A DNA stretch of 64,000 nt from Sulfitobacter maritimus (lineage in GTDB: Bacteria > Pseudomonadota > Alphaproteobacteria > Rhodobacterales > Rhodobacteraceae): positions 1-64,000 of the forward strand of contig NZ_JABVBB010000020.1 of NCBI RefSeq assembly GCF_013346665.1, written 5' to 3'. Below the pieces are notes generated by a model. That model did no database searches. It saw only the letters and a list, made by a program, of their open reading frames with translations, and was not told where the DNA came from. Of the stretch, positions 1-64,000 are shown piece by piece. Each line of letters starts with the position of its first letter. The first letter of the stretch is position 1. Position numbers and translations under genes: made by a program.

Positions 1-38
1 TGGACCTGTCCCGCTTTCGTGCCGCCCCAAGTGCTCGT

Positions 39-896
39 TTAAGCCACTTTCCGTTCGAAGGCGACGGGGCTTTTCCAGCCCAGTGCTGAGTGGCGTCGCC
101 GTGGGTTGTAGAAGCCGTTGATGTATTCAAAGATCGCCATCTCAGCTTGCCGCCGTGTTTCCCATGACCTGCGCCAAATGAGTTCAGCTTTGATGGTTTT
201 GAAGAAGGTCTCGACGACAGCATTGTCGTAACAATTGCCCTTGCCAGACATCGACACCTTGAAGCCTTGCTGGCGCAGAAGTTTCTGGTAGTCGTGCGAA
301 CAATATTGCGACCCGCGATCCGTATGGTGGATGCAGCTCTTGGGCGGTGCCCTGAACGCAATTGCCATCTTCAAAGCCCGTATTGCCAAGTCTCGTTTCA
401 TACGGTTGCTGACCGCCCAGCCGATCACGCGCCTTGAATGCAGGTCGAGGATGACAGCCAAATACAGCCATCCCTCACGCGTCCAGACATAGCTGATGTC
501 ACCGGCCCATTTCTGGTTCGGTTGGTCAGCCATAAAATCCCGGTCCAGCAGGTTTGGCGCAATATTGAACTTGTGATCACTGTCTGTCGTCACCTTGTGT
601 TTACGGGTTCGCACCACGGATATGCCGTTCTGGCGCATCAAACGACCCACACGGCGGTGACCGATATTCAGGCCGATCTCCTTCAGTTCTTCTGTCATGC
701 GCGGCCTGCCATAGCTGCCCAGGCTGAGACGGGATTGTTCTTTGATGTGCGCCAAGGTGACCAGATCAGACCGCTGTCTGCGGCTGGCAGGACGGCTTCG
801 GAATGCTCGCAAACCGCGCGAACTGACACCGACAACGTGACACAAGCGGTTCACGGGGAAGTGGCTCCGGTGTTCCTCGACAAACCTAAATCTCAT
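39..896 (-). CDS. IS3-family transposase OrfB (DDE integrase domain)
   Basis: This 285-residue protein has the IS3 OrfB layout: an N-terminal HTH_21-like region (LGSYGRPRMTEEL) followed by an rve/DDE catalytic core. The acidic triad is visible: D in GDISYVWT, D in HHTDRGSQYC, and E in NAVVETFFKTIK, with the usual K/R seven residues later. The C-terminus shows the typical NPRRRHSALG stretch. OrfB lies in the -1 frame relative to OrfA and its ATG overlaps the OrfA stop as ATGA. In this family the active transposase is normally the OrfAB fusion made by frameshifting; OrfB alone is often inactive or regulatory. Confidence 0.93.
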   Translation of the reverse strand: MRFRFVEEHRSHFPVNRLCHVVGVSSRGLRAFRSRPASRRQRSDLVTLAHIKEQSRLSLGSYGRPRMTEELKEIGLNIGHRRVGRLMRQNGISVVRTRKHKVTTDSDHKFNIAPNLLDRDFMADQPNQKWAGDISYVWTREGWLYLAVILDLHSRRVIGWAVSNRMKRDLAIRALKMAIAFRAPPKSCIHHTDRGSQYCSHDYQKLLRQQGFKVSMSGKGNCYDNAVVETFFKTIKAELIWRRSWETRRQAEMAIFEYINGFYNPRRRHSALGWKSPVAFERKVA

Positions 897-1168
897 TGCT
901 TTAGGCCCGCAAAGAACTGGGTGGCCTTTTTTAGGATTTCCCTCTCCTCCTTGAGAAGACGGTTCTCGCGCCGAAGTCGCTCATTCTCTTGGGCGAGGCT
1001 CAAATCCTCTTTCGACACCACGTCTGTGCCTCGGTGCGCGGTGATCCATTTGTTAAGCGTCGACATGCCAACACCCAGATCGTCAGCCACCTGCTTGCGC
1101 GTCAGCCCACTCGTCAGTGCGATACGCACCGCATCCTGGCGGAATTCGTCCGTCCGTTTCAGTCCCAT
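893..1168 (-). CDS. IS3-family transposase OrfA (helix-turn-helix)
   Basis: This 91-residue protein has an HTH_Tnp_1 domain (about residues 5-50, with LTRKQVADDLGVGMSTLNKW as the helix-turn-helix) and a leucine-zipper-like coiled coil (LAQENERLRRENRLLKEEREILKK). It binds the IS ends and supplies the N-terminus of the OrfAB transposase. It ends KKATQFFAGLKQ, and the codons for the KK pair carry the slippery run used for frameshifting. The predicted start is an ATG at 1168, 63 bases inside the right end. Confidence 0.9.
   Translation of the reverse strand: MGLKRTDEFRQDAVRIALTSGLTRKQVADDLGVGMSTLNKWITAHRGTDVVSKEDLSLAQENERLRRENRLLKEEREILKKATQFFAGLKQ
926..932 (-). promoter_or_regulatory. A6G slippery site for -1 programmed frameshift
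   Basis: On the minus strand the sequence reads CTA AAA AAG in the OrfA frame, which is the A-AAA-AAG heptamer used by many IS3 elements. A -1 slip here continues through GGC CAC CCA with no stop and enters OrfB upstream of its ATG. This would give a full OrfAB transposase. The slip itself is inferred. Confidence 0.75.
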
Positions 1169-1309
1169 AGTTCATCTCCTTTGTTGCAGTAAATGCTATC
1201 AAAGGAGCGGCATCAAACTGCGACAGGTCCAATGTGAATGCCCCCTATGATGACGCCTATGACGTCCTCCGACCATCCGGGAAACCTACATCGCCCCAAC
1301 CCGGCCTCA

Positions 1310-1465
1310 CCTAGACAAGGCAACTGTCCCATCAAAAATGACGCCCCGCTCGAGGAGGATATCTTGGACCTCCCGGCACGCGGATAGCGACAACACCAGC
1401 GCACCGCCAGCAGGATGATCTCGCGCGGAAACCTGTGCTACTTGAACGGGTTATGCCGGATCATC
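1310..1465 (-). pseudogene. Decayed IS6-family transposase N-terminus
   Basis: Read on the minus strand from about 1463, one frame gives PFK-stop-HRFPREIILLAVRWCCRYP. After a frame change near 1380 it continues EVQDILLERGVIFDGTVALSR and then stops. This matches the well-known N-terminus of IS6/IS26-type transposases (HRFPxEIILLAVRWYxRYPLSYRDVxDLLAERG). The reading is broken by an in-frame stop and a frameshift, and the catalytic part is absent. The rest of the gap between the IS3 element and the phosphatase gene (1232-1556) holds nothing else I recognise. Confidence 0.7.
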
Positions 1466-1556
1466 ACATACTCGTCGGCTTGGAGCTACCATGTCTTTGA
1501 CATTCCGACGGTTAATGCAACGGCCCTTCTCAGAGCGCCCGGCATCTAAATGAACT

Positions 1557-2249
1557 TTATAGAAAGCGACCAAGATAGCTGATATCCGGCAAGATGTCCG
1601 TAGCCATCGGGGAGAGATCTTGCTCACTACCAGTACCGCTTAGGACGCCAATTACCCGACCCGCGCCGCTGTCACTTCCGAGTTGCAGATCTTGGATATT
1701 GTCCCCCACCATCGCCACCTCATGTGGTGCCAGACCCAGCTCGCCGGCAAAGGCCAACAGAGCTGCGGGGTCCGGCTTATGTCCGTGGCCGGAGTCGTAT
1801 CCGGCTATGAAGACGAAATTCTCAGCCAGTCCGGCGTGATCCAAAAACACCTTAATCGCCGCTGCGCTATCGCTGCTGGCGACCCCCATGACGTAGCCCT
1901 GCGCCGAAAGCGATCTGATCACCTCAGCGCCCCCGGGGATCGGCACGGCGTTTTGCATGGCGGCTGTGAATATCTCGTCGATACAGGCAATCAACACATC
2001 GCGGCTCCAGTCCACCCCATGCGCGATCCAAGCCTCAGCGATCTCGGCAGAGTTGCCTGCCGCGAAAAGCCCTCCAGCTTCGGCGCGGCCGGTCTCAGGA
2101 TCGGCGTCGGCCGACATGAGCAACTCTCTGGCCAGATCAGCATCGCCCCGCGCCGCTGTAGTCGCGGCCTTAAGATTCACCTCGGTCCAGGTGGCGTGGT
2201 AATCCAGCAAAGTGCCGTCCTTATCAAAAAGGATCGCCTTAATTGTCAT
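1557..2249 (-). CDS. HAD-superfamily phosphatase (phosphoglycolate phosphatase-like)
   Basis: This 230-residue protein has all four HAD motifs: I, D9-K-D11-G-T with the nucleophile and acid/base aspartates; II, the serine in VASSDS; III, the lysine in HKPDP; IV, the aspartates in GDNIQD. The cap between motifs I and II is helical, as in subfamily IA (Gph-type) enzymes. The family removes phosphate from small organic phosphates. The gene starts 12 bases after the permease stop and is the last gene of an ABC importer operon. The likely job is therefore dephosphorylation of the imported compound. The motif I sequence (DKDGT) argues against phosphonoacetaldehyde hydrolase, which has a different signature. 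The exact substrate is unknown. Confidence 0.8.
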   Translation of the reverse strand: MTIKAILFDKDGTLLDYHATWTEVNLKAATTAARGDADLARELLMSADADPETGRAEAGGLFAAGNSAEIAEAWIAHGVDWSRDVLIACIDEIFTAAMQNAVPIPGGAEVIRSLSAQGYVMGVASSDSAAAIKVFLDHAGLAENFVFIAGYDSGHGHKPDPAALLAFAGELGLAPHEVAMVGDNIQDLQLGSDSGAGRVIGVLSGTGSEQDLSPMATDILPDISYLGRFL

Positions 2250-2261
2250 GAGTGCATCGCC

Positions 2262-3938
2262 TTATCGAATGAGAGTAACGCCACGCGCCCCGGCAGCCCA
2301 AAGCACCGTGCGCACGAGCAGCAGCATCAATATCACAATGCCCATGATGCAGACAGAAAAGGCCGCCGCTTGGTTGGTCGCGCCGCGGTCGGCCAATTGC
2401 AGGACCGAAACCGCGGCAACCTGCGTTTGGGGGGTGATGAGGAAGATCACCGCCGACAGCGACACCATCGCACGCATAAAGAAGAACACCCCAACACCAA
2501 GCAGCGTGGGCCAAAGCAACGGCAGGGTCACCTTGAACAAAGTGCGCAACGCGCTGCCACCCAGCATGGTAGACGCCTCGTCAAAGGTGCTGCTGATCTG
2601 TTTGAGACTGGTGGCGGTGATCAGGTAGCCCTGCGCATGGTTGTAGTAGATATAGAGCAGGATGATCAGTGGGAAGGTCCCGTACAGGAAGTTTAGCGGG
2701 TTCGAAAGACTGTTGAACGCCAGCACATAGCCCAGCCCCAGTACCATGCCGGGGATCGAGGCTGGCAAGGTCGCAAGGAAGGAGATCGGCCCGCTGAGCG
2801 GCGTGCGGAATTTCAGCGTCACAATCGACGCTGCAAAAACCGCGATCACCCCGAAAAACGCAGTCGCCATGGCCACGCCGATCGAATTCCACAAAGGCGC
2901 CGTGCCGTTTTGCACGTCAAAGCGGTAATGCTGCAATGTGAAGCTCATATTATAGGGCCAGAGTTTGACCAGACTGGCAAAGACCACGATCAGCGGGACC
3001 GACAAAAAGACCCCGACAATCAGCCCCGCATAGGTGCCAAACAACCAATCCCGCTTGCGGTTCGGGCGGATTTGAAGCGCGACCGATTTGTCGGTCACCT
3101 GAGAGTGTTGCTTCTTGGAAATCCGCTCAACGATCAGTTTGGAGAGGGCCGCAGGGACCAACAGGATAACCCCGATCACCGCGCCGAGATGAAATTGGGC
3201 CTGCCCGATTACCTTGCTGTAAATCTCGGTCGCCAGCACATCGAAGTTGCCCCCGATCACGATGGCATTGCCGAAATCGGTGATCGACAGGGAGAAGGCG
3301 ACAAAAAGCGCCGCGGCAATCCCGAACTTGGTCGAGGCCAGCGTCACCGTGCGAAATATCTTGAAAGGCCGCGCGCCCATGACGATGGCCCCTTCATAAA
3401 GCCGGGCATCCGCCACCGCGAGCGCGGCGGAGAGGATCAGGAACGCATAGGGGAAAGTATAAAGCGTATTGGCAATCGCAACGCCCCAGAAACCGTAGAT
3501 CTCAATGTCGAAGCCCAGAAACCGGTTGAAGATACCATTGCGGCCTAGAAGAAAGATCAGCCCCTGTGCTTGGATCAATGAGGGCGCAAACAGCGGCAGC
3601 ATAACCACCATGCGCAGCGCGGATTTCCAGACGACATGCGTGCGTTGCAACGCATAGGCGTAGAAATAGGCCAGCGTCACGGCGCAGAAGGCGGAGAGCC
3701 CCGATACGGCGAGACTGTTGACCACAAGCTCCCATATGCGTGGATCACTGAGTGCCGCAACATAGTTACCAAGCCCATACCCGGCGCCCGTGTCAAAGCT
3801 CCGCCATAGGATGGCAATGACCGGGACGACGAAAAACACCGCCAATGCCAGAAGGACGAGGACCGAGAGGCCGAGCGAGATCGTGGTGTCGCCCATCTTC
3901 GGCAAACGGCGACGCGGGGGAGCCATAACATCAGCCAT
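2262..3938 (-). CDS. ABC transporter permease, fused double-domain (AfuB/PhnV-type)
   Basis: This 558-residue membrane protein is two BPD_transp_1 permease domains in tandem. Each has about six transmembrane helices and an EAA-type coupling loop (near MGARPFKIFRTVTL in the first half and LGGSALRTLFKVTLP in the second). This arrangement is typical of iron(III), hexose-phosphate and putative 2-aminoethylphosphonate importers. It would form the channel with the ATPase encoded just upstream, whose TAA stop overlaps this ATG by one base (TAATG). It lies in the inner membrane. The substrate cannot be read from the permease. Confidence 0.87.
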   Translation of the reverse strand: MADVMAPPRRRLPKMGDTTISLGLSVLVLLALAVFFVVPVIAILWRSFDTGAGYGLGNYVAALSDPRIWELVVNSLAVSGLSAFCAVTLAYFYAYALQRTHVVWKSALRMVVMLPLFAPSLIQAQGLIFLLGRNGIFNRFLGFDIEIYGFWGVAIANTLYTFPYAFLILSAALAVADARLYEGAIVMGARPFKIFRTVTLASTKFGIAAALFVAFSLSITDFGNAIVIGGNFDVLATEIYSKVIGQAQFHLGAVIGVILLVPAALSKLIVERISKKQHSQVTDKSVALQIRPNRKRDWLFGTYAGLIVGVFLSVPLIVVFASLVKLWPYNMSFTLQHYRFDVQNGTAPLWNSIGVAMATAFFGVIAVFAASIVTLKFRTPLSGPISFLATLPASIPGMVLGLGYVLAFNSLSNPLNFLYGTFPLIILLYIYYNHAQGYLITATSLKQISSTFDEASTMLGGSALRTLFKVTLPLLWPTLLGVGVFFFMRAMVSLSAVIFLITPQTQVAAVSVLQLADRGATNQAAAFSVCIMGIVILMLLLVRTVLWAAGARGVTLIR

Positions 3939-4978
3939 TAGCGCAGCACCAAAAGCGCATTAGCCGGGAAATTGGCCAGCAGTTGGTCGCCCCGTCGAGG
4001 TGTCTGGGCCAACCCGTTCATTTCTACCTGAAGCAGTTGATCCGGCGCGCCATTTGGGCGCAGTTCGACATGTTGAAGATTGCCCATGAAACGGGTGTTC
4101 GTCACCGTGCAGGCCAAGCTGTTTTCGGCCCCTGCCGGCTCATCGCTCAAGGTTATTGCCTCAGGCCTCAGGCCGAGCGTCGTGGCCCCGTTGAGCGGCC
4201 CTTCGATGTGCAGCTCCTGCATTCCGAACTGCGCTCTGCCGGCTGCATTGGCACTGATGTCGAGCAAGTTGATCGCGCCGATAAAATCCGCCACGAAACG
4301 GGTCTGCGGATGCGCATAAAGATCACGCGGCGCGCCTACTTGTTCGATCTGCCCATCGCGCAGGACGACGATCTGATCAGCCATCTCAAGCGCTTCGTTC
4401 TGATCATGGGTAACCATGATTGTGGTGATGCCGAATTTCTGCTGGATGCTGCGGATTTCACTGCGCAGCTCGGCGCGGACTTTTGCGTCGAGTGCTGAGA
4501 GCGGTTCATCCAGCAGCAAAAGGGAGGGTTCTGGCGCCAGTGCACGCGCGATAGCGATACGCTGCTGTTGCCCACCCGACATCTGTTCGGGCAGTTTGCC
4601 GGCCTGATCGCGCAGATGGACAAGATCAAGCATCTCTTCCGCCCGCGCCCGGCGCCGCCCCCGGCTCCAGCCGCGACACTCAAGCCCATATTGCACATTG
4701 CGCAGGGCGGTCAGGTTGGGGAAAAGCGAATAGGATTGAAACACGACGCCGAAATTGCGCTCAGACGGTGGCGTGTCTGACAGGTCATCCTCCCCCAGAA
4801 GGATCTGGCCTTCCTCCGCAGTCTCCAACCCCGCGATGACCCGCAGCAGGGTGGTTTTCCCACAGCCTGAGGGGCCCAGAAAACAGGTCAGGCTGCCTGC
4901 CGGAATGGTCAGCGACAGATCACTCAACGCGGTGACATGGCCATATCGTTTGGTAGTATTCTTAACGTCGAGATCCAT
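3938..4978 (-). CDS. ABC transporter ATP-binding protein (PotA/FbpC-type with TOBE domain)
   Basis: This 346-residue importer ATPase has Walker A (GPSGCGKT, residues 35-42), a Q-loop, signature MSGGQQQR, Walker B (LLLLDEP) and the switch histidine in VTHDQNEA. A C-terminal TOBE-like region contains LGLRPEAITL. The frame is open well upstream to 5212, but the ATG at 4978 begins the conserved domain and is preceded by AAAGGCG, so I take 4978. It lies between the binding-protein gene (97 bases upstream, with a hairpin in the gap) and the permease. It energises uptake by this system. Confidence 0.88.
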   Translation of the reverse strand: MDLDVKNTTKRYGHVTALSDLSLTIPAGSLTCFLGPSGCGKTTLLRVIAGLETAEEGQILLGEDDLSDTPPSERNFGVVFQSYSLFPNLTALRNVQYGLECRGWSRGRRRARAEEMLDLVHLRDQAGKLPEQMSGGQQQRIAIARALAPEPSLLLLDEPLSALDAKVRAELRSEIRSIQQKFGITTIMVTHDQNEALEMADQIVVLRDGQIEQVGAPRDLYAHPQTRFVADFIGAINLLDISANAAGRAQFGMQELHIEGPLNGATTLGLRPEAITLSDEPAGAENSLACTVTNTRFMGNLQHVELRPNGAPDQLLQVEMNGLAQTPRRGDQLLANFPANALLVLR

Positions 4979-5007
4979 GGATCGCCTTTTGGTCTGTAAG
5001 AAAATAA

Positions 5008-5036
5008 CGCCCCCGACCTTGGATCGGTCAGGGGCG
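5008..5036 (-). terminator. Intercistronic hairpin with U-rich tail between binding protein and ATPase genes
   Basis: On the minus strand CCCCTGACC pairs with GGTCGGGGG around a seven-base loop, and the sequence then runs into TTATTTTCTT. It sits in the 97-base gap after the binding-protein stop. Such partial terminators or 3'-end stabilisers usually let the binding protein be made in excess over the membrane components. The function is inferred. Confidence 0.6.
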
Positions 5037-5075
5037 GTCTCGGCCCGAGGAGTGCTTAGGCCGAGGGCAAAGCCA

Positions 5076-6074
5076 TCAGTTCTCGTAGCGCTTCTGCCAT
5101 TCTTCGATAATCGCCGTGCGGTCGTCGGCAGCCGCTTTGAAATCCGTGGGGTGCAAAACGTCAGAGGTGTCTTTCGGCAAGCCCGCATCAAGGAATTGCT
5201 GTGGCTTCTCACCCCCCGGCATGGTCACGATCGCTTTCCACTTACCATAGGCTGTGGCGGCTTCTGGGGTGATCGTCCAATCGAGGAACCGCTTCGCGTC
5301 TTCCTTATTGTCCGAGCTTGCGACCAGCGCGTTGGCCTCCAACTCGTTACCGGACCCTTCGGAAGGGATCACCATCGTGATCGGGTAGCCTTCGGCGATG
5401 TTCTTGATCGCACGCATGTCATAGGACGCGCCGACGATATACTCGCCCGCCGATGCTGCGTGACAAGGCTTGGAACCGGATTTGATGTATTGCGCGACAT
5501 TCTCATCGAGATCGTCCAAAAGTGCCCAACCATCTTCTTCGCCCATCATCTGAAGGATCGAACTAATCTGAATATAGCCGGTGCCAGAGGAGGCTGGGTT
5601 CGGCATAACCACTTCACCCTTGAAGGCGGGATCGGTCAGATCGGCCCAAGAGGTCGGCATCTCGAGACCCTTGTCTTTCAGGCGTTCATTGTTCACGCAA
5701 AAGGCCGCCATATAGCCGGTCACAGCGAACCATTTGTCGTCTGCCGATTTAAAAGCCGCCGGGATGCCTTCGATGCCTTCAGGCGCATAGGGCTCAAGGG
5801 TCTTTTCGATCTCAGGGTTCACGATGGTCGAGGCGGCAAAACCCCAGATCACGTCATGCTGTGGGTTGCCCTGCTCTGCGATGATCCGCGCGGCCAGATC
5901 GCCTGTCGACAGGCGCAGCATGTTCATTTCGACATCTGGCATCGCCTCCCGCGCCAGATCGAGAAATGCAGCGGCTTCATCTTCTTCATAGGAGGTGTAA
6001 ATTGTGATCTCACCCGCATAGGCCTGCGTGGTCAGCATCAAGGCTGCGGTGATACTTGCGGTTTGAAATTTCAT
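5076..6074 (-). CDS. ABC transporter periplasmic binding protein (2-aminoethylphosphonate/iron-type, SBP_bac_6-like)
   Basis: This 332-residue protein has a cleavable signal peptide (about residues 1-20, ending AYA) and the start of the mature protein (EITIYTSYEEDE) typical of this fold. The stretches STGDLAARIIAEQGNPQHDV and WGFAAS resemble proteins annotated as putative 2-aminoethylphosphonate-binding. Relatives bind iron(III) or hexose phosphates. The partner HAD phosphatase and the DeoR-type regulator favour an organophosphate or phosphonate over iron. A good ribosome site (GAGGGG) precedes the ATG. It is the first gene of the operon and diverges from the deoR-type gene. The substrate is inference. 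Confidence 0.8.
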   Translation of the reverse strand: MKFQTASITAALMLTTQAYAGEITIYTSYEEDEAAAFLDLAREAMPDVEMNMLRLSTGDLAARIIAEQGNPQHDVIWGFAASTIVNPEIEKTLEPYAPEGIEGIPAAFKSADDKWFAVTGYMAAFCVNNERLKDKGLEMPTSWADLTDPAFKGEVVMPNPASSGTGYIQISSILQMMGEEDGWALLDDLDENVAQYIKSGSKPCHAASAGEYIVGASYDMRAIKNIAEGYPITMVIPSEGSGNELEANALVASSDNKEDAKRFLDWTITPEAATAYGKWKAIVTMPGGEKPQQFLDAGLPKDTSDVLHPTDFKAAADDRTAIIEEWQKRYEN

Positions 6075-6105
6075 GATATGTCCCCTCTGTTTTTGTTCAT
6101 GTTCT

Positions 6106-6140
6106 TACAAGCAACCTACAAAATGTCAGATCATTTACAA
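6106..6140. promoter_or_regulatory. Three TACAA direct repeats in the divergent promoter region
   Basis: TACAA occurs at 6106, 6117 and 6136, the first and last within a longer TTACAAG. The spacings of 11 and 19 bases place them on roughly the same helix face. They sit between the binding-protein gene (start 6074) and the DeoR-family gene (start 6266). DeoR-family regulators often bind direct repeats, so this is a candidate operator. No binding evidence can be seen from sequence alone. Confidence 0.35.
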
Positions 6141-6265
6141 GATAAATGTTAAATATCTTCCAAAGTTCTGGATTGGCATTGGTCTTTCGGTATAGCATAG
6201 GGCCGTGATACAACTGCCGGCCCACCGTGCGGGTGACGCAAAATTATTAGATCGGGCGATCCTTG

Positions 6266-7039
6266 ATGTCATTGGGACCGGACAAGAAAGACAAACGCCG
6301 CGCCGCGTTGATGAGCATTGCCGAAGAGCGCGGCTATATCACGCTGGCTGAGGCTGCCGAGGCTCTGGGCGTGTCTGCCCAGACCATTCGTCGCGATATG
6401 AATGAGCTGGAAAAGCTTGGGCGGGTCAAGCGCACACATGGCGGCATCACCTTTACCGGTGCCTTGGACCAGCGCGCATGGCGGCAGCGGCAACGCAGCC
6501 AAACGGCCGAGAAAAAGAGCATCGCCGAGCGGATTGCAAGTATCGTCACCGACGGCGCGACCATTTTTTTGGACATCGGCACCACCTGCGAGGAAGTCGC
6601 TCTTGCGCTTTTGGCGCGACGCAACCTCAAGATCGTGACCTACAGCATCCGCAGTGCGGCGGTTTTCGACGACCGCGAGGATTTCACCGTGGCCATCCCC
6701 GGCGGGATCGTGAGACATATCGACGGGGCGATTTTAGGTGCGGGCGGTGATGACTTCATCTCTCAGTTCAGTTTCGATTATGCCATCATCGCGGTGAGCG
6801 GCATCGACATGCAGGGCAGGCTTCGCGATGATGACGAATTCGAGGTCCTGCGTGTCCGCACGGCGATTGCCCATGCGCGTCAGACCCTGCTGGCGCTGAC
6901 CACCGACAAGATTGGCACCGGCGGTCTAGTGAAACTCTGCGACCTGAGCGAGATTGATGTCGTGGTCGCTAACGATGAGCTGCCAGAGCCGCTTGCTGAT
7001 TTGGTTCTGGCAAAGAACGTCGAGCTCGTTTCCCTGTAA
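6266..7039 (+). CDS. DeoR/GlpR-family transcriptional regulator
   Basis: This 257-residue protein has the DeoR N-terminal winged helix (residues about 10-60, YITLAEAAEALGVSAQTIRRDMNELEKLGRVKRTHGG) and a DeoRC sensor domain (FLDIGTTCEEVA, the ribose-phosphate-isomerase-like phosphate-binding loop). The family usually represses a catabolic operon and is released by a phosphorylated sugar or similar metabolite. It is divergent from the ABC importer/phosphatase operon and so probably controls it. A TTG three bases upstream could also start translation, but the ATG at 6266 is preferred. Confidence 0.87.
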   Translation: MSLGPDKKDKRRAALMSIAEERGYITLAEAAEALGVSAQTIRRDMNELEKLGRVKRTHGGITFTGALDQRAWRQRQRSQTAEKKSIAERIASIVTDGATIFLDIGTTCEEVALALLARRNLKIVTYSIRSAAVFDDREDFTVAIPGGIVRHIDGAILGAGGDDFISQFSFDYAIIAVSGIDMQGRLRDDDEFEVLRVRTAIAHARQTLLALTTDKIGTGGLVKLCDLSEIDVVVANDELPEPLADLVLAKNVELVSL

Positions 7040-7092
7040 GCTTTCGCGCGAGCTCCCTTTGAACGATCCACTGGAGGGCCTTCCTCTTTCTT

Positions 7093-7338
7093 CAGGAAAT
7101 ATCTGACGAACTCGGCTATCTCCCCTTCGCACAGACCGGCGGCCAGCTGCTGTTCCACCTCGCCAGTCGCCTTTACGGGCGTACGTCCATCATCGTAACG
7201 ACTAACCTCGACTTCGGTGAGTGGCCATTGGTCTTCGGAGACGCCAAGATGACGACAGCGCTACTCGATCACCTTACCCACCAATGCGACATCTTCAAAA
7301 CTGGCAACGAAAGTGGGCACTTCAAGTGCCGCGAATGA
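7093..7338 (+). pseudogene. IS21-family IstB ATPase, C-terminal fragment
   Basis: An open stretch encodes [18 protein letters not shown], then [38 protein letters not shown] and FKTGNES, ending at TGA 7336-7338. This is the recognisable tail of IstB from the Walker B motif (usually [11 protein letters not shown]) to near the end. The N-terminal two thirds, including Walker A, and any istA are missing. It is a dead remnant immediately downstream of the deoR-type gene. Confidence 0.8.
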
Positions 7339-7599
7339 CCTGAACCTGGATACGGATGCGTTGTATGAAGGCTACACCGCATCGGGCAAGCTACCCGAGC
7401 ACTTCGATGAGGGGCATGATTGCCCGCCGATCCACAAATTGACTTCGTCAGTTGGCCACATCTCCTGGCTGGGAACGGAACACTGACGTAGTTCTGCCGC
7501 GCCTCCAGTCCTTGGCAGAAAGGCACAGTCGGGAAGTAACTGACGTTTTCGAAGGTGGCTGCTCGCAAACCCGACCTTCGACAATGCACAGATTACAAC
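7339..7599. other. Intergenic stretch without recognisable gene, inside IS debris
   Basis: Between the IstB tail and the IS30 tail I see no convincing coding sequence. A short plus-strand reading (LYEGYTASGKLPEHFDEG onward) runs to a stop near 7485 but matches nothing I know. Confidence 0.4.
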
Positions 7600-7704
7600 A
7601 TGAAGGTGATCTTTGATCGCCTCAGCAACACGCCGCGTAAGAGTTTCGGATGGAAGGCGCCAACCGAGGTCTTCCGCGAAAAGATCTTAGAGGAAATGCG
7701 ATGA
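7600..7704 (+). pseudogene. IS30-family transposase, C-terminal fragment
   Basis: A 34-residue reading contains FDRLSNTPRKSFGWKAPTEVF and ends REKILEEMR-stop. The NTPRKxxGWKxPxEVF pattern is the characteristic C-terminus of IS30 transposases. All catalytic parts are missing. A second copy of ACCGAGGTCTTC lies at about 7760 and reads PTEVFCRK-stop in one frame, which suggests a further nested scrap of the same family. Confidence 0.65.
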
Positions 7705-7821
7705 CGCCATACCTTGAGCTCGACAGGTCGCGGTTCAGGTATCGCTCATAAGGAGCCCGACCGAGGTCTTCTGTAGGAAATAGTCCCGTAAAATCTAGTA
7801 CAACTATGATCGCTACACGAC

Positions 7822-8547
7822 TTACAGCGTCAGCGTTCCGATGCTTGATCCCCCACATACGAATAGCGTCTGGCCCGTAACGAAGCTGTTGGCAGGATCG
7901 CAAAAAAACAAAAATGCGTTAGTCACATCCTGAACCTGTCCTAGACGTCCTACGGGGATGCGCTTGGCAAGTTCCGCTTCACGAGCGCTCTCTTTTGGGA
8001 TGATGCCCCAGAAGTTATCCGTCTGTACTGGGCCGGGGGCGACCACGTTGACGGTGATCCCATGCGGTGCCAGTTCCAGCGCCCAGGTTCGCGCCATGCC
8101 GATCATTCCTGCTTTCGATGCGGAATAAGCCGTGCGCGTTGGCGCACCCAACGCCGCACGGGAGGCGTTGAACATGACCCGACCGAAGCTGCGTTCTTTC
8201 ATGGCAGGCAAGAAGGCTTGGAGCAAGGATAGGGCGGAGCCGAGGTGCAGTTGTGCAAGGCCGGTGATGTCTTCAGGCTTGGCCTCTTCGATCAGATTGG
8301 GCCAGATCAGCCCGGCGTTATGCACCAGATGGGTGACCTCATAACGCGCCGCAATATCGGCACCGACTGCGGAGACGGACGCGGGGTCCAGCAAATCCGC
8401 CTCGATATGCTCACACCCCTCTGCCTCCCACTGCGGCTTGCCCCGTGCGATGGAGACCACGCGATAGCCGCGCTCTAACAATCGCTGCGCCAGATCGGCG
8501 CCGATGCCTTTGCTGCCTCCGGTGATGACGGCGGTATAATCACTCAT
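7822..8547 (-). CDS. SDR-family oxidoreductase
   Basis: This 241-residue classical short-chain dehydrogenase has the cofactor motif TGGSKGIG near the N-terminus, HNAG (NNAG-type), a catalytic serine in NASRAA, and YSASK with the catalytic Tyr and Lys. The C-terminus (VTGQTLFVCGG) is the usual one. It is the last gene of the eight-gene operon and its start overlaps the cyclase-family stop by 4 bases. It should oxidise or reduce an alcohol/ketone intermediate with NAD(P). Unlike the SDR domain in the fusion protein of this operon, its catalytic residues are intact. Confidence 0.88.
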   Translation of the reverse strand: MSDYTAVITGGSKGIGADLAQRLLERGYRVVSIARGKPQWEAEGCEHIEADLLDPASVSAVGADIAARYEVTHLVHNAGLIWPNLIEEAKPEDITGLAQLHLGSALSLLQAFLPAMKERSFGRVMFNASRAALGAPTRTAYSASKAGMIGMARTWALELAPHGITVNVVAPGPVQTDNFWGIIPKESAREAELAKRIPVGRLGQVQDVTNAFLFFCDPANSFVTGQTLFVCGGSSIGTLTL

Positions 8548-9326
8548 GTCTTATCTCCCGGTATCAGGGCGAGCACGCGCAAGGGGCTGCCTGTCCCGCC
8601 TTTGATCTTGAGAGGTGGGGCAATCAGGATGGCACCGGTAGGCGGAAGGTGGTTGAGGTTGCACAGACATTGCAGCCCGTATTTGCCCGCCCCGTGCAGC
8701 AGGTAATGGGCGGGAAAAGGTGGGTCGTAATGCATCCCCTGCCCGGCATCCGTGCCAACGGTTTCCGTACCAAAGCCACGGATTTTGCGCTCTAGCAGCA
8801 AGTTGATTGCAGCGGGGGTCGGACCGGGGGAATGCGCGCCATCCTCGCGCATGTTGAGGTAATCCGCCCCGCGGCGCTTCGACCAATCGGTCCGCATTAG
8901 GACCCAAGCGTTAGCGGGGATCGTGCCATGTGCCTCCTCCCACGCAAGGATGATCTCTGGCGTCAACTCGAAATCATCGTCATGACTGGCGCCTTCAGAG
9001 CAATCGATCACCACCACCGGGCCGATAAAAGCCTCCGGCGGGATTTCGTCTACCGCGCCATTTGCGACGTCCTTGCCCGATACCCAGTGGATCGGCGCGT
9101 CGAAATGGGTTCCGGTGTGTTCGTTCAGCGTCAGATTGTGCCATTTCCACGCGGGGCCGCGATGGTCATAGGCCGAAACCTCCTCCATCCGAAATCGCGC
9201 GCATTGCCCGAACTCCGGTGGTAAAACGATAACTGGGAAATCGGGGTCAAGCCGGTGGGTCAGATCGACCACTTTAGCCGCACCGCTCGCCAGCGCGCCG
9301 GCCAGTGCCGTAATTGCATCGCTCAT
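8544..9326 (-). CDS. Cyclase-family metal-dependent hydrolase (kynurenine formamidase-like)
   Basis: This 260-residue protein has the cyclase-family (PF04199) signature HTGTHFDAPIHW, whose His and Asp residues bind metal, and the starting motif VVDLTHRLDPDFP. Relatives include kynurenine formamidase and hydrolases that open lactones, amides or cyclic ketone-type products. It overlaps the fusion gene upstream and the SDR gene downstream by ATGA junctions. In this operon it may hydrolyse a ring or lactone intermediate made after oxygenation. The substrate is not known. Confidence 0.82.
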   Translation of the reverse strand: MSDAITALAGALASGAAKVVDLTHRLDPDFPVIVLPPEFGQCARFRMEEVSAYDHRGPAWKWHNLTLNEHTGTHFDAPIHWVSGKDVANGAVDEIPPEAFIGPVVVIDCSEGASHDDDFELTPEIILAWEEAHGTIPANAWVLMRTDWSKRRGADYLNMREDGAHSPGPTPAAINLLLERKIRGFGTETVGTDAGQGMHYDPPFPAHYLLHGAGKYGLQCLCNLNHLPPTGAILIAPPLKIKGGTGSPLRVLALIPGDKT

Positions 9327-10570
9327 GCCCCGCCTCCCCTGCTTTCGCGTTCCATTAGCGCTGGATTATCCAGCCAACGCGTCAGCGTATCTTTCGCCAC
9401 GTCGCCGCAAGCGACCTCTTCAAGCCCATCGACCAGCCCGCTTATCACAGTTCGCGCGAACGCGCGGGGTGAGACTTTGGGCGGCGGCAAAGGCTGATGC
9501 CATTCGTCGTCAATCGGCCCGGTATAGACATTCATCACCCGCAGCCCCGATCCGGCAAACTCCGCCCGCAGCGTTTGGCTAAGCGACCGTGCTGCGGCTT
9601 GCGATGCGTCAAACCCGCCAAAGCCCGTATCAGGTGCCAGCGCGCCGACCGACAGCAGGTTCACCCAAGCCGCCGCCGCATTGACCCCATCCGCCGTCCG
9701 GGAGGCCATCGCCGGCCCAAAGCTCTGCGCCAATCGCATTAGACCGAGCGCATTGGTCTCCATCCCCTCCCGCGCAAAGACCGTATCGCCGCCCATCACG
9801 CCGCCGGGGCGGATGAATTGCGCAGTGTTGATCAGGATGTCGACCTTGCCGCCGATCTCAGCCGCGAGACGCGCAACGGAAGTGGTATCGGTCACATCAA
9901 GCGGCATGAGATTGACGTTCTCAATCCCTTCGAATGTCGCGCGACCTTCCCACCGCCGCCATTCTTCCGGCTCACCCAGAAAGACGGTCGCGGCGCCCGC
10001 CTTCAACAGCGCCTGCGCGAGCGGCAAGGCAAGAGGCGACCGCGCATCGGTGATCAGCACCCGGCGGTGTTTCGGATCGCATGACATTTCGCGCATCATC
10101 GGATCGTCCTGCACCCACTCACTCCCCTGTTCCGGCAGCGCCACCATGACCCCCTGCCCGGCTTTGTCCAACTTCAACGCCAAGCGGACCTGGTTGCCGC
10201 GCCCCACCTCGCCATGTAGATGGCAGACCGCGACAGGCCCGGCTGCGAGTTGCACCGTGCCAATGCGCCACGGCACCCGCTCACGGAAATAAGGGTCGGG
10301 CGAGACGCGGATGGTTGTTTCGGCGAGCACTTCGCCTGCGCGATCTGTCTCGCGCCAATCCAGCGCGACCGAGAGGCATCTGCAACAGGCGTCGCGCGGT
10401 GGATATTGCACCGCGCCACAGTCGGCGCAGTGTTGCAAGGCGAACTGCCCCCGACCTGCGGCAATCGCCAACCCAAGAGCGGCCCGCGACCGTTGTGCGG
10501 GCGGAAGCGTGGGGACCGTGCTGCGCTTTTGCGGGTTTTTCTTTTGCGGCGGTGTCAAAGGCTCTGTCAT
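9323..10570 (-). CDS. DUF35 zinc-ribbon/OB-fold protein fused to a degenerate SDR domain
   Basis: This 415-residue two-domain protein begins with a DUF35 unit. A rubredoxin-like zinc ribbon has C48, C51, C62 and C65, with PPR between the pairs, and is followed by an OB-fold to about residue 155. From about residue 168 a short-chain dehydrogenase-like domain follows (RRVLITDARSPLALPLAQAL), but its glycine-rich cofactor motif is broken. The catalytic Tyr and Lys positions read F320 and Q324 (FDASQ for YxASK). DUF35 proteins partner thiolase-fold enzymes, for example the DUF35 part of ChsH2 with the Ltp2 aldolase. The thiolase-fold gene lies directly upstream with an ATGA overlap, so a complex is likely. 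The SDR half is probably not a working dehydrogenase. Confidence 0.82.
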   Translation of the reverse strand: MTEPLTPPQKKNPQKRSTVPTLPPAQRSRAALGLAIAAGRGQFALQHCADCGAVQYPPRDACCRCLSVALDWRETDRAGEVLAETTIRVSPDPYFRERVPWRIGTVQLAAGPVAVCHLHGEVGRGNQVRLALKLDKAGQGVMVALPEQGSEWVQDDPMMREMSCDPKHRRVLITDARSPLALPLAQALLKAGAATVFLGEPEEWRRWEGRATFEGIENVNLMPLDVTDTTSVARLAAEIGGKVDILINTAQFIRPGGVMGGDTVFAREGMETNALGLMRLAQSFGPAMASRTADGVNAAAAWVNLLSVGALAPDTGFGGFDASQAAARSLSQTLRAEFAGSGLRVMNVYTGPIDDEWHQPLPPPKVSPRAFARTVISGLVDGLEEVACGDVAKDTLTRWLDNPALMERESRGGGA

Positions 10571-11736
10571 GCGCCGCCCCCCTCAATAATCGCTGCGGCA
10601 GAGCAGACGCCTCGGTCATAATTGATCATGCCAAAGCCCGAGACCAGCGCCCGCGTCGCGCCCCGAACCTGCGTGCCTTCGGCTTGCCCGGTCACTTGCC
10701 GGATCGCCTCAACCAGTCCAAGATAGCCACCCGCCGCCCCGGCTTGGCCCACCGACAACTGTCCGCCCGATGTGTTGTGTGGGAAGTCACCGCTGATCGT
10801 CAGATTCCGCTCACGAACAAAGGCTGCACCATCACCCTTGGCGCAAAAGCCAAGGTCTTCGAACTGCATCATCGAAATCACCGGGTAGTCGTCATAGGTT
10901 TGCAGCAGATCGATTGCTTCCGGTCCATGACCCGCCATCGCGTAAAGCTCGTCAATATCCATACCCCAGCCGCCGCGCAGTTGCATCGGGTCTTCCGGGT
11001 AGGCGTTGTGCCGTTCGATCGTGCCGCTGATCCGGGCGAAAGGCAGGTCGCGCCGCAGGGCTTCATCCTCGCGCATGACCAAAAAGGCCTCGGCCCCGGC
11101 GCAGGGCATCACGCAGTCGAACAGCGCAATGGGGTCGGAGATCATTCGCGCGTCGAGATACTGAGCAAGACTAAGCGGGGTCTTCATCAACGCAATTGGG
11201 TAGTGCAGTGCATTGTCCCGTTGGGCCACGGCGATCCGGCCAAAATCCTCGCGTGTGGCACCAAATTCCTGCATATAGCGATCCATCAGCAGAGCAAAAC
11301 TCGCGTTTGGTCCGCCGAAACCGTAGGGGAATGTCGCGTCCATCGAGAAGCGTGAAAACCCGCTGAGTAGTGTTCGGAAGCTATCAATCCGGTTCGCGTC
11401 ACCCGCTACACAGGCTACGACATCCACATCTCCCGCCTGCACAGCCCGCGCAGCGCGGCGCAGGGCGATGACCCCGCTCGCCCCGCCCGTCGGCACGGTA
11501 TCAAGCCAACGCGGACTGAGGCCGAGATGCTGGGTCAACCCCACAGGTGTATCAGGTGCGAGCGAAAAGCTAGAGACTGAGAACCCGTCCAATTCCCCCG
11601 GCGCGATCCCGGCCTTGCCCAACATCGCACGCAGGGCCCGGGCGATCCACCAATGCGCGGTCTCATTGCTGTAACGGACATAGGGCACCGAGGTAGGTGC
11701 CGCCAGGACCACACCGTCATAGCTTTGATGCCTCAT
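10567..11736 (-). CDS. Thiolase-fold protein (SCP-x/Ltp2-like, predicted aldolase)
   Basis: This 389-residue thiolase-superfamily protein resembles the SCP-x/lipid-transfer group (YDDYPVISMMQFEDLGFCAKG, HNTSGGQLSVG). The usual nucleophilic cysteine is absent: the CxSG position reads G84-G85-A-S-G. The GHPxGxxG histidine is Q331 (GQAGAAGG). It is therefore unlikely to be a genuine thiolase. Ltp2-type members lacking the cysteine are retro-aldolases acting on CoA thioesters with a DUF35 partner, and such a partner is the next gene. The frame is open further upstream, but the ATG at 11736 overlaps the ligase stop as ATGA and begins the fold. Confidence 0.8.
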   Translation of the reverse strand: MRHQSYDGVVLAAPTSVPYVRYSNETAHWWIARALRAMLGKAGIAPGELDGFSVSSFSLAPDTPVGLTQHLGLSPRWLDTVPTGGASGVIALRRAARAVQAGDVDVVACVAGDANRIDSFRTLLSGFSRFSMDATFPYGFGGPNASFALLMDRYMQEFGATREDFGRIAVAQRDNALHYPIALMKTPLSLAQYLDARMISDPIALFDCVMPCAGAEAFLVMREDEALRRDLPFARISGTIERHNAYPEDPMQLRGGWGMDIDELYAMAGHGPEAIDLLQTYDDYPVISMMQFEDLGFCAKGDGAAFVRERNLTISGDFPHNTSGGQLSVGQAGAAGGYLGLVEAIRQVTGQAEGTQVRGATRALVSGFGMINYDRGVCSAAAIIEGGGA

Positions 11737-13358
11737 GCCGCCGTCCGTTTCTTCATCCCGCGCATGTCCTGCGTTGCGGGATCGTCGAGCAAGTCGGCGG
11801 CCTGCGTTTTCAACACGCCGCGTTGAAGTTTTTGGGTTGCGGTAAGCGGCAGCGCATCGACAAAAGCGATAAAACCGGGGGCTTTGTAATAGGCGAGTTG
11901 GGTTAGGCACCATTGGGTGATTTCATGGGCCAAGGTGGCAGGATCGGCGTCTGTGTCCTTGGCAACGATACAGGCGAAAACCTCATCCCCGCGCAGCGCA
12001 TCTGGCACCGCTGCCACGGCCGCACTCGCGACGGCCGGGTGCCGCATCAAGGTCGATTCCACCTCAACCGCAGCGATGTTCTCACCCGAACGGCGGATGA
12101 CATTCTTCTTGCGGTCGACGAAGAACATGGCCCCGTCAGGCGCACGCCGCACGATGTCCCCGGTGTGGAACCAGCCGTCCGCCCAAGCTTCACCAGTAGC
12201 CTCGGCGTTCTTGAAATAACCAGCAAAAAAACCTCGTCGGGGGTCGGCCCCACTGCGGCGGACCAGCAATTCCCCCTGATCGGCCTCTTGCCCGGCGTCA
12301 TCGACCAGCCGCACCTCCAACCCCACTTCGGGCGCACCAAGACAGCTTTCGCCCACCCGGCGCGGCTCACGGTTGGCGCAGATCACAGCCCCCGCACCCG
12401 TCTCCGTCATCGCCCAAGCCTCCACCAGCGGAAAGCCGAAACGCGCTTCAAATGCCGCATGTAGTTTCGGATCAACCCCGGCGCCAAAACCGAAACGCAC
12501 GCTGTGCTCTCGGTCCTTCGCGCTTTCATCAGCCCCCATCAGCATAGAGGGCATTACGCCGAGATAGTGCAGACAAGTCGCTTTAGACGCCCGTACCGAG
12601 GCCCACCACGTGCGCGGATGGAAGCGGTCAAGTGCGGTGAGACACCCGCCTACGGCGATCATCGCCATGAAGGAATAGGCCATCGCATTCATGTGAAAGA
12701 TTGGCAGCGGGGTGATCATGCGCTCGCCCTTCGTCGACAATGCGCAAAGCCCTCCTGTGTCCGCGTACCACCGCCCGGCGTCGAGAAAATAGGTGTTGGT
12801 CAGGATACAGCCCTTTGGCTGGCCCGTGGTGCCTGAGGTGTAGAGCAATGCCGCTTCGGCATCTGCCACACCGCCGTTCCGCCGAGCAATTGCATCGGAC
12901 GTGACAGGTGCGGGCAGCGGATCGTCCGGCGAAATCACCGGCATTTCACGCCCAACTTCCTGCGCTGCCGCGCGTAGACCTCCCGCCCGAGAGGGGATCG
13001 CGACCGCTAAGACCGGCTCGGCGTGGTCGATCATGTAGCTGAGCTCCGCGGCACGCAAATCCGGGTTCACCGGCACAACCGACAAACCTTGTCCATTCAA
13101 CGCCAGCCACCAAAGGAAGAAGGCCGGGCGGTTCTCCATCAGCAGCATGACCCGCTGACCGGGTAAATAGCCTGCCTGCGCGATCCCTGCGCGTAAAGCC
13201 GCAACCTCACGCACTGCATCGGCATAGGACATCTCCCCCGCCGCGATACCGTAGATCTCCGCCGTTTCCGGCAGCACATTCAGGAATGCCCGATCCGGGT
13301 GGTGCGCAGCGGTATCGTCAAAAGCTGCATAGACCGTAGCGGTTTCGGGCGCGATCAT
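11733..13358 (-). CDS. AMP-forming acyl-CoA synthetase (CaiC/long-chain-type)
   Basis: This 541-residue ANL-superfamily ligase has the P-loop motif LLYTSGTTGQPKGC, the A5-type motif AWAMTETG, the hinge motif WFHTGDIVRRAPDG, and the C-terminal region FVDRKKNVIRRSGENIAAVEVE with a catalytic lysine near KLQRG. It activates a carboxylic acid to its CoA thioester using ATP. Its place between the Rieske oxygenase genes and the thiolase-fold gene suggests that the acid is activated before carbon-carbon cleavage. Overlaps on both sides are ATGA. Confidence 0.88.
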   Translation of the reverse strand: MIAPETATVYAAFDDTAAHHPDRAFLNVLPETAEIYGIAAGEMSYADAVREVAALRAGIAQAGYLPGQRVMLLMENRPAFFLWWLALNGQGLSVVPVNPDLRAAELSYMIDHAEPVLAVAIPSRAGGLRAAAQEVGREMPVISPDDPLPAPVTSDAIARRNGGVADAEAALLYTSGTTGQPKGCILTNTYFLDAGRWYADTGGLCALSTKGERMITPLPIFHMNAMAYSFMAMIAVGGCLTALDRFHPRTWWASVRASKATCLHYLGVMPSMLMGADESAKDREHSVRFGFGAGVDPKLHAAFEARFGFPLVEAWAMTETGAGAVICANREPRRVGESCLGAPEVGLEVRLVDDAGQEADQGELLVRRSGADPRRGFFAGYFKNAEATGEAWADGWFHTGDIVRRAPDGAMFFVDRKKNVIRRSGENIAAVEVESTLMRHPAVASAAVAAVPDALRGDEVFACIVAKDTDADPATLAHEITQWCLTQLAYYKAPGFIAFVDALPLTATQKLQRGVLKTQAADLLDDPATQDMRGMKKRTAA

Positions 13359-13834
13359 GGCAGCAACTGGATGTTACGGAAGGCCGCGTCGCAATTGACG
13401 ATGTCGACCCTCTTGTTTGCGATCCTCAGCGCCCCATCGACCAGCGCCAAATCGTGCCGCGCGGTGACGGCAAGCAGTTGCTGTTCGTCCAGACGAGTCT
13501 CAACGTAGTGCATGAAAGTGGTCGTTACAAAACGCCCTGCCTCCATGTCCATCTGGTCGACATAGGGACGCTGGATCACATGATGGCACCGGCTTTTAGG
13601 CTTTTGGCTAAAGGTCCGTGCTCCGTTCAACCGCTCGACCCTAAGCTTCAGCATGAACATATCCTCATACATCAGCGAGGTCTCGTTGATCGGGTCTTTT
13701 TGCTGATAGTCCAGCGGCATCCAATAGTGTCCATCGGGCAGCCAGAGGTTCAGCCACTCGGTAAAGCGCCCCTCGTCCAACATGCGTACTTCGTCATAGA
13801 TGAAATCGATCAGGCTTTCGCGTGTAACAGTCAT
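13355..13834 (-). CDS. Aromatic-ring-hydroxylating dioxygenase, beta subunit
   Basis: This 159-residue protein has the NTF2-like fold of small ring-hydroxylating oxygenase subunits (FIYDEVRMLDEGRFTEWLNLW, DGHYWMP, RNNRVD-like end RIANKRVDIVNCD). It is structural and helps form an alpha3beta3 oxygenase. The ATG at 13834 overlaps the alpha-subunit stop (ATGA). The open frame extends 15 codons upstream into the alpha gene, but that start has no support. Confidence 0.88.
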   Translation of the reverse strand: MTVTRESLIDFIYDEVRMLDEGRFTEWLNLWLPDGHYWMPLDYQQKDPINETSLMYEDMFMLKLRVERLNGARTFSQKPKSRCHHVIQRPYVDQMDMEAGRFVTTTFMHYVETRLDEQQLLAVTARHDLALVDGALRIANKRVDIVNCDAAFRNIQLLP

Positions 13835-15165
13835 TCCGCAGCCTCCGCCTTGTGGCCCATTGTCATGAATTTGACCCAAGCGTGAAACTGGTTGCGCATC
13901 TGACGTTCGGTGGTGCCGTTCTCGACCGCCTCGACCTCGAAATCCTCGTCTTCATCAATCAACCGCTGGATGTTCACCCATTCCAAACCGTCGACCATCA
14001 GCCCTTCTTGCGCACGCTCATACATCTCAAGGTCGTCGTGTCCCACGATGGAGGTCGGCGCGTTGATCATGCGGTTGTACATTGCCGTGCGGGCGGTCAA
14101 CTCGTCCGGTGCGTCAACCAGACGGTAGATATAGCTCTCCACCACCGTGCGGTCCGCCGCGATAGGGATGAACACCCGCAGTTGCTGTATCGGTCCCTTG
14201 ATCATGATGTTCGGGAAATAAACGGTGTTGTGCCGGTTCTCGTCCAAGATCGCTTTGGCTTTTTCTTCTCCATAGCTGTCGCAGAGTGCTTCGAAATAGC
14301 CGGGAATGGCAGAATAATCTGAGTGAATAGAATGATTTACCCCTGTATGCCCATGGCCGTTGGGCCACGTGCGGATACCCATGCCTTCGAAGAATTCATA
14401 AGGCGACATGAAGGGGGCGATGATCTCCATCGCAGGCGGCTTCGGCGCATCCTCCGGCAGGCCCATCTCTTCGTAAAGTTTCACTGCCGTGCCGGCCGAG
14501 CTCTCATGTGCCACCATCGGGTGGCAGGTATCGGTCTGATTTTCGACCAGCATCTTCCAGTTGCAGTGATGCAGGTAGCGCAGCGGTGGTCCGACGACTT
14601 CGAGCCGCCCAGCAGGGGACCGGTCCACCATATTGTCGAGCGAGGTCAGGCTATCGCCAAAGAACTCCTCAAAGCTCATCCCCTCTTCGGCCAGCCGCGC
14701 AAAAATGAAACCGCGGTAGTTCTTTACATCGCCAACACTGCGCATCCCCTTGCCGCTGTCGGTCTCTTCCAGCCCGGTGTTCTGGTAGCCCTTCTTGAGC
14801 GGGATCGCCAAAAGACAGCCATCGGTTTTAAAGCTCCACGCGTGATAGGGGCAGCGGAAGAACTTGCCCGTGTTGCCCTGCCGATCGATGACGATTTTGG
14901 TGCCTTTGTGGGGGCAACGGTTCAGCAGCACATGGATGTCGCCCGTCGAATGGCGCACCTGAATGACGGGCTGGGTGCCGATATGTGTGCTGAAGTAATC
15001 GCCCTTGTTTGGTGTCTGGCTTTCGTGGCCGACAAAGACCCAAGCATTGGCAAAGAGATGCTTCATCTCCTGCTGAAAGACCTCTTGGTCCGTGTAGATG
15101 TCGCGGTGGACCTGATGTGGCTGCACGAGGGCGGCCAATGCCGCCGGGCTGTCGTAACGTCCCAT
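13831..15165 (-). CDS. Rieske non-heme iron oxygenase, alpha subunit
   Basis: This 444-residue catalytic subunit has Rieske [2Fe-2S] ligands C84-x-H86 and C105-x2-H108. The mononuclear iron site is seen in ENQTDTCHPMVAH (D-x2-H-x4-H) with a distal Asp expected near the C-terminal half. It hydroxylates a substrate with O2 and electrons from the reductase encoded directly upstream. The ATG at 15165 is preceded by GGGAGG, whereas the frame could begin at a TTG at 15180, so 15165 is preferred. The presence of CoA ligase and thiolase-fold genes suggests an aromatic or alicyclic acid, or a side-chain-bearing compound, as substrate. Confidence 0.92.
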   Translation of the reverse strand: MGRYDSPAALAALVQPHQVHRDIYTDQEVFQQEMKHLFANAWVFVGHESQTPNKGDYFSTHIGTQPVIQVRHSTGDIHVLLNRCPHKGTKIVIDRQGNTGKFFRCPYHAWSFKTDGCLLAIPLKKGYQNTGLEETDSGKGMRSVGDVKNYRGFIFARLAEEGMSFEEFFGDSLTSLDNMVDRSPAGRLEVVGPPLRYLHHCNWKMLVENQTDTCHPMVAHESSAGTAVKLYEEMGLPEDAPKPPAMEIIAPFMSPYEFFEGMGIRTWPNGHGHTGVNHSIHSDYSAIPGYFEALCDSYGEEKAKAILDENRHNTVYFPNIMIKGPIQQLRVFIPIAADRTVVESYIYRLVDAPDELTARTAMYNRMINAPTSIVGHDDLEMYERAQEGLMVDGLEWVNIQRLIDEDEDFEVEAVENGTTERQMRNQFHAWVKFMTMGHKAEAAE

Positions 15166-15176
15166 GAAATCCTCCC

Positions 15177-16127
15177 TCAAATGTCTAGGACTAGGCGCGG
15201 TGATTTGGCGCGGCTCACGCAGATCTGCATGACGTTCCCAGCCGCGCGTTCGGCTTCTGACAATACCACGTCACGGTGATCCGGCGTCCCGCTGATGACA
15301 TCGCATTGACAGATGCCACAGTCGCCGCGCTGGCAATCGTACATGACGTCGACGCCTCCAGCCTCCAGCACGTCGATGATGGATTGGCCGGGGGGAATGG
15401 TGAACACCTCGCCGCTCGAAGCCAGTTCGACCTCAAAGGCGCTGTCGCCCTCTTGCTCTTGCGGCGCGTCAAAAAGTTCAAAGTGAATCCGGTTGGCGGC
15501 AATCCCGGCTGCTTCGGCTTTTGCTTTGGCCGCGTCAATAAGCCCCTTAGGGCCGCAAACATAGAGATGCGCTCCCGGTGTCAAATCTGCAATCACCGCA
15601 TCGAGGTTTAACGAACTGGCGTCGTCATCACAGTGCAGATGCAGACTGTCGCCAAAGGCTTCTTGCAGAACCTCACGGTAGGCCATCAGCCTAGCACTAC
15701 GGCCCGAATAGTGGAACTTAAACGTTTGCCCCGCGTCCTTTAGACAGGTTGCCATAGAGATCATTGGCGTGATCCCAATCCCCCCGGCGAGCAGCACCGC
15801 GGGCGCATCCGGCGTCAGGGGGAAATCGTTTTTTGGTTCGGCGCAGGTGATCTTAGCCCCCGGTTTTAGCCCGTGCATATGGGTCGAGCCGCCCTTGCCT
15901 TCGGGCTCACGCTGCACGGCAATACGGTATTCTTCAGGGTGTTCCGGGATCGGCTCAAAGGCGATCAGCGAATAGGCCCGCGTGTCCCCGTCTGGCAGAT
16001 CGAACAGCACATGCGCCCCGGCCTCCCAAACGGGCAAAGCAGCACCGTCCGCGGCAGCAATGCGAAATTCGCTGATGCGCTCGGTCAGCGCTGTGACCTC
16101 GCGCACGATGGCGTTAATCTTCGACAT
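15177..16127 (-). CDS. Oxygenase reductase, FMN/NAD-2Fe2S (phthalate dioxygenase reductase-type)
   Basis: This 316-residue electron-transfer protein has a flavin domain (AYSL, residues about 1-100), an NAD domain (LLAGGIGITPM; YVCGPKGLIDA) and a C-terminal plant-type ferredoxin (CQRGDCGICQCDV, then a last Cys in MQICVSRA). It passes electrons from NADH to the Rieske oxygenase. The ATG at 16127 is preceded by GGAGGAG. It is the first gene of the eight-gene operon. An inverted repeat that probably binds the divergent MarR regulator lies 24 bases upstream. Confidence 0.92.
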   Translation of the reverse strand: MSKINAIVREVTALTERISEFRIAAADGAALPVWEAGAHVLFDLPDGDTRAYSLIAFEPIPEHPEEYRIAVQREPEGKGGSTHMHGLKPGAKITCAEPKNDFPLTPDAPAVLLAGGIGITPMISMATCLKDAGQTFKFHYSGRSARLMAYREVLQEAFGDSLHLHCDDDASSLNLDAVIADLTPGAHLYVCGPKGLIDAAKAKAEAAGIAANRIHFELFDAPQEQEGDSAFEVELASSGEVFTIPPGQSIIDVLEAGGVDVMYDCQRGDCGICQCDVISGTPDHRDVVLSEAERAAGNVMQICVSRAKSPRLVLDI

Positions 16128-16150
16128 GTGAACTCCTCCCGTGACAAACA

Positions 16151-16166
16151 ATATGATTTTTCATAT
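16151..16166. promoter_or_regulatory. MarR operator candidate 1 (ATATGA-N4-TCATAT)
   Basis: This perfect inverted repeat ATATGATTTTTCATAT lies 24 bases upstream of the oxygenase operon and about 100 bases upstream of the marR-type gene. A near-identical sequence (14 of 16 bases) occurs in front of the TRAP transporter, and the regulator gene lies between the two. Size and symmetry fit MarR-family sites. Confidence 0.65.
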
Positions 16167-16264
16167 AGTTTCGGTCAAGGGTTTTCTTGCCAAGCGTGCG
16201 TTCGGCCGCCATTTAAGAATACCGGGGTGCACGGTTGCCCCCAAACGTCAAAGGGTTAAGCGGC

Positions 16265-16759
16265 GTGACGCAGCAGACAACCAAAGCAAAACGCGTAGAG
16301 GGTACTGGGCAAGCACCGGGCTTTGTCTCGGACTACCTGCTCTATTTGCTAGCCGCCGCCAGCGACGCGGCCAGCGCGCAATTTCACACCAAGGTGCGCA
16401 AGGCGGGGCTTCGCGTGCCAGAATGGCGCGTGCTGGCCTGCCTTGCCGATACGGACGGAGCGATGATTACGCAGCTTGCGCGAAGAGCACTGGCCGAACA
16501 ATCCCGTCTCACCCGCATTATTGGCCAGATGGAAGACCGGGGATTGCTGATTCGTCGCAGCGACCCTGCGGATGGCCGACGGGTACGCGTTTACCTAACC
16601 GATGCTGGCCGCGCGCTCACCGCAGAACTTGTGCCGCAAGCGCAGAAGCACGAAGCTGCTTTGATGGAAATGTTGCAGGGAAACGTAGGGGCGCAGTTAA
16701 AGCCCGCGCTTAAATCGCTCTTGGCCGTGCTTGAAGCGCAAGAGGATTGGCAAGGCTGA
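16265..16759 (+). CDS. MarR-family transcriptional regulator
   Basis: This 164-residue winged-helix regulator has the MarR core AMITQLARRALAEQSRLTRIIGQMEDRGLLIRRSDPADGRRVRVYLTDAG in shortened form: recognition helix EQSRLTRIIGQM and wing DPADGRRVRVYLT. The GTG at 16265 follows AAAGGG and is chosen over an upstream TTG. It is divergent from the Rieske operon and upstream of the TRAP genes. Matching inverted repeats at both promoters suggest that it controls both, probably as a repressor released by the pathway substrate or its CoA ester. Confidence 0.87.
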   Translation: MTQQTTKAKRVEGTGQAPGFVSDYLLYLLAAASDAASAQFHTKVRKAGLRVPEWRVLACLADTDGAMITQLARRALAEQSRLTRIIGQMEDRGLLIRRSDPADGRRVRVYLTDAGRALTAELVPQAQKHEAALMEMLQGNVGAQLKPALKSLLAVLEAQEDWQG

Positions 16760-16814
16760 ACCCCCGCGTACAGCCCTTCGAAAAAGTGGTTCCAATCGTG
16801 CTTTAAATGTGGAT

Positions 16815-16830
16815 ACATGAAAAAGCATAT
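16815..16830. promoter_or_regulatory. MarR operator candidate 2 in front of the TRAP operon
   Basis: The complement strand reads ATATGCTTTTTCATGT, differing from the site at 16151-16166 at only two of 16 positions. It lies about 67 bases upstream of the dctP start. This links transporter and catabolic operon to one regulator. Confidence 0.6.
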
Positions 16831-16896
16831 ACTTGGCGAGACGGGTTTGGGAGAACCCTGCCAAGGCATATCGAACGATATGGGGAGGAGCCCACG

Positions 16897-17916
16897 ATGA
16901 CCAAATTCACCAAATTTCTAGCCACTTCTGCGCTCGCGCTTTGCACCGCCACCGGTGCTTTTGCCGCTGAGACACTGACCATTTCCACCTGGCTGCCGCC
17001 AAGCCACCCGGTGAACACTGGCATGTTCACGCAGCTTACCGACATGATGTCAGAGGCCAGCGATGGGCTGATCGAAACCGAGTTGAAAACCGGACTGGCC
17101 CCGCCGCCTGCGCAGATGGACCTGCTGCTCGACGGCGCTGCTGATATCGCCATTCTGTTCCATGGCTATACGCCTGGGCGTTTCGTGGGCACCAAACTGG
17201 TCGAAATCCCCGGCTACGAAGGCAACGCCGAGGCCGCGTCCGTTGCGCATTGGCGCGTGCATGAGGCGATGCTGTCTGAGTTGGACGAGCACCGTGGTGT
17301 CAAAGTCATCGCATTGACCACCCACGGCCCCGGCCAGATCCATTCAAACAAGGCAGTTAACAACCTTGACGACCTGCAAGGACTAAAAACCCGGCTTGGC
17401 GGCGGTGTCTCGGCTGATGTGGGTGCTGAACTGGGCCTTGTCGGCATTCAGGTGCCTGCGCCAAAGGTTTACGAGACCCTCGATTCTGGTGCTGCCGATG
17501 CCGTGGCGATGAACATGGGCGAACGGATTAGCTTCAAGCTTAACGAAGTGGCCAAGAATGTCTATGAAATGCCCGGCGGTTTTTACCGCGGCTCTTTCTC
17601 CGTCATCATGAGCCAAGAGACCTTCGACAGCCTGCCCGAAGACGTGCAACAAAAGCTCGATAACGAGGTCTTTGGCGAAACCGCAAGCCGCATGATGGGC
17701 GCGGTTTGGGATCAGAGCGACGTTGATGCACGCGAGGCGACGGAAGCCGCTGGCGACAACAAAATCGTCACGGCCTCGGAAGAGGATCAAGCCCGTTTCG
17801 CGGACATGGCCGCTAAAGTGCGCGACAAGGTGATCGCTGAATTGGACGAAGCTGGCATCGACGGTCAAGCCGCCTATGAGATGATGCGCGAAGAAATGGC
17901 GAACGCCAGCCAGTAA
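16897..17916 (+). CDS. dctP: TRAP transporter solute-binding protein (DctP family)
   Basis: This 339-residue protein has a signal peptide (about residues 1-24, ending AFA) and DctP-family features: LTISTWLPPSHPVN at the mature N-terminus, IALTTHGPGQIHSNK, and LKTRLGGGVSADVGAELG with the Arg that normally salt-bridges the substrate carboxylate. The ATG at 16897 follows GGGGAGGAG; the open frame to 16807 lacks a signal sequence. With the DctQ and DctM genes it forms a sodium-driven uptake system, probably for the organic acid degraded by the neighbouring oxygenase/CoA-ligase operon. Confidence 0.92.
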   Translation: MTKFTKFLATSALALCTATGAFAAETLTISTWLPPSHPVNTGMFTQLTDMMSEASDGLIETELKTGLAPPPAQMDLLLDGAADIAILFHGYTPGRFVGTKLVEIPGYEGNAEAASVAHWRVHEAMLSELDEHRGVKVIALTTHGPGQIHSNKAVNNLDDLQGLKTRLGGGVSADVGAELGLVGIQVPAPKVYETLDSGAADAVAMNMGERISFKLNEVAKNVYEMPGGFYRGSFSVIMSQETFDSLPEDVQQKLDNEVFGETASRMMGAVWDQSDVDAREATEAAGDNKIVTASEEDQARFADMAAKVRDKVIAELDEAGIDGQAAYEMMREEMANASQ

Positions 17917-17967
17917 CCCATAGGGGCCGGGGGCGTCCTGCCTTCGGCCCTAACACAGGGAACCGCC

Positions 17968-18471
17968 ATGCGTCCTTTGATCCGCCTCACCTCCACTCTT
18001 TCTGCTCTGCCAATGGCAATGGCCTCGCTCGCGCTTTTTGCGCTGATGGTGCTGACTTTTGCCGATGTTATCATGCGCTCCGTCTTCAACGCCCCGATTG
18101 AAGCAGCTACTGAATTGATCCGCATTGGCATTGCACTGATTGTCTTCTCTGCCTTGCCGGTCCTTTCGGGACGCGAAGGACATATCGCTGCCGACCTCTT
18201 GGATCATTCCTTTGCGAAGTGGCGTTTGCAGCGTTGGCGGGACGGGCTGGTGACCTTGGCTTGCGGGGTGATGCTGTGGTTTCCGGCGGGTCGCGTGGTT
18301 GATCTCGCCTACCGAGCGCTGAGCTATGGCGACGTGACCGAATATCTCGAAATTCCGACCTTCTACATCGGCATGTTTATCGCAGTGATGACCTATCTCA
18401 CGGCTGTGGTGCTGATCCTGCGCGGGCTTTTGCGCCTGTTTGCGCCGCAACTTCTGGACCCTGCCCCATGA
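17968..18471 (+). CDS. dctQ: TRAP transporter small permease (DctQ family)
   Basis: This 167-residue protein has four predicted transmembrane helices and the DctQ-type stretch VLTFADVIMRSVFNAPIEAATEL. It is the small membrane subunit of the TRAP system. It starts 51 bases after dctP and its end overlaps dctM by 4 bases. Confidence 0.9.
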   Translation: MRPLIRLTSTLSALPMAMASLALFALMVLTFADVIMRSVFNAPIEAATELIRIGIALIVFSALPVLSGREGHIAADLLDHSFAKWRLQRWRDGLVTLACGVMLWFPAGRVVDLAYRALSYGDVTEYLEIPTFYIGMFIAVMTYLTAVVLILRGLLRLFAPQLLDPAP

Positions 18472-19781
18472 TCGCATCCGCCATCGGCTTCGCTGCCGTT
18501 TTCGCCCTCGTTTTGCTGCGCTTGCCGATTGCCTTCGCGATGGGCCTCGTGGGCATGATTGGACTGGTTTACGAGACCAGCTACCGCGCCTCGATCTCGA
18601 TGGTTTCGCGGCTCATTATCGACACCAGTCAAGACTACGGCCTATCAGTCATCCCTCTGTTCATCTTGATGGGGCTTTTCGTCAACAAAGGCGGCATCAG
18701 TCGCGAACTCTACCAAGTCTCCAACGCGTTCCTGGGCCACTTCCGAGGCGGCTTGGCGATGGCCACCATTGTCGCCTGCGGCGGTTTTGCGGCGATCTGC
18801 GGCTCCTCTCTGGCGACAGCGGCGACCATGTCGAAAGTCGCCATGCCTGAGATGCGCAAATATGGCTATGCCGATAGCCTCTCCACCGCTTCCATCGCGG
18901 CTGGTGGTACGCTTGGCATCCTAATCCCGCCTTCAGTGATCCTTGTAATCTATGGCCTTTTGACCGAGACCTCTATCGGAGCGCTTTTCATTGCAGGCAT
19001 CGTACCCGGCGCGCTTGGCATTCTGCTCTACCTCTGCGCGGTGCGATTTTCAGTGGCAATGAACCCCGACGCTGGCCCGGCTGGCCCGCGTGCCACATGG
19101 GGCGAGCGGCTACGGGCGCTGAACCACGTCTGGTCGGTTCTGGCGCTGTTCGCATTGGTCATTGGCGGGCTTTATGGCGTCCTAGACTTCTGGCCAATCC
19201 ACCTCGCTTTCTCTCCGACTGAGGCAGCGGGCATGGGCGCAGCTGGTGCCTTTCTCATCGCCTGGGCGCGCGGCGGGCTAAGTTGGCCTGGGCTACGGGA
19301 GGTGCTGGAGGAAACCACACTTACTTCGGCCTCACTCTTCTCGGTTCTGATCGGCGCGTGGATCTTCTCCAACTTCGTGAACCTCGCAGGGCTGCCTGAA
19401 GGGCTGCTGGCAACGGTCACTGCGCTGGAGCTCGGCCCTTGGGTCGTCATGGGGCTGATCCTCGTGATCTATATTGCGCTCGGCTGCATCTTTGAAAGCA
19501 TGTCGATGCTGCTGTTGACGGTGCCTATCTTCTTCCCATTGGTGACAAGCCTTGGCTTTGACCCGGTTTGGTTCGGCATCATCGTCGTTGTCGTGACCGA
19601 GATCAGCCTGATCACCCCACCGGTGGGGCTTAATGTTTTCGTGCTTAAGGGTGTTGTTGGCGATGTCTCGACCGGTACCATTTTCCGCGGGGTTACGCCC
19701 TTTTGGTTGGTCGATATCCTGCGCCTGATCCTGCTGCTGATATTCCCTGCGCTGGTCCTTTTCTTGCCGGGCCAGATGTAG
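18468..19781 (+). CDS. dctM: TRAP transporter large permease (DctM family)
   Basis: This 437-residue polytopic protein has the DctM features IPLFILMG, GGFAAICGSSLATAATMSKVAMPEM and GTLGILIPPSVILVIYG, with a second hairpin-loop region near the C-terminus (ITPPVGLNVFVLKG). It carries the substrate and sodium across the inner membrane. The ATG overlaps the dctQ stop (ATGA). Confidence 0.93.
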   Translation: MIASAIGFAAVFALVLLRLPIAFAMGLVGMIGLVYETSYRASISMVSRLIIDTSQDYGLSVIPLFILMGLFVNKGGISRELYQVSNAFLGHFRGGLAMATIVACGGFAAICGSSLATAATMSKVAMPEMRKYGYADSLSTASIAAGGTLGILIPPSVILVIYGLLTETSIGALFIAGIVPGALGILLYLCAVRFSVAMNPDAGPAGPRATWGERLRALNHVWSVLALFALVIGGLYGVLDFWPIHLAFSPTEAAGMGAAGAFLIAWARGGLSWPGLREVLEETTLTSASLFSVLIGAWIFSNFVNLAGLPEGLLATVTALELGPWVVMGLILVIYIALGCIFESMSMLLLTVPIFFPLVTSLGFDPVWFGIIVVVVTEISLITPPVGLNVFVLKGVVGDVSTGTIFRGVTPFWLVDILRLILLLIFPALVLFLPGQM

Positions 19782-19919
19782 GGCCAAGCGCTGCGCTTAC
19801 GACTGGACCCGGCAAAGACGGTAAAAGATGCGTATACAGCAAGTTCGGTCCGGGATGAACGGGCGCCCCGTTGGTTTGGTAGCGCTAGGATTCTGCCTGT
19901 TGATGAGGAGGGATTGAAC

Positions 19920-20864
19920 ATGAAAGCACTAAGCCGGATCACAACTGAGGCCATCCCTATCGAAGTTTTGCGTGAAGACATTTCGCAAATTTGTGGGGCC
20001 TTCCAGATAGAACCAGCGCGACGTGGTGGCCCCTCGCACGGGCTGGCACGCCAGCGCATGATGGGCGGGTTGGAGACGGCGCTCATTTCGCTCGATGTAG
20101 AGAAAGTCACCCGCACACAGGCCTGTATCCGGCGCGATCCGGGGGAGCATTTTTTTCTGCTGGTTCAAGATGTCGGGCACTGCGTCGTGCATCAAAACGC
20201 GACGTCGACTTTGTTGCGGCCGGGCGACATGTTCATCGTTGATGCAACGCAGCCGTCGCAATTCGTGTATGATGGACAGTTGGCGCACCAAATCTCAGTT
20301 CATCTTCCGCGGGATGAGATGATTGGACGTTTTGGTGATGTCTGCAATGGCGGCATGGCGATTGACCGCCAAGACCCCCTATGGATGGCGCTTCGCGCGG
20401 TGCTGGTGAAGATGTTGCATTGTCAAACCGAGATCGGTTTGCAGCTTAGCGAGACGCTTTATGGGTTAATGGGTGCCTATTTTCACGAGCGGCGCAGTCA
20501 AGACGCTGATCCACGCAGCCAAGTCATTGAACGCGCTTTGCAACTGATAGGCCAACATTACCGAAATCCAGATTTTGGACCCAGCACACTTGCCGAACAG
20601 CTGGGCATCTCGCTGCGCAGTTTGCAGCGCTATTTTAAGCCTTTCGGTGAAACCCCCGGACAGCGCCTGTTGCACCTGCGACTGACACAGGCGCGCACGG
20701 AACTGGCAACGCGCAAACTTCGCACGGCTTCTATCACTGACTGTGCCTATGCTTGCGGCTTCAGTGACCTATCGCATTTTTACCGCGCCTTCAGACAGCG
20801 GTATGGCATGACGCCGGGCGACGTCGCCGAACGTGCTCAAGATGGTGGCGCGATCCTCCAATAA
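19920..20864 (+). CDS. AraC-family regulator, FeaR-like
   Basis: This 314-residue protein has an AraC_binding_2-type N-terminal sensor domain (LLRPGDMFIVDATQPSQF) and a C-terminal pair of helix-turn-helices (STLAEQLGISLRSLQRYF and ITDCAYACGFSDLSHFYRAFRQRYGMTP). The ATG at 19920 is preceded by GAGGAGG. FeaR of E. coli activates tynA and feaB for aromatic amine use. The next two genes encode an aldehyde dehydrogenase and a copper amine oxidase, the same trio, so this is probably their activator. Confidence 0.85.
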   Translation: MKALSRITTEAIPIEVLREDISQICGAFQIEPARRGGPSHGLARQRMMGGLETALISLDVEKVTRTQACIRRDPGEHFFLLVQDVGHCVVHQNATSTLLRPGDMFIVDATQPSQFVYDGQLAHQISVHLPRDEMIGRFGDVCNGGMAIDRQDPLWMALRAVLVKMLHCQTEIGLQLSETLYGLMGAYFHERRSQDADPRSQVIERALQLIGQHYRNPDFGPSTLAEQLGISLRSLQRYFKPFGETPGQRLLHLRLTQARTELATRKLRTASITDCAYACGFSDLSHFYRAFRQRYGMTPGDVAERAQDGGAILQ

Positions 20865-20962
20865 CACTGTCGCGTTTGCCCAAGATGCCACCGATGGAAT
20901 GCCTAAACTCAGGCAGAGGAGGCGTCTCGGCGTGATGCCGGAACGTGATAGCGGAGGACATC

Positions 20963-22381
20963 ATGAAAGATACAATCGATAGCATTGGCCTGATTGTCGA
21001 CGGGCAAAGGATTAGCACAGACGCGCGGTACGCAGTGGCCAATCCTGGCACCGGTGGCCAGGCAGGAACCGCCCCCGATGCCGGTAAAGCAGAATTGGAT
21101 CGCGCGGTCGCCGCAGCCAAGGCGGCTTTTCCAAGCTGGTCTGCGAAGTCGGACGAAGAGCGTGCGGCAGTGTGCAACGCCGTTGCAGATAAGATCGAAG
21201 CCCATGCCGAGGAACTTGCGCAACTGATCACCGCCGAACAAGGAAAACCCTTGGGCGGCATTGGGTCGCGATGGGAGTTGGGTGGCGCCGTCGCTTGGGC
21301 GCGTTATACGGCGGGGCTGTCTCTTCCGATAGAGGTGCTGCAGGATACGCCCGAAGGCCGGGTCGAGATGTACCGCAAACCTTTGGGGGTTGTCGGATCG
21401 ATCACCCCGTGGAACTTTCCAGTGTTGATCGCCGTGTGGCACATCCTACCCGCACTGCGCAGCGGCAACACGGTAGTGAGCAAACCCTCCCCAATGACGC
21501 CGCTCGCGTCCCTGCGCATGGTTGAGATCATGAACGAAGTCTTGCCCGCAGGCGTGGTGAATTCAGTAAGCGCTGCCGATGGCGCGTTCAACATGGGCGC
21601 GGCCATGTCAGCGCATGAGGATATTGCAAAGATCGTCTTCACCGGGTCCTGCGGGACGGGTCAAAAGGTCATGCAATCCAGCGCCGAGACGATGAAACGC
21701 CTGACCCTAGAGATGGGCGGAAATGATGCCGGCATTGTGCTGCCTGATGCCGATCCGCAAGGGATTGCCGAGAACCTGTTCTGGGGCGCGTTCATCAACA
21801 ACGGACAGACCTGCGCTGCAATGAAGCGGCTCTATGTTCATGATGACATCCACGACGCGGTTTGTAGCGCGCTGGTCGCCTATGCGCGCAACATTAAAGC
21901 CGGCGAGGGCACGCAAGAAGGTAGCATGCTCGGCCCCGTTCAAAACCAGATGCAGTTCGATAAGCTTTCGCGTTTGGTTGACCAAGCTAAAGACCATGGA
22001 CAAGTGCTGCTCGGTGGCGCGCCGGGTGAAGGGTTGTTCTATCCGCCCACAATCATCGCGGGCATGAGCGCAGATGACCCTTTGGTCTATGAAGAACAAT
22101 TCGGCCCCGCACTGCCGATCATCCGCTACACTGATCTGGAAGACGCGCTCGCACAGGCCAATGCGCTGGACGTGGGTCTCGGCGGCTCCGTCTGGTCGGC
22201 GGACAAAGAGGCCGCCAAGGAGGTGGCGAAACGGATGGAGTGTGGCTCGGTCTGGATCAACAGCCACGGTATGATCCAGCCCAATGCGCCATTTGGAGGG
22301 GTGAAAAAATCCGGCTTTGGCGTCGAATTCGGCGAAGAGGGATTGAAAGAATACACCGATATTCAGGTGATTTTCGCCTGA
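20963..22381 (+). CDS. Aldehyde dehydrogenase (aryl-acetaldehyde type, FeaB role)
   Basis: This 472-residue NAD(P)-dependent aldehyde dehydrogenase has general base E250 (LEMGGND), nucleophile C284 (GQTCAA), the cofactor loop FTGSCGTGQ and PWNFP. The ATG at 20963 follows GGAGGA; an upstream ATG lacks support. It would oxidise the aldehyde formed by the amine oxidase encoded 73 bases downstream to the acid, as FeaB does with phenylacetaldehyde. In sequence style it is closer to broad aldehyde/succinate-semialdehyde dehydrogenases, so substrate assignment rests on context. Confidence 0.88.
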   Translation: MKDTIDSIGLIVDGQRISTDARYAVANPGTGGQAGTAPDAGKAELDRAVAAAKAAFPSWSAKSDEERAAVCNAVADKIEAHAEELAQLITAEQGKPLGGIGSRWELGGAVAWARYTAGLSLPIEVLQDTPEGRVEMYRKPLGVVGSITPWNFPVLIAVWHILPALRSGNTVVSKPSPMTPLASLRMVEIMNEVLPAGVVNSVSAADGAFNMGAAMSAHEDIAKIVFTGSCGTGQKVMQSSAETMKRLTLEMGGNDAGIVLPDADPQGIAENLFWGAFINNGQTCAAMKRLYVHDDIHDAVCSALVAYARNIKAGEGTQEGSMLGPVQNQMQFDKLSRLVDQAKDHGQVLLGGAPGEGLFYPPTIIAGMSADDPLVYEEQFGPALPIIRYTDLEDALAQANALDVGLGGSVWSADKEAAKEVAKRMECGSVWINSHGMIQPNAPFGGVKKSGFGVEFGEEGLKEYTDIQVIFA

Positions 22382-22454
22382 GGCTGGGAGGCAACGGTGG
22401 TCATCCGGTGTCCGCTGCGGCGGGCACCTTCATAGCAACATGAAGGGAGACAGC

Positions 22455-24437
22455 ATGTTACGTAAAACTTTACTAGGCGGGGTCGCGGCTCTTGCCCTTA
22501 CCACCGCGGGGGCATCCGCCCATCCGCTCGACGGGTTTTCCGGGGAGGAATACCAAAAGATCAACGAGATCCTGCGCACCGCAGATCTCGCCACAGATGA
22601 GACGCTCTATCCGCTAATCGAGTTGATCGAACCGCCCAAAGCTGACGTGTTGGCATGGCAGGAAGGTGACACGCTCGACCGCCGCGCCATGGTGCACATG
22701 TCCAACGCTGACAACAGTGGCTTTGTCGAAACCATCGTGAACCTCACCACCGGTGAGATCGAAAGCAGTGCGCCCACCGAAGGGCAGCCAATGATCCTGT
22801 TCACCGAGTTCGCCAACGCGATGACAGCAGCGCTTGAACATCCCGACATGATCGCAGGGTTGGAGAAACGCGGCCTGACCCCGGATCAGGTGTTCTGCCT
22901 GCCACTCACCGCGGGCAACTTCTTCACCGAAGAAGACGAGGGCACCCGGTTGATGAAAGTGCCCTGCTACGTCTCGCCCGAAGGGTCGAACTTCTACGCC
23001 AAACCGATTGAGAACATCTATGCTGTGGTCGATCTGCAAAGCGGCAAGGCGCTGCGGGTGATTGACGAGGGCAATGTCGCCATCCCCGAAGATGGCTGGG
23101 GCTACACCGGCGAAGAGATCGAGGCCCGCGCACCGCAACGCGCTGCGATGAACCCCGCTGTGCTGACACAGGAAGGCGGGCCCAATTTCACCTACGCCGA
23201 CGGTGCGCTCAAATGGGACATGTGGCGCATGCGTCTGCGGGTGGACAAACGCCCCGGGCCGGTGCTGTCGAACATTGATGTGAAGGACGGCGACGAATGG
23301 CGCTCCCTGCTCTATCAGGCGCATCTGTCCGAGGTTTTCGTCCCCTATATGGACCCAAGTGCTGGTCTCTACTGGCGCACCTATATGGACAGTGGTGAAT
23401 ACGGCTTTGGCTTGTTCCTGACGCCGCTGGTAGCGGGGATCGACTGCCCCTCCTATGCGACTTTCCTCCCGGCGATGATCGCGGGCGACGATGGTCAGCC
23501 GTTGGAAATCCCCGATGCGGTCTGCATCTTTGAACGTAACATCGGCGATCCAGCGTGGCGACACTTTGAGGTCTTTGCGCAAAGTCCCGATCAATACACC
23601 CCCGCAGAGGGGCGGCCCGAGACTGAGTTGGTCGTGCGCACGGCGTCAGAGGTTGGCAACTACGACTATTTGATCGACTACCGGTTCAAGCAGAACGGCC
23701 AGATGGAGATAAAGATCGGTGCGACTGGCCTTGATGGGGTAAAGGGAGCCGATGCCACCTCGATGGACGATCCCACCGCCGAACGAGAAACCGAATACGG
23801 CACGCTCATCGCTCCGAACCTCGTGGCGGCGAACCATGACCACTACTTCAACTTCCGGCTCGATTTCGACATCGACCAGCCTACCAACCGCTTCATGACG
23901 ATGGACATCGTGCCAGCCGACGTGGCCGAAGACAGCCCGCGCCGGTCGCTGTGGAAGGTGGAACATAACATGCCGGAAACTGAAGCCGAGGCGACCTATC
24001 AGGTGTCTTCGTTCAAACCGCGCTACTTCATGTTGCAAAACCCCGACCGCAAAGGTCCGCTGGGGCATAAGCCGGGCTACATGATCCATCACGGCAGCGT
24101 GGCTTACGGCCCGTTCGACTTTGAGAATGACCCGCCGATGATGCGCAACGCCTATATCGAGAACTCGGTCTGGAACACAGTGCACGACCCCGATGAGCGT
24201 TACGCGGGCGGGAAATTTGCCCTGCAAAGCGACGGCTCCGACACGCTGGCGCAATGGGTCAAGGAAGACGCGCCGTTGCAGGATCAGGACATCGTGACGT
24301 GGTTCACCGCAGGGTTCCACCACGTGCCGCGCACCGAAGACTGGCCGGTCATGTCGACCGAATGGAAGACCGTGCATATCATGCCGCACAACTTCTTCCC
24401 GATGAACCCGGCGATCACGATCCGTGATCCTGAATAA
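22455..24437 (+). CDS. tynA: Periplasmic copper amine oxidase (primary-amine oxidase)
   Basis: This 660-residue topaquinone enzyme has a signal peptide (about residues 1-23, ending ASA). Visible sites are the TPQ precursor tyrosine Y403 in GNYDY, the catalytic base D312 in YMDSGEYG, and copper ligands H461, H463 (NHDHYF) and H623 (FHHVPR). It oxidises primary amines to aldehydes with release of ammonia and H2O2 in the periplasm. The ATG at 22455 after GGGAGA is preferred to one 15 bases upstream. With the upstream FeaR-like and aldehyde dehydrogenase genes it forms an aryl-amine (phenylethylamine/tyramine-like) utilisation set. Confidence 0.94.
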   Translation: MLRKTLLGGVAALALTTAGASAHPLDGFSGEEYQKINEILRTADLATDETLYPLIELIEPPKADVLAWQEGDTLDRRAMVHMSNADNSGFVETIVNLTTGEIESSAPTEGQPMILFTEFANAMTAALEHPDMIAGLEKRGLTPDQVFCLPLTAGNFFTEEDEGTRLMKVPCYVSPEGSNFYAKPIENIYAVVDLQSGKALRVIDEGNVAIPEDGWGYTGEEIEARAPQRAAMNPAVLTQEGGPNFTYADGALKWDMWRMRLRVDKRPGPVLSNIDVKDGDEWRSLLYQAHLSEVFVPYMDPSAGLYWRTYMDSGEYGFGLFLTPLVAGIDCPSYATFLPAMIAGDDGQPLEIPDAVCIFERNIGDPAWRHFEVFAQSPDQYTPAEGRPETELVVRTASEVGNYDYLIDYRFKQNGQMEIKIGATGLDGVKGADATSMDDPTAERETEYGTLIAPNLVAANHDHYFNFRLDFDIDQPTNRFMTMDIVPADVAEDSPRRSLWKVEHNMPETEAEATYQVSSFKPRYFMLQNPDRKGPLGHKPGYMIHHGSVAYGPFDFENDPPMMRNAYIENSVWNTVHDPDERYAGGKFALQSDGSDTLAQWVKEDAPLQDQDIVTWFTAGFHHVPRTEDWPVMSTEWKTVHIMPHNFFPMNPAITIRDPE

Positions 24438-24450
24438 GATAAGTTGATCA

Positions 24451-24479
24451 GAAGGCGGACGACACTTTCGTTCGCCTTC
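24451..24479. terminator. Hairpin between convergent amine oxidase and P450 genes
   Basis: GAAGGCG and CGCCTTC pair, with an inner ACG/CGT helix. The hairpin lies just after the amine oxidase stop, upstream of the convergent P450 stop. There is no strong T-run, so it is a weak terminator candidate. Confidence 0.4.
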
Positions 24480-24593
24480 CCTCTAGCTCACCCGATGTTT
24501 CGGTGTGGCTTGGTACAGCCGAATGGGTTCGTGGCGAACGGTTCACTTCGACTTTGAAGTCCAAATGCGATCGCCCCGTCCCTCGTCGCACCC

Positions 24594-26936
24594 TTAAAGC
24601 GCAAGTTTGAGCCGCGCACCGTTTTTGGCGCGTGAACAACAGGTCATCATGCGTTTGCCGCCTGCCCGTTCAGCCCGCGTGAGCACCATGTCTCGGTGGT
24701 CAACCTCTCCTTCGATAACCGTCACTTCGCAAGACCCACACAGACCCTCACGACAATCACAAGCGACATCAATGCCCGCTGCCCTAATTGCGTCTAATAG
24801 AGTGGTATCGGCTGCCACATTCAGCACCAAACCCGAGTCGCTTAACTCCACCTCAAAAGGCTGTTCCTTTTCGGGATCGAGCCCTGCCACGCTGGAAGAG
24901 AAGTGTTCAAAGTGGAATGTCCCCTCAGGCAAATCCTTCGTCAGCACCTCCAACGTGTTTAACAGCCCCTTTGGTCCACAAGCATAGATTTGCGCGCCTT
25001 CCCCAAGATTGGCCACCAAGGCGGGCAGGTCCATCCGCTGGCTTTCATCGCCCGCGTAGAGCGATAGAACTGCGCCGTGATCTTGGGCGACACGATTCAG
25101 AAACGCCATCGTGGATTTTGACCGCCCCCCATAGTGCAGTTCATAGCTGCCCCCTAAATCTTTCAACCGATCAGCCATGGCGAGAATAGGCGTGATACCG
25201 ATGCCACCCGCAATCAACACCACATGCGGTGCGGATTCATCGAGCCGGAACAGGTTCGACGGCCCGCGCATACGGATTTCGGCACCGGCCTGAAGAGTTT
25301 CATGGATGTAGCGCGACCCGCCACGTCCCAGATCTTCACGCCGAATTGCGACACGATAGCTATTGTCGTCGGGTGAACCGCAAAGTGAATATTTACGGTC
25401 GTACTCACCCACGCAGAGCTCAATGTGGGATCCGGCACTCCATTTCGGCAAGGGGCGGCCCTGCGGGTCTTCGATGGTCACGCCAAGGATACCCTCGGCT
25501 TCTTGGTGCAGCTCGGCAATACGCACTTTACGAGCAACGTCGCGGCGGGCGGGGGGGCCCACGGCAAAACAACGGCGCGGGGTCTTTACCTTTGCATCGG
25601 CCCGCTCCGGGTTTTGTGTAGGGTCCCATTCGACCCACAAAGAGTCAGGCCCACGAAAGGAGATATTGGGTAACTGATCAAAGTCTTGCTCTGCCAAACG
25701 CAGATGCGGCAGGCGACGGGTCACCTCTTCGAGGAAGATCCGCATTTCCATCCGACCAATGTTCTTGCCCATACATTGATGCGCACCATAGCCAAATGTG
25801 AGATGATCGATCGCATTGTCGCGGTAGATATCGAACGTATCGCCGTCTTCGAAATGCCTTTCGTCCTGATTGCCTGAGGCTTGGACGATCAGAAGCTTCG
25901 CACCTTCTGGCAGGTCGACACCGTTCAATCTCGTGGGCGCAGTGGTTTGGCGGCGCCAAGCGACAATTGACCCGGCATAGCGCAGGCATTCCTCAACCGC
26001 ATTCGGGATCAGTGACGGATCCTCGCAGATGTCGTTCCACGCTTCGCGATGTTCCAGCAGGGTCCTAAACATATTGGCCGACGCCAGCGAGGTCGTCTCA
26101 TGAGCGGCGACGATGATCGCCATCATCATCGAATGTACGTAGTTGTCGGTGACGATCTCTGGCTTCTCGGCGTTCATACGGATGGTGTGGTGCATCCAGC
26201 CGGCGCCGTCAGGCTCGGCGCGCATTTTCTCTATGATCTCGCCAGCATATTTCCAGAAGCGCCCTACATCATGAGCAACCTCAATTTGCTTTTGGTCTGA
26301 TGGTTTGCCCCAAGTGTTGACGGAATGGGCGACCGAAAAAGTCTTGATAGTGGCGATTTCATCCTCAGGCACACCAAGGAAATGGAGCGCAACGAGCAGC
26401 GGGACTTCGTATAGCATTTCATCGATCAGATCGACCCGCCCACTGTCGATAAAAGCATCAATCTTTTCACGGGTTAGACGGCGGACCATATCCTGCTGTG
26501 CTTCCAGCTTGTCAGGCATGAAATGATCCAGCAGCGTACGCCGCCGTTCCATATGGGCAGGTTCGTCCTCATTCACCATGGTGCGGCCCATGCCATAACC
26601 ATAGGTTTTGAGGATTTCCTGTGCCTCGGCGGTGGCCGGCGTGATCCTTTCCAGCGCATTGCGCGGCGAGAACAGGATGGCGTCGCGGAACACCGTCTTG
26701 ATGTCATCGTAACGTGTTACGACCCAATAGCCCAACTTTGGCGCATAGAAAACGGGAAGCTGGTCACGCGACCAGCGCAATGCTTCCGCCGAGTTCAGTT
26801 GGTATGAGCTTCCGAAGGCGTCAAAGCTTCGCGCCATGGCAGCCGGATCGCGGGTCGGGCAAGTTTGCTCCTGCTCATCAGGGGCTACGCCGCCGAAGGG
26901 GCATTCGTGCGCAGTATCCTTGATTTGGCCTGCCAT
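24594..26936 (-). CDS. Self-sufficient cytochrome P450 fused to FMN/2Fe2S reductase (CYP116B-type)
   Basis: This 780-residue single chain has three parts. The P450 domain (to about residue 445) has heme-ligand C388 in FGYGAHQCMG, ExxR in EECLRYAG, and an I-helix stretch AAHETTSLA. A phthalate-dioxygenase-reductase-like flavin/NAD domain follows (RKYSLCGS, LIAGGIGITPI, YACGPKGLL), then a plant-type [2Fe-2S] ferredoxin (CDCREGLCGSCEV, final Cys in MMTCCSRA). This is the order of P450RhF-like CYP116B enzymes. It hydroxylates or demethylates small organic compounds using NAD(P)H without partner proteins. The ATG follows GAGGGGG. The I-helix has HETT in place of the more usual GxDT. The substrate is unknown. 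Confidence 0.93.
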   Translation of the reverse strand: MAGQIKDTAHECPFGGVAPDEQEQTCPTRDPAAMARSFDAFGSSYQLNSAEALRWSRDQLPVFYAPKLGYWVVTRYDDIKTVFRDAILFSPRNALERITPATAEAQEILKTYGYGMGRTMVNEDEPAHMERRRTLLDHFMPDKLEAQQDMVRRLTREKIDAFIDSGRVDLIDEMLYEVPLLVALHFLGVPEDEIATIKTFSVAHSVNTWGKPSDQKQIEVAHDVGRFWKYAGEIIEKMRAEPDGAGWMHHTIRMNAEKPEIVTDNYVHSMMMAIIVAAHETTSLASANMFRTLLEHREAWNDICEDPSLIPNAVEECLRYAGSIVAWRRQTTAPTRLNGVDLPEGAKLLIVQASGNQDERHFEDGDTFDIYRDNAIDHLTFGYGAHQCMGKNIGRMEMRIFLEEVTRRLPHLRLAEQDFDQLPNISFRGPDSLWVEWDPTQNPERADAKVKTPRRCFAVGPPARRDVARKVRIAELHQEAEGILGVTIEDPQGRPLPKWSAGSHIELCVGEYDRKYSLCGSPDDNSYRVAIRREDLGRGGSRYIHETLQAGAEIRMRGPSNLFRLDESAPHVVLIAGGIGITPILAMADRLKDLGGSYELHYGGRSKSTMAFLNRVAQDHGAVLSLYAGDESQRMDLPALVANLGEGAQIYACGPKGLLNTLEVLTKDLPEGTFHFEHFSSSVAGLDPEKEQPFEVELSDSGLVLNVAADTTLLDAIRAAGIDVACDCREGLCGSCEVTVIEGEVDHRDMVLTRAERAGGKRMMTCCSRAKNGARLKLAL

Positions 26937-27207
26937 CTTGTCGCCCCCCCTCGATCAAGCTGTACGAGATCATTTGTATTTTACGACCAAGAGGCGGGCA
27001 ACACGCAATATAGTCGCAAACAGCGGGCCAGATACGGTCGCGTCTATGGAGTTCTGTCGGAGACATCGGATGCAGACGCCGGCTCGCAGAGCCTGCGTCG
27101 AACGCCGGTAAGCTTGTTTGGGGACCTTGCGCAGCGGCAGCGGTTACGGTCACAGACCCGATAGCAGGACCATATCCGACGCATCTCATAGACCCAAAGA
27201 CCGCTCC

Positions 27208-28667
<1,460 letters not shown>

Positions 28668-29034
28668 CGCGCCAAGCTGACGCCCGCGCGTTGTTCATAT
28701 TGTGCGAGGGCATCGGAACTGTAGGGCGGCTAAGCTACTACAGACATTGATAATGACCATTTGCAAATGCCGCGATGGCCGTAATCATAGCCACAGATAC
28801 TAAAACCCACAGCGGGCAAAAATGGGGACTTTGGCATAGTGGCTTTGGCGGTGTATCTAGGTATGCTTTGAGCGCAAAGTAGGACCAAAGGGCGGAGTGG
28901 TCTTAACGTGAGCATAGTTTTGGAGGCCAACGGTCTGACAAAGGAGTTCCCATGACATATGCTGCAAAGTGCGGGGACCGGGACAACTCCGCAACAAGGT
29001 CCAAATCTTGCGGTTGATACATAGGTAAGGGTTC

Positions 29035-29250
29035 ATGCATCTCACCAAGATCAAACCAGAGGCGAACTTGCGGCGGTTTTACTGTTTAGAGATCGTGCCG
29101 GGCCTCTTTGGTGATTGGGGCTTGGTCTGCAACTGGGGGCGGATCGGAAGCTCAGGTCAGCTACGAACCTATTGGTTCGGGACCGAAGCAGAGGCGAAGG
29201 ATGCGCGTCTTCAAATCCATATGAAGAAAGCGAAACGCGGCTACGAGTAG
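29035..29250 (+). CDS. Stand-alone WGR-domain protein
   Basis: This 71-residue protein consists entirely of one WGR domain: the N-terminal strands are followed by CNWGRIGSSGQ, and then FGTEAEAKDARLQIHMKKAKRGY. WGR domains occur in PARP enzymes, where they bind nucleic acid ends, and as small bacterial proteins of unknown function. It lies alone between gdhA and a marR-type gene with no obvious partner. Confidence 0.8.
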   Translation: MHLTKIKPEANLRRFYCLEIVPGLFGDWGLVCNWGRIGSSGQLRTYWFGTEAEAKDARLQIHMKKAKRGYE

Positions 29251-29400
29251 GTGTTTCCGCCGCTGCAAGCACAACGGTCGCGCAGTTAGAAACGACATCG
29301 CCAAATTTCTCATGACAGCGCCTTAATCTGCCCATGCGGCGGACCTGTGCGGCTTGTGCCATATCTGGACGTGGCGCGAGCTCAAACGGCGACGGTTGAA

Positions 29401-29411
29401 TTGCTAAGCAA
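29401..29411. promoter_or_regulatory. Palindrome TTGCT-A-AGCAA upstream of the marR/MFS pair
   Basis: This perfect 11-base palindrome lies 44 bases upstream of the marR-type start at 29455, in an A/T-richer stretch that also contains TTATTAT. It is a plausible autoregulatory site, but too short to be sure. Confidence 0.3.
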
Positions 29412-29454
29412 GGCTTATTATCGTCATGGCTTACGAAACGCAAGGTTCCGATGC

Positions 29455-29931
29455 ATGCAGCAGCCGATAGACTCCGATACCTCCTCTTTTTTGCTTTTGG
29501 ATATCGCGCGCCTGCTGCGCTTGGAATTTGAGCGAAGGGTGGGTGATGCGGCACTTGGCATCACGCCGGGTGAGGCGCGGACATTGGCGAATGTGGCGCG
29601 CTTCGGTCCTTTGCGACAGAATGATCTGGCCAATCTGACCGGGTTGGGCGCGATGAGCATCACGAGCGTTTTAGACAATCTCGAAACGGCTGGGTTGGTG
29701 CGTCGAAGTGTTGATCCGAAAGATCGCCGCGCCAAACTGGTGCAGGTAACAGATAAAGCCGCACCGCTGTTGGCAGAGTTAAAAGCCATCGGGGACGATG
29801 TCAGAGCCGTGACGCGGGGGGATATGTCCGCCGACGACTGGGAAACCTTTCGCCGTATGCTTAAAACCGCCCGCGACAATCATCTCGCTGCGCGCCGCAG
29901 CAAACGTGCAACGGGGGATGCTTGCGCATGA
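29455..29931 (+). CDS. MarR-family transcriptional regulator
   Basis: This 158-residue winged-helix protein has the MarR core (LRQNDLANLTGLGAMSITSVLDNLETAGLVRR in shortened form, wing DPKDRRAKLVQVTDKA). The frame is open upstream to 29347, but the MarR fold begins after the ATG at 29455. Its stop overlaps the start of the drug-efflux gene (ATGA), so the two are co-expressed. It most likely represses that exporter and responds to its substrates. Confidence 0.85.
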   Translation: MQQPIDSDTSSFLLLDIARLLRLEFERRVGDAALGITPGEARTLANVARFGPLRQNDLANLTGLGAMSITSVLDNLETAGLVRRSVDPKDRRAKLVQVTDKAAPLLAELKAIGDDVRAVTRGDMSADDWETFRRMLKTARDNHLAARRSKRATGDACA

Positions 29932-31226
29932 GTGTTCTTAATCGTCTGACTGACGACACCGCCAAAAAGGCTCCCGTGCGAATGTCTGTGCGGCGGGTGA
30001 GTTTGCTTGGAGCGCTTTTCATCGCGACCGGGCCAATCGCCATGGCACTCTATACCCCCGCAATGGCCGAGATCGTGTCGGCCTACGGCACCACAAGCAG
30101 TTTGGTCAAAATGACCTTAACGCTCTATTTCGGAGGCTTTGCCACGGCACAGCTTATTGCGGGGCCGCTGTCGGACGCATTGGGTCGCCGGCCTGTGATT
30201 ATCGGCTTCATGATGATCTTCGTTGCCGCCAGCTTGCTTGCCCTTGCGGCTCCTACGATTGAGACCCTCATCGTTGCGCGATTTGTGCAGGGCATTGGCG
30301 CTAGCGCAGGTGTGGCGATCTCGCGGGCCTTGGTGCGAGACCTGTTCGAGGGCGACGAGTCTTCTCGTATTATGAACCTGATGGGGATCATTCTGGCCGT
30401 CGCGCCCGCCTTGGCACCTACTTTGGGTGGTGTCCTGGTGACCCACGCAGGATGGCAATCCGTGTTTGTGGCGATGATGTCCTTCGGTATTGCGGTGATT
30501 GCGGCCACTGTTTGGGGTCTGCGTGAAACTGTCGTTCCCGACCGCAGTCGGCTCAACCTGCGCCAGCTTGCCCAATCCTATGTGACACTTATGACAAACC
30601 GGCATTTTATGGCGACGTCGCTTACCATCGCCGGAGCGATCGGGGCGATCTATGCATTGGCGACGATCCTTCCCTTTATCCTCATGCAAGTCCTTGGTTT
30701 TACTCCAACCGAATTCGGGCTTGGGATGCTGATGCAATCGGGCAGCTTTTTCGCCGGTTCCTTGGTTGTTCGCCAGCTTATGAAACACCACAGCGCCTAT
30801 CGACTGGTTGTCCCCGGTCTTGGGGTGATCCTTTTTGGCAGCGCGTTGATCCTGACATTGCTGGTGGGTCCGCCGAGTTTTTTAAGGGTCATGGTGCCGG
30901 TTGCCTTTTACACCTTCGGGATTGCATTCGTAATGCCAGCCATGTCCACCGCCGCATTGGCGCCTTTCCCAAAGATCGCCGGCGCTGCGTCTTCATTGAT
31001 GGGCTTTTTGCAGATGGGCGCGGGGCTATTGATCGGCTCTTTGGCCGCCCTTTTCGACGATCCGGTGGTCGCTTTGGCGGTGCTGATCCCGACGATGGGT
31101 ACGGTGGCAAGCCTGTCCTATGTTGTGTACCGTATGAACCCGCATCTGGCGGAGCCTGAGCCGCGAAAAGAAGTCATCAGCGGCCCTCCGGCAGGGCGGA
31201 CATGGATGCCGTCGAAAAAGGGATAG
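29928..31226 (+). CDS. MFS multidrug efflux protein (Bcr/CflA family)
   Basis: This 432-residue transporter has about 12 transmembrane helices, the MFS signature between helices 2 and 3 (GPLSDALGRRPVIIGF), and the Bcr/CflA stretch RALVRDLFEGDESSRIMNLMG. It exports drugs or small molecules using the proton gradient. The ATG at 29928 overlaps the marR-type stop. The 254 bases downstream to the next gene show nothing notable. Confidence 0.88.
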   Translation: MSVLNRLTDDTAKKAPVRMSVRRVSLLGALFIATGPIAMALYTPAMAEIVSAYGTTSSLVKMTLTLYFGGFATAQLIAGPLSDALGRRPVIIGFMMIFVAASLLALAAPTIETLIVARFVQGIGASAGVAISRALVRDLFEGDESSRIMNLMGIILAVAPALAPTLGGVLVTHAGWQSVFVAMMSFGIAVIAATVWGLRETVVPDRSRLNLRQLAQSYVTLMTNRHFMATSLTIAGAIGAIYALATILPFILMQVLGFTPTEFGLGMLMQSGSFFAGSLVVRQLMKHHSAYRLVVPGLGVILFGSALILTLLVGPPSFLRVMVPVAFYTFGIAFVMPAMSTAALAPFPKIAGAASSLMGFLQMGAGLLIGSLAALFDDPVVALAVLIPTMGTVASLSYVVYRMNPHLAEPEPRKEVISGPPAGRTWMPSKKG

Positions 31227-31480
31227 CGCGCTCGGACGAGAGGAGTTGCGATGGGGCTGTCTAGGTCGCTTTAAGTAGCGTAGCTGCCGCAGGCACTTGC
31301 GGCTTTCACGGCGTCTGCCAAGCCCCCCTCCCCCGGCGCCACACGGCTCATAATAGAAATATCTTGGAACCCATCTCACTGGCGTACGGTTAACCCATCA
31401 TAGTGCTCTTTTTCGTCAGCACTCTTGCGGCCACGCGCGGATAGAGCCGCAGATCGAACTTCGGTACCTAGGGGGCTTCC

Positions 31481-33052
31481 ATGAGTGAAATCACACGTCG
31501 CAATCTCTTGGCTATGATCGGCACTGCTGCGGGCAGTACGGCCATGTATCATGCCATGGCATCAATGGGTTTCGCTGCCCCGTCGGACTATAGCGGTCCG
31601 ATTAAGTTGGACGGCGATCCGCAGGGCGCAAAGGTGTTGATCCTTGGCGCCGGTCTTGCCGGACTGACCGCTGCTTACGAAATGCGCGCAGCTGGCTATG
31701 AAGTAGAAGTGTTGGAGTTCCGCGAAAAGGCGGGCGGGCGATGCTGGACCCTGCGTTCGGGCGATAGCTACACAGAACTCGGCGGCGCAACGCAGAACGT
31801 CGATTTTGCGGAAGGCAACTACATCAACCCCGGCCCATGGCGGCTTCCACACAACCACCATGCTGTTCTGGATTATTGCAAGCGGCTCAAAGTGCCGCTG
31901 GAGCCGTTTATCCAGTTGAACTACAACTCCTACCTTCACAAGTCGGATGCCTATGGCGGCAAGCCACAGCGTTTGAAGGACATCAAGACCGACTACCGCG
32001 GCCATATTTCGGAATTGCTCGCCAAAGCCGTGAACCAAGGCAAACTGGACGAGCTGGTCACTGCAGAGGATCGCGAAGTCCTGCTAGAAAGCCTGCGTTC
32101 CTTCGGGGTGCTGAATGAGCAAAACGAATACGCCAAAAGCTTAGAGACCAGCCACTACCGCGGCTACGCCAAACAGCCCGGCGGCGGTGTCGGCGCGGCA
32201 CCTGAGGCATCAGACCTGCTGAACCCGCAGGAAGTTTTGCAATCACGCCTGTGGGAATATCTTGCCACGCATGAGACTGTCGACCACCAAGCCCCCATGT
32301 TCCAGCCCGTCGGTGGGATGGACGGTATCGCCAAAGGGTTTGAGCGCGAGGTCGGAGATCTCATTACCTATAACGCCAAGGTCGTGTCACTTCAGCAAGA
32401 CGAGAATGGCGTGACGGTAACATGGGAAGACAGCGCCGGTGGCGGTCAAAAGACGAGCAAGGCGGACTACTGCGTTTGCACCATCCCCTTCTCCATCCTC
32501 GGTCAGATCGACCATAATCTTTCGGGCGGTTTGGCGAATGCGATCAGTTCCATGTACTACAATGGATCGACCAAATGGGGCCTCGAATTTAAGCGCCGCT
32601 TCTGGGAGGAAGACGAGGATATCTATGGCGGGATCAGCTATACCGATCTGGCCATCGGGCAGATCAGCTACCCCTCGACGGGTTACTTCTCAGACGGGCC
32701 AGGGGTACTTCTGGGCGGTTACACATGGCGGGGTGAAAACTCTTACAAGTTCAACGCGATGGAGCCTGATGAGCGGCTGGAATGGGCGCTGCGCCAAGGC
32801 GCCAAGATCCACCCCCAATACCGCGACGAGTTCAAAACCGGCGTGAGTGTTGTCTGGCACAAGGTGCCGTGGGTGCTGGGCTGCGCCGGCGTCTGGGAAA
32901 ACCGCGACGATTACGACGAAGCGATCAAGATCGACAATCGCGTGGTGTGTGCGGGCGAGCATCTTTCCTATCTGCCAGCTTGGCAGGAAGGGGCGATCCT
33001 CTCCTCCCTCGATGCGATTTCGCGTCTCCATGACAAAGTAATCAACGGGTGA
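31481..33052 (+). CDS. Exported FAD amine oxidase/dehydrogenase (flavin monoamine oxidase family)
   Basis: This 523-residue protein has a twin-arginine-like N-terminus (TRRNLLAMIG, RR at 6-7, then a hydrophobic stretch). The FAD-binding motif is G56-A-G58-L-A-G61, with GGRCWT nearby and a C-terminal FAD contact region (VCAGEHLSYLPAWQEGAI). The fold is that of amine and L-amino acid oxidases, which make an imine and pass electrons to O2 or, as with the NicA2 nicotine enzyme, to a cytochrome c. The next gene, 4 bases downstream, encodes an exported cytochrome c. This one may therefore be a dehydrogenase in the periplasm. The amine substrate is unknown. Confidence 0.88.
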   Translation: MSEITRRNLLAMIGTAAGSTAMYHAMASMGFAAPSDYSGPIKLDGDPQGAKVLILGAGLAGLTAAYEMRAAGYEVEVLEFREKAGGRCWTLRSGDSYTELGGATQNVDFAEGNYINPGPWRLPHNHHAVLDYCKRLKVPLEPFIQLNYNSYLHKSDAYGGKPQRLKDIKTDYRGHISELLAKAVNQGKLDELVTAEDREVLLESLRSFGVLNEQNEYAKSLETSHYRGYAKQPGGGVGAAPEASDLLNPQEVLQSRLWEYLATHETVDHQAPMFQPVGGMDGIAKGFEREVGDLITYNAKVVSLQQDENGVTVTWEDSAGGGQKTSKADYCVCTIPFSILGQIDHNLSGGLANAISSMYYNGSTKWGLEFKRRFWEEDEDIYGGISYTDLAIGQISYPSTGYFSDGPGVLLGGYTWRGENSYKFNAMEPDERLEWALRQGAKIHPQYRDEFKTGVSVVWHKVPWVLGCAGVWENRDDYDEAIKIDNRVVCAGEHLSYLPAWQEGAILSSLDAISRLHDKVING

Positions 33053-33056
33053 AGCC

Positions 33057-33581
33057 ATGCAACAGACTTTTATCACAGCCGCGATCGTAGGTATGCTCGG
33101 CACGTTGCCGCTCTATGCCCAAGACGATGAAGTAGACACGCGCACCGCGCAAGAAACTGAAACGGGTGAGACCTCATCCGAGGTCGATGCGCGGCCTCAA
33201 GAACGCGAGATCACCGCCAAGGCAGATGGGGGTGAATGGGTCGAGGAATATGTCAGCGAGGATGGCGAGGAATTGTATCAATCGCTCTGCTCTGGCTGTC
33301 ATATGGCCGATGGGTCAGGCGCAGTTGGGGCCGGGAAGTACCCTGCGCTCAGCGGGAACCCGAACCTCGAATTCGCCGGTTACGCGACCTACATCATCAT
33401 CAACGGTCAAGCTGCCATGCCCAGCTTCGGCCATTTTCTTGATGACAAGCAGGTGCTCGCCATTACCGACTATCTGCAAACCAACCTAGGCAATGACTAT
33501 GAGCCCGATGGCACGCTTGATGCCGTGGCCGATGCCCGTCCTGCCGAACCAGTAGATCAGAATACGGAGGAACACGAATGA
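33057..33581 (+). CDS. Exported class I cytochrome c
   Basis: This 174-residue protein has a signal peptide (about residues 1-21) and a long acidic, probably disordered stretch (22-60). A single cytochrome c domain follows, with heme site C78-S-G-C81-H82 and axial M121 in AAMPSF, and then an acidic tail. It would take electrons from the FAD enzyme encoded just upstream and pass them to the respiratory chain. It starts 4 bases after that gene and overlaps the RidA gene by 4 bases. Confidence 0.9.
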   Translation: MQQTFITAAIVGMLGTLPLYAQDDEVDTRTAQETETGETSSEVDARPQEREITAKADGGEWVEEYVSEDGEELYQSLCSGCHMADGSGAVGAGKYPALSGNPNLEFAGYATYIIINGQAAMPSFGHFLDDKQVLAITDYLQTNLGNDYEPDGTLDAVADARPAEPVDQNTEEHE

Positions 33582-34084
33582 TCCGCAAATTTATCGCCCC
33601 CCTCGCCGCGGCCACCGCACTGACGGCCACCGCAGCATTCGCACAAAGCTCGGAAGTTGTTCGCCATGGATTGCCGGATTCCGACTTTCCGATCCTGCAA
33701 GCGGTAGAGGTGCCAGCGGATGCCACTTTGGTTTATCTCAGCGGCACCGTGCCGGAGGTCGCTGATGAAACGGCAGAGAAAGGCTCGCCGGAATATTTCG
33801 GGGATACGGCCACCCAGACTGCTAGCGTTCTGGCGTCGATTGAGAAAAAGCTCGCCGGGATTGACCTTGATATGGGGGATGTCATCAAAATGCAGGCCTA
33901 TCTCGTCGCTCCCGAAGGCAGCGATGGGATGGACTTTGAAGGCTTTATGAAAGGCTATACTCAATACTTCGGCACCGAGGAGCAACCTGAATTGCCAACC
34001 CGGTCGGTCTTTGCGGTTGCGGGATTGGCGAACCCGGCTTGGCTGGTTGAGATCGAAGTTGTGGCGGTCCGCTCCGGCTCATAA
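33578..34084 (+). CDS. Exported RidA/YjgF-family protein (imine deaminase)
   Basis: This 168-residue protein has a clear signal peptide (about residues 1-22, ending AFA), which is unusual for RidA. The Rid fold follows, with VYLSGTVPE, the conserved catalytic arginine R142 (LPTRSVFAV) and the VEIEVVAV end strand. RidA proteins hydrolyse reactive enamines and imines to keto compounds plus ammonia. As the third gene of the amine oxidase/cytochrome c unit (ATGA overlap), it probably clears the imine product in the periplasm. Confidence 0.88.
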   Translation: MIRKFIAPLAAATALTATAAFAQSSEVVRHGLPDSDFPILQAVEVPADATLVYLSGTVPEVADETAEKGSPEYFGDTATQTASVLASIEKKLAGIDLDMGDVIKMQAYLVAPEGSDGMDFEGFMKGYTQYFGTEEQPELPTRSVFAVAGLANPAWLVEIEVVAVRSGS

Positions 34085-34115
34085 GCTCGCGCAGCAGGCG
34101 ATCACCTGAATTTCG

Positions 34116-34145
34116 AAGCGGTGGCCCCTTCGGGCCACCGCTTTT
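34116..34145 (+). terminator. Rho-independent terminator between RidA and binding-protein genes
   Basis: GCGGTGGCCC pairs with GGGCCACCGC around a CTTC loop and is followed by TTTT. It serves the plus-strand cassette. The reverse strand has a short run of T only partly, so termination of the converging minus-strand gene is less sure. Confidence 0.85.
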
Positions 34146-34149
34146 GCGT

Positions 34150-35865
34150 TTAACCGTCGGTGCGATACCAATCGGCAACGTTCCACAGGTCACTGTCCCA
34201 AGCGTTCAGCTTTACGCCACCAAGCGTGTTGCCCTGTGCCGCCACCGCTGCGCGGTTGATCAGCGGCAACATGGATTTGCTTTCAGTCGTGATGATGTCG
34301 TTCAGACGTTTGACCAGACGCGCCCGCTCTTCGATCTTGCTGGTACGAGAGAGCTCATCCAGCAGAGAGTCGTATTCCTCGTTGCAAAAGCGGTTGATAT
34401 TCTCGCCCTGCCACTGGGTCGATGGCTTAGGCTCATTCCCGCAACGGCGCTGCGCGAGATAGGCTTGCGGGTCGGTGCCGTCGTAGAGGTTCGCATACAT
34501 CTCCACATCGGCATAGAACTTCGGGAATGTGTCGGGGCTGCCGGGATCGCCGCCGAAGAAGACCGAGGCATCGATGTTGCGCAACTCGACCTCAATGCCG
34601 ATCTGGTTCCACCAATCCTTGATCAGCGCCTGAAAGTCCTGACGCACGGCATTCGTGGAGGTCTGGAACAAGATCGACAGACGCATACCGTCTTTCTCGC
34701 GCACGCCGTCTCCGTCTTTGTCCTGCCAGCCCGCTTCATCCAAAAGCGCCTTCGCAGCTTCCAAATCCTGCGTCATGCATTCGGTATTGTCAGAGCTATA
34801 GATTGGCGGCGCGGGGACCAGATTGCAGGTTGGCCGACCCGCCTGCCCATAGCCGATTTCGTTCAGCAGTTCGCGGTCAATCGCCATGCTCATGGCCTGA
34901 CGAACGCGGCGATCGGTGAGGAAAGGATGCGGCTCTTCAACCGTCGCGCGGGTTTCGGGCGGCAGGTCCGGGGAGGGGTTCGTCATATTGATTTCGATCC
35001 GCTCCACCAACGGTCCGAACTCGAAGATAGGCTTGCCGGTGCCACCTTCGGCGATTTTCTCCAGCACGTCGGGCGCCATCAGCAGATCCCAAGCGTAGTC
35101 AAACTCGCCCGTCTCCATCACCGCCCGCGCAGCTGAGACGGAATCCCCGCCGCCTTTGAAGTTGAGCTTAGCAAAGGCAGGCTTGCTCGGATCGCGGTAG
35201 TTGTCATTCGCCACAAGCTGGATCGAGTCGTTGGGGCGGAAGTCTGTCACTACGAAGGGGCCGCTGCCAATCGGGTTGAAGTTCTCCTCCGTGCAACCCG
35301 GCGCGCGCGCGCCTGTGCATTCCGCGAACTGGGCCGCCTGCAGGATGGGCGAGGCCGCGCCCACGAATGGTAGATAGGGGTACGGTTTCGGCTCGTCGAA
35401 ATGGATCGTCACGGTGCGATCATCAATGACTTCGATTTCTTTCACGTCATTGAACTTTGACAGTTGTGCGCAACCGCCTTCGGGGTTCATGCAATAATCT
35501 GCCGTGAATTTCACATCCTTGGCGGTAAGCGGCGTGCCGTCGGACCAAGTCACCCCTTCCTTCAGTTTCCAAGTGATGGTCTTGAGGTCTTCGGTCATGC
35601 CGCCGTTTTCGACCGTGGGAATTTCGACCGCCAGTTTCGGGACCAGCTCGCCTTTCTCATCGGCGTTGGCCAAAGGCTCCAACACCATGCTGGAGGCATC
35701 ACGCTCTTTCACGCCGCCCGAAAGATAGGGGTTAAGGATCGAGGGGGCCTGCCAGTAGATGATATTGAGTTGCTCATCGCGACCACGCTCGCCCTCCTGC
35801 GCGATGGCCATCGTTGACAGCAAGGTCAGGGAGGTGGCTCCGAGTAAATGGGCTGATAATCGCAT
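34150..35865 (-). CDS. Peptide/nickel-type ABC binding protein (SBP_bac_5)
   Basis: This 571-residue protein has a signal peptide (about residues 1-22, ending AIA) and SBP_bac_5 features: LNIIYWQAPSILNPYLS, ITWKLKEGVTWSDGTPLTAKDVKFT in shortened form, and VRQAMSMAIDRE. The ATG at 35865 follows GGAAG. It binds peptides, opines or similar compounds in the periplasm. No permease or ATPase genes accompany it, so it is an orphan here. Its convergent position next to the exported amine oxidase cassette may be incidental. Confidence 0.88.
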   Translation of the reverse strand: MRLSAHLLGATSLTLLSTMAIAQEGERGRDEQLNIIYWQAPSILNPYLSGGVKERDASSMVLEPLANADEKGELVPKLAVEIPTVENGGMTEDLKTITWKLKEGVTWSDGTPLTAKDVKFTADYCMNPEGGCAQLSKFNDVKEIEVIDDRTVTIHFDEPKPYPYLPFVGAASPILQAAQFAECTGARAPGCTEENFNPIGSGPFVVTDFRPNDSIQLVANDNYRDPSKPAFAKLNFKGGGDSVSAARAVMETGEFDYAWDLLMAPDVLEKIAEGGTGKPIFEFGPLVERIEINMTNPSPDLPPETRATVEEPHPFLTDRRVRQAMSMAIDRELLNEIGYGQAGRPTCNLVPAPPIYSSDNTECMTQDLEAAKALLDEAGWQDKDGDGVREKDGMRLSILFQTSTNAVRQDFQALIKDWWNQIGIEVELRNIDASVFFGGDPGSPDTFPKFYADVEMYANLYDGTDPQAYLAQRRCGNEPKPSTQWQGENINRFCNEEYDSLLDELSRTSKIEERARLVKRLNDIITTESKSMLPLINRAAVAAQGNTLGGVKLNAWDSDLWNVADWYRTDG

Positions 35866-36042
35866 GATGTGCTTCCAATCTTGATAGAATGTCTGACGCA
35901 AATAATTGCTTAACTAGTCAAACATAATAAAATTAGAATGCAATGGCTGCGCGGGCGAAACGGGCCAGAATGAGCGCGCGCCGCTTTGGACATTTCGCCG
36001 CAGCGTCGCTTCACTCTATGGTGGCTAGCTTTCGCCTGTTAG

Positions 36043-39000
36043 TCACACATCCGCTTTCTTTCGCGTTATCATCAGCCGGATTTTAAGCACCACCACATAG
36101 AACACCGGCACCAAGAAGATCCCGATCACCGCAGAAGAAGCCATGCCGCCGAGCACGCCGATACCAATTGAGTTCTGCGCCCCGGCCCCGGCCCCAGACG
36201 CAATGGCCAAAGGCAACACGCCAAGCATAAAGGCAAAGGTGGTCATCAAAATCGGGCGCAGACGTTGCCGCGCCGCGACCTTGGCGGCTTCAACCACTGA
36301 CAGCCCTTCTTCCACCTGCGCTTGCGCGAACTCCACGATCAAAATCGCGTTCCGCGCCGCCAGCCCGATGGTGGTGAGCAGGCCAACCTTGAAGTAAACA
36401 TCGTTCGACTGGCCAAAGTAGTAGGCCGCCGCCAGCGCGCCCAAAATGCCCACCGGCACCGTCAACATCACCGCCAGTGGCACGGACCAGCTTTCGTAAA
36501 GCGCGGCCAACGCCAGAAAGACCACCAACGCGGACAGCGCGAACAACATGGGCGCCTGATTGCCTGACATCCGCTCTTGGAAGGACAGCCCGGTCCATGC
36601 AGCGCCATAGTTGCCATCAAGCTCTGCCACCAGATCTTCCATCACCTTCATGCCTTCGCTTGAAGACAGCCCTGCCGCGGCGCTGCCGCTCAGTTCCATC
36701 CCGCGCGTGCCGCCAAACCGGGCAACCGCCTGTGGCTCTTGCGTCCAGTTTTGCTCAGAGAACGCCGCGAAAGAGACCATCTCGCCGTTGTTGTTACGGG
36801 CGTACCATTGGTTGATGTCTTCGGGCTGACGCCGTGCATCGGCTTTGCCCTGAATGATGACTGGACGCAGATCATTCCCCAGTGCGAAATCATTCACCTC
36901 GCGCCCTGAGAAGATCACCGCGAGCATTGCATTCACGTCCGGGATCGACAGACCAAAGGCGGCCGCTTTTTGCTGATCAATGTCCAGCCGAAGCGCGGTT
37001 TGTGTGGCGGCTTCGTTGCCGCGCAACGATGTGACACGGCCATCGGCCTGCGCATTTGCCACAAGTTGATTGGCCGCCGCAGCAAGCGCTTCTTGCCCCT
37101 GCCCGCCTTGGTCCGTCAGAAACATGTTAAAGCCTGACGAACTGCCCAGCCCTTGGATCGCAGGCGGCTGGAGCACAAAGATATTGCCCTGCCGGTTCGT
37201 GGTATAGAAATAGCCGTTGGCCCGGTTGACCAGACCCGCGATGTCAAAGCCTTCGCGCTCGGCATAGTCATGCAGTTTGACAAAGACGATCGCGTTGTTC
37301 TGCCCCGAACCCGCAAAGCTGAACCCAAGGGCCGCGAAAACAGATTTGACTGTCTCGCTTTCGGCCTCAAGCAGATAGTTTTCGACCTTCTTGACAAGGG
37401 CCAGCGTCTGTTCGGTGGTGGAGCCATCCGGCCCTTGGATCATCACCAACGCAACGCCCTGATCTTCGTCGGGCAGGAAGGAGCCGGGCAGCCAATCAAA
37501 GAGCATAAGCACACCGACAGTCACCGCCGCCAAGACCAGCAAGCTGCGCATGGGGCGTTTGACGTAGCGCGACACAACACGCACATAGCCATTGGTGACG
37601 CGGTCAAGGTTACGGTTGAACCATCTGGCGGGCGCAATGGCGTTGCCGTGGCCACCGGGTTTGAGCAGGCTGGCGCACATCGCGGGGGTCAGGATAACCG
37701 CAACACCAAGAGACAGGACCATCGCTGTGATAATGGTGATCGAGAACTGGCGATAAATCACGCCGGTCGCGCCGCCCATAAAGGCCATGGGGACAAAGAC
37801 CGCCGACAGCACCAGCACGATGCCGACGAGCGCCGATGTGATTTCGTCCATGCTCTTCTCTGTGGCTTCAACCGGACCGACGCTATCTTCTTCCATAACG
37901 CGCTCGACGTTTTCGACCACCACGATGGCATCATCGACCAGCAGGCCGATGGCCAAGACCAGGGCGAACATGGTCAAGGTGTTGATGGTAAAGCCCGCCG
38001 CCGCCAGCACGCCGAAGGTGCCGAGCAGAACGACCGGAATAGCGATCACCGGAATGAGCGTGGCGCGCCAGCTTTGCAGGAACACCAAGATCACGAAGAA
38101 GACCAACACGACCGCTTCGATCAACGTATGATACACCTGCGAGATCGAGGCTTCGACGAAGGGCGAGGTGTCATAGGGATAGACGACTTCAACATCATCG
38201 GGCAGCGCAGTTTCGACATTGCTGATCGTTTCGCGCACCGCCGCTGCCGTATCCACCGCATTGGCACCTGAGGCAAGGTTGACGGCAAAGCCCGCCGCCG
38301 CGCCGCCATTGTAGCGGGCATCGCCGCCGTAGCTTTCCTGACCGATTTCAATGTCGGCCACATCGCCCAAGAATACGGTCGAGCCATCCGGGTCCACGCG
38401 CAGGAGGATGCTTTCAAACTCTTCGACCGTTGAAAGCTGCGATTGTGCCGAGATCGGCACGGTAAAACGCTGCCCCTGCGCGCTTGGCTGCGCCCCTAAA
38501 TCGCCAACGGTGACATTGGTGTTCTGCGCCGCCACCGCCCCGGCCACATCCGCCGGGGTGACCTGGTATTGAACCATTCGCATCGGGTCGAGCCAGACAC
38601 GCATCGCATAGCCTGAGCCGAAGGTGCTGATCGAGCCGACCCCCGGGGTGCGTTTGACCGGCTCTTCGATCAACTGGGCGATCAAATCACCCAACTCGAC
38701 GGTCGACAACCGGTCGCTTTGGGTGGTCAGCGCGCCCACGAGTAGGATCGAACTGGTCGAACGCGCAACCTGAACGCCACGCTGCTGCACCACATCGGGA
38801 AGCTGCGATGTGACCAATTGCAGCTTGTTCTGCACCTGCACCTGCGCAATGTCAGGATCGACGGTATCGTCAAAGACCAAAGAGATCGACGCCGATCCGG
38901 GGGTGGAGTTCGACGTCATATAGGACAGCCCATCAAGCGCGGTCATGGCGTCTTCGATCACCGTGGTGACAGACGCCTCCACGATCTCAGCCGAGGCGCC

Positions 39001-39150
39001 GGTATAGGACGCCCTGATATTGACGGTGGTCGGCGCAATCTGGGGATATTGCTCAATCGCGAGGGAGTTTAGCCCAAGCGCACCCACCAGCATGACAACC
39101 AGCGCAATCACCCAAGCAAAAACCGGGCGGTGAATAAAAAAACGCGCCAT
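36043..39150 (-). CDS. RND efflux pump, inner-membrane subunit (AcrB/HAE1 family)
   Basis: This 1035-residue protein has the HAE1 layout: N-terminal FFIHRPVFAWVIAL, two large periplasmic loops, and twelve transmembrane helices. Charged residues of the proton relay are in GLLVDDAIVVVENVERVMEE (TM4 Asp pair), with a lysine expected in TM10. It exports drugs and other lipophilic compounds across the envelope with the adaptor encoded 3 bases upstream and an outer-membrane channel that is not encoded here. Confidence 0.94.
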   Translation of the reverse strand: MARFFIHRPVFAWVIALVVMLVGALGLNSLAIEQYPQIAPTTVNIRASYTGASAEIVEASVTTVIEDAMTALDGLSYMTSNSTPGSASISLVFDDTVDPDIAQVQVQNKLQLVTSQLPDVVQQRGVQVARSTSSILLVGALTTQSDRLSTVELGDLIAQLIEEPVKRTPGVGSISTFGSGYAMRVWLDPMRMVQYQVTPADVAGAVAAQNTNVTVGDLGAQPSAQGQRFTVPISAQSQLSTVEEFESILLRVDPDGSTVFLGDVADIEIGQESYGGDARYNGGAAAGFAVNLASGANAVDTAAAVRETISNVETALPDDVEVVYPYDTSPFVEASISQVYHTLIEAVVLVFFVILVFLQSWRATLIPVIAIPVVLLGTFGVLAAAGFTINTLTMFALVLAIGLLVDDAIVVVENVERVMEEDSVGPVEATEKSMDEITSALVGIVLVLSAVFVPMAFMGGATGVIYRQFSITIITAMVLSLGVAVILTPAMCASLLKPGGHGNAIAPARWFNRNLDRVTNGYVRVVSRYVKRPMRSLLVLAAVTVGVLMLFDWLPGSFLPDEDQGVALVMIQGPDGSTTEQTLALVKKVENYLLEAESETVKSVFAALGFSFAGSGQNNAIVFVKLHDYAEREGFDIAGLVNRANGYFYTTNRQGNIFVLQPPAIQGLGSSSGFNMFLTDQGGQGQEALAAAANQLVANAQADGRVTSLRGNEAATQTALRLDIDQQKAAAFGLSIPDVNAMLAVIFSGREVNDFALGNDLRPVIIQGKADARRQPEDINQWYARNNNGEMVSFAAFSEQNWTQEPQAVARFGGTRGMELSGSAAAGLSSSEGMKVMEDLVAELDGNYGAAWTGLSFQERMSGNQAPMLFALSALVVFLALAALYESWSVPLAVMLTVPVGILGALAAAYYFGQSNDVYFKVGLLTTIGLAARNAILIVEFAQAQVEEGLSVVEAAKVAARQRLRPILMTTFAFMLGVLPLAIASGAGAGAQNSIGIGVLGGMASSAVIGIFLVPVFYVVVLKIRLMITRKKADV

Positions 39151-39153
39151 CTG

Positions 39154-40320
39154 TTACTCCGCCGCCGCTGAGGCTGCGGGGAGATCGCGCAGAACGCCAT
39201 CCTCGTCAAATTGCACCGGCACCGGGACAACCGCCGTGCCTTCTGCCAAGCCGGCCAGACCATCCATAATGACCGTATCACCGTCCTCAAGCCCGCCTGT
39301 GACGATCCATTGCTGCTCAAACGAGCCATCTTCGGTCAACGCGCGGCGGCTGGCTTTCCCATCTTCGACCACCCAAGCTGTCAAATTGCCCAACTTGTCG
39401 CGCTTTGTGGCGGAGTGAGAGATTAAAAATGCTTCCGTTCTGCCCAGATCAATCTGGCCTCGCAGGAACATTCCCGGCAGAATTAAATGGTCGGGGTTCT
39501 CAAAACGAAACCGCGTGTCGATTGAACCGGTTGAGGTCGAGACCGTCACACCCGGCGCCACAAGACTGCCCCGGCTTTGGTAAATCCGACCGTTCTCAAG
39601 CTTCAACGTTGCCTGCAACTCTTCGTTCAAACGCAGCGTGCCGTCTGTGATGTCCTCCATCACCGCAAGGAACCGCGAAGAAGGCTCGTACATATCCACT
39701 TCGATCGGGTCGAGCTGGGTGACCGTGGCCAGCGCAGAGGCTTGGCCTTCGGTCACCAGATCGCCCACCGACACAGCCGCGACACTCGCCACGCCCGCAA
39801 TCGGGCTTTTCACAGTCGTCCACCCCAGTTTCGCCTCGGCAAGGGTCAGGGCCGCCTGCGCAGCTTTCACCGCCGCACGGGATTGGTCCAAGGTTGCACG
39901 GGCGGATTCAAGCTGTGCCTTCGTGCTGCCGGAGCCGACCAGCCGTTCGGTGCGGCTATAGGCAGACTCGGCTTGCGTGACCTGCGCCTGCGCACTGGCA
40001 AGCTGCGCTTCGGCACTGGCAAGGTTCGCGCGATAGGTCGCATCCTCAATGCGAAACATCGGCGTGCCTTCGGTGATGGGCTTGCCGGGCTCATAGAGGA
40101 TTTCCTCCATAATCCCGCCGACGCGCGGACGGATCGCCGTTGCAGAAGCCGCCACCGCACGCCCCGGCAATGTCACGATCCGAGGGACCTCTTGAAGCTG
40201 CGCTTCGACAACACCGACCTTTTTCGGCGGCATGCCAGCGGGGGCTTGGGCCTGCGCAGGAACGGCCAGCGCCAGCGTCGCTGCAAAAAGCGCGGCCGGG
40301 TGAAACGAAAACTTTTTCAT
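39154..40320 (-). CDS. RND efflux periplasmic adaptor (AcrA/MexA family)
   Basis: This 388-residue membrane-fusion protein has a signal peptide (about residues 1-23), a lipoyl/barrel-sandwich domain, a long coiled-coil hairpin rich in Ala, Gln and Glu (SAEAQLASAQAQVTQAESAY and following), and beta-barrel domains. It links the inner-membrane pump to an outer-membrane channel. I take the ATG at 40320, which begins the signal peptide; an ATG seven codons upstream is possible. It is divergent from a tetR-type gene. Confidence 0.9.
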   Translation of the reverse strand: MKKFSFHPAALFAATLALAVPAQAQAPAGMPPKKVGVVEAQLQEVPRIVTLPGRAVAASATAIRPRVGGIMEEILYEPGKPITEGTPMFRIEDATYRANLASAEAQLASAQAQVTQAESAYSRTERLVGSGSTKAQLESARATLDQSRAAVKAAQAALTLAEAKLGWTTVKSPIAGVASVAAVSVGDLVTEGQASALATVTQLDPIEVDMYEPSSRFLAVMEDITDGTLRLNEELQATLKLENGRIYQSRGSLVAPGVTVSTSTGSIDTRFRFENPDHLILPGMFLRGQIDLGRTEAFLISHSATKRDKLGNLTAWVVEDGKASRRALTEDGSFEQQWIVTGGLEDGDTVIMDGLAGLAEGTAVVPVPVQFDEDGVLRDLPAASAAAE

Positions 40321-40374
40321 AAGGGTCTGATCCGTTGCCATGGTCCAAAAGAGCGCCGCGCCGATTGCGCCACG

Positions 40375-40389
40375 TTGCACAGTGTGCAA
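40375..40389. promoter_or_regulatory. TetR operator candidate: TTGCACA-G-TGTGCAA
   Basis: This perfect 15-base palindrome lies between the adaptor start (40320) and the TetR start (40427). Size, symmetry and position fit the operator of a TetR-type repressor controlling both the pump and itself. Confidence 0.7.
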
Positions 40390-40426
40390 TGATTACTGTC
40401 AATGAAGGGAAGAGGCAAGGAGTACA

Positions 40427-41017
40427 ATGGCGATGGATTTACGTCAAAGACGCCGCCTTCAGACCGCACGTGACATTCAGTTGGCAGCGGTCACCTTGGC
40501 GCTTGAGCATGGATTGGATTGCACCACAACCGATGCCATCGCCAAAGAGGCGGCGGTCAGCACCCGCACTTTCTTTAATTATTACCCCAATAAAGAAGCC
40601 GCGATTTTGGGGGAGGCGATGAAGATCGACGTGGCCGGCGCGGATTGGTTTATCAACTCAAAGGCCCCCTTGGTTGAGGATTTGGGCCTGTTGCTGGGGC
40701 GTCTTTATCAAGTCGCGCCGGTTGAGCGTGGCTTGCTCACAAAAATCCTTGAGGTCGTTCAGAAAAATCCCGCCCTTCGCGACATGTTCCATGTGCGCGG
40801 CAAAGCCACAGCCGACGTATTGGCCGACATCCTAACCGCGCGGCTTGGCCCGGACAGTTTGATTGAGGCGCGGCTTTTGTCTGACTTGGCCGTGCGCGCG
40901 TTGACGGAAGCTATCTTGATTTGGGCGAGAGATACCGAAATGCGGCTCGATGATCTTTCGGCCATGGTTACCGAAAACCTACGCCGGGTGGCGGCGGTGA
41001 TGGACCGCGCCGATTAA
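40427..41017 (+). CDS. TetR-family transcriptional regulator of the RND pump
   Basis: This 196-residue protein has the TetR N-terminal HTH (ALEHGLDCTTTDAIAKEAAVSTRTFFNYYPNKEAAI in shortened form) and a divergent ligand-binding domain. The ATG at 40427 follows AAGGAG. It is divergent from the pump genes with a perfect palindrome between, so it is very likely their repressor. Confidence 0.88.
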   Translation: MAMDLRQRRRLQTARDIQLAAVTLALEHGLDCTTTDAIAKEAAVSTRTFFNYYPNKEAAILGEAMKIDVAGADWFINSKAPLVEDLGLLLGRLYQVAPVERGLLTKILEVVQKNPALRDMFHVRGKATADVLADILTARLGPDSLIEARLLSDLAVRALTEAILIWARDTEMRLDDLSAMVTENLRRVAAVMDRAD

Positions 41018-41363
41018 GCTGCCCGTTGGTCCTTGAAGCCAGCCTTTTGCACCTCGGAATGCAGAAAGGGGCGGGATGCACAAGCGTCTCGAAATCCGCT
41101 TGGCATCGCGGCTCCTCCCTATCGTTGTCGCTCCCCCCGCTGCTGTTGGAGCGCTTTAGCTGATACTTTTCCCCGCGTTACGGGCCTTCCGCCATTCGTT
41201 CCAGAAAGCAGTCAACAGAAAAAACAGATTGCCGGAACAAGGGCCGGGAAAATCAGAACGTAGGCGTGAGAAATGTCGCAGGACATGGGGCCAACGAAGC
41301 AGCTTAGATCAGCCTAAGGCCGACGACAAATCGTCGGCCATGAAGTTGCCCTTACCTATTCCC
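41018..41363. other. Gene-free stretch between convergent TetR and ABC permease genes
   Basis: No coding sequence is supported in these 346 bases. It contains one strong hairpin (41318-41339), listed separately, and nothing else I recognise. Confidence 0.5.
41318..41339 (-). terminator. Hairpin downstream of the amino acid ABC operon
   Basis: GGCCGACGA pairs perfectly with TCGTCGGCC around a CAAA loop, 25 bases after the last permease stop on the minus strand. It is followed by TTAGG only, so the U-tract is weak. Confidence 0.5.
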
Positions 41364-42134
41364 CTACCCCGGCACCCGGTTTTCAAACCGGCGAAACATC
41401 AGCGCGATGATCCCGGCGATGATCATGTAAAACACCGCCAGCAGGATCAGCGGTTCGTACACAATAAAGGTATCCGACCGCACCCGCGAGGAAACCGCAT
41501 AGAGTTCAACCACGGTGATCGTCGCGACCAGAGGTGTCGCCTTGAGCTGCAAAATAGTTTCACCGCCCAATGTTGGCAGCACATTGCGAATGGCTTGGGG
41601 CAGCCAAATACGGCGGAACATGGTGAAGCGCGGCATGCCAAATGCGTTTGCGGCTTCAAGCTGCCCTTTGTTCACGCTGGAGAACGCGCCGCGCATGACT
41701 TCGCCTTCATAACCCGCATAGGACAACGTCAGGGCCAACACCGCATAGGGCCAAGCTTGGCGCAGGTAGGGCCAGAGTTCACTGCCGCGAATCCACGGGA
41801 TTTGCGGGAAGAGCGAACCGAGGCCGTAGTAGAGCAGCCAGATTTGCAACAGGAGTGGTGTGCCGCGAATGACGGTACAGAATACCCCCGCGGGCGCGGA
41901 GAGATACCAAGGCCCGATAGCCTGCGCGAGGCCGAGGGGGATGGCCAGAAGAAACCCCAGCACGCAAGTGACCACCAAGATCCAGATCGTGCGCCAGAGA
42001 CCCTCAAGCGCCAACGGGGCGTATTCCGGTATCCAATCCCACCGCAGCGCCACGGCGCACCAGATCACCACGGCCAGCAGGACTGCCATCATGACGATAC
42101 GGTGCGGCTGCATCAGAGCGCGAATAGAAATCAT
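41364..42134 (-). CDS. Polar amino acid ABC permease (HisM-type)
   Basis: This 256-residue inner-membrane protein has about five helices and the His/Glu/Gln/Arg/opine permease signature (GQLEAANAFGMPRFTMFRRIWLPQAI in shortened form as the EAA loop). The ATG at 42134 overlaps the stop of the upstream permease (ATGA); the longer open frame to 42176 is unlikely. It pairs with the other permease as a heterodimer for basic amino acid uptake. Confidence 0.9.
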   Translation of the reverse strand: MISIRALMQPHRIVMMAVLLAVVIWCAVALRWDWIPEYAPLALEGLWRTIWILVVTCVLGFLLAIPLGLAQAIGPWYLSAPAGVFCTVIRGTPLLLQIWLLYYGLGSLFPQIPWIRGSELWPYLRQAWPYAVLALTLSYAGYEGEVMRGAFSSVNKGQLEAANAFGMPRFTMFRRIWLPQAIRNVLPTLGGETILQLKATPLVATITVVELYAVSSRVRSDTFIVYEPLILLAVFYMIIAGIIALMFRRFENRVPG

Positions 42135-42883
42135 CGGCCCGCTCCTTTCAGCGACGGCTGGCCGCGCCGCGCCCATTTTTCAATCCGGGCAAAGACTGCA
42201 CCCGAACAGAGCGTCACAATCAGATAAAGAGCACCCGCGGCGAGGAAGAAGGTGAAATAGGCGCGGGTGCTGGCAGCGGCCTGTCGTGTCTCAAGGGTCA
42301 GCTCGCTAAAGCCGACGATGGCCAGCAGGGCGGTATCCTTGGTCGCAATCAGCCAAAGGTTCGCAAGACCGGGCGTGGCAAACGACATCATCGCGGGGAT
42401 GGTAACCCGGCGCATCAGCATAAATGGCGGCATGCCGTAGGCCCGTGCGGCTTCGATCTGACCGGGCGGAACAGCCTGAATCGCGCCACGCAGCACTTCG
42501 GTGGCATAGGCGCCCTGCACGACCCCAAGCACCCAGATCCCGGCGACCACACCGCTGATCTCGACACGGCCATAGCCCATGGCCTCTGAAATTTTGTTAA
42601 TAAGATCGGTGCCGACGTAATAGAGGATCAGGATCAACACCAGCTCCGGCACCGCCCGGATCACAGTCGTATAGACAGCGAGGAGGTCGCGTAGGACCAC
42701 CCCGCCATAAAGCTTGCCGTAGGCTCCAAAAAGCCCGATCAGCAGACCGAACCCGAAAGCACCAAAGGCGATCTGCAATGAGTTTGCGAGCCCACGCAGA
42801 AGGTTGCCTCCCCAGCCCGGCGGGCTGAGGGACAATAGTTTCGCACTTTCGGTCAGACCGAGCGTTTCGAAGAAGAACTCCAC
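42131..42883 (-). CDS. Polar amino acid ABC permease (HisQ-type)
   Basis: This 250-residue inner-membrane protein has the family signature: TVIRAVPELVLILILYY, then GAIQAVPPGQIEAARAYGMPP with the EAA coupling loop. It is the second permease of the importer, 9 bases after the binding-protein stop and overlapping the next permease. Confidence 0.9.
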   Translation of the reverse strand: MEFFFETLGLTESAKLLSLSPPGWGGNLLRGLANSLQIAFGAFGFGLLIGLFGAYGKLYGGVVLRDLLAVYTTVIRAVPELVLILILYYVGTDLINKISEAMGYGRVEISGVVAGIWVLGVVQGAYATEVLRGAIQAVPPGQIEAARAYGMPPFMLMRRVTIPAMMSFATPGLANLWLIATKDTALLAIVGFSELTLETRQAAASTRAYFTFFLAAGALYLIVTLCSGAVFARIEKWARRGQPSLKGAGR

Positions 42884-42892
42884 GATGCCGGC

Positions 42893-43666
42893 TTACTCAG
42901 CGTAGATGCTGGTATCGAAATAGCGCCCGGTGATCTCTTCATGGGTGCCATCTTCGAGGATCTTGGCGATGCCCTTGTTCAGTTTTTCGCGCAACGCATC
43001 ATCGCCCTTACGCACCCCCGCGCCGACACCTTTGCCTAAGATGGCCTCGTCATTCTTGACTGCCCCTTTGATTTCGCAGCAGGCGCCAATGTCCGAGTTA
43101 ACGAAATCCGCCATGGCGATGCTGTCGGCCTGAGTGGCGTCGATCCGGCCCGAGACCAGATCCTGATTGGCTTCGTCCTGCGTCTGATAGACCCGGATCT
43201 CTGCCGCATCGCCGAAATATTCGTTGGCATAGGCTTGGTGAATTGTTGAGGCTTGAATACCGACGATCTTGCCAGCGAGGGACTCGGGCGTCGGCTCAAT
43301 ATCCATCGACTTATCCGCCACAATCACTGCAGGCGTGTTGTAGTAGGGATCGCTGAAATCAATCGTCTGCTGACGCTCTTCGGTGATCGACATGGAGGCC
43401 ATGATCGCATCGACCTGCTGGCCAGTCAGCGACGGGATGATGCCGTCCCAAGCGACAGGCGTGATCACGCAGTCCAATTCCGCCGCGGCGCACACCGCGT
43501 CGATAACCTCGATTTCCCAACCTTCCCACTCGCCAGCAGCGTTAAGCGAGGCAAAGGGGGGATATGGCTCTGCGGCGATGCCGATTTTGACCTCTTCGGC
43601 GGCCACGGCACCTGCGCTCACGATTGCAGTCGCGATTGCGGTTGTCATAAGTTTTTTGAGTGTCAT
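42893..43666 (-). CDS. Basic amino acid ABC binding protein (Lys/Arg/Orn type)
   Basis: This 257-residue protein has a signal peptide (about residues 1-22, ending AVA) and the SBP_bac_3 fold: KIGIAAEPYPPFASLNAAGEWEGWEIEVIDAVC in shortened form, MASMSITEERQQTIDFSDPYY. The family binds arginine, ornithine, lysine, histidine or octopine. The divergent aminotransferase, decarboxylase and dimethylargininase genes suggest arginine and/or methylarginines as ligands. Confidence 0.9.
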   Translation of the reverse strand: MTLKKLMTTAIATAIVSAGAVAAEEVKIGIAAEPYPPFASLNAAGEWEGWEIEVIDAVCAAAELDCVITPVAWDGIIPSLTGQQVDAIMASMSITEERQQTIDFSDPYYNTPAVIVADKSMDIEPTPESLAGKIVGIQASTIHQAYANEYFGDAAEIRVYQTQDEANQDLVSGRIDATQADSIAMADFVNSDIGACCEIKGAVKNDEAILGKGVGAGVRKGDDALREKLNKGIAKILEDGTHEEITGRYFDTSIYAE

Positions 43667-43696
43667 CAGTAGTCTCCCTGTCTTGTTTTTGGTGGT

Positions 43697-44530
43697 TTAA
43701 CCGACTGTCTGCAAAAACTGCTGAAGCCGGGCGGATTGAGGGTTGCCGAAAAGCTGTTCCGGCGGTCCCTGTTCTTCAATGCGGCCCTCGAAAAGATAGA
43801 CGACATGGGTCGCGACCTCGCGGGCGAATTTCATCTCATGGGTCACGAGCAGCATGGTGCGCCCTTCGGCGGCCAGATCGCGGATTACCGTGAGCACCTC
43901 ACCCACCAACTCGGGGTCGAGCGCACTGGTGGGTTCGTCAAACAGCATCACACTGGGTTCCACCGCAAGGGCGCGGGCGATGGCCGCGCGTTGCTGCTGA
44001 CCGCCGGAGAGAAACGCCGGGAACGTATCAGCCTTGTCGCCCAGCCCGACCCGCTCAAGCAGCACCCGCGCGCGTTTGATCGCTTCATCCCGTGGCACCT
44101 TAAGCACATAGACCGGCACCTCAATGACGTTTTCCAACAACGTGCGGTGGGTCCAGAGGTTGAAGGCCTGAAACACCATGCCAAGGCGAGTCCGGATACG
44201 TTCGATCTGTCGGCAGTCGACGGGCGAGCCGTCTTGACGCATCAGAATTTCTTCGCCGTTGACGATGATCTGACCTGTGCTTGGGGTTTCCAGAAAATTG
44301 ATACACCGCAAGAAGGTCGACTTTCCCGAGCCGCTGCCGCCAATAATCGCAACAACGTCGCCTTTCTGCGCAGTGAGAGAGACCCCCTTCAGGACCTCCA
44401 GCGCGCCAAAGGATTTATGCAGGTCAGTAACCCTTATGGCCTCATTTTCCGCTGCGTTATCAGCGTTGGCATCTCTGGCCGCTTCCGTTGCTCCCATCGG
44501 CTTCTTCTTCAACGCGTCCGCGCCTCCCAT
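43697..44530 (-). CDS. Polar amino acid ABC ATPase (HisP/GlnQ-type)
   Basis: This 277-residue ATPase has Walker A GGSGSGKST, signature LSGGQQQRAAIARAL, Walker B VMLFDEPTSALD and the switch His in LVTHEMKFA. An unusual 45-residue Ala/Asp-rich N-terminal extension precedes the domain; the start at 44530 (after GGGGAA) or an internal ATG are both possible. It energises the importer and is the first gene of the operon, divergent from the tetR-type gene. Confidence 0.88.
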   Translation of the reverse strand: MGGADALKKKPMGATEAARDANADNAAENEAIRVTDLHKSFGALEVLKGVSLTAQKGDVVAIIGGSGSGKSTFLRCINFLETPSTGQIIVNGEEILMRQDGSPVDCRQIERIRTRLGMVFQAFNLWTHRTLLENVIEVPVYVLKVPRDEAIKRARVLLERVGLGDKADTFPAFLSGGQQQRAAIARALAVEPSVMLFDEPTSALDPELVGEVLTVIRDLAAEGRTMLLVTHEMKFAREVATHVVYLFEGRIEEQGPPEQLFGNPQSARLQQFLQTVG

Positions 44531-44583
44531 TTGGTGTTCCCCAAAATTGTGACTTGTAGTAAGGCCCGTATTTCGCAATCATG

Positions 44584-44598
44584 CAAGTGTATAATTAC
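44584..44598. promoter_or_regulatory. Operator/promoter motif CAAGTGTATAATTAC, copy 1
   Basis: It lies between the ABC ATPase start (44530) and the TetR start (44617) and contains a perfect TATAAT. It differs at one of 15 bases from 49012-49026, which lies upstream of the acyl-CoA module. The second half of the dyad seen at the other copy is degenerate here. Confidence 0.6.
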
Positions 44599-44616
44599 GA
44601 GGTTTGAAAATCGCCT

Positions 44617-45264
44617 GTGTCGGACAACACTCCCAAATTTAAGCGTGAGCCAGCGGAGCACCGCAGGGAGGCGCTGATCAATGCCACCCTGTCGCTGATC
44701 GCCGAAAAGGGCGTTCAGGCTGCGACGGTCCGGGCCATTGCCGCACGCGCGGATGTGTCACAAGGCATGATCCGACATCACTTCTCGTCCAAGGAAGAGC
44801 TGATAACGGCGGCCTATGAACATCACATGGACCGGTTGACCGATCTGACATCGGCATCTGCGGATGCCGACAGTGGCGCAGCCGCGGCACAGCTCGCGGC
44901 TTTCGTTGTGGCCAGCCTCACGCCACCGGTTGTCGACGCCGGGTCGGTCAGCCTCTGGGCCGGGTTCCTCACCAAGGTGCACGATGACCAGCAGATGCGC
45001 GATAGTCACGAGCGCACTTATTACAACTTCCGCAACCGCCTTGAGGCACTGATTGCCGCCGTGTTGGAAGAAGCCGGCCAGCCCGCCACACCGCAGCAGC
45101 TGCGGTATTTGGCAATCGCCTGCAACGCCGTGATCGATGGGCTGTGGCTGGAAGGCGGTATTCTCTCAGGGGCATTCGCACCGGATGAGCTTCCGGAAAT
45201 CGGGATCAGATCGGTCGGCGCAATTCTCGGAATGGACCTAACAAAGGCAGGGCAACAGACATGA
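44617..45264 (+). CDS. TetR-family regulator (BetI-like C-terminal domain)
   Basis: This 215-residue protein has a TetR HTH (GVQAATVRAIAARADVSQGMIRHHFSSKEELI in shortened form) and a BetI-like ligand domain (WAGFLTKVHDDQQMR, IDGLWLEGG). The start is GTG at 44617. It is the first gene of the plus-strand catabolic operon and overlaps the aminotransferase by 4 bases. It probably controls both divergent units and, through the shared motif, the acyl-CoA module as well. Confidence 0.88.
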   Translation: MSDNTPKFKREPAEHRREALINATLSLIAEKGVQAATVRAIAARADVSQGMIRHHFSSKEELITAAYEHHMDRLTDLTSASADADSGAAAAQLAAFVVASLTPPVVDAGSVSLWAGFLTKVHDDQQMRDSHERTYYNFRNRLEALIAAVLEEAGQPATPQQLRYLAIACNAVIDGLWLEGGILSGAFAPDELPEIGIRSVGAILGMDLTKAGQQT

Positions 45265-46448
45265 GACAGACAGACATAACCAAACGCCTTGCAGGGCTTG
45301 GCGGCGCGAAATGGGAAGTTCACATCCGGGCGCGTGAATTGGCCGCGCAGGGCCGCGATATCATTGAACTCACCATTGGCGAGCCGGACGTGCCAACGCC
45401 CCCCGCTCTCGTGGAGGTCGCCGCAGATGCGATGCGCCGCGGTCGGACTGGCTATTCTGATGGCCGCGGCGAGGCAGGGTTGCGTGCCGCACTGGCCGAG
45501 CGCTATTCGCGCACCTCGGGCCGCCGCATCACCCCGGATCAAGCGATGTGCTTCCCCGGCACGCAGACCGCCCTTTATGCGGTGCTGCTGGGTGCGGCAG
45601 AGGCCGGCCAGCAGGTTCTGGTCGGCGACCCGATGTACGCCACCTACGAAGGGGTTATTCGCTCCAGCGGCGCTGAGATGGTGCCGGTGCCACTGCGTCC
45701 GGAAAACGGCTTTCGCATTCACGCCGATGACATCGCCGCAAGGATCAGCCCGCAGACCACGGCGATCCTGTTGACCACACCGCATAACCCGACCGGATCG
45801 GTGCTGACCCGTGCAGACATTGACGCGATTGGAGAATTGGCGATTGCCCATGACCTCTGGATTATCTCCGATGAGGTCTACGAAGACCTTATTTTTGACA
45901 CCACCAACTTCTGCTCGCCCCTGTCGCGCCCGCAGTTGGCTGACCGGGTCATCGTTGTCTCCTCGATCTCAAAGTCTCACGCAGCACCGGGCTTTCGCAG
46001 TGGCTGGTGCATTGCGCCGGAAGCCTTCACCGAAGCACTTCTCCCGCTGTCGGAAACCATGCTCTTTGGCAACCAACCCTTCATCGCGGACATGACCGAA
46101 AAGGCCGTGCGCGAGGGGTCTCCGGTGGCGAAAGGAATGACGGAGCGCTTTGCCGCGCGGGCCGAGCGCTTGCACAGCCGCCTGTCCGAAGAAAGCCAGT
46201 TAAAGGTACACCGTCCGGAAGCTGGCATGTTCGCAATGATCGACGTCAGCGCCACCGGGATGAGCGGCGCGGACTATGCCATTCACCTGCTTGAGCACGC
46301 CGGGGTGGCCGTCATGCCCGGTGCGTCCTTTGGCCAGACGCTCGATGCCTGGGTGCGGGTAGCGCTGACGACAGGTGATGCGGCCTTCGATACAGCCTGT
46401 GACCGGATCATCCACCACGCGGCGCAGCTGCAACTGGAATCCGCATGA
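45261..46448 (+). CDS. Class I/II PLP aminotransferase (arginine:pyruvate transaminase, AruH-like)
   Basis: This 395-residue fold-type I aminotransferase has TPHNPTG, SDEVYEDL and the PLP lysine in SSISKSHAAPGFRSGW. The length matches AruH (about 393 residues), which transaminates L-arginine to 5-guanidino-2-oxopentanoate. The next gene encodes a ThDP decarboxylase of the AruI type, and a basic amino acid importer is divergent. The AruH role is therefore a good, though unproven, assignment. Aspartate-type aminotransferase is the alternative. Confidence 0.85.
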   Translation: MRQTDITKRLAGLGGAKWEVHIRARELAAQGRDIIELTIGEPDVPTPPALVEVAADAMRRGRTGYSDGRGEAGLRAALAERYSRTSGRRITPDQAMCFPGTQTALYAVLLGAAEAGQQVLVGDPMYATYEGVIRSSGAEMVPVPLRPENGFRIHADDIAARISPQTTAILLTTPHNPTGSVLTRADIDAIGELAIAHDLWIISDEVYEDLIFDTTNFCSPLSRPQLADRVIVVSSISKSHAAPGFRSGWCIAPEAFTEALLPLSETMLFGNQPFIADMTEKAVREGSPVAKGMTERFAARAERLHSRLSEESQLKVHRPEAGMFAMIDVSATGMSGADYAIHLLEHAGVAVMPGASFGQTLDAWVRVALTTGDAAFDTACDRIIHHAAQLQLESA

Positions 46449-48037
46449 TCAGTGTCGGAGAAGCATTGGTCGCCCAGCTTTCCGAGCGCGGCGTCGATTG
46501 TGTTTTTGGCATTCCGGGCGTGCATACGATTGAGCTTTACCGGGGCTTGGCGGCCTCCGGCATTCGCCATGTAACCCCCCGGCACGAACAGGGTGCGGGG
46601 TTCATGGCAGATGGCTATGCGCGGGTATCGGGCAAACCGGGCGTGGCCTTTGTCATCACCGGGCCGGGGCTGACCAATACGCTCACGGCCATCGGGCAGG
46701 GGCGGGCCGATTCCGTGCCGATGCTGGTGATCTCCGGCGTCAACACGCTGCCCAGCCTTGGCAAAGGTCGGGGCCATTTGCACGAGCTGCCGGATCAACG
46801 GGCAATGGCGCGGACCGTTGCGCTGGTTTCGGAACGTGTCGAAAGCGCCGATGACTTAGCGCCGATGCTCGCGCGCGTGTTCGGGCCGTTCGATAGCGGT
46901 CGACCGGGACCGACACATCTCGAAATCCCGTTGGACATTGCCGGTGCGCCCTATACCGCAGAAGCACTGGCCCCTTCTCACCCCGCGCCGCCTACGCCGT
47001 CTGACGATCAAATTGCAGATGCCGTAGCCCTCTTGGCGCAGAGCAAGGCACCGGTGATCCTTGCCGGTGGCGGCGCTCGACGCGCGGGGAACGCCCTGCG
47101 CACCCTTGCGGAAAAGCTCGGCGCTCCGGTTGTGCAAACGGTGAACGCCCGCGGCCTGATGTTCGAGCATCCCTTAGGCGTACCTGCCAGCCCCAGTCTG
47201 CAGGCCGTGCGCAGGCTCATCGATCAGTCAGACGTCGTGCTGGCCGTCGGTACCGAATTGGGTCCGACCGACTATGACATGTACGCCACCGGCACGATGC
47301 CCCGGATGCAAAGGATGATCCGTGTTGACCTCTGCCCTGACCAGCTTGCACGTCAACCCGCCGAACTGTCGATCCTTGGCGACGCGGCTGCGGCAATCGA
47401 CGCTCTGAATACCGCAATTGATGCAAGCGCTGCTCCGGACGGCCCAGAACGCGCCACTAAGACCCGCCGCGAAGCGGTCGAAGAAATTGGCCCGGAAATG
47501 CGCGCGCTTTGTGATGTCCTTGCCGAAATGCGCACGGCGGTTCCGGGAGCAATCATCGTGGGCGATTCCGCACAGCCAATCTACGCAGGCAACCTTTATT
47601 ATGATCACGACCGCCCCGGCGGCTGGTTCAACGCCGCGACCGGCTTCGGCGCGCTTGGCTATGGCATCCCCGCCGCAATCGGGGCCGCGCTGGCAGCGCC
47701 AGACACGCCGGTGATTTGCATCGCGGGCGACGGCGGCGCGCAGTTCAGCCTGCCGGAACTGATGTGCGCCGTTCAAGAAAATCTGCCGATCTGCTTCATG
47801 ATCTGGAACAACCACGGCTATCAGGAAATCGCCACCTCCATGCAGGACGCGGGGGTGAGCGTGGTCGGCTGCGACCCGACCCCGCCGGACTTCGCCGCTG
47901 TCGCCCAATCCTGTGGCCTGCCCTTCTGGCGCTGCGGGCCAGAACCGGATGCCGTCGCAAAAGCGCTCCGCGCGGCCACGGGCAAAGGCGGACCAACCCT
48001 AATTGAAATTCAGGCCCAGCCCTTCCTGCGCCAGTGA
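46445..48037 (+). CDS. ThDP-dependent decarboxylase (5-guanidino-2-oxopentanoate decarboxylase, AruI-like)
   Basis: This 530-residue acetolactate-synthase-family protein has the N-terminal pyrimidine-binding domain with catalytic Glu in TPRHEQGAGFMADGYAR, a central domain, and the C-terminal ThDP motif (GDGGAQFSLPEL to WNNHGY). AruI proteins belong to this group and convert 2-ketoarginine to 4-guanidinobutyraldehyde. The ATGA overlap with the aminotransferase supports this. True acetolactate synthase is less likely because no small subunit gene is present and the context is arginine-like. Confidence 0.85.
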   Translation: MISVGEALVAQLSERGVDCVFGIPGVHTIELYRGLAASGIRHVTPRHEQGAGFMADGYARVSGKPGVAFVITGPGLTNTLTAIGQGRADSVPMLVISGVNTLPSLGKGRGHLHELPDQRAMARTVALVSERVESADDLAPMLARVFGPFDSGRPGPTHLEIPLDIAGAPYTAEALAPSHPAPPTPSDDQIADAVALLAQSKAPVILAGGGARRAGNALRTLAEKLGAPVVQTVNARGLMFEHPLGVPASPSLQAVRRLIDQSDVVLAVGTELGPTDYDMYATGTMPRMQRMIRVDLCPDQLARQPAELSILGDAAAAIDALNTAIDASAAPDGPERATKTRREAVEEIGPEMRALCDVLAEMRTAVPGAIIVGDSAQPIYAGNLYYDHDRPGGWFNAATGFGALGYGIPAAIGAALAAPDTPVICIAGDGGAQFSLPELMCAVQENLPICFMIWNNHGYQEIATSMQDAGVSVVGCDPTPPDFAAVAQSCGLPFWRCGPEPDAVAKALRAATGKGGPTLIEIQAQPFLRQ

Positions 48038-48052
48038 ACAAGAGAGCATGAC

Positions 48053-48835
48053 ATGACAGACCCCACCTATGAATTCACCCGCGCCGTCACCCGCCGCCCT
48101 GCCGCAAGCATCGTCAACGGCCTACGCGCCGAAGACATCGGCACGCCTGATCTCGCGCGGATGGAAGACGCCCACGCCCATTATGTTGCAACACTGAAAC
48201 AGACCGGGGCCGAGGTAATCGAACTGCCCGCACTGGAAGCGTTCCCGGATTCCGTCTTTGTCGAGGATACCGCACTTTGTCTGCCCAAGGGCGCCGTTCT
48301 GATGCGCCCCGGCGCGCCGAGCCGCATGGGCGAAGTGGCCGTAATGGCACCGACTTTAGACGCTCTTTACGACGAACTGCGCCGGATCGAAGGCCCCGGC
48401 CATATCGAAGGCGGCGACATTCTGGTGACCGGGCGCGAAATTCTGGTGGGCAGGTCAGACCGCACCGATGCCGAAGGCGTGGCCGAACTGACGCGGATCG
48501 TCTCAGATTGGGGCTATAGCCTGCGCGAGGTCTTTACCCCGCCCGGCGTGCTGCATTTCAAGACCGATTGCTCACTGCTCGACGGTGAGACCATCCTCAG
48601 CACCAAACGGCTCGACGCTTCGGGCTGCTTTGAAGGCTACCGCGTGCTGCATACCGCAGAAGGTGAAGAGGCCGCCGCAAACAGCATCCGGTTTAATCAA
48701 TTTGTGCTCTGCCCGGCAGGCTTCCCCCGCACAGCTGAGATGCTGACCAACCACGGCTTTGAGGTGGTTGAGATCAATAATTCGGAATGCGCCAAGCTGG
48801 ATGGGGGCATGTCCTGCTTGTCACTGAGGTTTTAA
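48053..48835 (+). CDS. Dimethylargininase (DDAH)
   Basis: This 260-residue amidinotransferase-fold hydrolase resembles Pseudomonas aeruginosa DDAH closely (254 residues). It has FVEDTA (E71, D72), E119 (HIEGGD), catalytic H168 (VLHFKTD) and nucleophile C255 in the identical-style end DGGMSCLSLRF. It converts N-omega-methylated arginines to citrulline plus methylamine or dimethylamine. It follows the AruI-like gene by 15 bases. The operon thus has two arginine-type outlets: transamination for arginine and hydrolysis for methylarginines. Confidence 0.9.
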   Translation: MTDPTYEFTRAVTRRPAASIVNGLRAEDIGTPDLARMEDAHAHYVATLKQTGAEVIELPALEAFPDSVFVEDTALCLPKGAVLMRPGAPSRMGEVAVMAPTLDALYDELRRIEGPGHIEGGDILVTGREILVGRSDRTDAEGVAELTRIVSDWGYSLREVFTPPGVLHFKTDCSLLDGETILSTKRLDASGCFEGYRVLHTAEGEEAAANSIRFNQFVLCPAGFPRTAEMLTNHGFEVVEINNSECAKLDGGMSCLSLRF

Positions 48836-48863
48836 CGCCAGACGCCGCCTAAATCGTAAGCCT

Positions 48864-48887
48864 GCCCGGCTCCACACGGAGCCGGGC
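48864..48887 (+). terminator. Strong hairpin after the dimethylargininase gene
   Basis: GCCCGGCTCC pairs perfectly with GGAGCCGGGC around ACAC, 28 bases after the stop. The following bases are ACCCC, without a T-run, so it may act as a Rho-assisted terminator or an mRNA end stabiliser. Confidence 0.55.
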
Positions 48888-49011
48888 ACCCCAAAACGTG
48901 CACGACGTTAGGTGGCGTTATCCACCTGTTTTCGAAGTAAAACAACGGCCTTCCCCAGCACCCTGCCGGTCAAATTTTTCCTCCTGAACCGAATGACAAT
49001 CACCTGTTATC

Positions 49012-49031
49012 CAAGCGTATAATTACACTTG
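49012..49031. promoter_or_regulatory. Dyad CAAGnGTA-N4-TACnCTTG, copy 2 of the shared motif
   Basis: The first 15 bases (CAAGCGTATAATTAC) match 14 of 15 at 44584-44598. Here the motif is extended into a fuller inverted repeat ending CACTTG. It contains TATAAT and lies about 105 bases upstream of the acyl-CoA dehydrogenase. It is a candidate site for the TetR-type protein encoded at 44617. Confidence 0.62.
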
Positions 49032-49034
49032 CGC

Positions 49035-49060
49035 CGTTATTATATGAACGTATAGTAACG
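49035..49060. promoter_or_regulatory. Second 26-base dyad upstream of the acyl-CoA module
   Basis: The left arm (CGTTATTATATG) and the reverse complement of the right arm (CGTTACTATACG) agree at 10 of 12 bases around an AA centre. It is adjacent to the first dyad and may bind the same or another regulator. The surrounding gene-free stretch (48888-49135) shows nothing else. Confidence 0.45.
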
Positions 49061-49135
49061 TTACCGCCCCTCTTTCGGCGGCACGATATGTTCAGAGAAA
49101 CCGCGCAGATTTTGCGTCATCTCAAGGTGTGATCC

Positions 49136-50296
49136 ATGCATTTTGGCCTAACAGACGAACAGGATATGATCGTCTCAACTGTTCGCAGTTTTGTTGAGAA
49201 CGAAATTTACCCACATGAAGAACGCGTGGAACGCACCGGCGTGGTGGACCCGGATGTTGCGCAGAGCATCAAGCAGAAATGTCTCGATCTGGGCTTTTAT
49301 GCCTGCAATTTCCCTCAGGAGGTCGGCGGCGCGGGGTTGAGCCATACAGACTTCGCACTGGTGGAACGCGAGCTTGGGCGCGGATCAATGGCGCTCACGC
49401 ATTTCTTTGGCCGCCCGCAAAATATCTTGATGGCTTGTGAAGGCGAGCAGCGCGAACGCTACCTGCTTCCGGCCGTGCGCGGGGAACGTATGGACGCTCT
49501 GGCGATGACGGAACCTGACGCAGGCTCCGATGTGCGCGGCATGAAATGTTTTGCAGTTCGCGAAGGTGGCGACTGGGTCGTGAATGGCACCAAGCATTTC
49601 ATCTCGGGGGCGGAACATGCAGACTTTGTCATCGTTTTCGTCGCGACCGGCGTGGACGATACCCCCAAGGGACCGAAAAAACGGATCACCGCCTTCCTCG
49701 TCGACCGCGGCACGCCGGGGTTTGAAATCGCCCCCGGCTACAGCTCGGTCAGCCACCGCGGATACAACAACATGATCCTGCGGTTTGAGGATTGCCGCCT
49801 GCCCGACTCCCAAGTTCTGGGAGAGGTCGACGGGGGCTTTGCGGTCATGAACGAATGGCTCTACGCCACGCGGATCACCGTGGCGACAAATGCGGTAGGG
49901 CGCGCGCGCCGGTGTTTCGAATATGCGCTCAACTATGCCTCTGAACGCAAGCAATTTGGCCAGCAGATCGGCAAATTCCAAGGCGTCAGCTTCCAGTTGG
50001 CAGACATGGTGACCGATATTGATGCGGCGGAACTGTTGACCCTCTCGGCAGCCTGGCGGCTTGATCAAGGGTTGCCGGCGAACAGGGAAATCGCCAGCGC
50101 AAAGGTGTTTGCATCCGAAATGCTGGGTCGCGTCACCGACACGACGCTGCAAATCTTTGGCGGAATGGGGCTGATGGATGATTTCCCCATTGAACGGTTC
50201 TGGCGCGATGCCCGCGTCGAACGGATCTGGGATGGAACCTCGGAAATTCAGCGGCACATTATCAGCCGCGACTTACTGCGCCCGCTTGGCGCATAG
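49136..50296 (+). CDS. Acyl-CoA dehydrogenase
   Basis: This 386-residue flavoenzyme has the ACAD signatures AMTEPDAGSDV and ERKQFGQQIGKFQ. The C-terminal IWDGTSEIQRHIISR carries the catalytic-base position of the MCAD-type YEGT motif as D366 instead of Glu. It introduces a 2,3-double bond into an acyl-CoA. It is the first gene of a four-gene plus-strand unit with a CoA ligase and a CaiD-like hydratase. The acyl group may carry a cationic end, as in crotonobetaine metabolism. Confidence 0.9.
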   Translation: MHFGLTDEQDMIVSTVRSFVENEIYPHEERVERTGVVDPDVAQSIKQKCLDLGFYACNFPQEVGGAGLSHTDFALVERELGRGSMALTHFFGRPQNILMACEGEQRERYLLPAVRGERMDALAMTEPDAGSDVRGMKCFAVREGGDWVVNGTKHFISGAEHADFVIVFVATGVDDTPKGPKKRITAFLVDRGTPGFEIAPGYSSVSHRGYNNMILRFEDCRLPDSQVLGEVDGGFAVMNEWLYATRITVATNAVGRARRCFEYALNYASERKQFGQQIGKFQGVSFQLADMVTDIDAAELLTLSAAWRLDQGLPANREIASAKVFASEMLGRVTDTTLQIFGGMGLMDDFPIERFWRDARVERIWDGTSEIQRHIISRDLLRPLGA

Positions 50297-50308
50297 GCGG
50301 GCAGAGAT

Positions 50309-52438
50309 ATGACACATAAACTTACCCGCCTCTTGCAGCCAAAATCGATCGCTGTCTTCGGCGGCGGCTGGTCCGAACGTGTGGTCGAGCAGTCCCTTCA
50401 GATGGGCTTTCAGGGGGACATCTGGCCCGTCCACCCAACGAAGGACAAGATCGCCGGCCTGCCCTGCTTCGCCAGTGTCGACGATTTGCCCGCAGCGCCG
50501 GATGCGAGCTTTATCGGGGTCAACCGACAAGCGACAATCGATATCGTGGGCAGCCTTGCGCGTCGGGGTAGCGGCGGGGCTGTCTGCTTTGCGTCGGGGT
50601 TTCGTGAGGTGCGCGATGGGGAAAGTCTGGAGCAACAATTGGTTGATGCGACGGGCGAAATGCCAATCCTTGGCCCCAATTGCTATGGTCTGATCAATTA
50701 CCGCGCGGGCGCGCTGTTGTGGCCGGACCAACATGGGGGGCGGCGTTGCGATACGGGCGTCGCCATTATCGCGCAGTCGTCGAATGTCGCGATCAATTTG
50801 ACCATGCAAAACCGCGGACTGCCGATTTCCTATATTCTGACAGTCGGCAATCAGGCTCAAACCGGTATGGCCGAGATGATCGACGCCGTTCTGGACGACC
50901 CAAAGGTGACAGCGATCGGGCTGCACATTGAAGGCTTTCGTGACATTCGCGCGATTGAAACTGCGCTCGCCAAAGCCCGTCGTCAGAAGGTCCCGGTGAT
51001 CGCGCTCAAGGTCGGGATTTCAGACGCGGCACAGCGCATGACCGTGTCGCATACCGCTTCTCTGGCCGGGGCGGACGATCTTGTTGCGGCGTTTTTCCAG
51101 CGTATGAATGTCGCACGTGTGCTGTCGCTTGATGATTTTCTTGAAACGCTCAAACTGCTGCATACGCTCGGCCCCTCCCCTGACTATTCGATCGGTTCGC
51201 TCAGCTGCTCAGGTGGTGAGGCTTCTTTGATGGCGGACCTCGCTGATGTCGAAGGGATGGACTTGCGGCCCTTAACCTCCGGCGAAGCCTTAAAGGTCGC
51301 TGCGACCTTGCCGGACAGGGTAACGATTTCCAACCCACTGGATTATCACACATTCACTTGGGGAAACGGAGACAGCCTGCGCGAAACCTATGCCGCCATG
51401 CTGGACTGTGGTTTCGGGCTGACCTGCCTCGTGCTCGACGCCCCTCGCCCGGATCGCTGTTCGGACAATGGCAGTGAACTTGCCATACGCGCAGCGATCG
51501 ACGCGGCCCACCGCACCAAAGGGCGCTTGGCGATTGTCTCTTCACTGGCCGAGAATATGACCGAAGCGATGGCGGACCGGCTGATGAGGGAAGGGATTGC
51601 GCCCCTCATGGGAATGCGCTCCGCCCTGCGTGCCGCTGCGGTCGCGGCGCAGATTGGCAAAGGATTTTCCGCCTTCGTTCCCGCCCCGCTGTTTCTGAGC
51701 GACGCAAAGGTCGATACGGCGTTTGAAACGGTAAACGAATGGGACGCGAAGCAGATTTTGCAGGCCCATGGCATCCAGACTCCGCGAGGGTCCGTCAAAA
51801 CCACGGTAGATGAGGCCGTCAGTGCCGCAACCGCACTCGGCTACCCGGTGGTGCTCAAGGTCGTATCGTCGGAGATGGCCCATAAGACCGAACTTGGTGT
51901 GGTGAAGCTCAATCTCGCTAGCGAGGCAGAGGTGCGCGAGGCGGCCCAAGACCTCATCGTCCACAACGCACCGCTGCTTATCGAACAGATGGTGGAGAAC
52001 CCCGTGGGCGACCTGATCCTTGGCGTGGCCCGCGACAGCCAGTTCGGCCTCTATCTCACCATCGGAGCGGGCGGCATAGCGGTCGAGATTTGGAAAGACG
52101 CCAACGTCATCCTTTTGCCCGCCACCCGCGACGAAATTTTTAAAGCGATCCTTTCCCTGAAATCCTCCCCCCTCTTCACAGGGTTCAGAGGCAAACCAGC
52201 GGCTGATCTATCGGCGGTGGTTAATGCCGCAGAAGCGCTTGCAGCCTATGCCATCGCCCAAGGCCCGTATCTCGAAGAGCTCGATATCAACCCGCTGATG
52301 GCCTGCGAAACTGGGGCTTATGCCGCTGACGCGCTCATCGTAAGAAGGAAAACGAAAGATGACATCTCCGATCAAGACCCATCGCAATGGCGCCATTTTA
52401 GAGATCACATTGGACCGGCCCAAGGCCAATACGATTGA
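50309..52438 (+). CDS. NDP-forming acyl-CoA ligase (acetate-CoA ligase family)
   Basis: This 709-residue protein fuses the alpha part (CoA-binding domain from LLQPKSIAVFGGG; ligase domain with catalytic His in VSHTASLAG) to a C-terminal ATP-grasp beta part (GYPVVLKVVSSEMAHKTELGGV-like, EELDINPL). It makes an acyl-CoA from acid, CoA and ATP, releasing ADP and phosphate through a phosphohistidine. It begins 12 bases after the dehydrogenase. The reading frame runs 80 bases into the hydratase gene, past the normal end near DALIV, which may reflect a small indel. Confidence 0.87.
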   Translation: MTHKLTRLLQPKSIAVFGGGWSERVVEQSLQMGFQGDIWPVHPTKDKIAGLPCFASVDDLPAAPDASFIGVNRQATIDIVGSLARRGSGGAVCFASGFREVRDGESLEQQLVDATGEMPILGPNCYGLINYRAGALLWPDQHGGRRCDTGVAIIAQSSNVAINLTMQNRGLPISYILTVGNQAQTGMAEMIDAVLDDPKVTAIGLHIEGFRDIRAIETALAKARRQKVPVIALKVGISDAAQRMTVSHTASLAGADDLVAAFFQRMNVARVLSLDDFLETLKLLHTLGPSPDYSIGSLSCSGGEASLMADLADVEGMDLRPLTSGEALKVAATLPDRVTISNPLDYHTFTWGNGDSLRETYAAMLDCGFGLTCLVLDAPRPDRCSDNGSELAIRAAIDAAHRTKGRLAIVSSLAENMTEAMADRLMREGIAPLMGMRSALRAAAVAAQIGKGFSAFVPAPLFLSDAKVDTAFETVNEWDAKQILQAHGIQTPRGSVKTTVDEAVSAATALGYPVVLKVVSSEMAHKTELGVVKLNLASEAEVREAAQDLIVHNAPLLIEQMVENPVGDLILGVARDSQFGLYLTIGAGGIAVEIWKDANVILLPATRDEIFKAILSLKSSPLFTGFRGKPAADLSAVVNAAEALAAYAIAQGPYLEELDINPLMACETGAYAADALIVRRKTKDDISDQDPSQWRHFRDHIGPAQGQYD

Positions 52439-53147
52439 TCAGCCCACCAGCCGTTTGATGGGCGATGTCTTTGCCGAGTTCCGCGATGATGACAGCCTGA
52501 GAGTGGCCATTTTAACCGGCGCCGGTGAAAAGTTCTTCTCCGCCGGATGGGACTTGAACGAAGCGGCAGAAGTCGGTGGTGCCGGTTACAGCAATGACTA
52601 CGGGCAAGGCGGGCTCTACGGCTTTCCCGAACTGCCCAATCTCGAAAAACCCGTGATTTGCGCGGTCAACGGCTATGCTGTTGGGGCAGGGTTCGAAGTG
52701 TTTTTGAATGCGGATTTCACGGTTGCTGCGGATCATGCGCAGATGTGGCTTCCCGAAGCGCAGCTAGGTGTCGCGCCTGACGTTGGAACGTTCCTGCTTC
52801 CGAAATTGCTGCCAACGCCGATTGCCAATGAAATTCTGATGACCGGGCGTCGCCTGAGCGCGGAGGAATGTAAACATTGGGGGCTGGTGAACCGCGTCGT
52901 TCCGCAAGCGGACCTTATGGATACAGCTCGCGAACTGGCCGCTCAGATCACCGCCTCCGCGCCGTTATCTGTCGCCGCGATCAAGCAAACGGCGCGGCTT
53001 TCGCGTCATATGTCGGCGGCGCAATTCTATCACGGCCTGCGCAATGGCGATTTCCCGCTTTTCACCAAGATGATGGAGAGCGAGGATGCATTGGAAGGGC
53101 CAAACGCCGCAATGGAGAAGCGTACAGCCGTTTGGAAGGGCCGGTGA
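52359..53147 (+). CDS. Enoyl-CoA hydratase, CaiD-like (carnitinyl-CoA dehydratase type)
   Basis: This 262-residue crotonase-family protein resembles E. coli CaiD along its length: N-terminal RNGAILEITLDRPKAN, then TGAGEKFFSAGWDL, and the final EKRTAVWKGR. Catalytic glutamates are seen in GAGFEVFLNADF and WLPEAQLGV. CaiD hydrates crotonobetainyl-CoA to carnitinyl-CoA. Given the CoA ligase and dehydrogenase genes upstream, the substrate could be the enoyl-CoA of gamma-butyrobetaine or of a similar cation-tailed C4 acid. The ATG at 52359 after AGAAGGA lies inside the ligase frame. Confidence 0.88.
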   Translation: MTSPIKTHRNGAILEITLDRPKANTIDQPTSRLMGDVFAEFRDDDSLRVAILTGAGEKFFSAGWDLNEAAEVGGAGYSNDYGQGGLYGFPELPNLEKPVICAVNGYAVGAGFEVFLNADFTVAADHAQMWLPEAQLGVAPDVGTFLLPKLLPTPIANEILMTGRRLSAEECKHWGLVNRVVPQADLMDTARELAAQITASAPLSVAAIKQTARLSRHMSAAQFYHGLRNGDFPLFTKMMESEDALEGPNAAMEKRTAVWKGR

Positions 53148-53148
53148 A

Positions 53149-53859
53149 GTGAAGACCGCCCTGATCCTCAGCAGCACCCCCGAGCCAAAATCCTTTGTCG
53201 CCGGGATGGCTGCAACCTCCCAGCGGGTCTTGGCCGAAGAGGGCTATGAGGTCATCCATTCCGATCTCAACGCCGTGGGGTGGAATCCCGTGGCCTCTGC
53301 TTCAGATTTTCCGGAACGCAACAACGACGATTACCTCGTCTATGCGCTCGAACAACGCGCGGGTGTCGCCAAGGGAACAATATCGCCGGACATTCTGATT
53401 GAGCTGGAAAAACTTATGAAATGTGACCTGCTGGTACTGAACTTCCCGATCTATTGGTTTTCCGTTCCGGCCATTCTGAAAGGCTGGTTTGATCGTGTAC
53501 TCGTGTCAGGCACCTGCTACGGCGGCACGCGTTTTTACGACCGCGGTGGTTTGCGTGGCAAGCGCGCCTTGGTCGCGGCCACCATCGGCGGCCAGCCTCA
53601 TATGTTTGGTCGGGATGCGATTCATGGCCCTATCTCTGAAATGCTTTCGCCACTGCTGCGCGGCACGCTCGCCTATACCGGGATGGATGTCTTAGAACCG
53701 TTCATGGCGTGGCATGTGCCCTATATTTCGCAAAAGGCGCGGGAAAAAATCATGATCCAATACGCGCAATGCCTTCGCGATATAAACACACGCGACTGTC
53801 TGAAGCTCCCCTCGCTAGAGGCGTTTGATAAAGCACTGTATCCCCTGCCAAGAGCGTAA
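53149..53859 (+). CDS. Flavodoxin-fold NAD(P)H:quinone oxidoreductase
   Basis: This 236-residue protein of the Flavodoxin_2 (NQO1/MdaB/KefF) family has LLVLNFPIYWFSVPAILKGWFDRV in shortened form as the FMN-contacting motif and GTCYGGTRFYDRGGLRGKRALVAATIGG-like following sequence. It reduces quinones with NAD(P)H. The start is GTG at 53149, one base after the hydratase stop. Its role in the acyl-CoA unit is unclear; it might recycle or detoxify a quinone. Confidence 0.82.
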   Translation: MKTALILSSTPEPKSFVAGMAATSQRVLAEEGYEVIHSDLNAVGWNPVASASDFPERNNDDYLVYALEQRAGVAKGTISPDILIELEKLMKCDLLVLNFPIYWFSVPAILKGWFDRVLVSGTCYGGTRFYDRGGLRGKRALVAATIGGQPHMFGRDAIHGPISEMLSPLLRGTLAYTGMDVLEPFMAWHVPYISQKAREKIMIQYAQCLRDINTRDCLKLPSLEAFDKALYPLPRA

Positions 53860-54248
53860 GCACTGCCCCGCTGTCGGGGCCGGCTTATTCCGCTTGGGTA
53901 AAAAAAATCGCAAAAAAATGCGCACTACACGACGGCAATCGCGAGTTTCGAGATCGAACGCAGCACATCTGCCCAACGTACCCCACCAACTGTTTGCAAT
54001 CACTCGTGAAGGCGCTCTTGCCCGCCCGGTTCTACGAGCCGCGACTACGCCACGATCAGGCGAAATTGACCTCGATCTCACGCTATCGATCAGCAAGAAG
54101 TGGCGTGGTTACCAAATGGTAACGACTTTCCGAAAGTGCCCTCCGTTCTAACTTCCTCGTTGCTGTCACTGCTCGGTGAAATCGACGCCTTCTGTTGCTT
54201 TCATCACGCAAGAACAGCCCGCACCAGAACCCTAGAGAGGAAGTGAAC
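53860..54248. other. Gene-free stretch with a short hairpin
   Basis: Just after the quinone reductase gene, GCCCCG-CTGT-CGGGGC (53865-53880) can form a hairpin with no T-run. Two A-runs (AAAAAAATCGC and AAAAAAATGCGC) follow. A typical ribosome site (AGAGGAAG) precedes the next gene. No coding sequence is supported. Confidence 0.45.
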
Positions 54249-55049
54249 ATGATCCCCATGAACCGGTTCAAAAGAACCTTTACCGCTCTCGCGGCAGGCA
54301 CCACCTTGGTTTTGCAGTCGTTCGCAATGGCCCCCGCTGCATCTGCACAGGAGACCAGCCAGTCCCTGCATCTTGACGGCCTTTCGAAAGAGCCCACTGA
54401 AGCGGCTAACGCTGCTCTGTTCGACCCTTCCGATGCTGTCTTCCTGCTACTCGATCACCAGACCGGCCTGTTCCAGACTGTAAACGACATTGCAGTCGAT
54501 GATCTGCGTCGCAACACAGTGACATTGACCAAAGTCGCTCAGCAGGCGGACATCCCGGTGATCTATACCGCATCGGAGCCTGACGGCCCCAACGGCCCCT
54601 TGATGCCCGAACTGGAAGAACTTCTGGAAGGCGATGAAGACGCGCAATACGTTGCGCGGCAGGGCGAAGTCAGCTCGTGGGACAATGCGGATTTTGTTGC
54701 CGCAGTTGAGGCGACCGGCCGCAAAACACTGGTGATCGCCGGTGTCTGGACCTCTGTCTGCGTCGCCTTCCCGGCGCTTCAGGCAAAGGCTGATGGCTAT
54801 GACGTCTTCGTTGTTATGGACGCTTCGGGCGACGTGAGCGAGATGGCGTCAATGGCCGCAATGCAACGCATGGCAATAGAAGGCATCGAGCCGCTCACAA
54901 CTAACACTATCCTGAGCGAGGCGATGCGCACGTGGAATCGTCCCGATGCGATGGAATGGGCCGAGCTCTTTAACGCTGTCTCTCCTGGCTACCAAGCCGC
55001 TGCCGAAAGCTATGGCCGCGCACAGGAAGCCGCTACGAAGTCCGAATAA
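54249..55049 (+). CDS. Exported isochorismatase-family hydrolase
   Basis: This 266-residue protein has a signal peptide (about residues 1-34, ending ASA) and a cysteine-hydrolase (isochorismatase-like) domain. The catalytic Asp is in FLLLDHQTGLF and the nucleophile Cys in VIAGVWTSVCVAF. The family includes nicotinamidases, N-carbamoyl hydrolases and other amidases. Export is uncommon in the family. The gene lies 80 bases upstream of an exported amidohydrolase. The ATG at 54249 follows AGAGGAAG. The substrate is unknown. Confidence 0.85.
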   Translation: MIPMNRFKRTFTALAAGTTLVLQSFAMAPAASAQETSQSLHLDGLSKEPTEAANAALFDPSDAVFLLLDHQTGLFQTVNDIAVDDLRRNTVTLTKVAQQADIPVIYTASEPDGPNGPLMPELEELLEGDEDAQYVARQGEVSSWDNADFVAAVEATGRKTLVIAGVWTSVCVAFPALQAKADGYDVFVVMDASGDVSEMASMAAMQRMAIEGIEPLTTNTILSEAMRTWNRPDAMEWAELFNAVSPGYQAAAESYGRAQEAATKSE

Positions 55050-55129
55050 CCTTCGGCACCGCGCGATATGACATGGGTGGCTGCGCGTTCTGCGCAGCCA
55101 CTGCTCGCCCCTTAGAACTGGAGGACACA

Positions 55130-56947
55130 ATGCTGACTTTCAAAAATACTGCCCTGCGCAGTGTGGCCCTGAGCGCCCTGATCGCAGGCACGCCCGCCTT
55201 AGCCCAAGATCAACTGGCGGCCGATCTTATCGTGAAGAATGCAGGCACCGTCTTTGCCGACGGCGCAGCAACATCAGAGACAACCGCCTTTGCCGTGCGC
55301 GACGGGACATTCGTAGCACTAGGCAGCGATGACGACATCGAAGCCTATCAGGGCGATGATACGCAGGTGATCGACGCCGATGGCCGGACGGTCATTCCGG
55401 GCTTGAACGATTCACACTCCCATCAGATCCGTGGTGGACGCTTTTACAACCTCGAAACCCGCTGGGACGGCATCCCGACGCTCAAAGAGGCACTGGAGCG
55501 CATCCGTACCGAAGCAAACCGCGTACCTGAGGGCGAATGGGTCCGCGTTATCGGGGGCTGGTCCCCCTATCAATTCGAAGAAAACCGGATGCCCACCGTT
55601 GATGAACTGAACGAGGCCGCACCCGACACGCCGGTTTTCGTGCTGTTTCTCTACAGCCAGGGTTTCCTCAATAAGGCTGGTGTAGAGGCCTTGGGCTATA
55701 CGTCTGAGACCGAGACAGCCGATGGCTCGCGCATCGAGATTCTTGAGAACGGCGGTGCGATTCTACATGCCGAACCGAACCCATCCATCCTTTATAAAAC
55801 CATCGGCGCGCTGCCGCAGATGTCCGAAGAGGACATGGTGAACTCGACCAAACAGTACTACCGCGAGCTGAACCGGCTTGGGCTTACATCGTCGATCGAC
55901 GCGGGGGGCGGCGGGCATGTGTTCCCCGAGGATTACGTTGGCTCCAAGAATATCGCGACCAATGACGGGCTGCCGCTGCGAATGAGCTACTACCTCTTTG
56001 CGCAGGATCCGGGCGGTGAAATGGCCGAGTTCAAAAACTGGATCGCGAACAACGAAGTTGGGGTCAATCAGGACGCGCATCTGGATCACGGTTACGAGTT
56101 GGACGGCGCGGGCGAGTTTCTTGTTCACAGCGTTGGCGACTGGGAAAACTTCATGGCCCCTGCCCCCGATTTGGCCGAACGCGAAGCCCAAGGGCAGGAT
56201 CCGCGTGGCGATCTGCACGAGGTCACCACAATGTTAGTCGGGGCCGGTTGGCCGCTGCGCCAGCACGCGACCTATGGTGACAGCATCGCGCTGATCATGG
56301 ATGTTTTTGAGCAGGTGAACGAGGAGCAGGGCAAGTTTGCCCCCCGTTGGGCCATCGACCATGCTGAAACCGTGCGGGACGCGGAATTAGAACGTATCAA
56401 AGCGCTTGGCGGTGGTATCGCCATTCAAGACCGTATGGCCTTTGCCGGCGAATATTTCGTCGACCGCTATGGCGCCGAAGCCGCGACAGCGACACCTCCC
56501 GTGCGCAAGATGCTCGATATGGGCATCCCGGTCGGTGCAGGCACCGATGGCACCCGTGTCAGCAGCTACAACCCATGGCCTTCGCTTTACTGGCTGGTTA
56601 CTGGCAAAACGGTTGGTGGATTGGAGCTTTGGGATGACGCCAACAAACTGACGCGCGAAGAGGCGCTGAGCATCTTCACCTCCGGTAGCGCGTGGTTCTC
56701 GCAAGAGGAGGACGTTAAGGGTGAAATCAAGGAAGGCATGTACGCGGATTTCGCAATCTTGTCGGATGACTACTTCACTGTTCCCGAAGGAGAGATCAAA
56801 TCGTTGGAGGCGGTTCTTACGGTGACAGGCGGCAATGTTGTCTATGCAGCAGACGCCTTTGCCGATCACGCGCCCGAGGCATTGCCCGCCGTCAGCCCTG
56901 GCTGGTCACCTGTTGTAACCTATCAAGAGGCGCTTGGCACCCGCTGA
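55130..56947 (+). CDS. Exported amidohydrolase (YtcJ/NfdA-like)
   Basis: This 605-residue protein has a signal peptide (about residues 1-24, ending ALA) and an Amidohydro_3 domain: LIVKNAGTVFADG at the start, metal motif NDSHSHQ (HxH), IDHAE, and GAGTDGTR with the metal Asp. Relatives hydrolyse N-substituted formamides and other amides. The ATG at 55130 follows GGAGGA. With the isochorismatase-type gene upstream it forms a pair of exported C-N hydrolases, perhaps acting in sequence. Confidence 0.86.
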   Translation: MLTFKNTALRSVALSALIAGTPALAQDQLAADLIVKNAGTVFADGAATSETTAFAVRDGTFVALGSDDDIEAYQGDDTQVIDADGRTVIPGLNDSHSHQIRGGRFYNLETRWDGIPTLKEALERIRTEANRVPEGEWVRVIGGWSPYQFEENRMPTVDELNEAAPDTPVFVLFLYSQGFLNKAGVEALGYTSETETADGSRIEILENGGAILHAEPNPSILYKTIGALPQMSEEDMVNSTKQYYRELNRLGLTSSIDAGGGGHVFPEDYVGSKNIATNDGLPLRMSYYLFAQDPGGEMAEFKNWIANNEVGVNQDAHLDHGYELDGAGEFLVHSVGDWENFMAPAPDLAEREAQGQDPRGDLHEVTTMLVGAGWPLRQHATYGDSIALIMDVFEQVNEEQGKFAPRWAIDHAETVRDAELERIKALGGGIAIQDRMAFAGEYFVDRYGAEAATATPPVRKMLDMGIPVGAGTDGTRVSSYNPWPSLYWLVTGKTVGGLELWDDANKLTREEALSIFTSGSAWFSQEEDVKGEIKEGMYADFAILSDDYFTVPEGEIKSLEAVLTVTGGNVVYAADAFADHAPEALPAVSPGWSPVVTYQEALGTR

Positions 56948-57124
56948 TGCATCGTCGTCGCGCTTACCAAGGCGCGGCGGCACCATCTCTGACTATGCGC
57001 AATGCCCTGCCCCGACGGTGTCTATGGTCAACTCGCGGCGTCCTTTCGCGATGCTCTCGCAAGTGGCCTGGGTAACGCAGGGCGGGGCCGCTCCGAAGAA
57101 CTGATGGTGAAGAGGTATGGTCTA

Positions 57125-57835
57125 ATGAGCAGCGTCAGCAATCGCACGCGGCCTATCGAGGTGTTGATGTATGCACTGACCTTTACATCGGGCATTATTG
57201 ACGCTGTCACCATTCTTGGCCTTGGCGATATTTTCGCGTCTTTGATGACTGGCAATGTTGTCTATATTGGCATGGGGCTTGGAGGGTACGACGAGGTGTC
57301 CCCGCTGCGCAGTGTCTTTGCGATAGCTGCCTTTGTATTGGGATCGATACTGGCCGGGAGACTTGCAACACAGTTTATAAATCGTGCCGTCGGATCCTGG
57401 CTACTTGTAGTTTGTACAATTGAGGTTCTTTTCATTTTGGGCGCGGCTGGGGCTGCTTTGCAAATCGGGCCGGACGGTCCACCTGATCCGCTTTCCATGC
57501 AAGTGTTGATCGCGATTGGCATGGCCTCAGTCGCGATGGGCTTGCGCAACAGCACCATCCTACGACTTTCAATTCCTGACCTGAAGGTGACGGTGCTGAC
57601 CCTCTCAATAAGCGGGTTTGGCGCAGATATCGGATCGGGCAAATCGGACCAACAAAAGCAGCTACGCCGGCTTTTTTCGATTGCCTTGATCGGCGCCGGC
57701 GCAACCTGCGGCGCTATGCTGTTTTACCGCTACGGTGTTGCTGTTCCGCTTTGCCTTATCGCTACAATTGTCGCAACCGCCACTTTCGCTTTCAGCAGAA
57801 CTGCCGAGGCTAGGTTAATCGTTTCCGAGCTTTAG
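57125..57835 (+). CDS. DUF1275/YoaK-family membrane protein
   Basis: This 236-residue protein has about six transmembrane helices. The DUF1275 pattern includes ALTFTSGIIDAVTILGLGDIFASLMTGNVVY in shortened form and GMASVAMGLRNSTI. Its function is unknown; it may be a transporter. The start at 57125 follows AAGAGG; an in-frame ATG at 57104 is possible. Confidence 0.82.
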   Translation: MSSVSNRTRPIEVLMYALTFTSGIIDAVTILGLGDIFASLMTGNVVYIGMGLGGYDEVSPLRSVFAIAAFVLGSILAGRLATQFINRAVGSWLLVVCTIEVLFILGAAGAALQIGPDGPPDPLSMQVLIAIGMASVAMGLRNSTILRLSIPDLKVTVLTLSISGFGADIGSGKSDQQKQLRRLFSIALIGAGATCGAMLFYRYGVAVPLCLIATIVATATFAFSRTAEARLIVSEL

Positions 57836-57960
57836 CCGCCTTAATTATTGGCGGAGTCAAAGAACGAAGGCCATATCGCTGGTCGTCCTTGGCCCATTTG
57901 TCTTCTCCCTATGCGAGGGCTACATGACCCTGCTTGGGTTCACCAAAAAGGGCCGCAGTC

Positions 57961-59424
57961 ATGACGTCATCACATATTGATATAGACCAACTCGCCGATG
58001 AGCAGCTTGACCCGACGGCGGATCCGGTTCGGTGGCGTATTCTTGCGGTGCTCATGGTCACGATTTTCATGACCCTCATTAGCGTCAGCATCGTGAACGT
58101 GGCCCTTCCGTCGATCCGACTGGGCCTTGATGCGACACAGTCCGACCTGCAATGGGTGCTGTCTGGCTATGCCCTGACGTTTGGCGTGGTCTTGGTGGCT
58201 GCGGGACGTGCGGGTGACATCATGGGGCGCGGCGGGCTGTTCCTGATTGGCGTGACTATCTTTACCCTGTCATCAGTGGCGGCGGGTTTGGCCCCCAATG
58301 CGGAATGGCTCAACGCGACGCGCTTTGCCCAAGGGATCGGCTCTGGTTTGCTCAACCCGCAAGGGCTCGGGATGATCCAGCATTATTTCCGTGGCGATGC
58401 ACGCGGGCGCGCCTTTGGGTATTTCGGCACGACTGTCGGTCTGTCTGTCGCGGTCGGTCCGGTGCTCGGCGGGCTTTTGATTGAACTGGGCGGGCCGGAA
58501 CTTGGCTGGCGGCTGACGTTTTTGGTGAACGTCCCCATCGGTATCACCGCCATTGTTCTGGGGCTCCTCTGGTTCCCGCGCCCTCTCATTGTGCGTCTGC
58601 CTCGAACCGGGAGCGGGCTTCGCTCGCTCGACCCTGTTGGCGCTCTCTTGTTGGCCTTGGCTGTGCTTGCCGTCCTGTTTCCCTTTGTCGAAGGCAGCGG
58701 TGACAGGCGGGTCTGGTGGTTGCTGCCGCTCGGCGCGGTGCTGGGCTGGCTGTGGATCAAATGGGAGCAACGCTATGTCCGGCTGGGCCTGAACCCGATG
58801 GTCGACCTCAAGGTTTTTTCCACCCGCAGCTATACCAATGGCATCACGATTATGACCCTGTATTTCATGGGCGTTACCAGCGTCTGGGTATTGGTCGCCT
58901 TATATGTCCAAGAGGGCAACGGAATGACGGCGCTGCAATCCTCCGCGTTTGGCATTCCTGCCGCGTTGCTGTCCGCCTATGCTGCCCATTGGGCCGGAAG
59001 CCGTGTTGCGCGCTATGGCCGAAAGCTGGTGATCGGTGGGTTGATGCTGGCGCTGTTCGGGCTCGGCCTTAGCATCTTGGTGGTCCTTCTGACGGACGCG
59101 GGCCACCTGAGCATTTGGTGGTTGATGCTCTCGTTGTCCTTTATCGGTGTGGCGCAGGGGACGGTGATCAGCCCGAACCAAACGCTGACGCTGGCGAATG
59201 TGCCGCTGGATTATGCGGGTAGCTCCGGTGCGATCATGCAGACTGGCCAGCGTATCGGCACGGCGGTCGGCATCGCCGTGATCACCGCCGCGATGTTCTA
59301 TGCGCTGGCCGCGACGTCTTGGGCGATTGCGATGGTCGTAGGATTTAGCTTGATTTCCATCGTGGTGGTTCTCGCGCTGCTGGTGGCCTTCAAAGATCTA
59401 CGCGACCGCAGACAATCCTCATGA
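57961..59424 (+). CDS. MFS transporter, DHA2 family (EmrB/QacA-type)
   Basis: This 487-residue protein has about 14 transmembrane helices. DHA2 features are ISVSIVNVALPSIRLGL, QWVLSGYALTFGVVLVAAGRAGDIMGR in shortened form, and GSGLLNPQGLGMIQ. It exports drugs or metabolites by proton antiport. The start ATG at 57961 is weakly preceded by AAGGG. It stands as a single gene. Confidence 0.88.
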   Translation: MTSSHIDIDQLADEQLDPTADPVRWRILAVLMVTIFMTLISVSIVNVALPSIRLGLDATQSDLQWVLSGYALTFGVVLVAAGRAGDIMGRGGLFLIGVTIFTLSSVAAGLAPNAEWLNATRFAQGIGSGLLNPQGLGMIQHYFRGDARGRAFGYFGTTVGLSVAVGPVLGGLLIELGGPELGWRLTFLVNVPIGITAIVLGLLWFPRPLIVRLPRTGSGLRSLDPVGALLLALAVLAVLFPFVEGSGDRRVWWLLPLGAVLGWLWIKWEQRYVRLGLNPMVDLKVFSTRSYTNGITIMTLYFMGVTSVWVLVALYVQEGNGMTALQSSAFGIPAALLSAYAAHWAGSRVARYGRKLVIGGLMLALFGLGLSILVVLLTDAGHLSIWWLMLSLSFIGVAQGTVISPNQTLTLANVPLDYAGSSGAIMQTGQRIGTAVGIAVITAAMFYALAATSWAIAMVVGFSLISIVVVLALLVAFKDLRDRRQSS

Positions 59425-59644
59425 CGGTCTGGGCGGGCAAAATCAAAGGGTCTGCCAAGACAGTCCTGTCCCGCGCCTAGTTGCCTTCCCGCTGCTCTGT
59501 GAGTACCAACTGTCAAAGCGCAAGGACACCGTACCCTGCTTACCCTTGCCCTACGCCCCGTGACACGGAAGCTCGCACAACGTCATGCATTGCATTTACC
59601 CCTCCCCCCCAGAGCTTTCGACTGTCAGAAGCGGAGCGCTTTGA

Positions 59645-60646
59645 ATGAGAACCGCCCTTGTCACCGGATCGTCTGGATTTATCGGATACTTCGTGTCTCT
59701 TGCCCTGCTACGGTCGGGCTGGCGGGTGATCGGGATCGACAGCCTATCGGACTACTATGACGTCGAGCTAAAGCTGAACCGTCAATCGCAGCTCTGCGAA
59801 TATGCGCAGTTCAGCGTGGTGAATGAAAAGCTGGAAACCCCGCAGGCGCTGATGACCCTGTTCAAAGAGCAGCGCCCGGATGTCGTGATACATCTGGCCG
59901 CGCAGGCGGGCGTGCGCCATTCCATCGACGATCCGCGCGCCTATCTGGACGCCAACCTCATCGGCACCTTTGAATTGCTAGAAGCCGCCCGCGCCTTCCC
60001 GCCTGAGCATATGCTGCTGGCGTCGAGTTCGTCTATCTTTGGTGCCAACAGCCAGATGCCGTATAAAGAGGCGGACAAGGTTGATACGCAGATGTCCTTC
60101 TATGCGGCGACCAAGAAGGCGACTGAAAATATGGCGCATTCCTATGCGCATCTGTACAAACTGCCCACAACCATGTTCCGCTTCTTCACGGTCTACGGTC
60201 CTTGGGGCCGCCCGGACATGGCGTATTTTAAGTTCACCAAGGCCATTCTTAACCGCGAGCCGATCGACGTTTACAACCATGGTAAGATGCAGCGTGATTT
60301 TACCTATGTGGACGATCTGGTCCGCGCGATCACGGGGCTGATCGATGTTCCCCCCAATCCAGCCAGCCCGGTGGCGGGTGATAGTGTTTCACCTGTCGCG
60401 CCGTTTCGAACCGTTAACATCGGCAATGCCTCTCCAGTCTCGCTGATGGACTTCATCGCCGCGATTGAGGCTGCCTGTGGGCGAGAGGCGGTCAAGACCT
60501 TCCACCCAATTCAACCCGGTGATGTGCCCGCCACTTGGGCAGATACCACATTGCTGCAAACGCTGATCGGCAAGCAACCCTCCACGCCGGTGGGCGAAGG
60601 GTTGCAGCACTTCGTGGACTGGTACCGAGACTTCTACAAAGTGTGA
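59645..60646 (+). CDS. NAD-dependent sugar-nucleotide epimerase (UDP-glucuronate 4-epimerase-like)
   Basis: This 333-residue extended SDR has the cofactor motif GSSGFIG, catalytic Ser in ASSSSIFGAN and YAATK with Tyr and Lys. TVYGPWGRPDMA and the stretch QRDFTYVDDLV are typical of UDP-glucuronate epimerases. It would supply UDP-galacturonate or a related sugar for envelope polysaccharide. The neighbours on the opposite strand (GNAT, deacetylase-like) fit a surface-polysaccharide theme. Confidence 0.87.
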   Translation: MRTALVTGSSGFIGYFVSLALLRSGWRVIGIDSLSDYYDVELKLNRQSQLCEYAQFSVVNEKLETPQALMTLFKEQRPDVVIHLAAQAGVRHSIDDPRAYLDANLIGTFELLEAARAFPPEHMLLASSSSIFGANSQMPYKEADKVDTQMSFYAATKKATENMAHSYAHLYKLPTTMFRFFTVYGPWGRPDMAYFKFTKAILNREPIDVYNHGKMQRDFTYVDDLVRAITGLIDVPPNPASPVAGDSVSPVAPFRTVNIGNASPVSLMDFIAAIEAACGREAVKTFHPIQPGDVPATWADTTLLQTLIGKQPSTPVGEGLQHFVDWYRDFYKV

Positions 60647-60668
60647 CCCGAGCAAAGGCTGTCGTGCA

Positions 60669-61523
60669 TCAATGGATTTTGATATTGAGCAGCACACATT
60701 CCGAATAGAGCATATCGATCTCGGACGGGTCCAACAGCCCATGCTGGCAGTATCTGGGCGTCGCGAACTCCCTCACCTCATCGCAGACAATCCCCTCCCG
60801 CGCGAAGCGACGGTCTAGGGAAAGGATTGCCGCTTCCGAAGGCAGGACCGAGGCCGCGATCTGCTTTGCATAGCGGGCGAAGAGGGGTTGATCGGCGAGA
60901 TACATGATTTCGTGGGTCACATAGTCGTCATGCTTTTTCTGCGGGTAGATGACCATCGTGCAGAGCCCCTCAGGCGTTTCCACTGAGAGAAACCTAAGCC
61001 GCAGCCCCTGATGGTCTTCGATAATGCGGCGGTCTTTTGCAGGCAGGCGATCACCCAAAGACAAAGGGTCGTCATGGACGTCAAAGCCCGCATCTTTTGA
61101 CGGATGCCAGACCAGTCGCTCGCGGTCCAACTCCCTTAGCCCCGCCTTTTCCAAGACATTGACCGCCGCCTTTGCACTGGAAAAGTTTGTCACCGTGACA
61201 TCCGGATCAAGGGTCGCCAAAGCGATCATCTTCTTGCCGACCCCCTGCCCGCGATAGTCCTTGAGCACATACCATGAAGTCATATCAGCCGTGGTTCTCG
61301 GCCCATTCGAGGTTTGGCGCTCGGCATAGACCAACCCCAAGACGCCGACCAATTTGCCGTCATCGCGCACGGTGATGGCATAGCGGCCCTCTGGTCCGCA
61401 CCATCTTCCGGCCAGCAAGGCACGCCAGCTTTCGATGCCCCATTTCGCGCGGACGAAAACGGTGTTCATAAATTGGGCGACTTCCTCGCGTTCGGCAGGG
61501 GAAGCATAGGCGATATCTAGCAT
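60669..61523 (-). CDS. GNAT-family acetyltransferase
   Basis: This 284-residue protein has an N-terminal GNAT domain (motif A about YRGQGVGKKMIAL) and a C-terminal extension of about 130 residues that I do not recognise. It would transfer an acyl group from CoA to an amine or hydroxyl, perhaps on a polysaccharide precursor. It follows the deacetylase-like gene by 7 bases and converges on the epimerase. Confidence 0.75.
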   Translation of the reverse strand: MLDIAYASPAEREEVAQFMNTVFVRAKWGIESWRALLAGRWCGPEGRYAITVRDDGKLVGVLGLVYAERQTSNGPRTTADMTSWYVLKDYRGQGVGKKMIALATLDPDVTVTNFSSAKAAVNVLEKAGLRELDRERLVWHPSKDAGFDVHDDPLSLGDRLPAKDRRIIEDHQGLRLRFLSVETPEGLCTMVIYPQKKHDDYVTHEIMYLADQPLFARYAKQIAASVLPSEAAILSLDRRFAREGIVCDEVREFATPRYCQHGLLDPSEIDMLYSECVLLNIKIH

Positions 61524-61530
61524 TTCGGGC

Positions 61531-62325
61531 TCATTTTAGCTGGCTGTCCAACGATATCCACCGGGTCGCCGCGTTATGCGTCAGCCGCGACATGAGCGCT
61601 TCCATGAAACCCCACGTGTCTTCGTCAGTCTGCAGGTGATGGCTTACTAATCCAGTCGGCTCGTGTCGATATGCGTCTTCCAGTCGACGTTTGCGCAGGT
61701 GGCGCACACATTGCTCCAAGGTCTTCTCTACGCCTGCAAACTTGGCGCCTTCCTTCCAGCGGATTGGGTCAATGTGACCGTTGAAATGCTGCAATTCCGG
61801 AACGGGCTCAGGATAGGGCCGTGCGTCAAACCCCGAAAACGCGGCATACCCCCACCCCGGCAAGTATGGCAGAACCTTCTCGCCAATCCGGTTCCACGGC
61901 GGGACAAAGACAGGCAGCAAGTTTGGCAAACGCGCCGATTGCATCCGCCGCCACCCTTCGCGCAGGTCCGTTTCGATCAACGCCAGATCGCGCAGCCTAC
62001 CGACCTCGGATGCGCGGGTGCCTTTGGGTTCGTGGTTTTTATGCGCATACCCATGTTGCAAAGTATAAACCTGAGGCGAGGCTGACAGCCGATCGGCAAG
62101 TTTGACATCTATGTCATGGGGAATGACCGCCAGATGCAACGGCGCGGCAAAGCGCTCTGACAAGGCAATCAGCCTGTCTAAGGGATCAGTACATGCTTCC
62201 GTATCATCGTCGCGCCACCAGAATGTTGGCGTCTCGCCCTGTGCGGACCATTTTCCGAGTTCTTCGTCTAATTCTGCCCAGGTCGCCAAAAGCTGATCCC
62301 TTTCCTTCTGCGCTGATTGAACCAT
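61531..62325 (-). CDS. Polysaccharide deacetylase-like protein
   Basis: This 264-residue protein has NodB-fold signs: FWWRDDDTEA (catalytic and metal Asp), LQHGYAHKNHE (metal histidines), FVPPWNR and a C-terminal GLVSHHL. Such proteins de-N-acetylate sugars. No signal peptide is visible, so it would act in the cytoplasm, perhaps on a precursor. The downstream GNAT gene is probably co-transcribed. Confidence 0.78.
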   Translation of the reverse strand: MVQSAQKERDQLLATWAELDEELGKWSAQGETPTFWWRDDDTEACTDPLDRLIALSERFAAPLHLAVIPHDIDVKLADRLSASPQVYTLQHGYAHKNHEPKGTRASEVGRLRDLALIETDLREGWRRMQSARLPNLLPVFVPPWNRIGEKVLPYLPGWGYAAFSGFDARPYPEPVPELQHFNGHIDPIRWKEGAKFAGVEKTLEQCVRHLRKRRLEDAYRHEPTGLVSHHLQTDEDTWGFMEALMSRLTHNAATRWISLDSQLK

Positions 62326-62487
62326 TCACAGGGCTCAATGTACACTCACTATTCCCCGCAGCCCCGCTATCTAGCGGCCAATATTAGATAACCGGCCCTC
62401 GACACAATCGCGACACTGGACGCTTGCTTATAAATCGGCTTCACTCATTTGCAGACCGCGCGCACGCGGGAATGGAATGGGACACCG

Positions 62488-64000
62488 ATGACACCTCTGT
62501 TGGAAGTTGACGGGCTGACGATCGGGTTTGGCAAGGCCGATCCGGTGGTGCGCGATGTCAGTTTTTCCATACGCGCTGGTGAAACGCTCGCATTGGTCGG
62601 TGAAAGCGGTTCTGGCAAGACCCTGACCTGTCGCAGCGTGCTGCGCATCCTCCCCGAAGCTGCCCAGATCCGAAGTGGCAGGATCGTCTTTGCCGGAGGC
62701 GACGCGCCTGTCGATATGCTGCGCCTGCGCGAACCAGAGATGCGCCAGATCAGGGGCGACCGCATCTCGATGATCTTCCAAGAGCCGATGCGCTCCCTTT
62801 CACCACTGCACCGGCTGGGCAACCAAGTGGCAGAGGTGCTGCGCTTGCACCGTTCCATGAGCCGATCAGAGGCAAAGCGGACGGTGCTTCAGAAATTTGA
62901 ACGCGTCGGGTTCACAGAGCCTGAGCGGATCTGGCGCAGCTATCCATTTGAGTTGTCGGGCGGCATGCGACAACGCGCAATGATCGCGATGGCGATGGTG
63001 GCCAAACCCACGCTATTGATCGCGGACGAACCAACGACAGCGCTGGATGTGACAACGCAGGCGCAGGTGTTGGGACTGATTAAGACGTTGCAAGCGGAAA
63101 CCGGGATGGCGGTTATCCTTGTGACGCATGATCTGGGTGTGGTGGCGAACATGGCCGAGCAGGTTGTCGTCATGAGCGGAGGCCGCGTCATGGAAAGCGG
63201 CAGCGCGCCAGAGGTTCTGGGCCATCCTGAACATGGCTATACGCGTAAGCTTTTTGCCGCCGCCACGATGATCCCCGAGGTCGCAGCACCGGCCCGCGAG
63301 GTCCCGCACAAAGACCTGATCCTTGAGATGCGGGGCGTCGACAAAACCTTTGCTCTGCGTGCCAGAGGCTGGCGCAAACCAACCACCGTGACCGCTTGCA
63401 AGGATGTTAATTTGGAAGTGGTGAGAGGCAAGACGATAGCGGTAGTTGGCGAAAGCGGATCTGGCAAAACCACCTGCGCGCGCATGGCATTGGGTGCCGT
63501 GCTGCCTGATCCCGGCGGCGCAGTGCTGTTCTATTCCGAACCGGGTGCGCCTCCCCTGCCCGTTCACAGCATGTCCGCTTCGCAACGCAGCGCGTTTCAA
63601 CGGCAAGCGCAAATGGTGTTCCAAGACCCATATTCCTCGCTATCGCCAAGGATGCGTATCGGGGCGGCGCTGACCGAACCGCTGGAAATCCACGGCATCG
63701 GATCTCGCGCTGAGTGGCGCGACAAGGCGGCCGCGATGCTGAAACTGGTCGGGCTCAACCCCGACATGATGACGCGCTATCCACATGCCTTTTCAGGCGG
63801 CCAGCGGCAGCGCCTTTCGATTGCCCGCGCCTTGACGCTGGACCCTAAACTTTTGATCTGTGACGAGCCGACATCCGCGTTGGACGTGTCAGTGCAAGAG
63901 CAGATTTTAAGGTTGCTGGAGGAAATTCGTGATCGCGCCTCATTGAGCTATCTGTTCATTAGCCACGATCTGGCAGTCGTGGCGCGCATTGCTGACGAAG
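62488..64000 (+). CDS. Peptide-type ABC transporter double ATPase (YejF/GsiA-like), truncated by window end
   Basis: Translated from the ATG at 62488, the frame stays open to the window end (504 codons). It has two ATPase domains. Domain one has Walker A GESGSGKT (38-45), signature LSGGMRQR and Walker B LLIADEPTTALD. Domain two has Walker A from residue 321, signature FSGGQRQR and Walker B LLICDEPTSALD. The linker carries an oligopeptide-type end (GHPEHGYTRKLFAA). It drives import of peptides or similar solutes. Unusually it appears as the first gene on this strand, so permease and binding-protein genes may follow beyond the window. Confidence 0.9.
   Translation, partial: MTPLLEVDGLTIGFGKADPVVRDVSFSIRAGETLALVGESGSGKTLTCRSVLRILPEAAQIRSGRIVFAGGDAPVDMLRLREPEMRQIRGDRISMIFQEPMRSLSPLHRLGNQVAEVLRLHRSMSRSEAKRTVLQKFERVGFTEPERIWRSYPFELSGGMRQRAMIAMAMVAKPTLLIADEPTTALDVTTQAQVLGLIKTLQAETGMAVILVTHDLGVVANMAEQVVVMSGGRVMESGSAPEVLGHPEHGYTRKLFAAATMIPEVAAPAREVPHKDLILEMRGVDKTFALRARGWRKPTTVTACKDVNLEVVRGKTIAVVGESGSGKTTCARMALGAVLPDPGGAVLFYSEPGAPPLPVHSMSASQRSAFQRQAQMVFQDPYSSLSPRMRIGAALTEPLEIHGIGSRAEWRDKAAAMLKLVGLNPDMMTRYPHAFSGGQRQRLSIARALTLDPKLLICDEPTSALDVSVQEQILRLLEEIRDRASLSYLFISHDLAVVARIADE

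Follow-up and report, generated by a model that had tools for sequence, protein, structure and literature searches.

A Sulfitobacter operon predicted to deaminate L-amino acids in the periplasm, with cytochrome c-Rid fusions in related loci

The window analysed here (64,000 nucleotides of the Sulfitobacter maritimus contig NZ_JABVBB010000020.1) contains three genes that probably encode a periplasmic, respiration-linked unit for the deamination of L-amino acids, a reading to which we give roughly three chances in four. They code for a Tat-type FAD enzyme of the L-amino acid oxidase (LAAO) type, a mono-haem class I cytochrome c and a predicted exported Rid3-type imine deaminase. In the mechanism that we propose, for which we infer the substrate class, the direction of the electron flow and the Rid substrate, the Tat-exported flavoenzyme would oxidise an L-amino acid by moving the alpha-carbon hydride onto FAD, releasing a 2-imino acid. 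The exported, haem-loaded cytochrome would take the two electrons singly and deliver them to a terminal oxidase, a route that would produce hardly any H2O2 or none. The exported Rid3 would then hydrolyse the imino acid to the 2-oxo acid and ammonium before it reacts with other molecules.

All three genes are on the forward strand. The LAAO gene (31481-33052, 523 amino acids) is separated by 4 bases from the cytochrome gene (33057-33581, 174 amino acids), whose end overlaps by 4 bases the start of the Rid gene (33578-34084, 168 amino acids). Rechecking the ORF coordinates gave the same positions, order and spacing as an earlier note on this DNA. A probable terminator hairpin (34115-34144, 13 pairs with one G-U, the 3' side ending in TTTT) lies between the operon and a convergent gene (34150-35901). 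The RNA fold of 34105-34155 had -28.2 kcal/mol (z -5.53), and the output of a consensus scan over 31100-34300 contained no terminator. A sigma-70 scan gave 3 sites versus 1.5 expected and was not used as evidence.

The flavoenzyme has a Tat-like TRRNLL near its N-terminus (by motif search only) and GAGLAG at residues 56-61 and matches PF01593 (1.3e-56), in agreement with the Tat-type FAD enzyme of amine oxidase fold described before. In a phmmer search against the PDB the LAAO of Rhodococcus opacus (2jae) came first (1e-87), followed by an ancestral tetrapod LAAO and snake LAAOs. The best fold match of an AlphaFold2 model (m88d2298c0f68, mean pLDDT 79.7) was 2jb1, with 2jb1 and 2jae, both structures of the R. 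opacus enzyme, at TM 0.84 and 35% identity and the snake LAAOs next. The fold and nearest relatives of this protein are those of R. opacus-type L-amino acid oxidases.

We have compared the gene neighbourhoods of these enzymes across genomes. A scan of named genomes provided 29 loci, and a 21-row LAAO profile (E<=1e-60, only three candidates per genome scored) had matches in 27 of the 398 genomes searched at the phylum level and in 16 of the 394 at the family level, counting the own genome. Every listed match outside the window was fetched (46 stretches), giving with the window 76 loci, from which 73 non-redundant LAAO genes were long enough to use. Linkage was defined as presence within 2.6 kb on the same strand. 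By this definition 35 of the 73 rows have both cytochrome c and Rid, 19 the cytochrome only, seven the Rid only, three a cytochrome-Rid fusion and nine neither, although two of the latter (L115 and L117) have a Rid ~3.5 kb away. The maximum-likelihood tree contains one LAAO clade of 56 members (support 94/84) made up of 33 loci with both genes, the 19 with cytochrome only, the three fusions and L027. An adjacent cytochrome c on the same strand was found in 55 of these 56, the exception being L027, where the contig ends ~180 bases past the LAAO. The Tat-like motif appears in 55 of the 56 too (motif search only). A linked Rid is present in 36 clade members, 34 of them with the order LAAO-cytochrome-Rid (L036 and L101 differ). 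The 17 rows outside the clade include seven with Rid only, eight with neither and two with a weakly matching, different cytochrome (L114 and L119); a still weaker match in L113 was not counted. The five linkage states require 18 changes on the tree versus 33.8 in shuffles. In this sample, close cytochrome linkage marks a single LAAO clade, and linkage to a Rid is both more widespread and more labile. The synteny search proposed in the earlier note shows a trio that is kept together and recurs in many genomes, and for this reason it is more than a chance arrangement. The term "self-contained" was too strong, as 19 of the 56 clade members have the cytochrome c without a linked Rid.

In the family of the window, Rid3 proteins (E<=1e-15) were found in 6 of 388 genomes, and all six carry a cytochrome-linked LAAO, itself present in 11 of 394 (Fisher p ~1e-10, if both draws are the same genomes). 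Among the 19 cytochrome-only genomes, nine have a strong Rid3 elsewhere, eight have only weak Rid matches and two have none at E<=1e-6, one of these two genomes being 70% complete. Since 10 of the 19 lack a strong Rid3, the Rid is not obligatory for a cytochrome-linked LAAO. The strong Rid3 proteins located elsewhere include those of four of the five Dyella, and some of them, as in the own genome, lie beside another LAAO.

The cytochrome passes the cut-offs of PF13442 (1.5e-13) and PF00034 (5.7e-09), contains a CSGCH haem motif with the first Cys at residue 78, and has in M121 the likely axial haem ligand; its description as a class I cytochrome c was correct. To detect export signals we used a heuristic of our own (not SignalP) that requires a basic residue, an AxA-like site and, ahead of the domain, a hydrophobic stretch. 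The N-terminus of the window cytochrome (MQQTFITAAIVGMLGTLPLYAQ) is left unflagged because no basic residue precedes its hydrophobic stretch, while the same heuristic flags the cytochromes of most relatives. The periplasmic location proposed earlier is supported by the sequences; the signal of this cytochrome is atypical. As in the FAD amine oxidase-type (FAO) dehydrogenases that use cytochrome c, the gene of this predicted exported cytochrome adjoins that of the flavoenzyme, and the cytochrome is, as had been suggested, the likely electron acceptor.

The rival that survives best, which we still judge improbable, is an ordinary H2O2-producing L-amino acid oxidase, with a cytochrome c that scavenges H2O2 or has a separate respiratory role and a Rid that clears imines. 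The R. opacus LAAO is the closest solved relative, sister groups without cytochrome c exist, and K365, which we take to be the lysine tied to the reaction with O2 in this flavoenzyme superfamily, is identical in 73 of 73 LAAO rows (as are R121 and W501), so that a loss of O2 reactivity is not evident from the sequence. Furthermore, PMC5053998 describes LAAO as an enzyme that releases H2O2 and mentions that cytochrome c can scavenge it. Against such an oxidase stand the adjacent cytochrome c in nearly the whole clade, a further LAAO-cytochrome pair (L100) in the same genome, the loss of auxin in ccm mutants cited in PMC5053998, and the finding of PMC12224317 that FAOs with a Tat signal and a neighbouring cytochrome c are dehydrogenases. 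Several points count against the respiratory reading that we prefer. The reduction of the cytochrome by LAAOs of the clade is extrapolated from the enzymes of PMC12224317, which were found starting from NicA2 and not from an LAAO; K365 is universally kept; the insertion mutant of PMC5053998 does not separate the roles of the three genes; and the Rid is unlinked in 19 of the 55 cytochrome-bearing members, 10 of these 19 genomes having no strong Rid3.

The Rid protein starts with MIRKFIAPLAAATALTATAAFAQ, is flagged by the heuristic (signal peptide ~1-22) and conserves Arg142, the equivalent of RidA Arg105, as well as Glu158 and Glu160; both the own signal peptide and the intact Arg142 noticed earlier were found. 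It passes PF01042 (1.2e-15) and scores below the TIGR00004 cut-off. Its best PDB matches, and nearest solved relatives, are PSPTO3006 (PSPTO_3006, 7.8e-34) and PFL1385 (PFL_1385, 1.6e-25). Both are listed as Rid3 in PMC5619798, where they showed activity both in an assay with snake LAAO and towards iminoarginine, whereas RidA and Rid1 had no significant activity on the latter. Judged by these closest named proteins, the window Rid would be of the Rid3 type. The 73 rows contain 45 linked Rids, three of them fused to the cytochrome, and 39 of the 42 non-fused ones have a signal peptide by the heuristic. Of the other three, L021 qualifies once a basic residue is no longer required, and neither L121 nor L122, which belong to a clade without cytochrome, has a signal. 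As a control, only one (L158) of 30 other Rid paralogs was flagged, a set in which two genes were counted twice and to which one own paralog contributed no match. A looser version of the heuristic, allowing matches inside the domain, flagged 5 of the 30, and the stricter version was used instead. All 12 strong Rid3 proteins from the genome searches, the window's own not counted, were also flagged; five of them (L140-L144) have no LAAO linked to them, and three (L145, L146 and L149) were already among the 45. The linked Rid is thus predicted to be exported nearly always, which favours the dedicated exported Rid of the earlier note.

In three members of the clade the cytochrome c and the Rid are a single ORF, namely in Oceanicola granulosus HTCC2516 (L019), an uncultured Sulfitobacter (L020) and Sulfitobacter sp. 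F26169L (L026). The three proteins share an N-terminal signal-like stretch (with no basic residue in L026, and hence unflagged), a CAGCH motif, an acidic linker and a Rid domain that has the Arg, and both domains exceed the Pfam cut-offs in every case. On visual inspection the linkers contain no second signal, and for this reason a sequencing slip joining two genes is unlikely. Cytochromes of the c type acquire their haem outside the inner membrane, which means that the fused Rid should be periplasmic too, located with the cytochrome. The fusions are therefore a sequence-level reason for placing Rid action in the periplasm. The tree allows one or two origins for them, and a single-sequence model of the L019 fusion was uninformative (pLDDT 37). 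They provide a compact two-domain protein for testing the coupling of electron transfer and imine hydrolysis. More tentatively, and with less than even odds in our opinion, the whole cytochrome-linked clade could consist of respiratory L-amino acid dehydrogenases that have the exported Rid as part of the machine. The fusions would then keep the imine hydrolase where the flavoenzyme docks for re-oxidation and so couple electron removal with imine hydrolysis, and the control of reactive imines would be a periplasmic task as well as a cytoplasmic one.

Instead of clearing imines, the Rid could also have a structural role and serve the enzyme or the cytochrome as a partner subunit, a version compatible with our reading of the other two proteins. 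We consider it marginally less probable than the oxidase alternative. The fusions do imply proximity, and a periplasmic LAAO complex of Chlamydomonas, as cited in PMC5053998, is reported to contain a RidA-type subunit that is described as non-catalytic. However, the catalytic Arg is present in 49 of 51 aligned Rid rows, with the exceptions of L125 (cut by a contig end) and L041 (genes broken or divergent), and the Rid3 proteins of PMC5619798 are active deaminases. The Chlamydomonas case resembles the preferred periplasmic deamination unit in combining a periplasmic LAAO with a Rid partner, and differs from it in coming from a green alga and in that PMC5053998, in the portion consulted, mentions no cytochrome for it.

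Regarding the substrate, R121 of the flavoenzyme aligns in the PDB search with an Arg of the R. opacus LAAO (2jae) and with one of the LAAO ancestor, and an Arg of this type presumably binds the substrate carboxylate. Together with the LAAO best matches in sequence and fold, this conserved residue makes an L-amino acid the most likely substrate. The earlier note had described an amine dehydrogenase similar to NicA2, an identity that we reject. A non-amino-acid amine as substrate is very unlikely: the superfamily and the Tat/cytochrome c layout are shared with NicA2 (PMC12224317) and a copper amine oxidase with an aldehyde dehydrogenase is found ~7-10 kb from the trio, but the best matches are L-amino acid oxidases, the LAAO-type Arg is in all 73 rows and NicA2 is not named among the best 60 of 99 PDB sequence matches or the best 50 of 1967 fold matches, some rows of both being titled just "amine oxidase".

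Within the L-amino acids, tryptophan has a precedent in Gluconacetobacter diazotrophicus. No match to indolepyruvate decarboxylase above the cut-off was found in the own genome, which leaves a role for tryptophan here as a precedent by analogy. The best match to that enzyme was a 5-guanidino-2-oxopentanoate decarboxylase in the window (46445-48037). This ketoarginine decarboxylase gene, ~12 kb away, and the handling of iminoarginine by Rid3 give a weak hint of arginine. The ORFs within ~4-5 kb of the clade LAAOs include no further gene common to most loci. The largest shared group (13 loci) consists of frames that, in the example taken, run over the trio on the opposite strand, and the next groups are mainly Dyella genes. 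The purpose of the trio could be to obtain nitrogen and energy, or indole-pyruvate as an auxin precursor.

The kind of three-gene operon found in the window is already known, of which this is another instance. The claim that no described system has all three parts does not stand, because the lao-cccA-ridA cluster (GDI2456-2454) of the sugarcane bacterium G. diazotrophicus PAL5 was published in 2016 with mutant and expression data (PMC5053998). According to that paper, lao insertions gave no detectable indole-acetic acid, lowered indolic products by ~96% and left tryptophan unused, and earlier ccm mutants, as cited there, made 5% of the auxin. Transcripts of lao, cccA and ridA were all lowered in the insertion mutant, so that it leaves the individual gene roles unseparated. 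Its authors suggested that the cytochrome and the Rid assist the LAAO and described the cluster as conserved in Caulobacter and Xanthomonas. The same three families are side by side in both clusters, with the same order and overlap, and the G. diazotrophicus LAAO also has a Tat signal and is related to that of R. opacus. The proteins were compared by the peptides of the published RT-qPCR primers only. They are close to the window proteins for lao and ridA. For lao, YPSHGYF agrees with the window LAAO in 6 of 7 residues at 397 and QVIHPNY in 4 of 7 at 441; for ridA, KLGKID agrees in 4 of 6 at 91 and the forward peptide in 4 of 7 at 49. For cccA the agreement is poor, with 3 of 7 for the forward peptide and no match at the expected place for the reverse. 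A lao primer of G. diazotrophicus had matches in none of 138 loci and none of 105 genomes of the family of G363. The two cases differ in that the tryptophan/auxin role was shown in G. diazotrophicus, a different organism, while for the window an L-amino acid is predicted only as a class. In addition, PMC5053998, in the portion consulted, reports a signal peptide on the LAAO and none on the Rid, whereas the window Rid has a predicted one.

Other systems share parts of this arrangement. The NicA2/Pnao-CycN type also combines a Tat flavoenzyme with an operon-encoded exported cytochrome c, but these enzymes were found via NicA2 similarity and act on amines (PMC12224317); "RidA" and "L-amino acid" have no occurrences in the main text of that paper. 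The R. opacus LAAO, like the window flavoenzyme in fold and in the aligned Arg, is an oxidase with a broad substrate range (PMC4699246). According to PMC4433059, FAD amine oxidase genes are found clustered with RidA genes and sometimes with those of Rid3. Rid export is not discussed in the main texts of PMC5619798 and PMC4433059, where "periplasm" occurs zero times, as do "signal" in the former and "signal peptide" and "cytochrome" in the latter. Among the other papers, the parts consulted deal with Sulfitobacter and auxin with no bacterial LAAO cluster (PMC12114110), Rid6 in cytoplasmic nicotine breakdown (PMC7688666), the RidA-family OngD, of unknown role there (PMC9537276), and a flavin monoamine oxidase with no Rid (PMC8567248). 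Among the matches listed from the open literature, preprints being outside the scope, PMC5053998 was the only paper with the full trio. We know of no cytochrome partner for the R. opacus LAAO. For the clade-wide cytochrome linkage, the near-universal export of linked Rids and the fusions we found no earlier description in the trio literature, and these are the part worth following. The comparison ties the window to a published auxin-forming cluster, corrects its label from amine to L-amino acid, and would extend the concept of flavoenzymes that use cytochrome c beyond nicotine-type amines, to an apparently large clade of L-amino acid enzymes.

The nearest operon, that of Sulfitobacter EAC16 (L013), has 92.9% identity with positions 31476-34062 of the window, and outside this block nothing in L013 matches the window. 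When the flanks of L013 were compared with the whole genome from which the window is taken, the left one matched over only ~200 bases, present there three times (and in part three times more), and the right one over a mere 148 bases at 74%. A contig error in L013 is possible, since its source is a metagenome-assembled genome. L013 and the window share the operon but not the flanks, which suggests that the trio may move as a unit.

The LAAO, cytochrome c and exported Rid3-type Rid operon of the window has its nearest relative in the metagenome-assembled genome (MAG) of Sulfitobacter EAC16, where positions 4680-7266 of the surveyed locus (L013) are 92.9% identical in DNA to 31476-34062 of the window. 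This identity is limited to the operon, and the flanks of the two loci do not match, indicating either that the trio has been transferred or that there is a contig error in the L013 MAG. The left flank of L013 also holds a stretch of about 200 bases that is found in three copies in the window's own genome (G000:C26:120564-120759, C9:38374-38569 and C8:27777-27972); an incomplete copy lies about 7 kb from each of the three.

Besides the window trio, this genome contains another LAAO-cytochrome c pair (L100, 3860-6709 of G000:C15:5292-14857), after which comes a further cytochrome gene that encodes two CxxCH motifs. The pair has no linked Rid and clusters with loci L129 and L130 in the LAAO tree. 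Cytochrome c genes flank the LAAO on each side in L104, L108, L131 and L132, all of them lacking a linked Rid. In two MAGs, one cyanobacterial (L038) and one from Solirubrobacter (L041), the LAAO adjoins a Rid with no cytochrome c beside them; the LAAO of L041 is broken across frames. A signal-like N-terminus was seen on a weak Rid match (L158), whose genome (G222) has an LAAO-cytochrome pair without a linked Rid3.

Elsewhere in the window, the region 42131-48835 is probably catabolic for arginine or methylarginine. It includes a 5-guanidino-2-oxopentanoate decarboxylase scoring over its cut-off, together with ABC transporter genes of the histidine/arginine type, a BetI-like regulator, an aminotransferase and a dimethylargininase-like protein, all below theirs. 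At 20945-24437 a gene for an aldehyde dehydrogenase adjoins one for a copper amine oxidase, and the two are a separate amine-oxidising unit. At 24594-26936 there is a P450 of 780 residues whose C-terminal part carries a reductase-like domain and a 2Fe-2S ferredoxin domain, a layout that resembles self-sufficient P450s.
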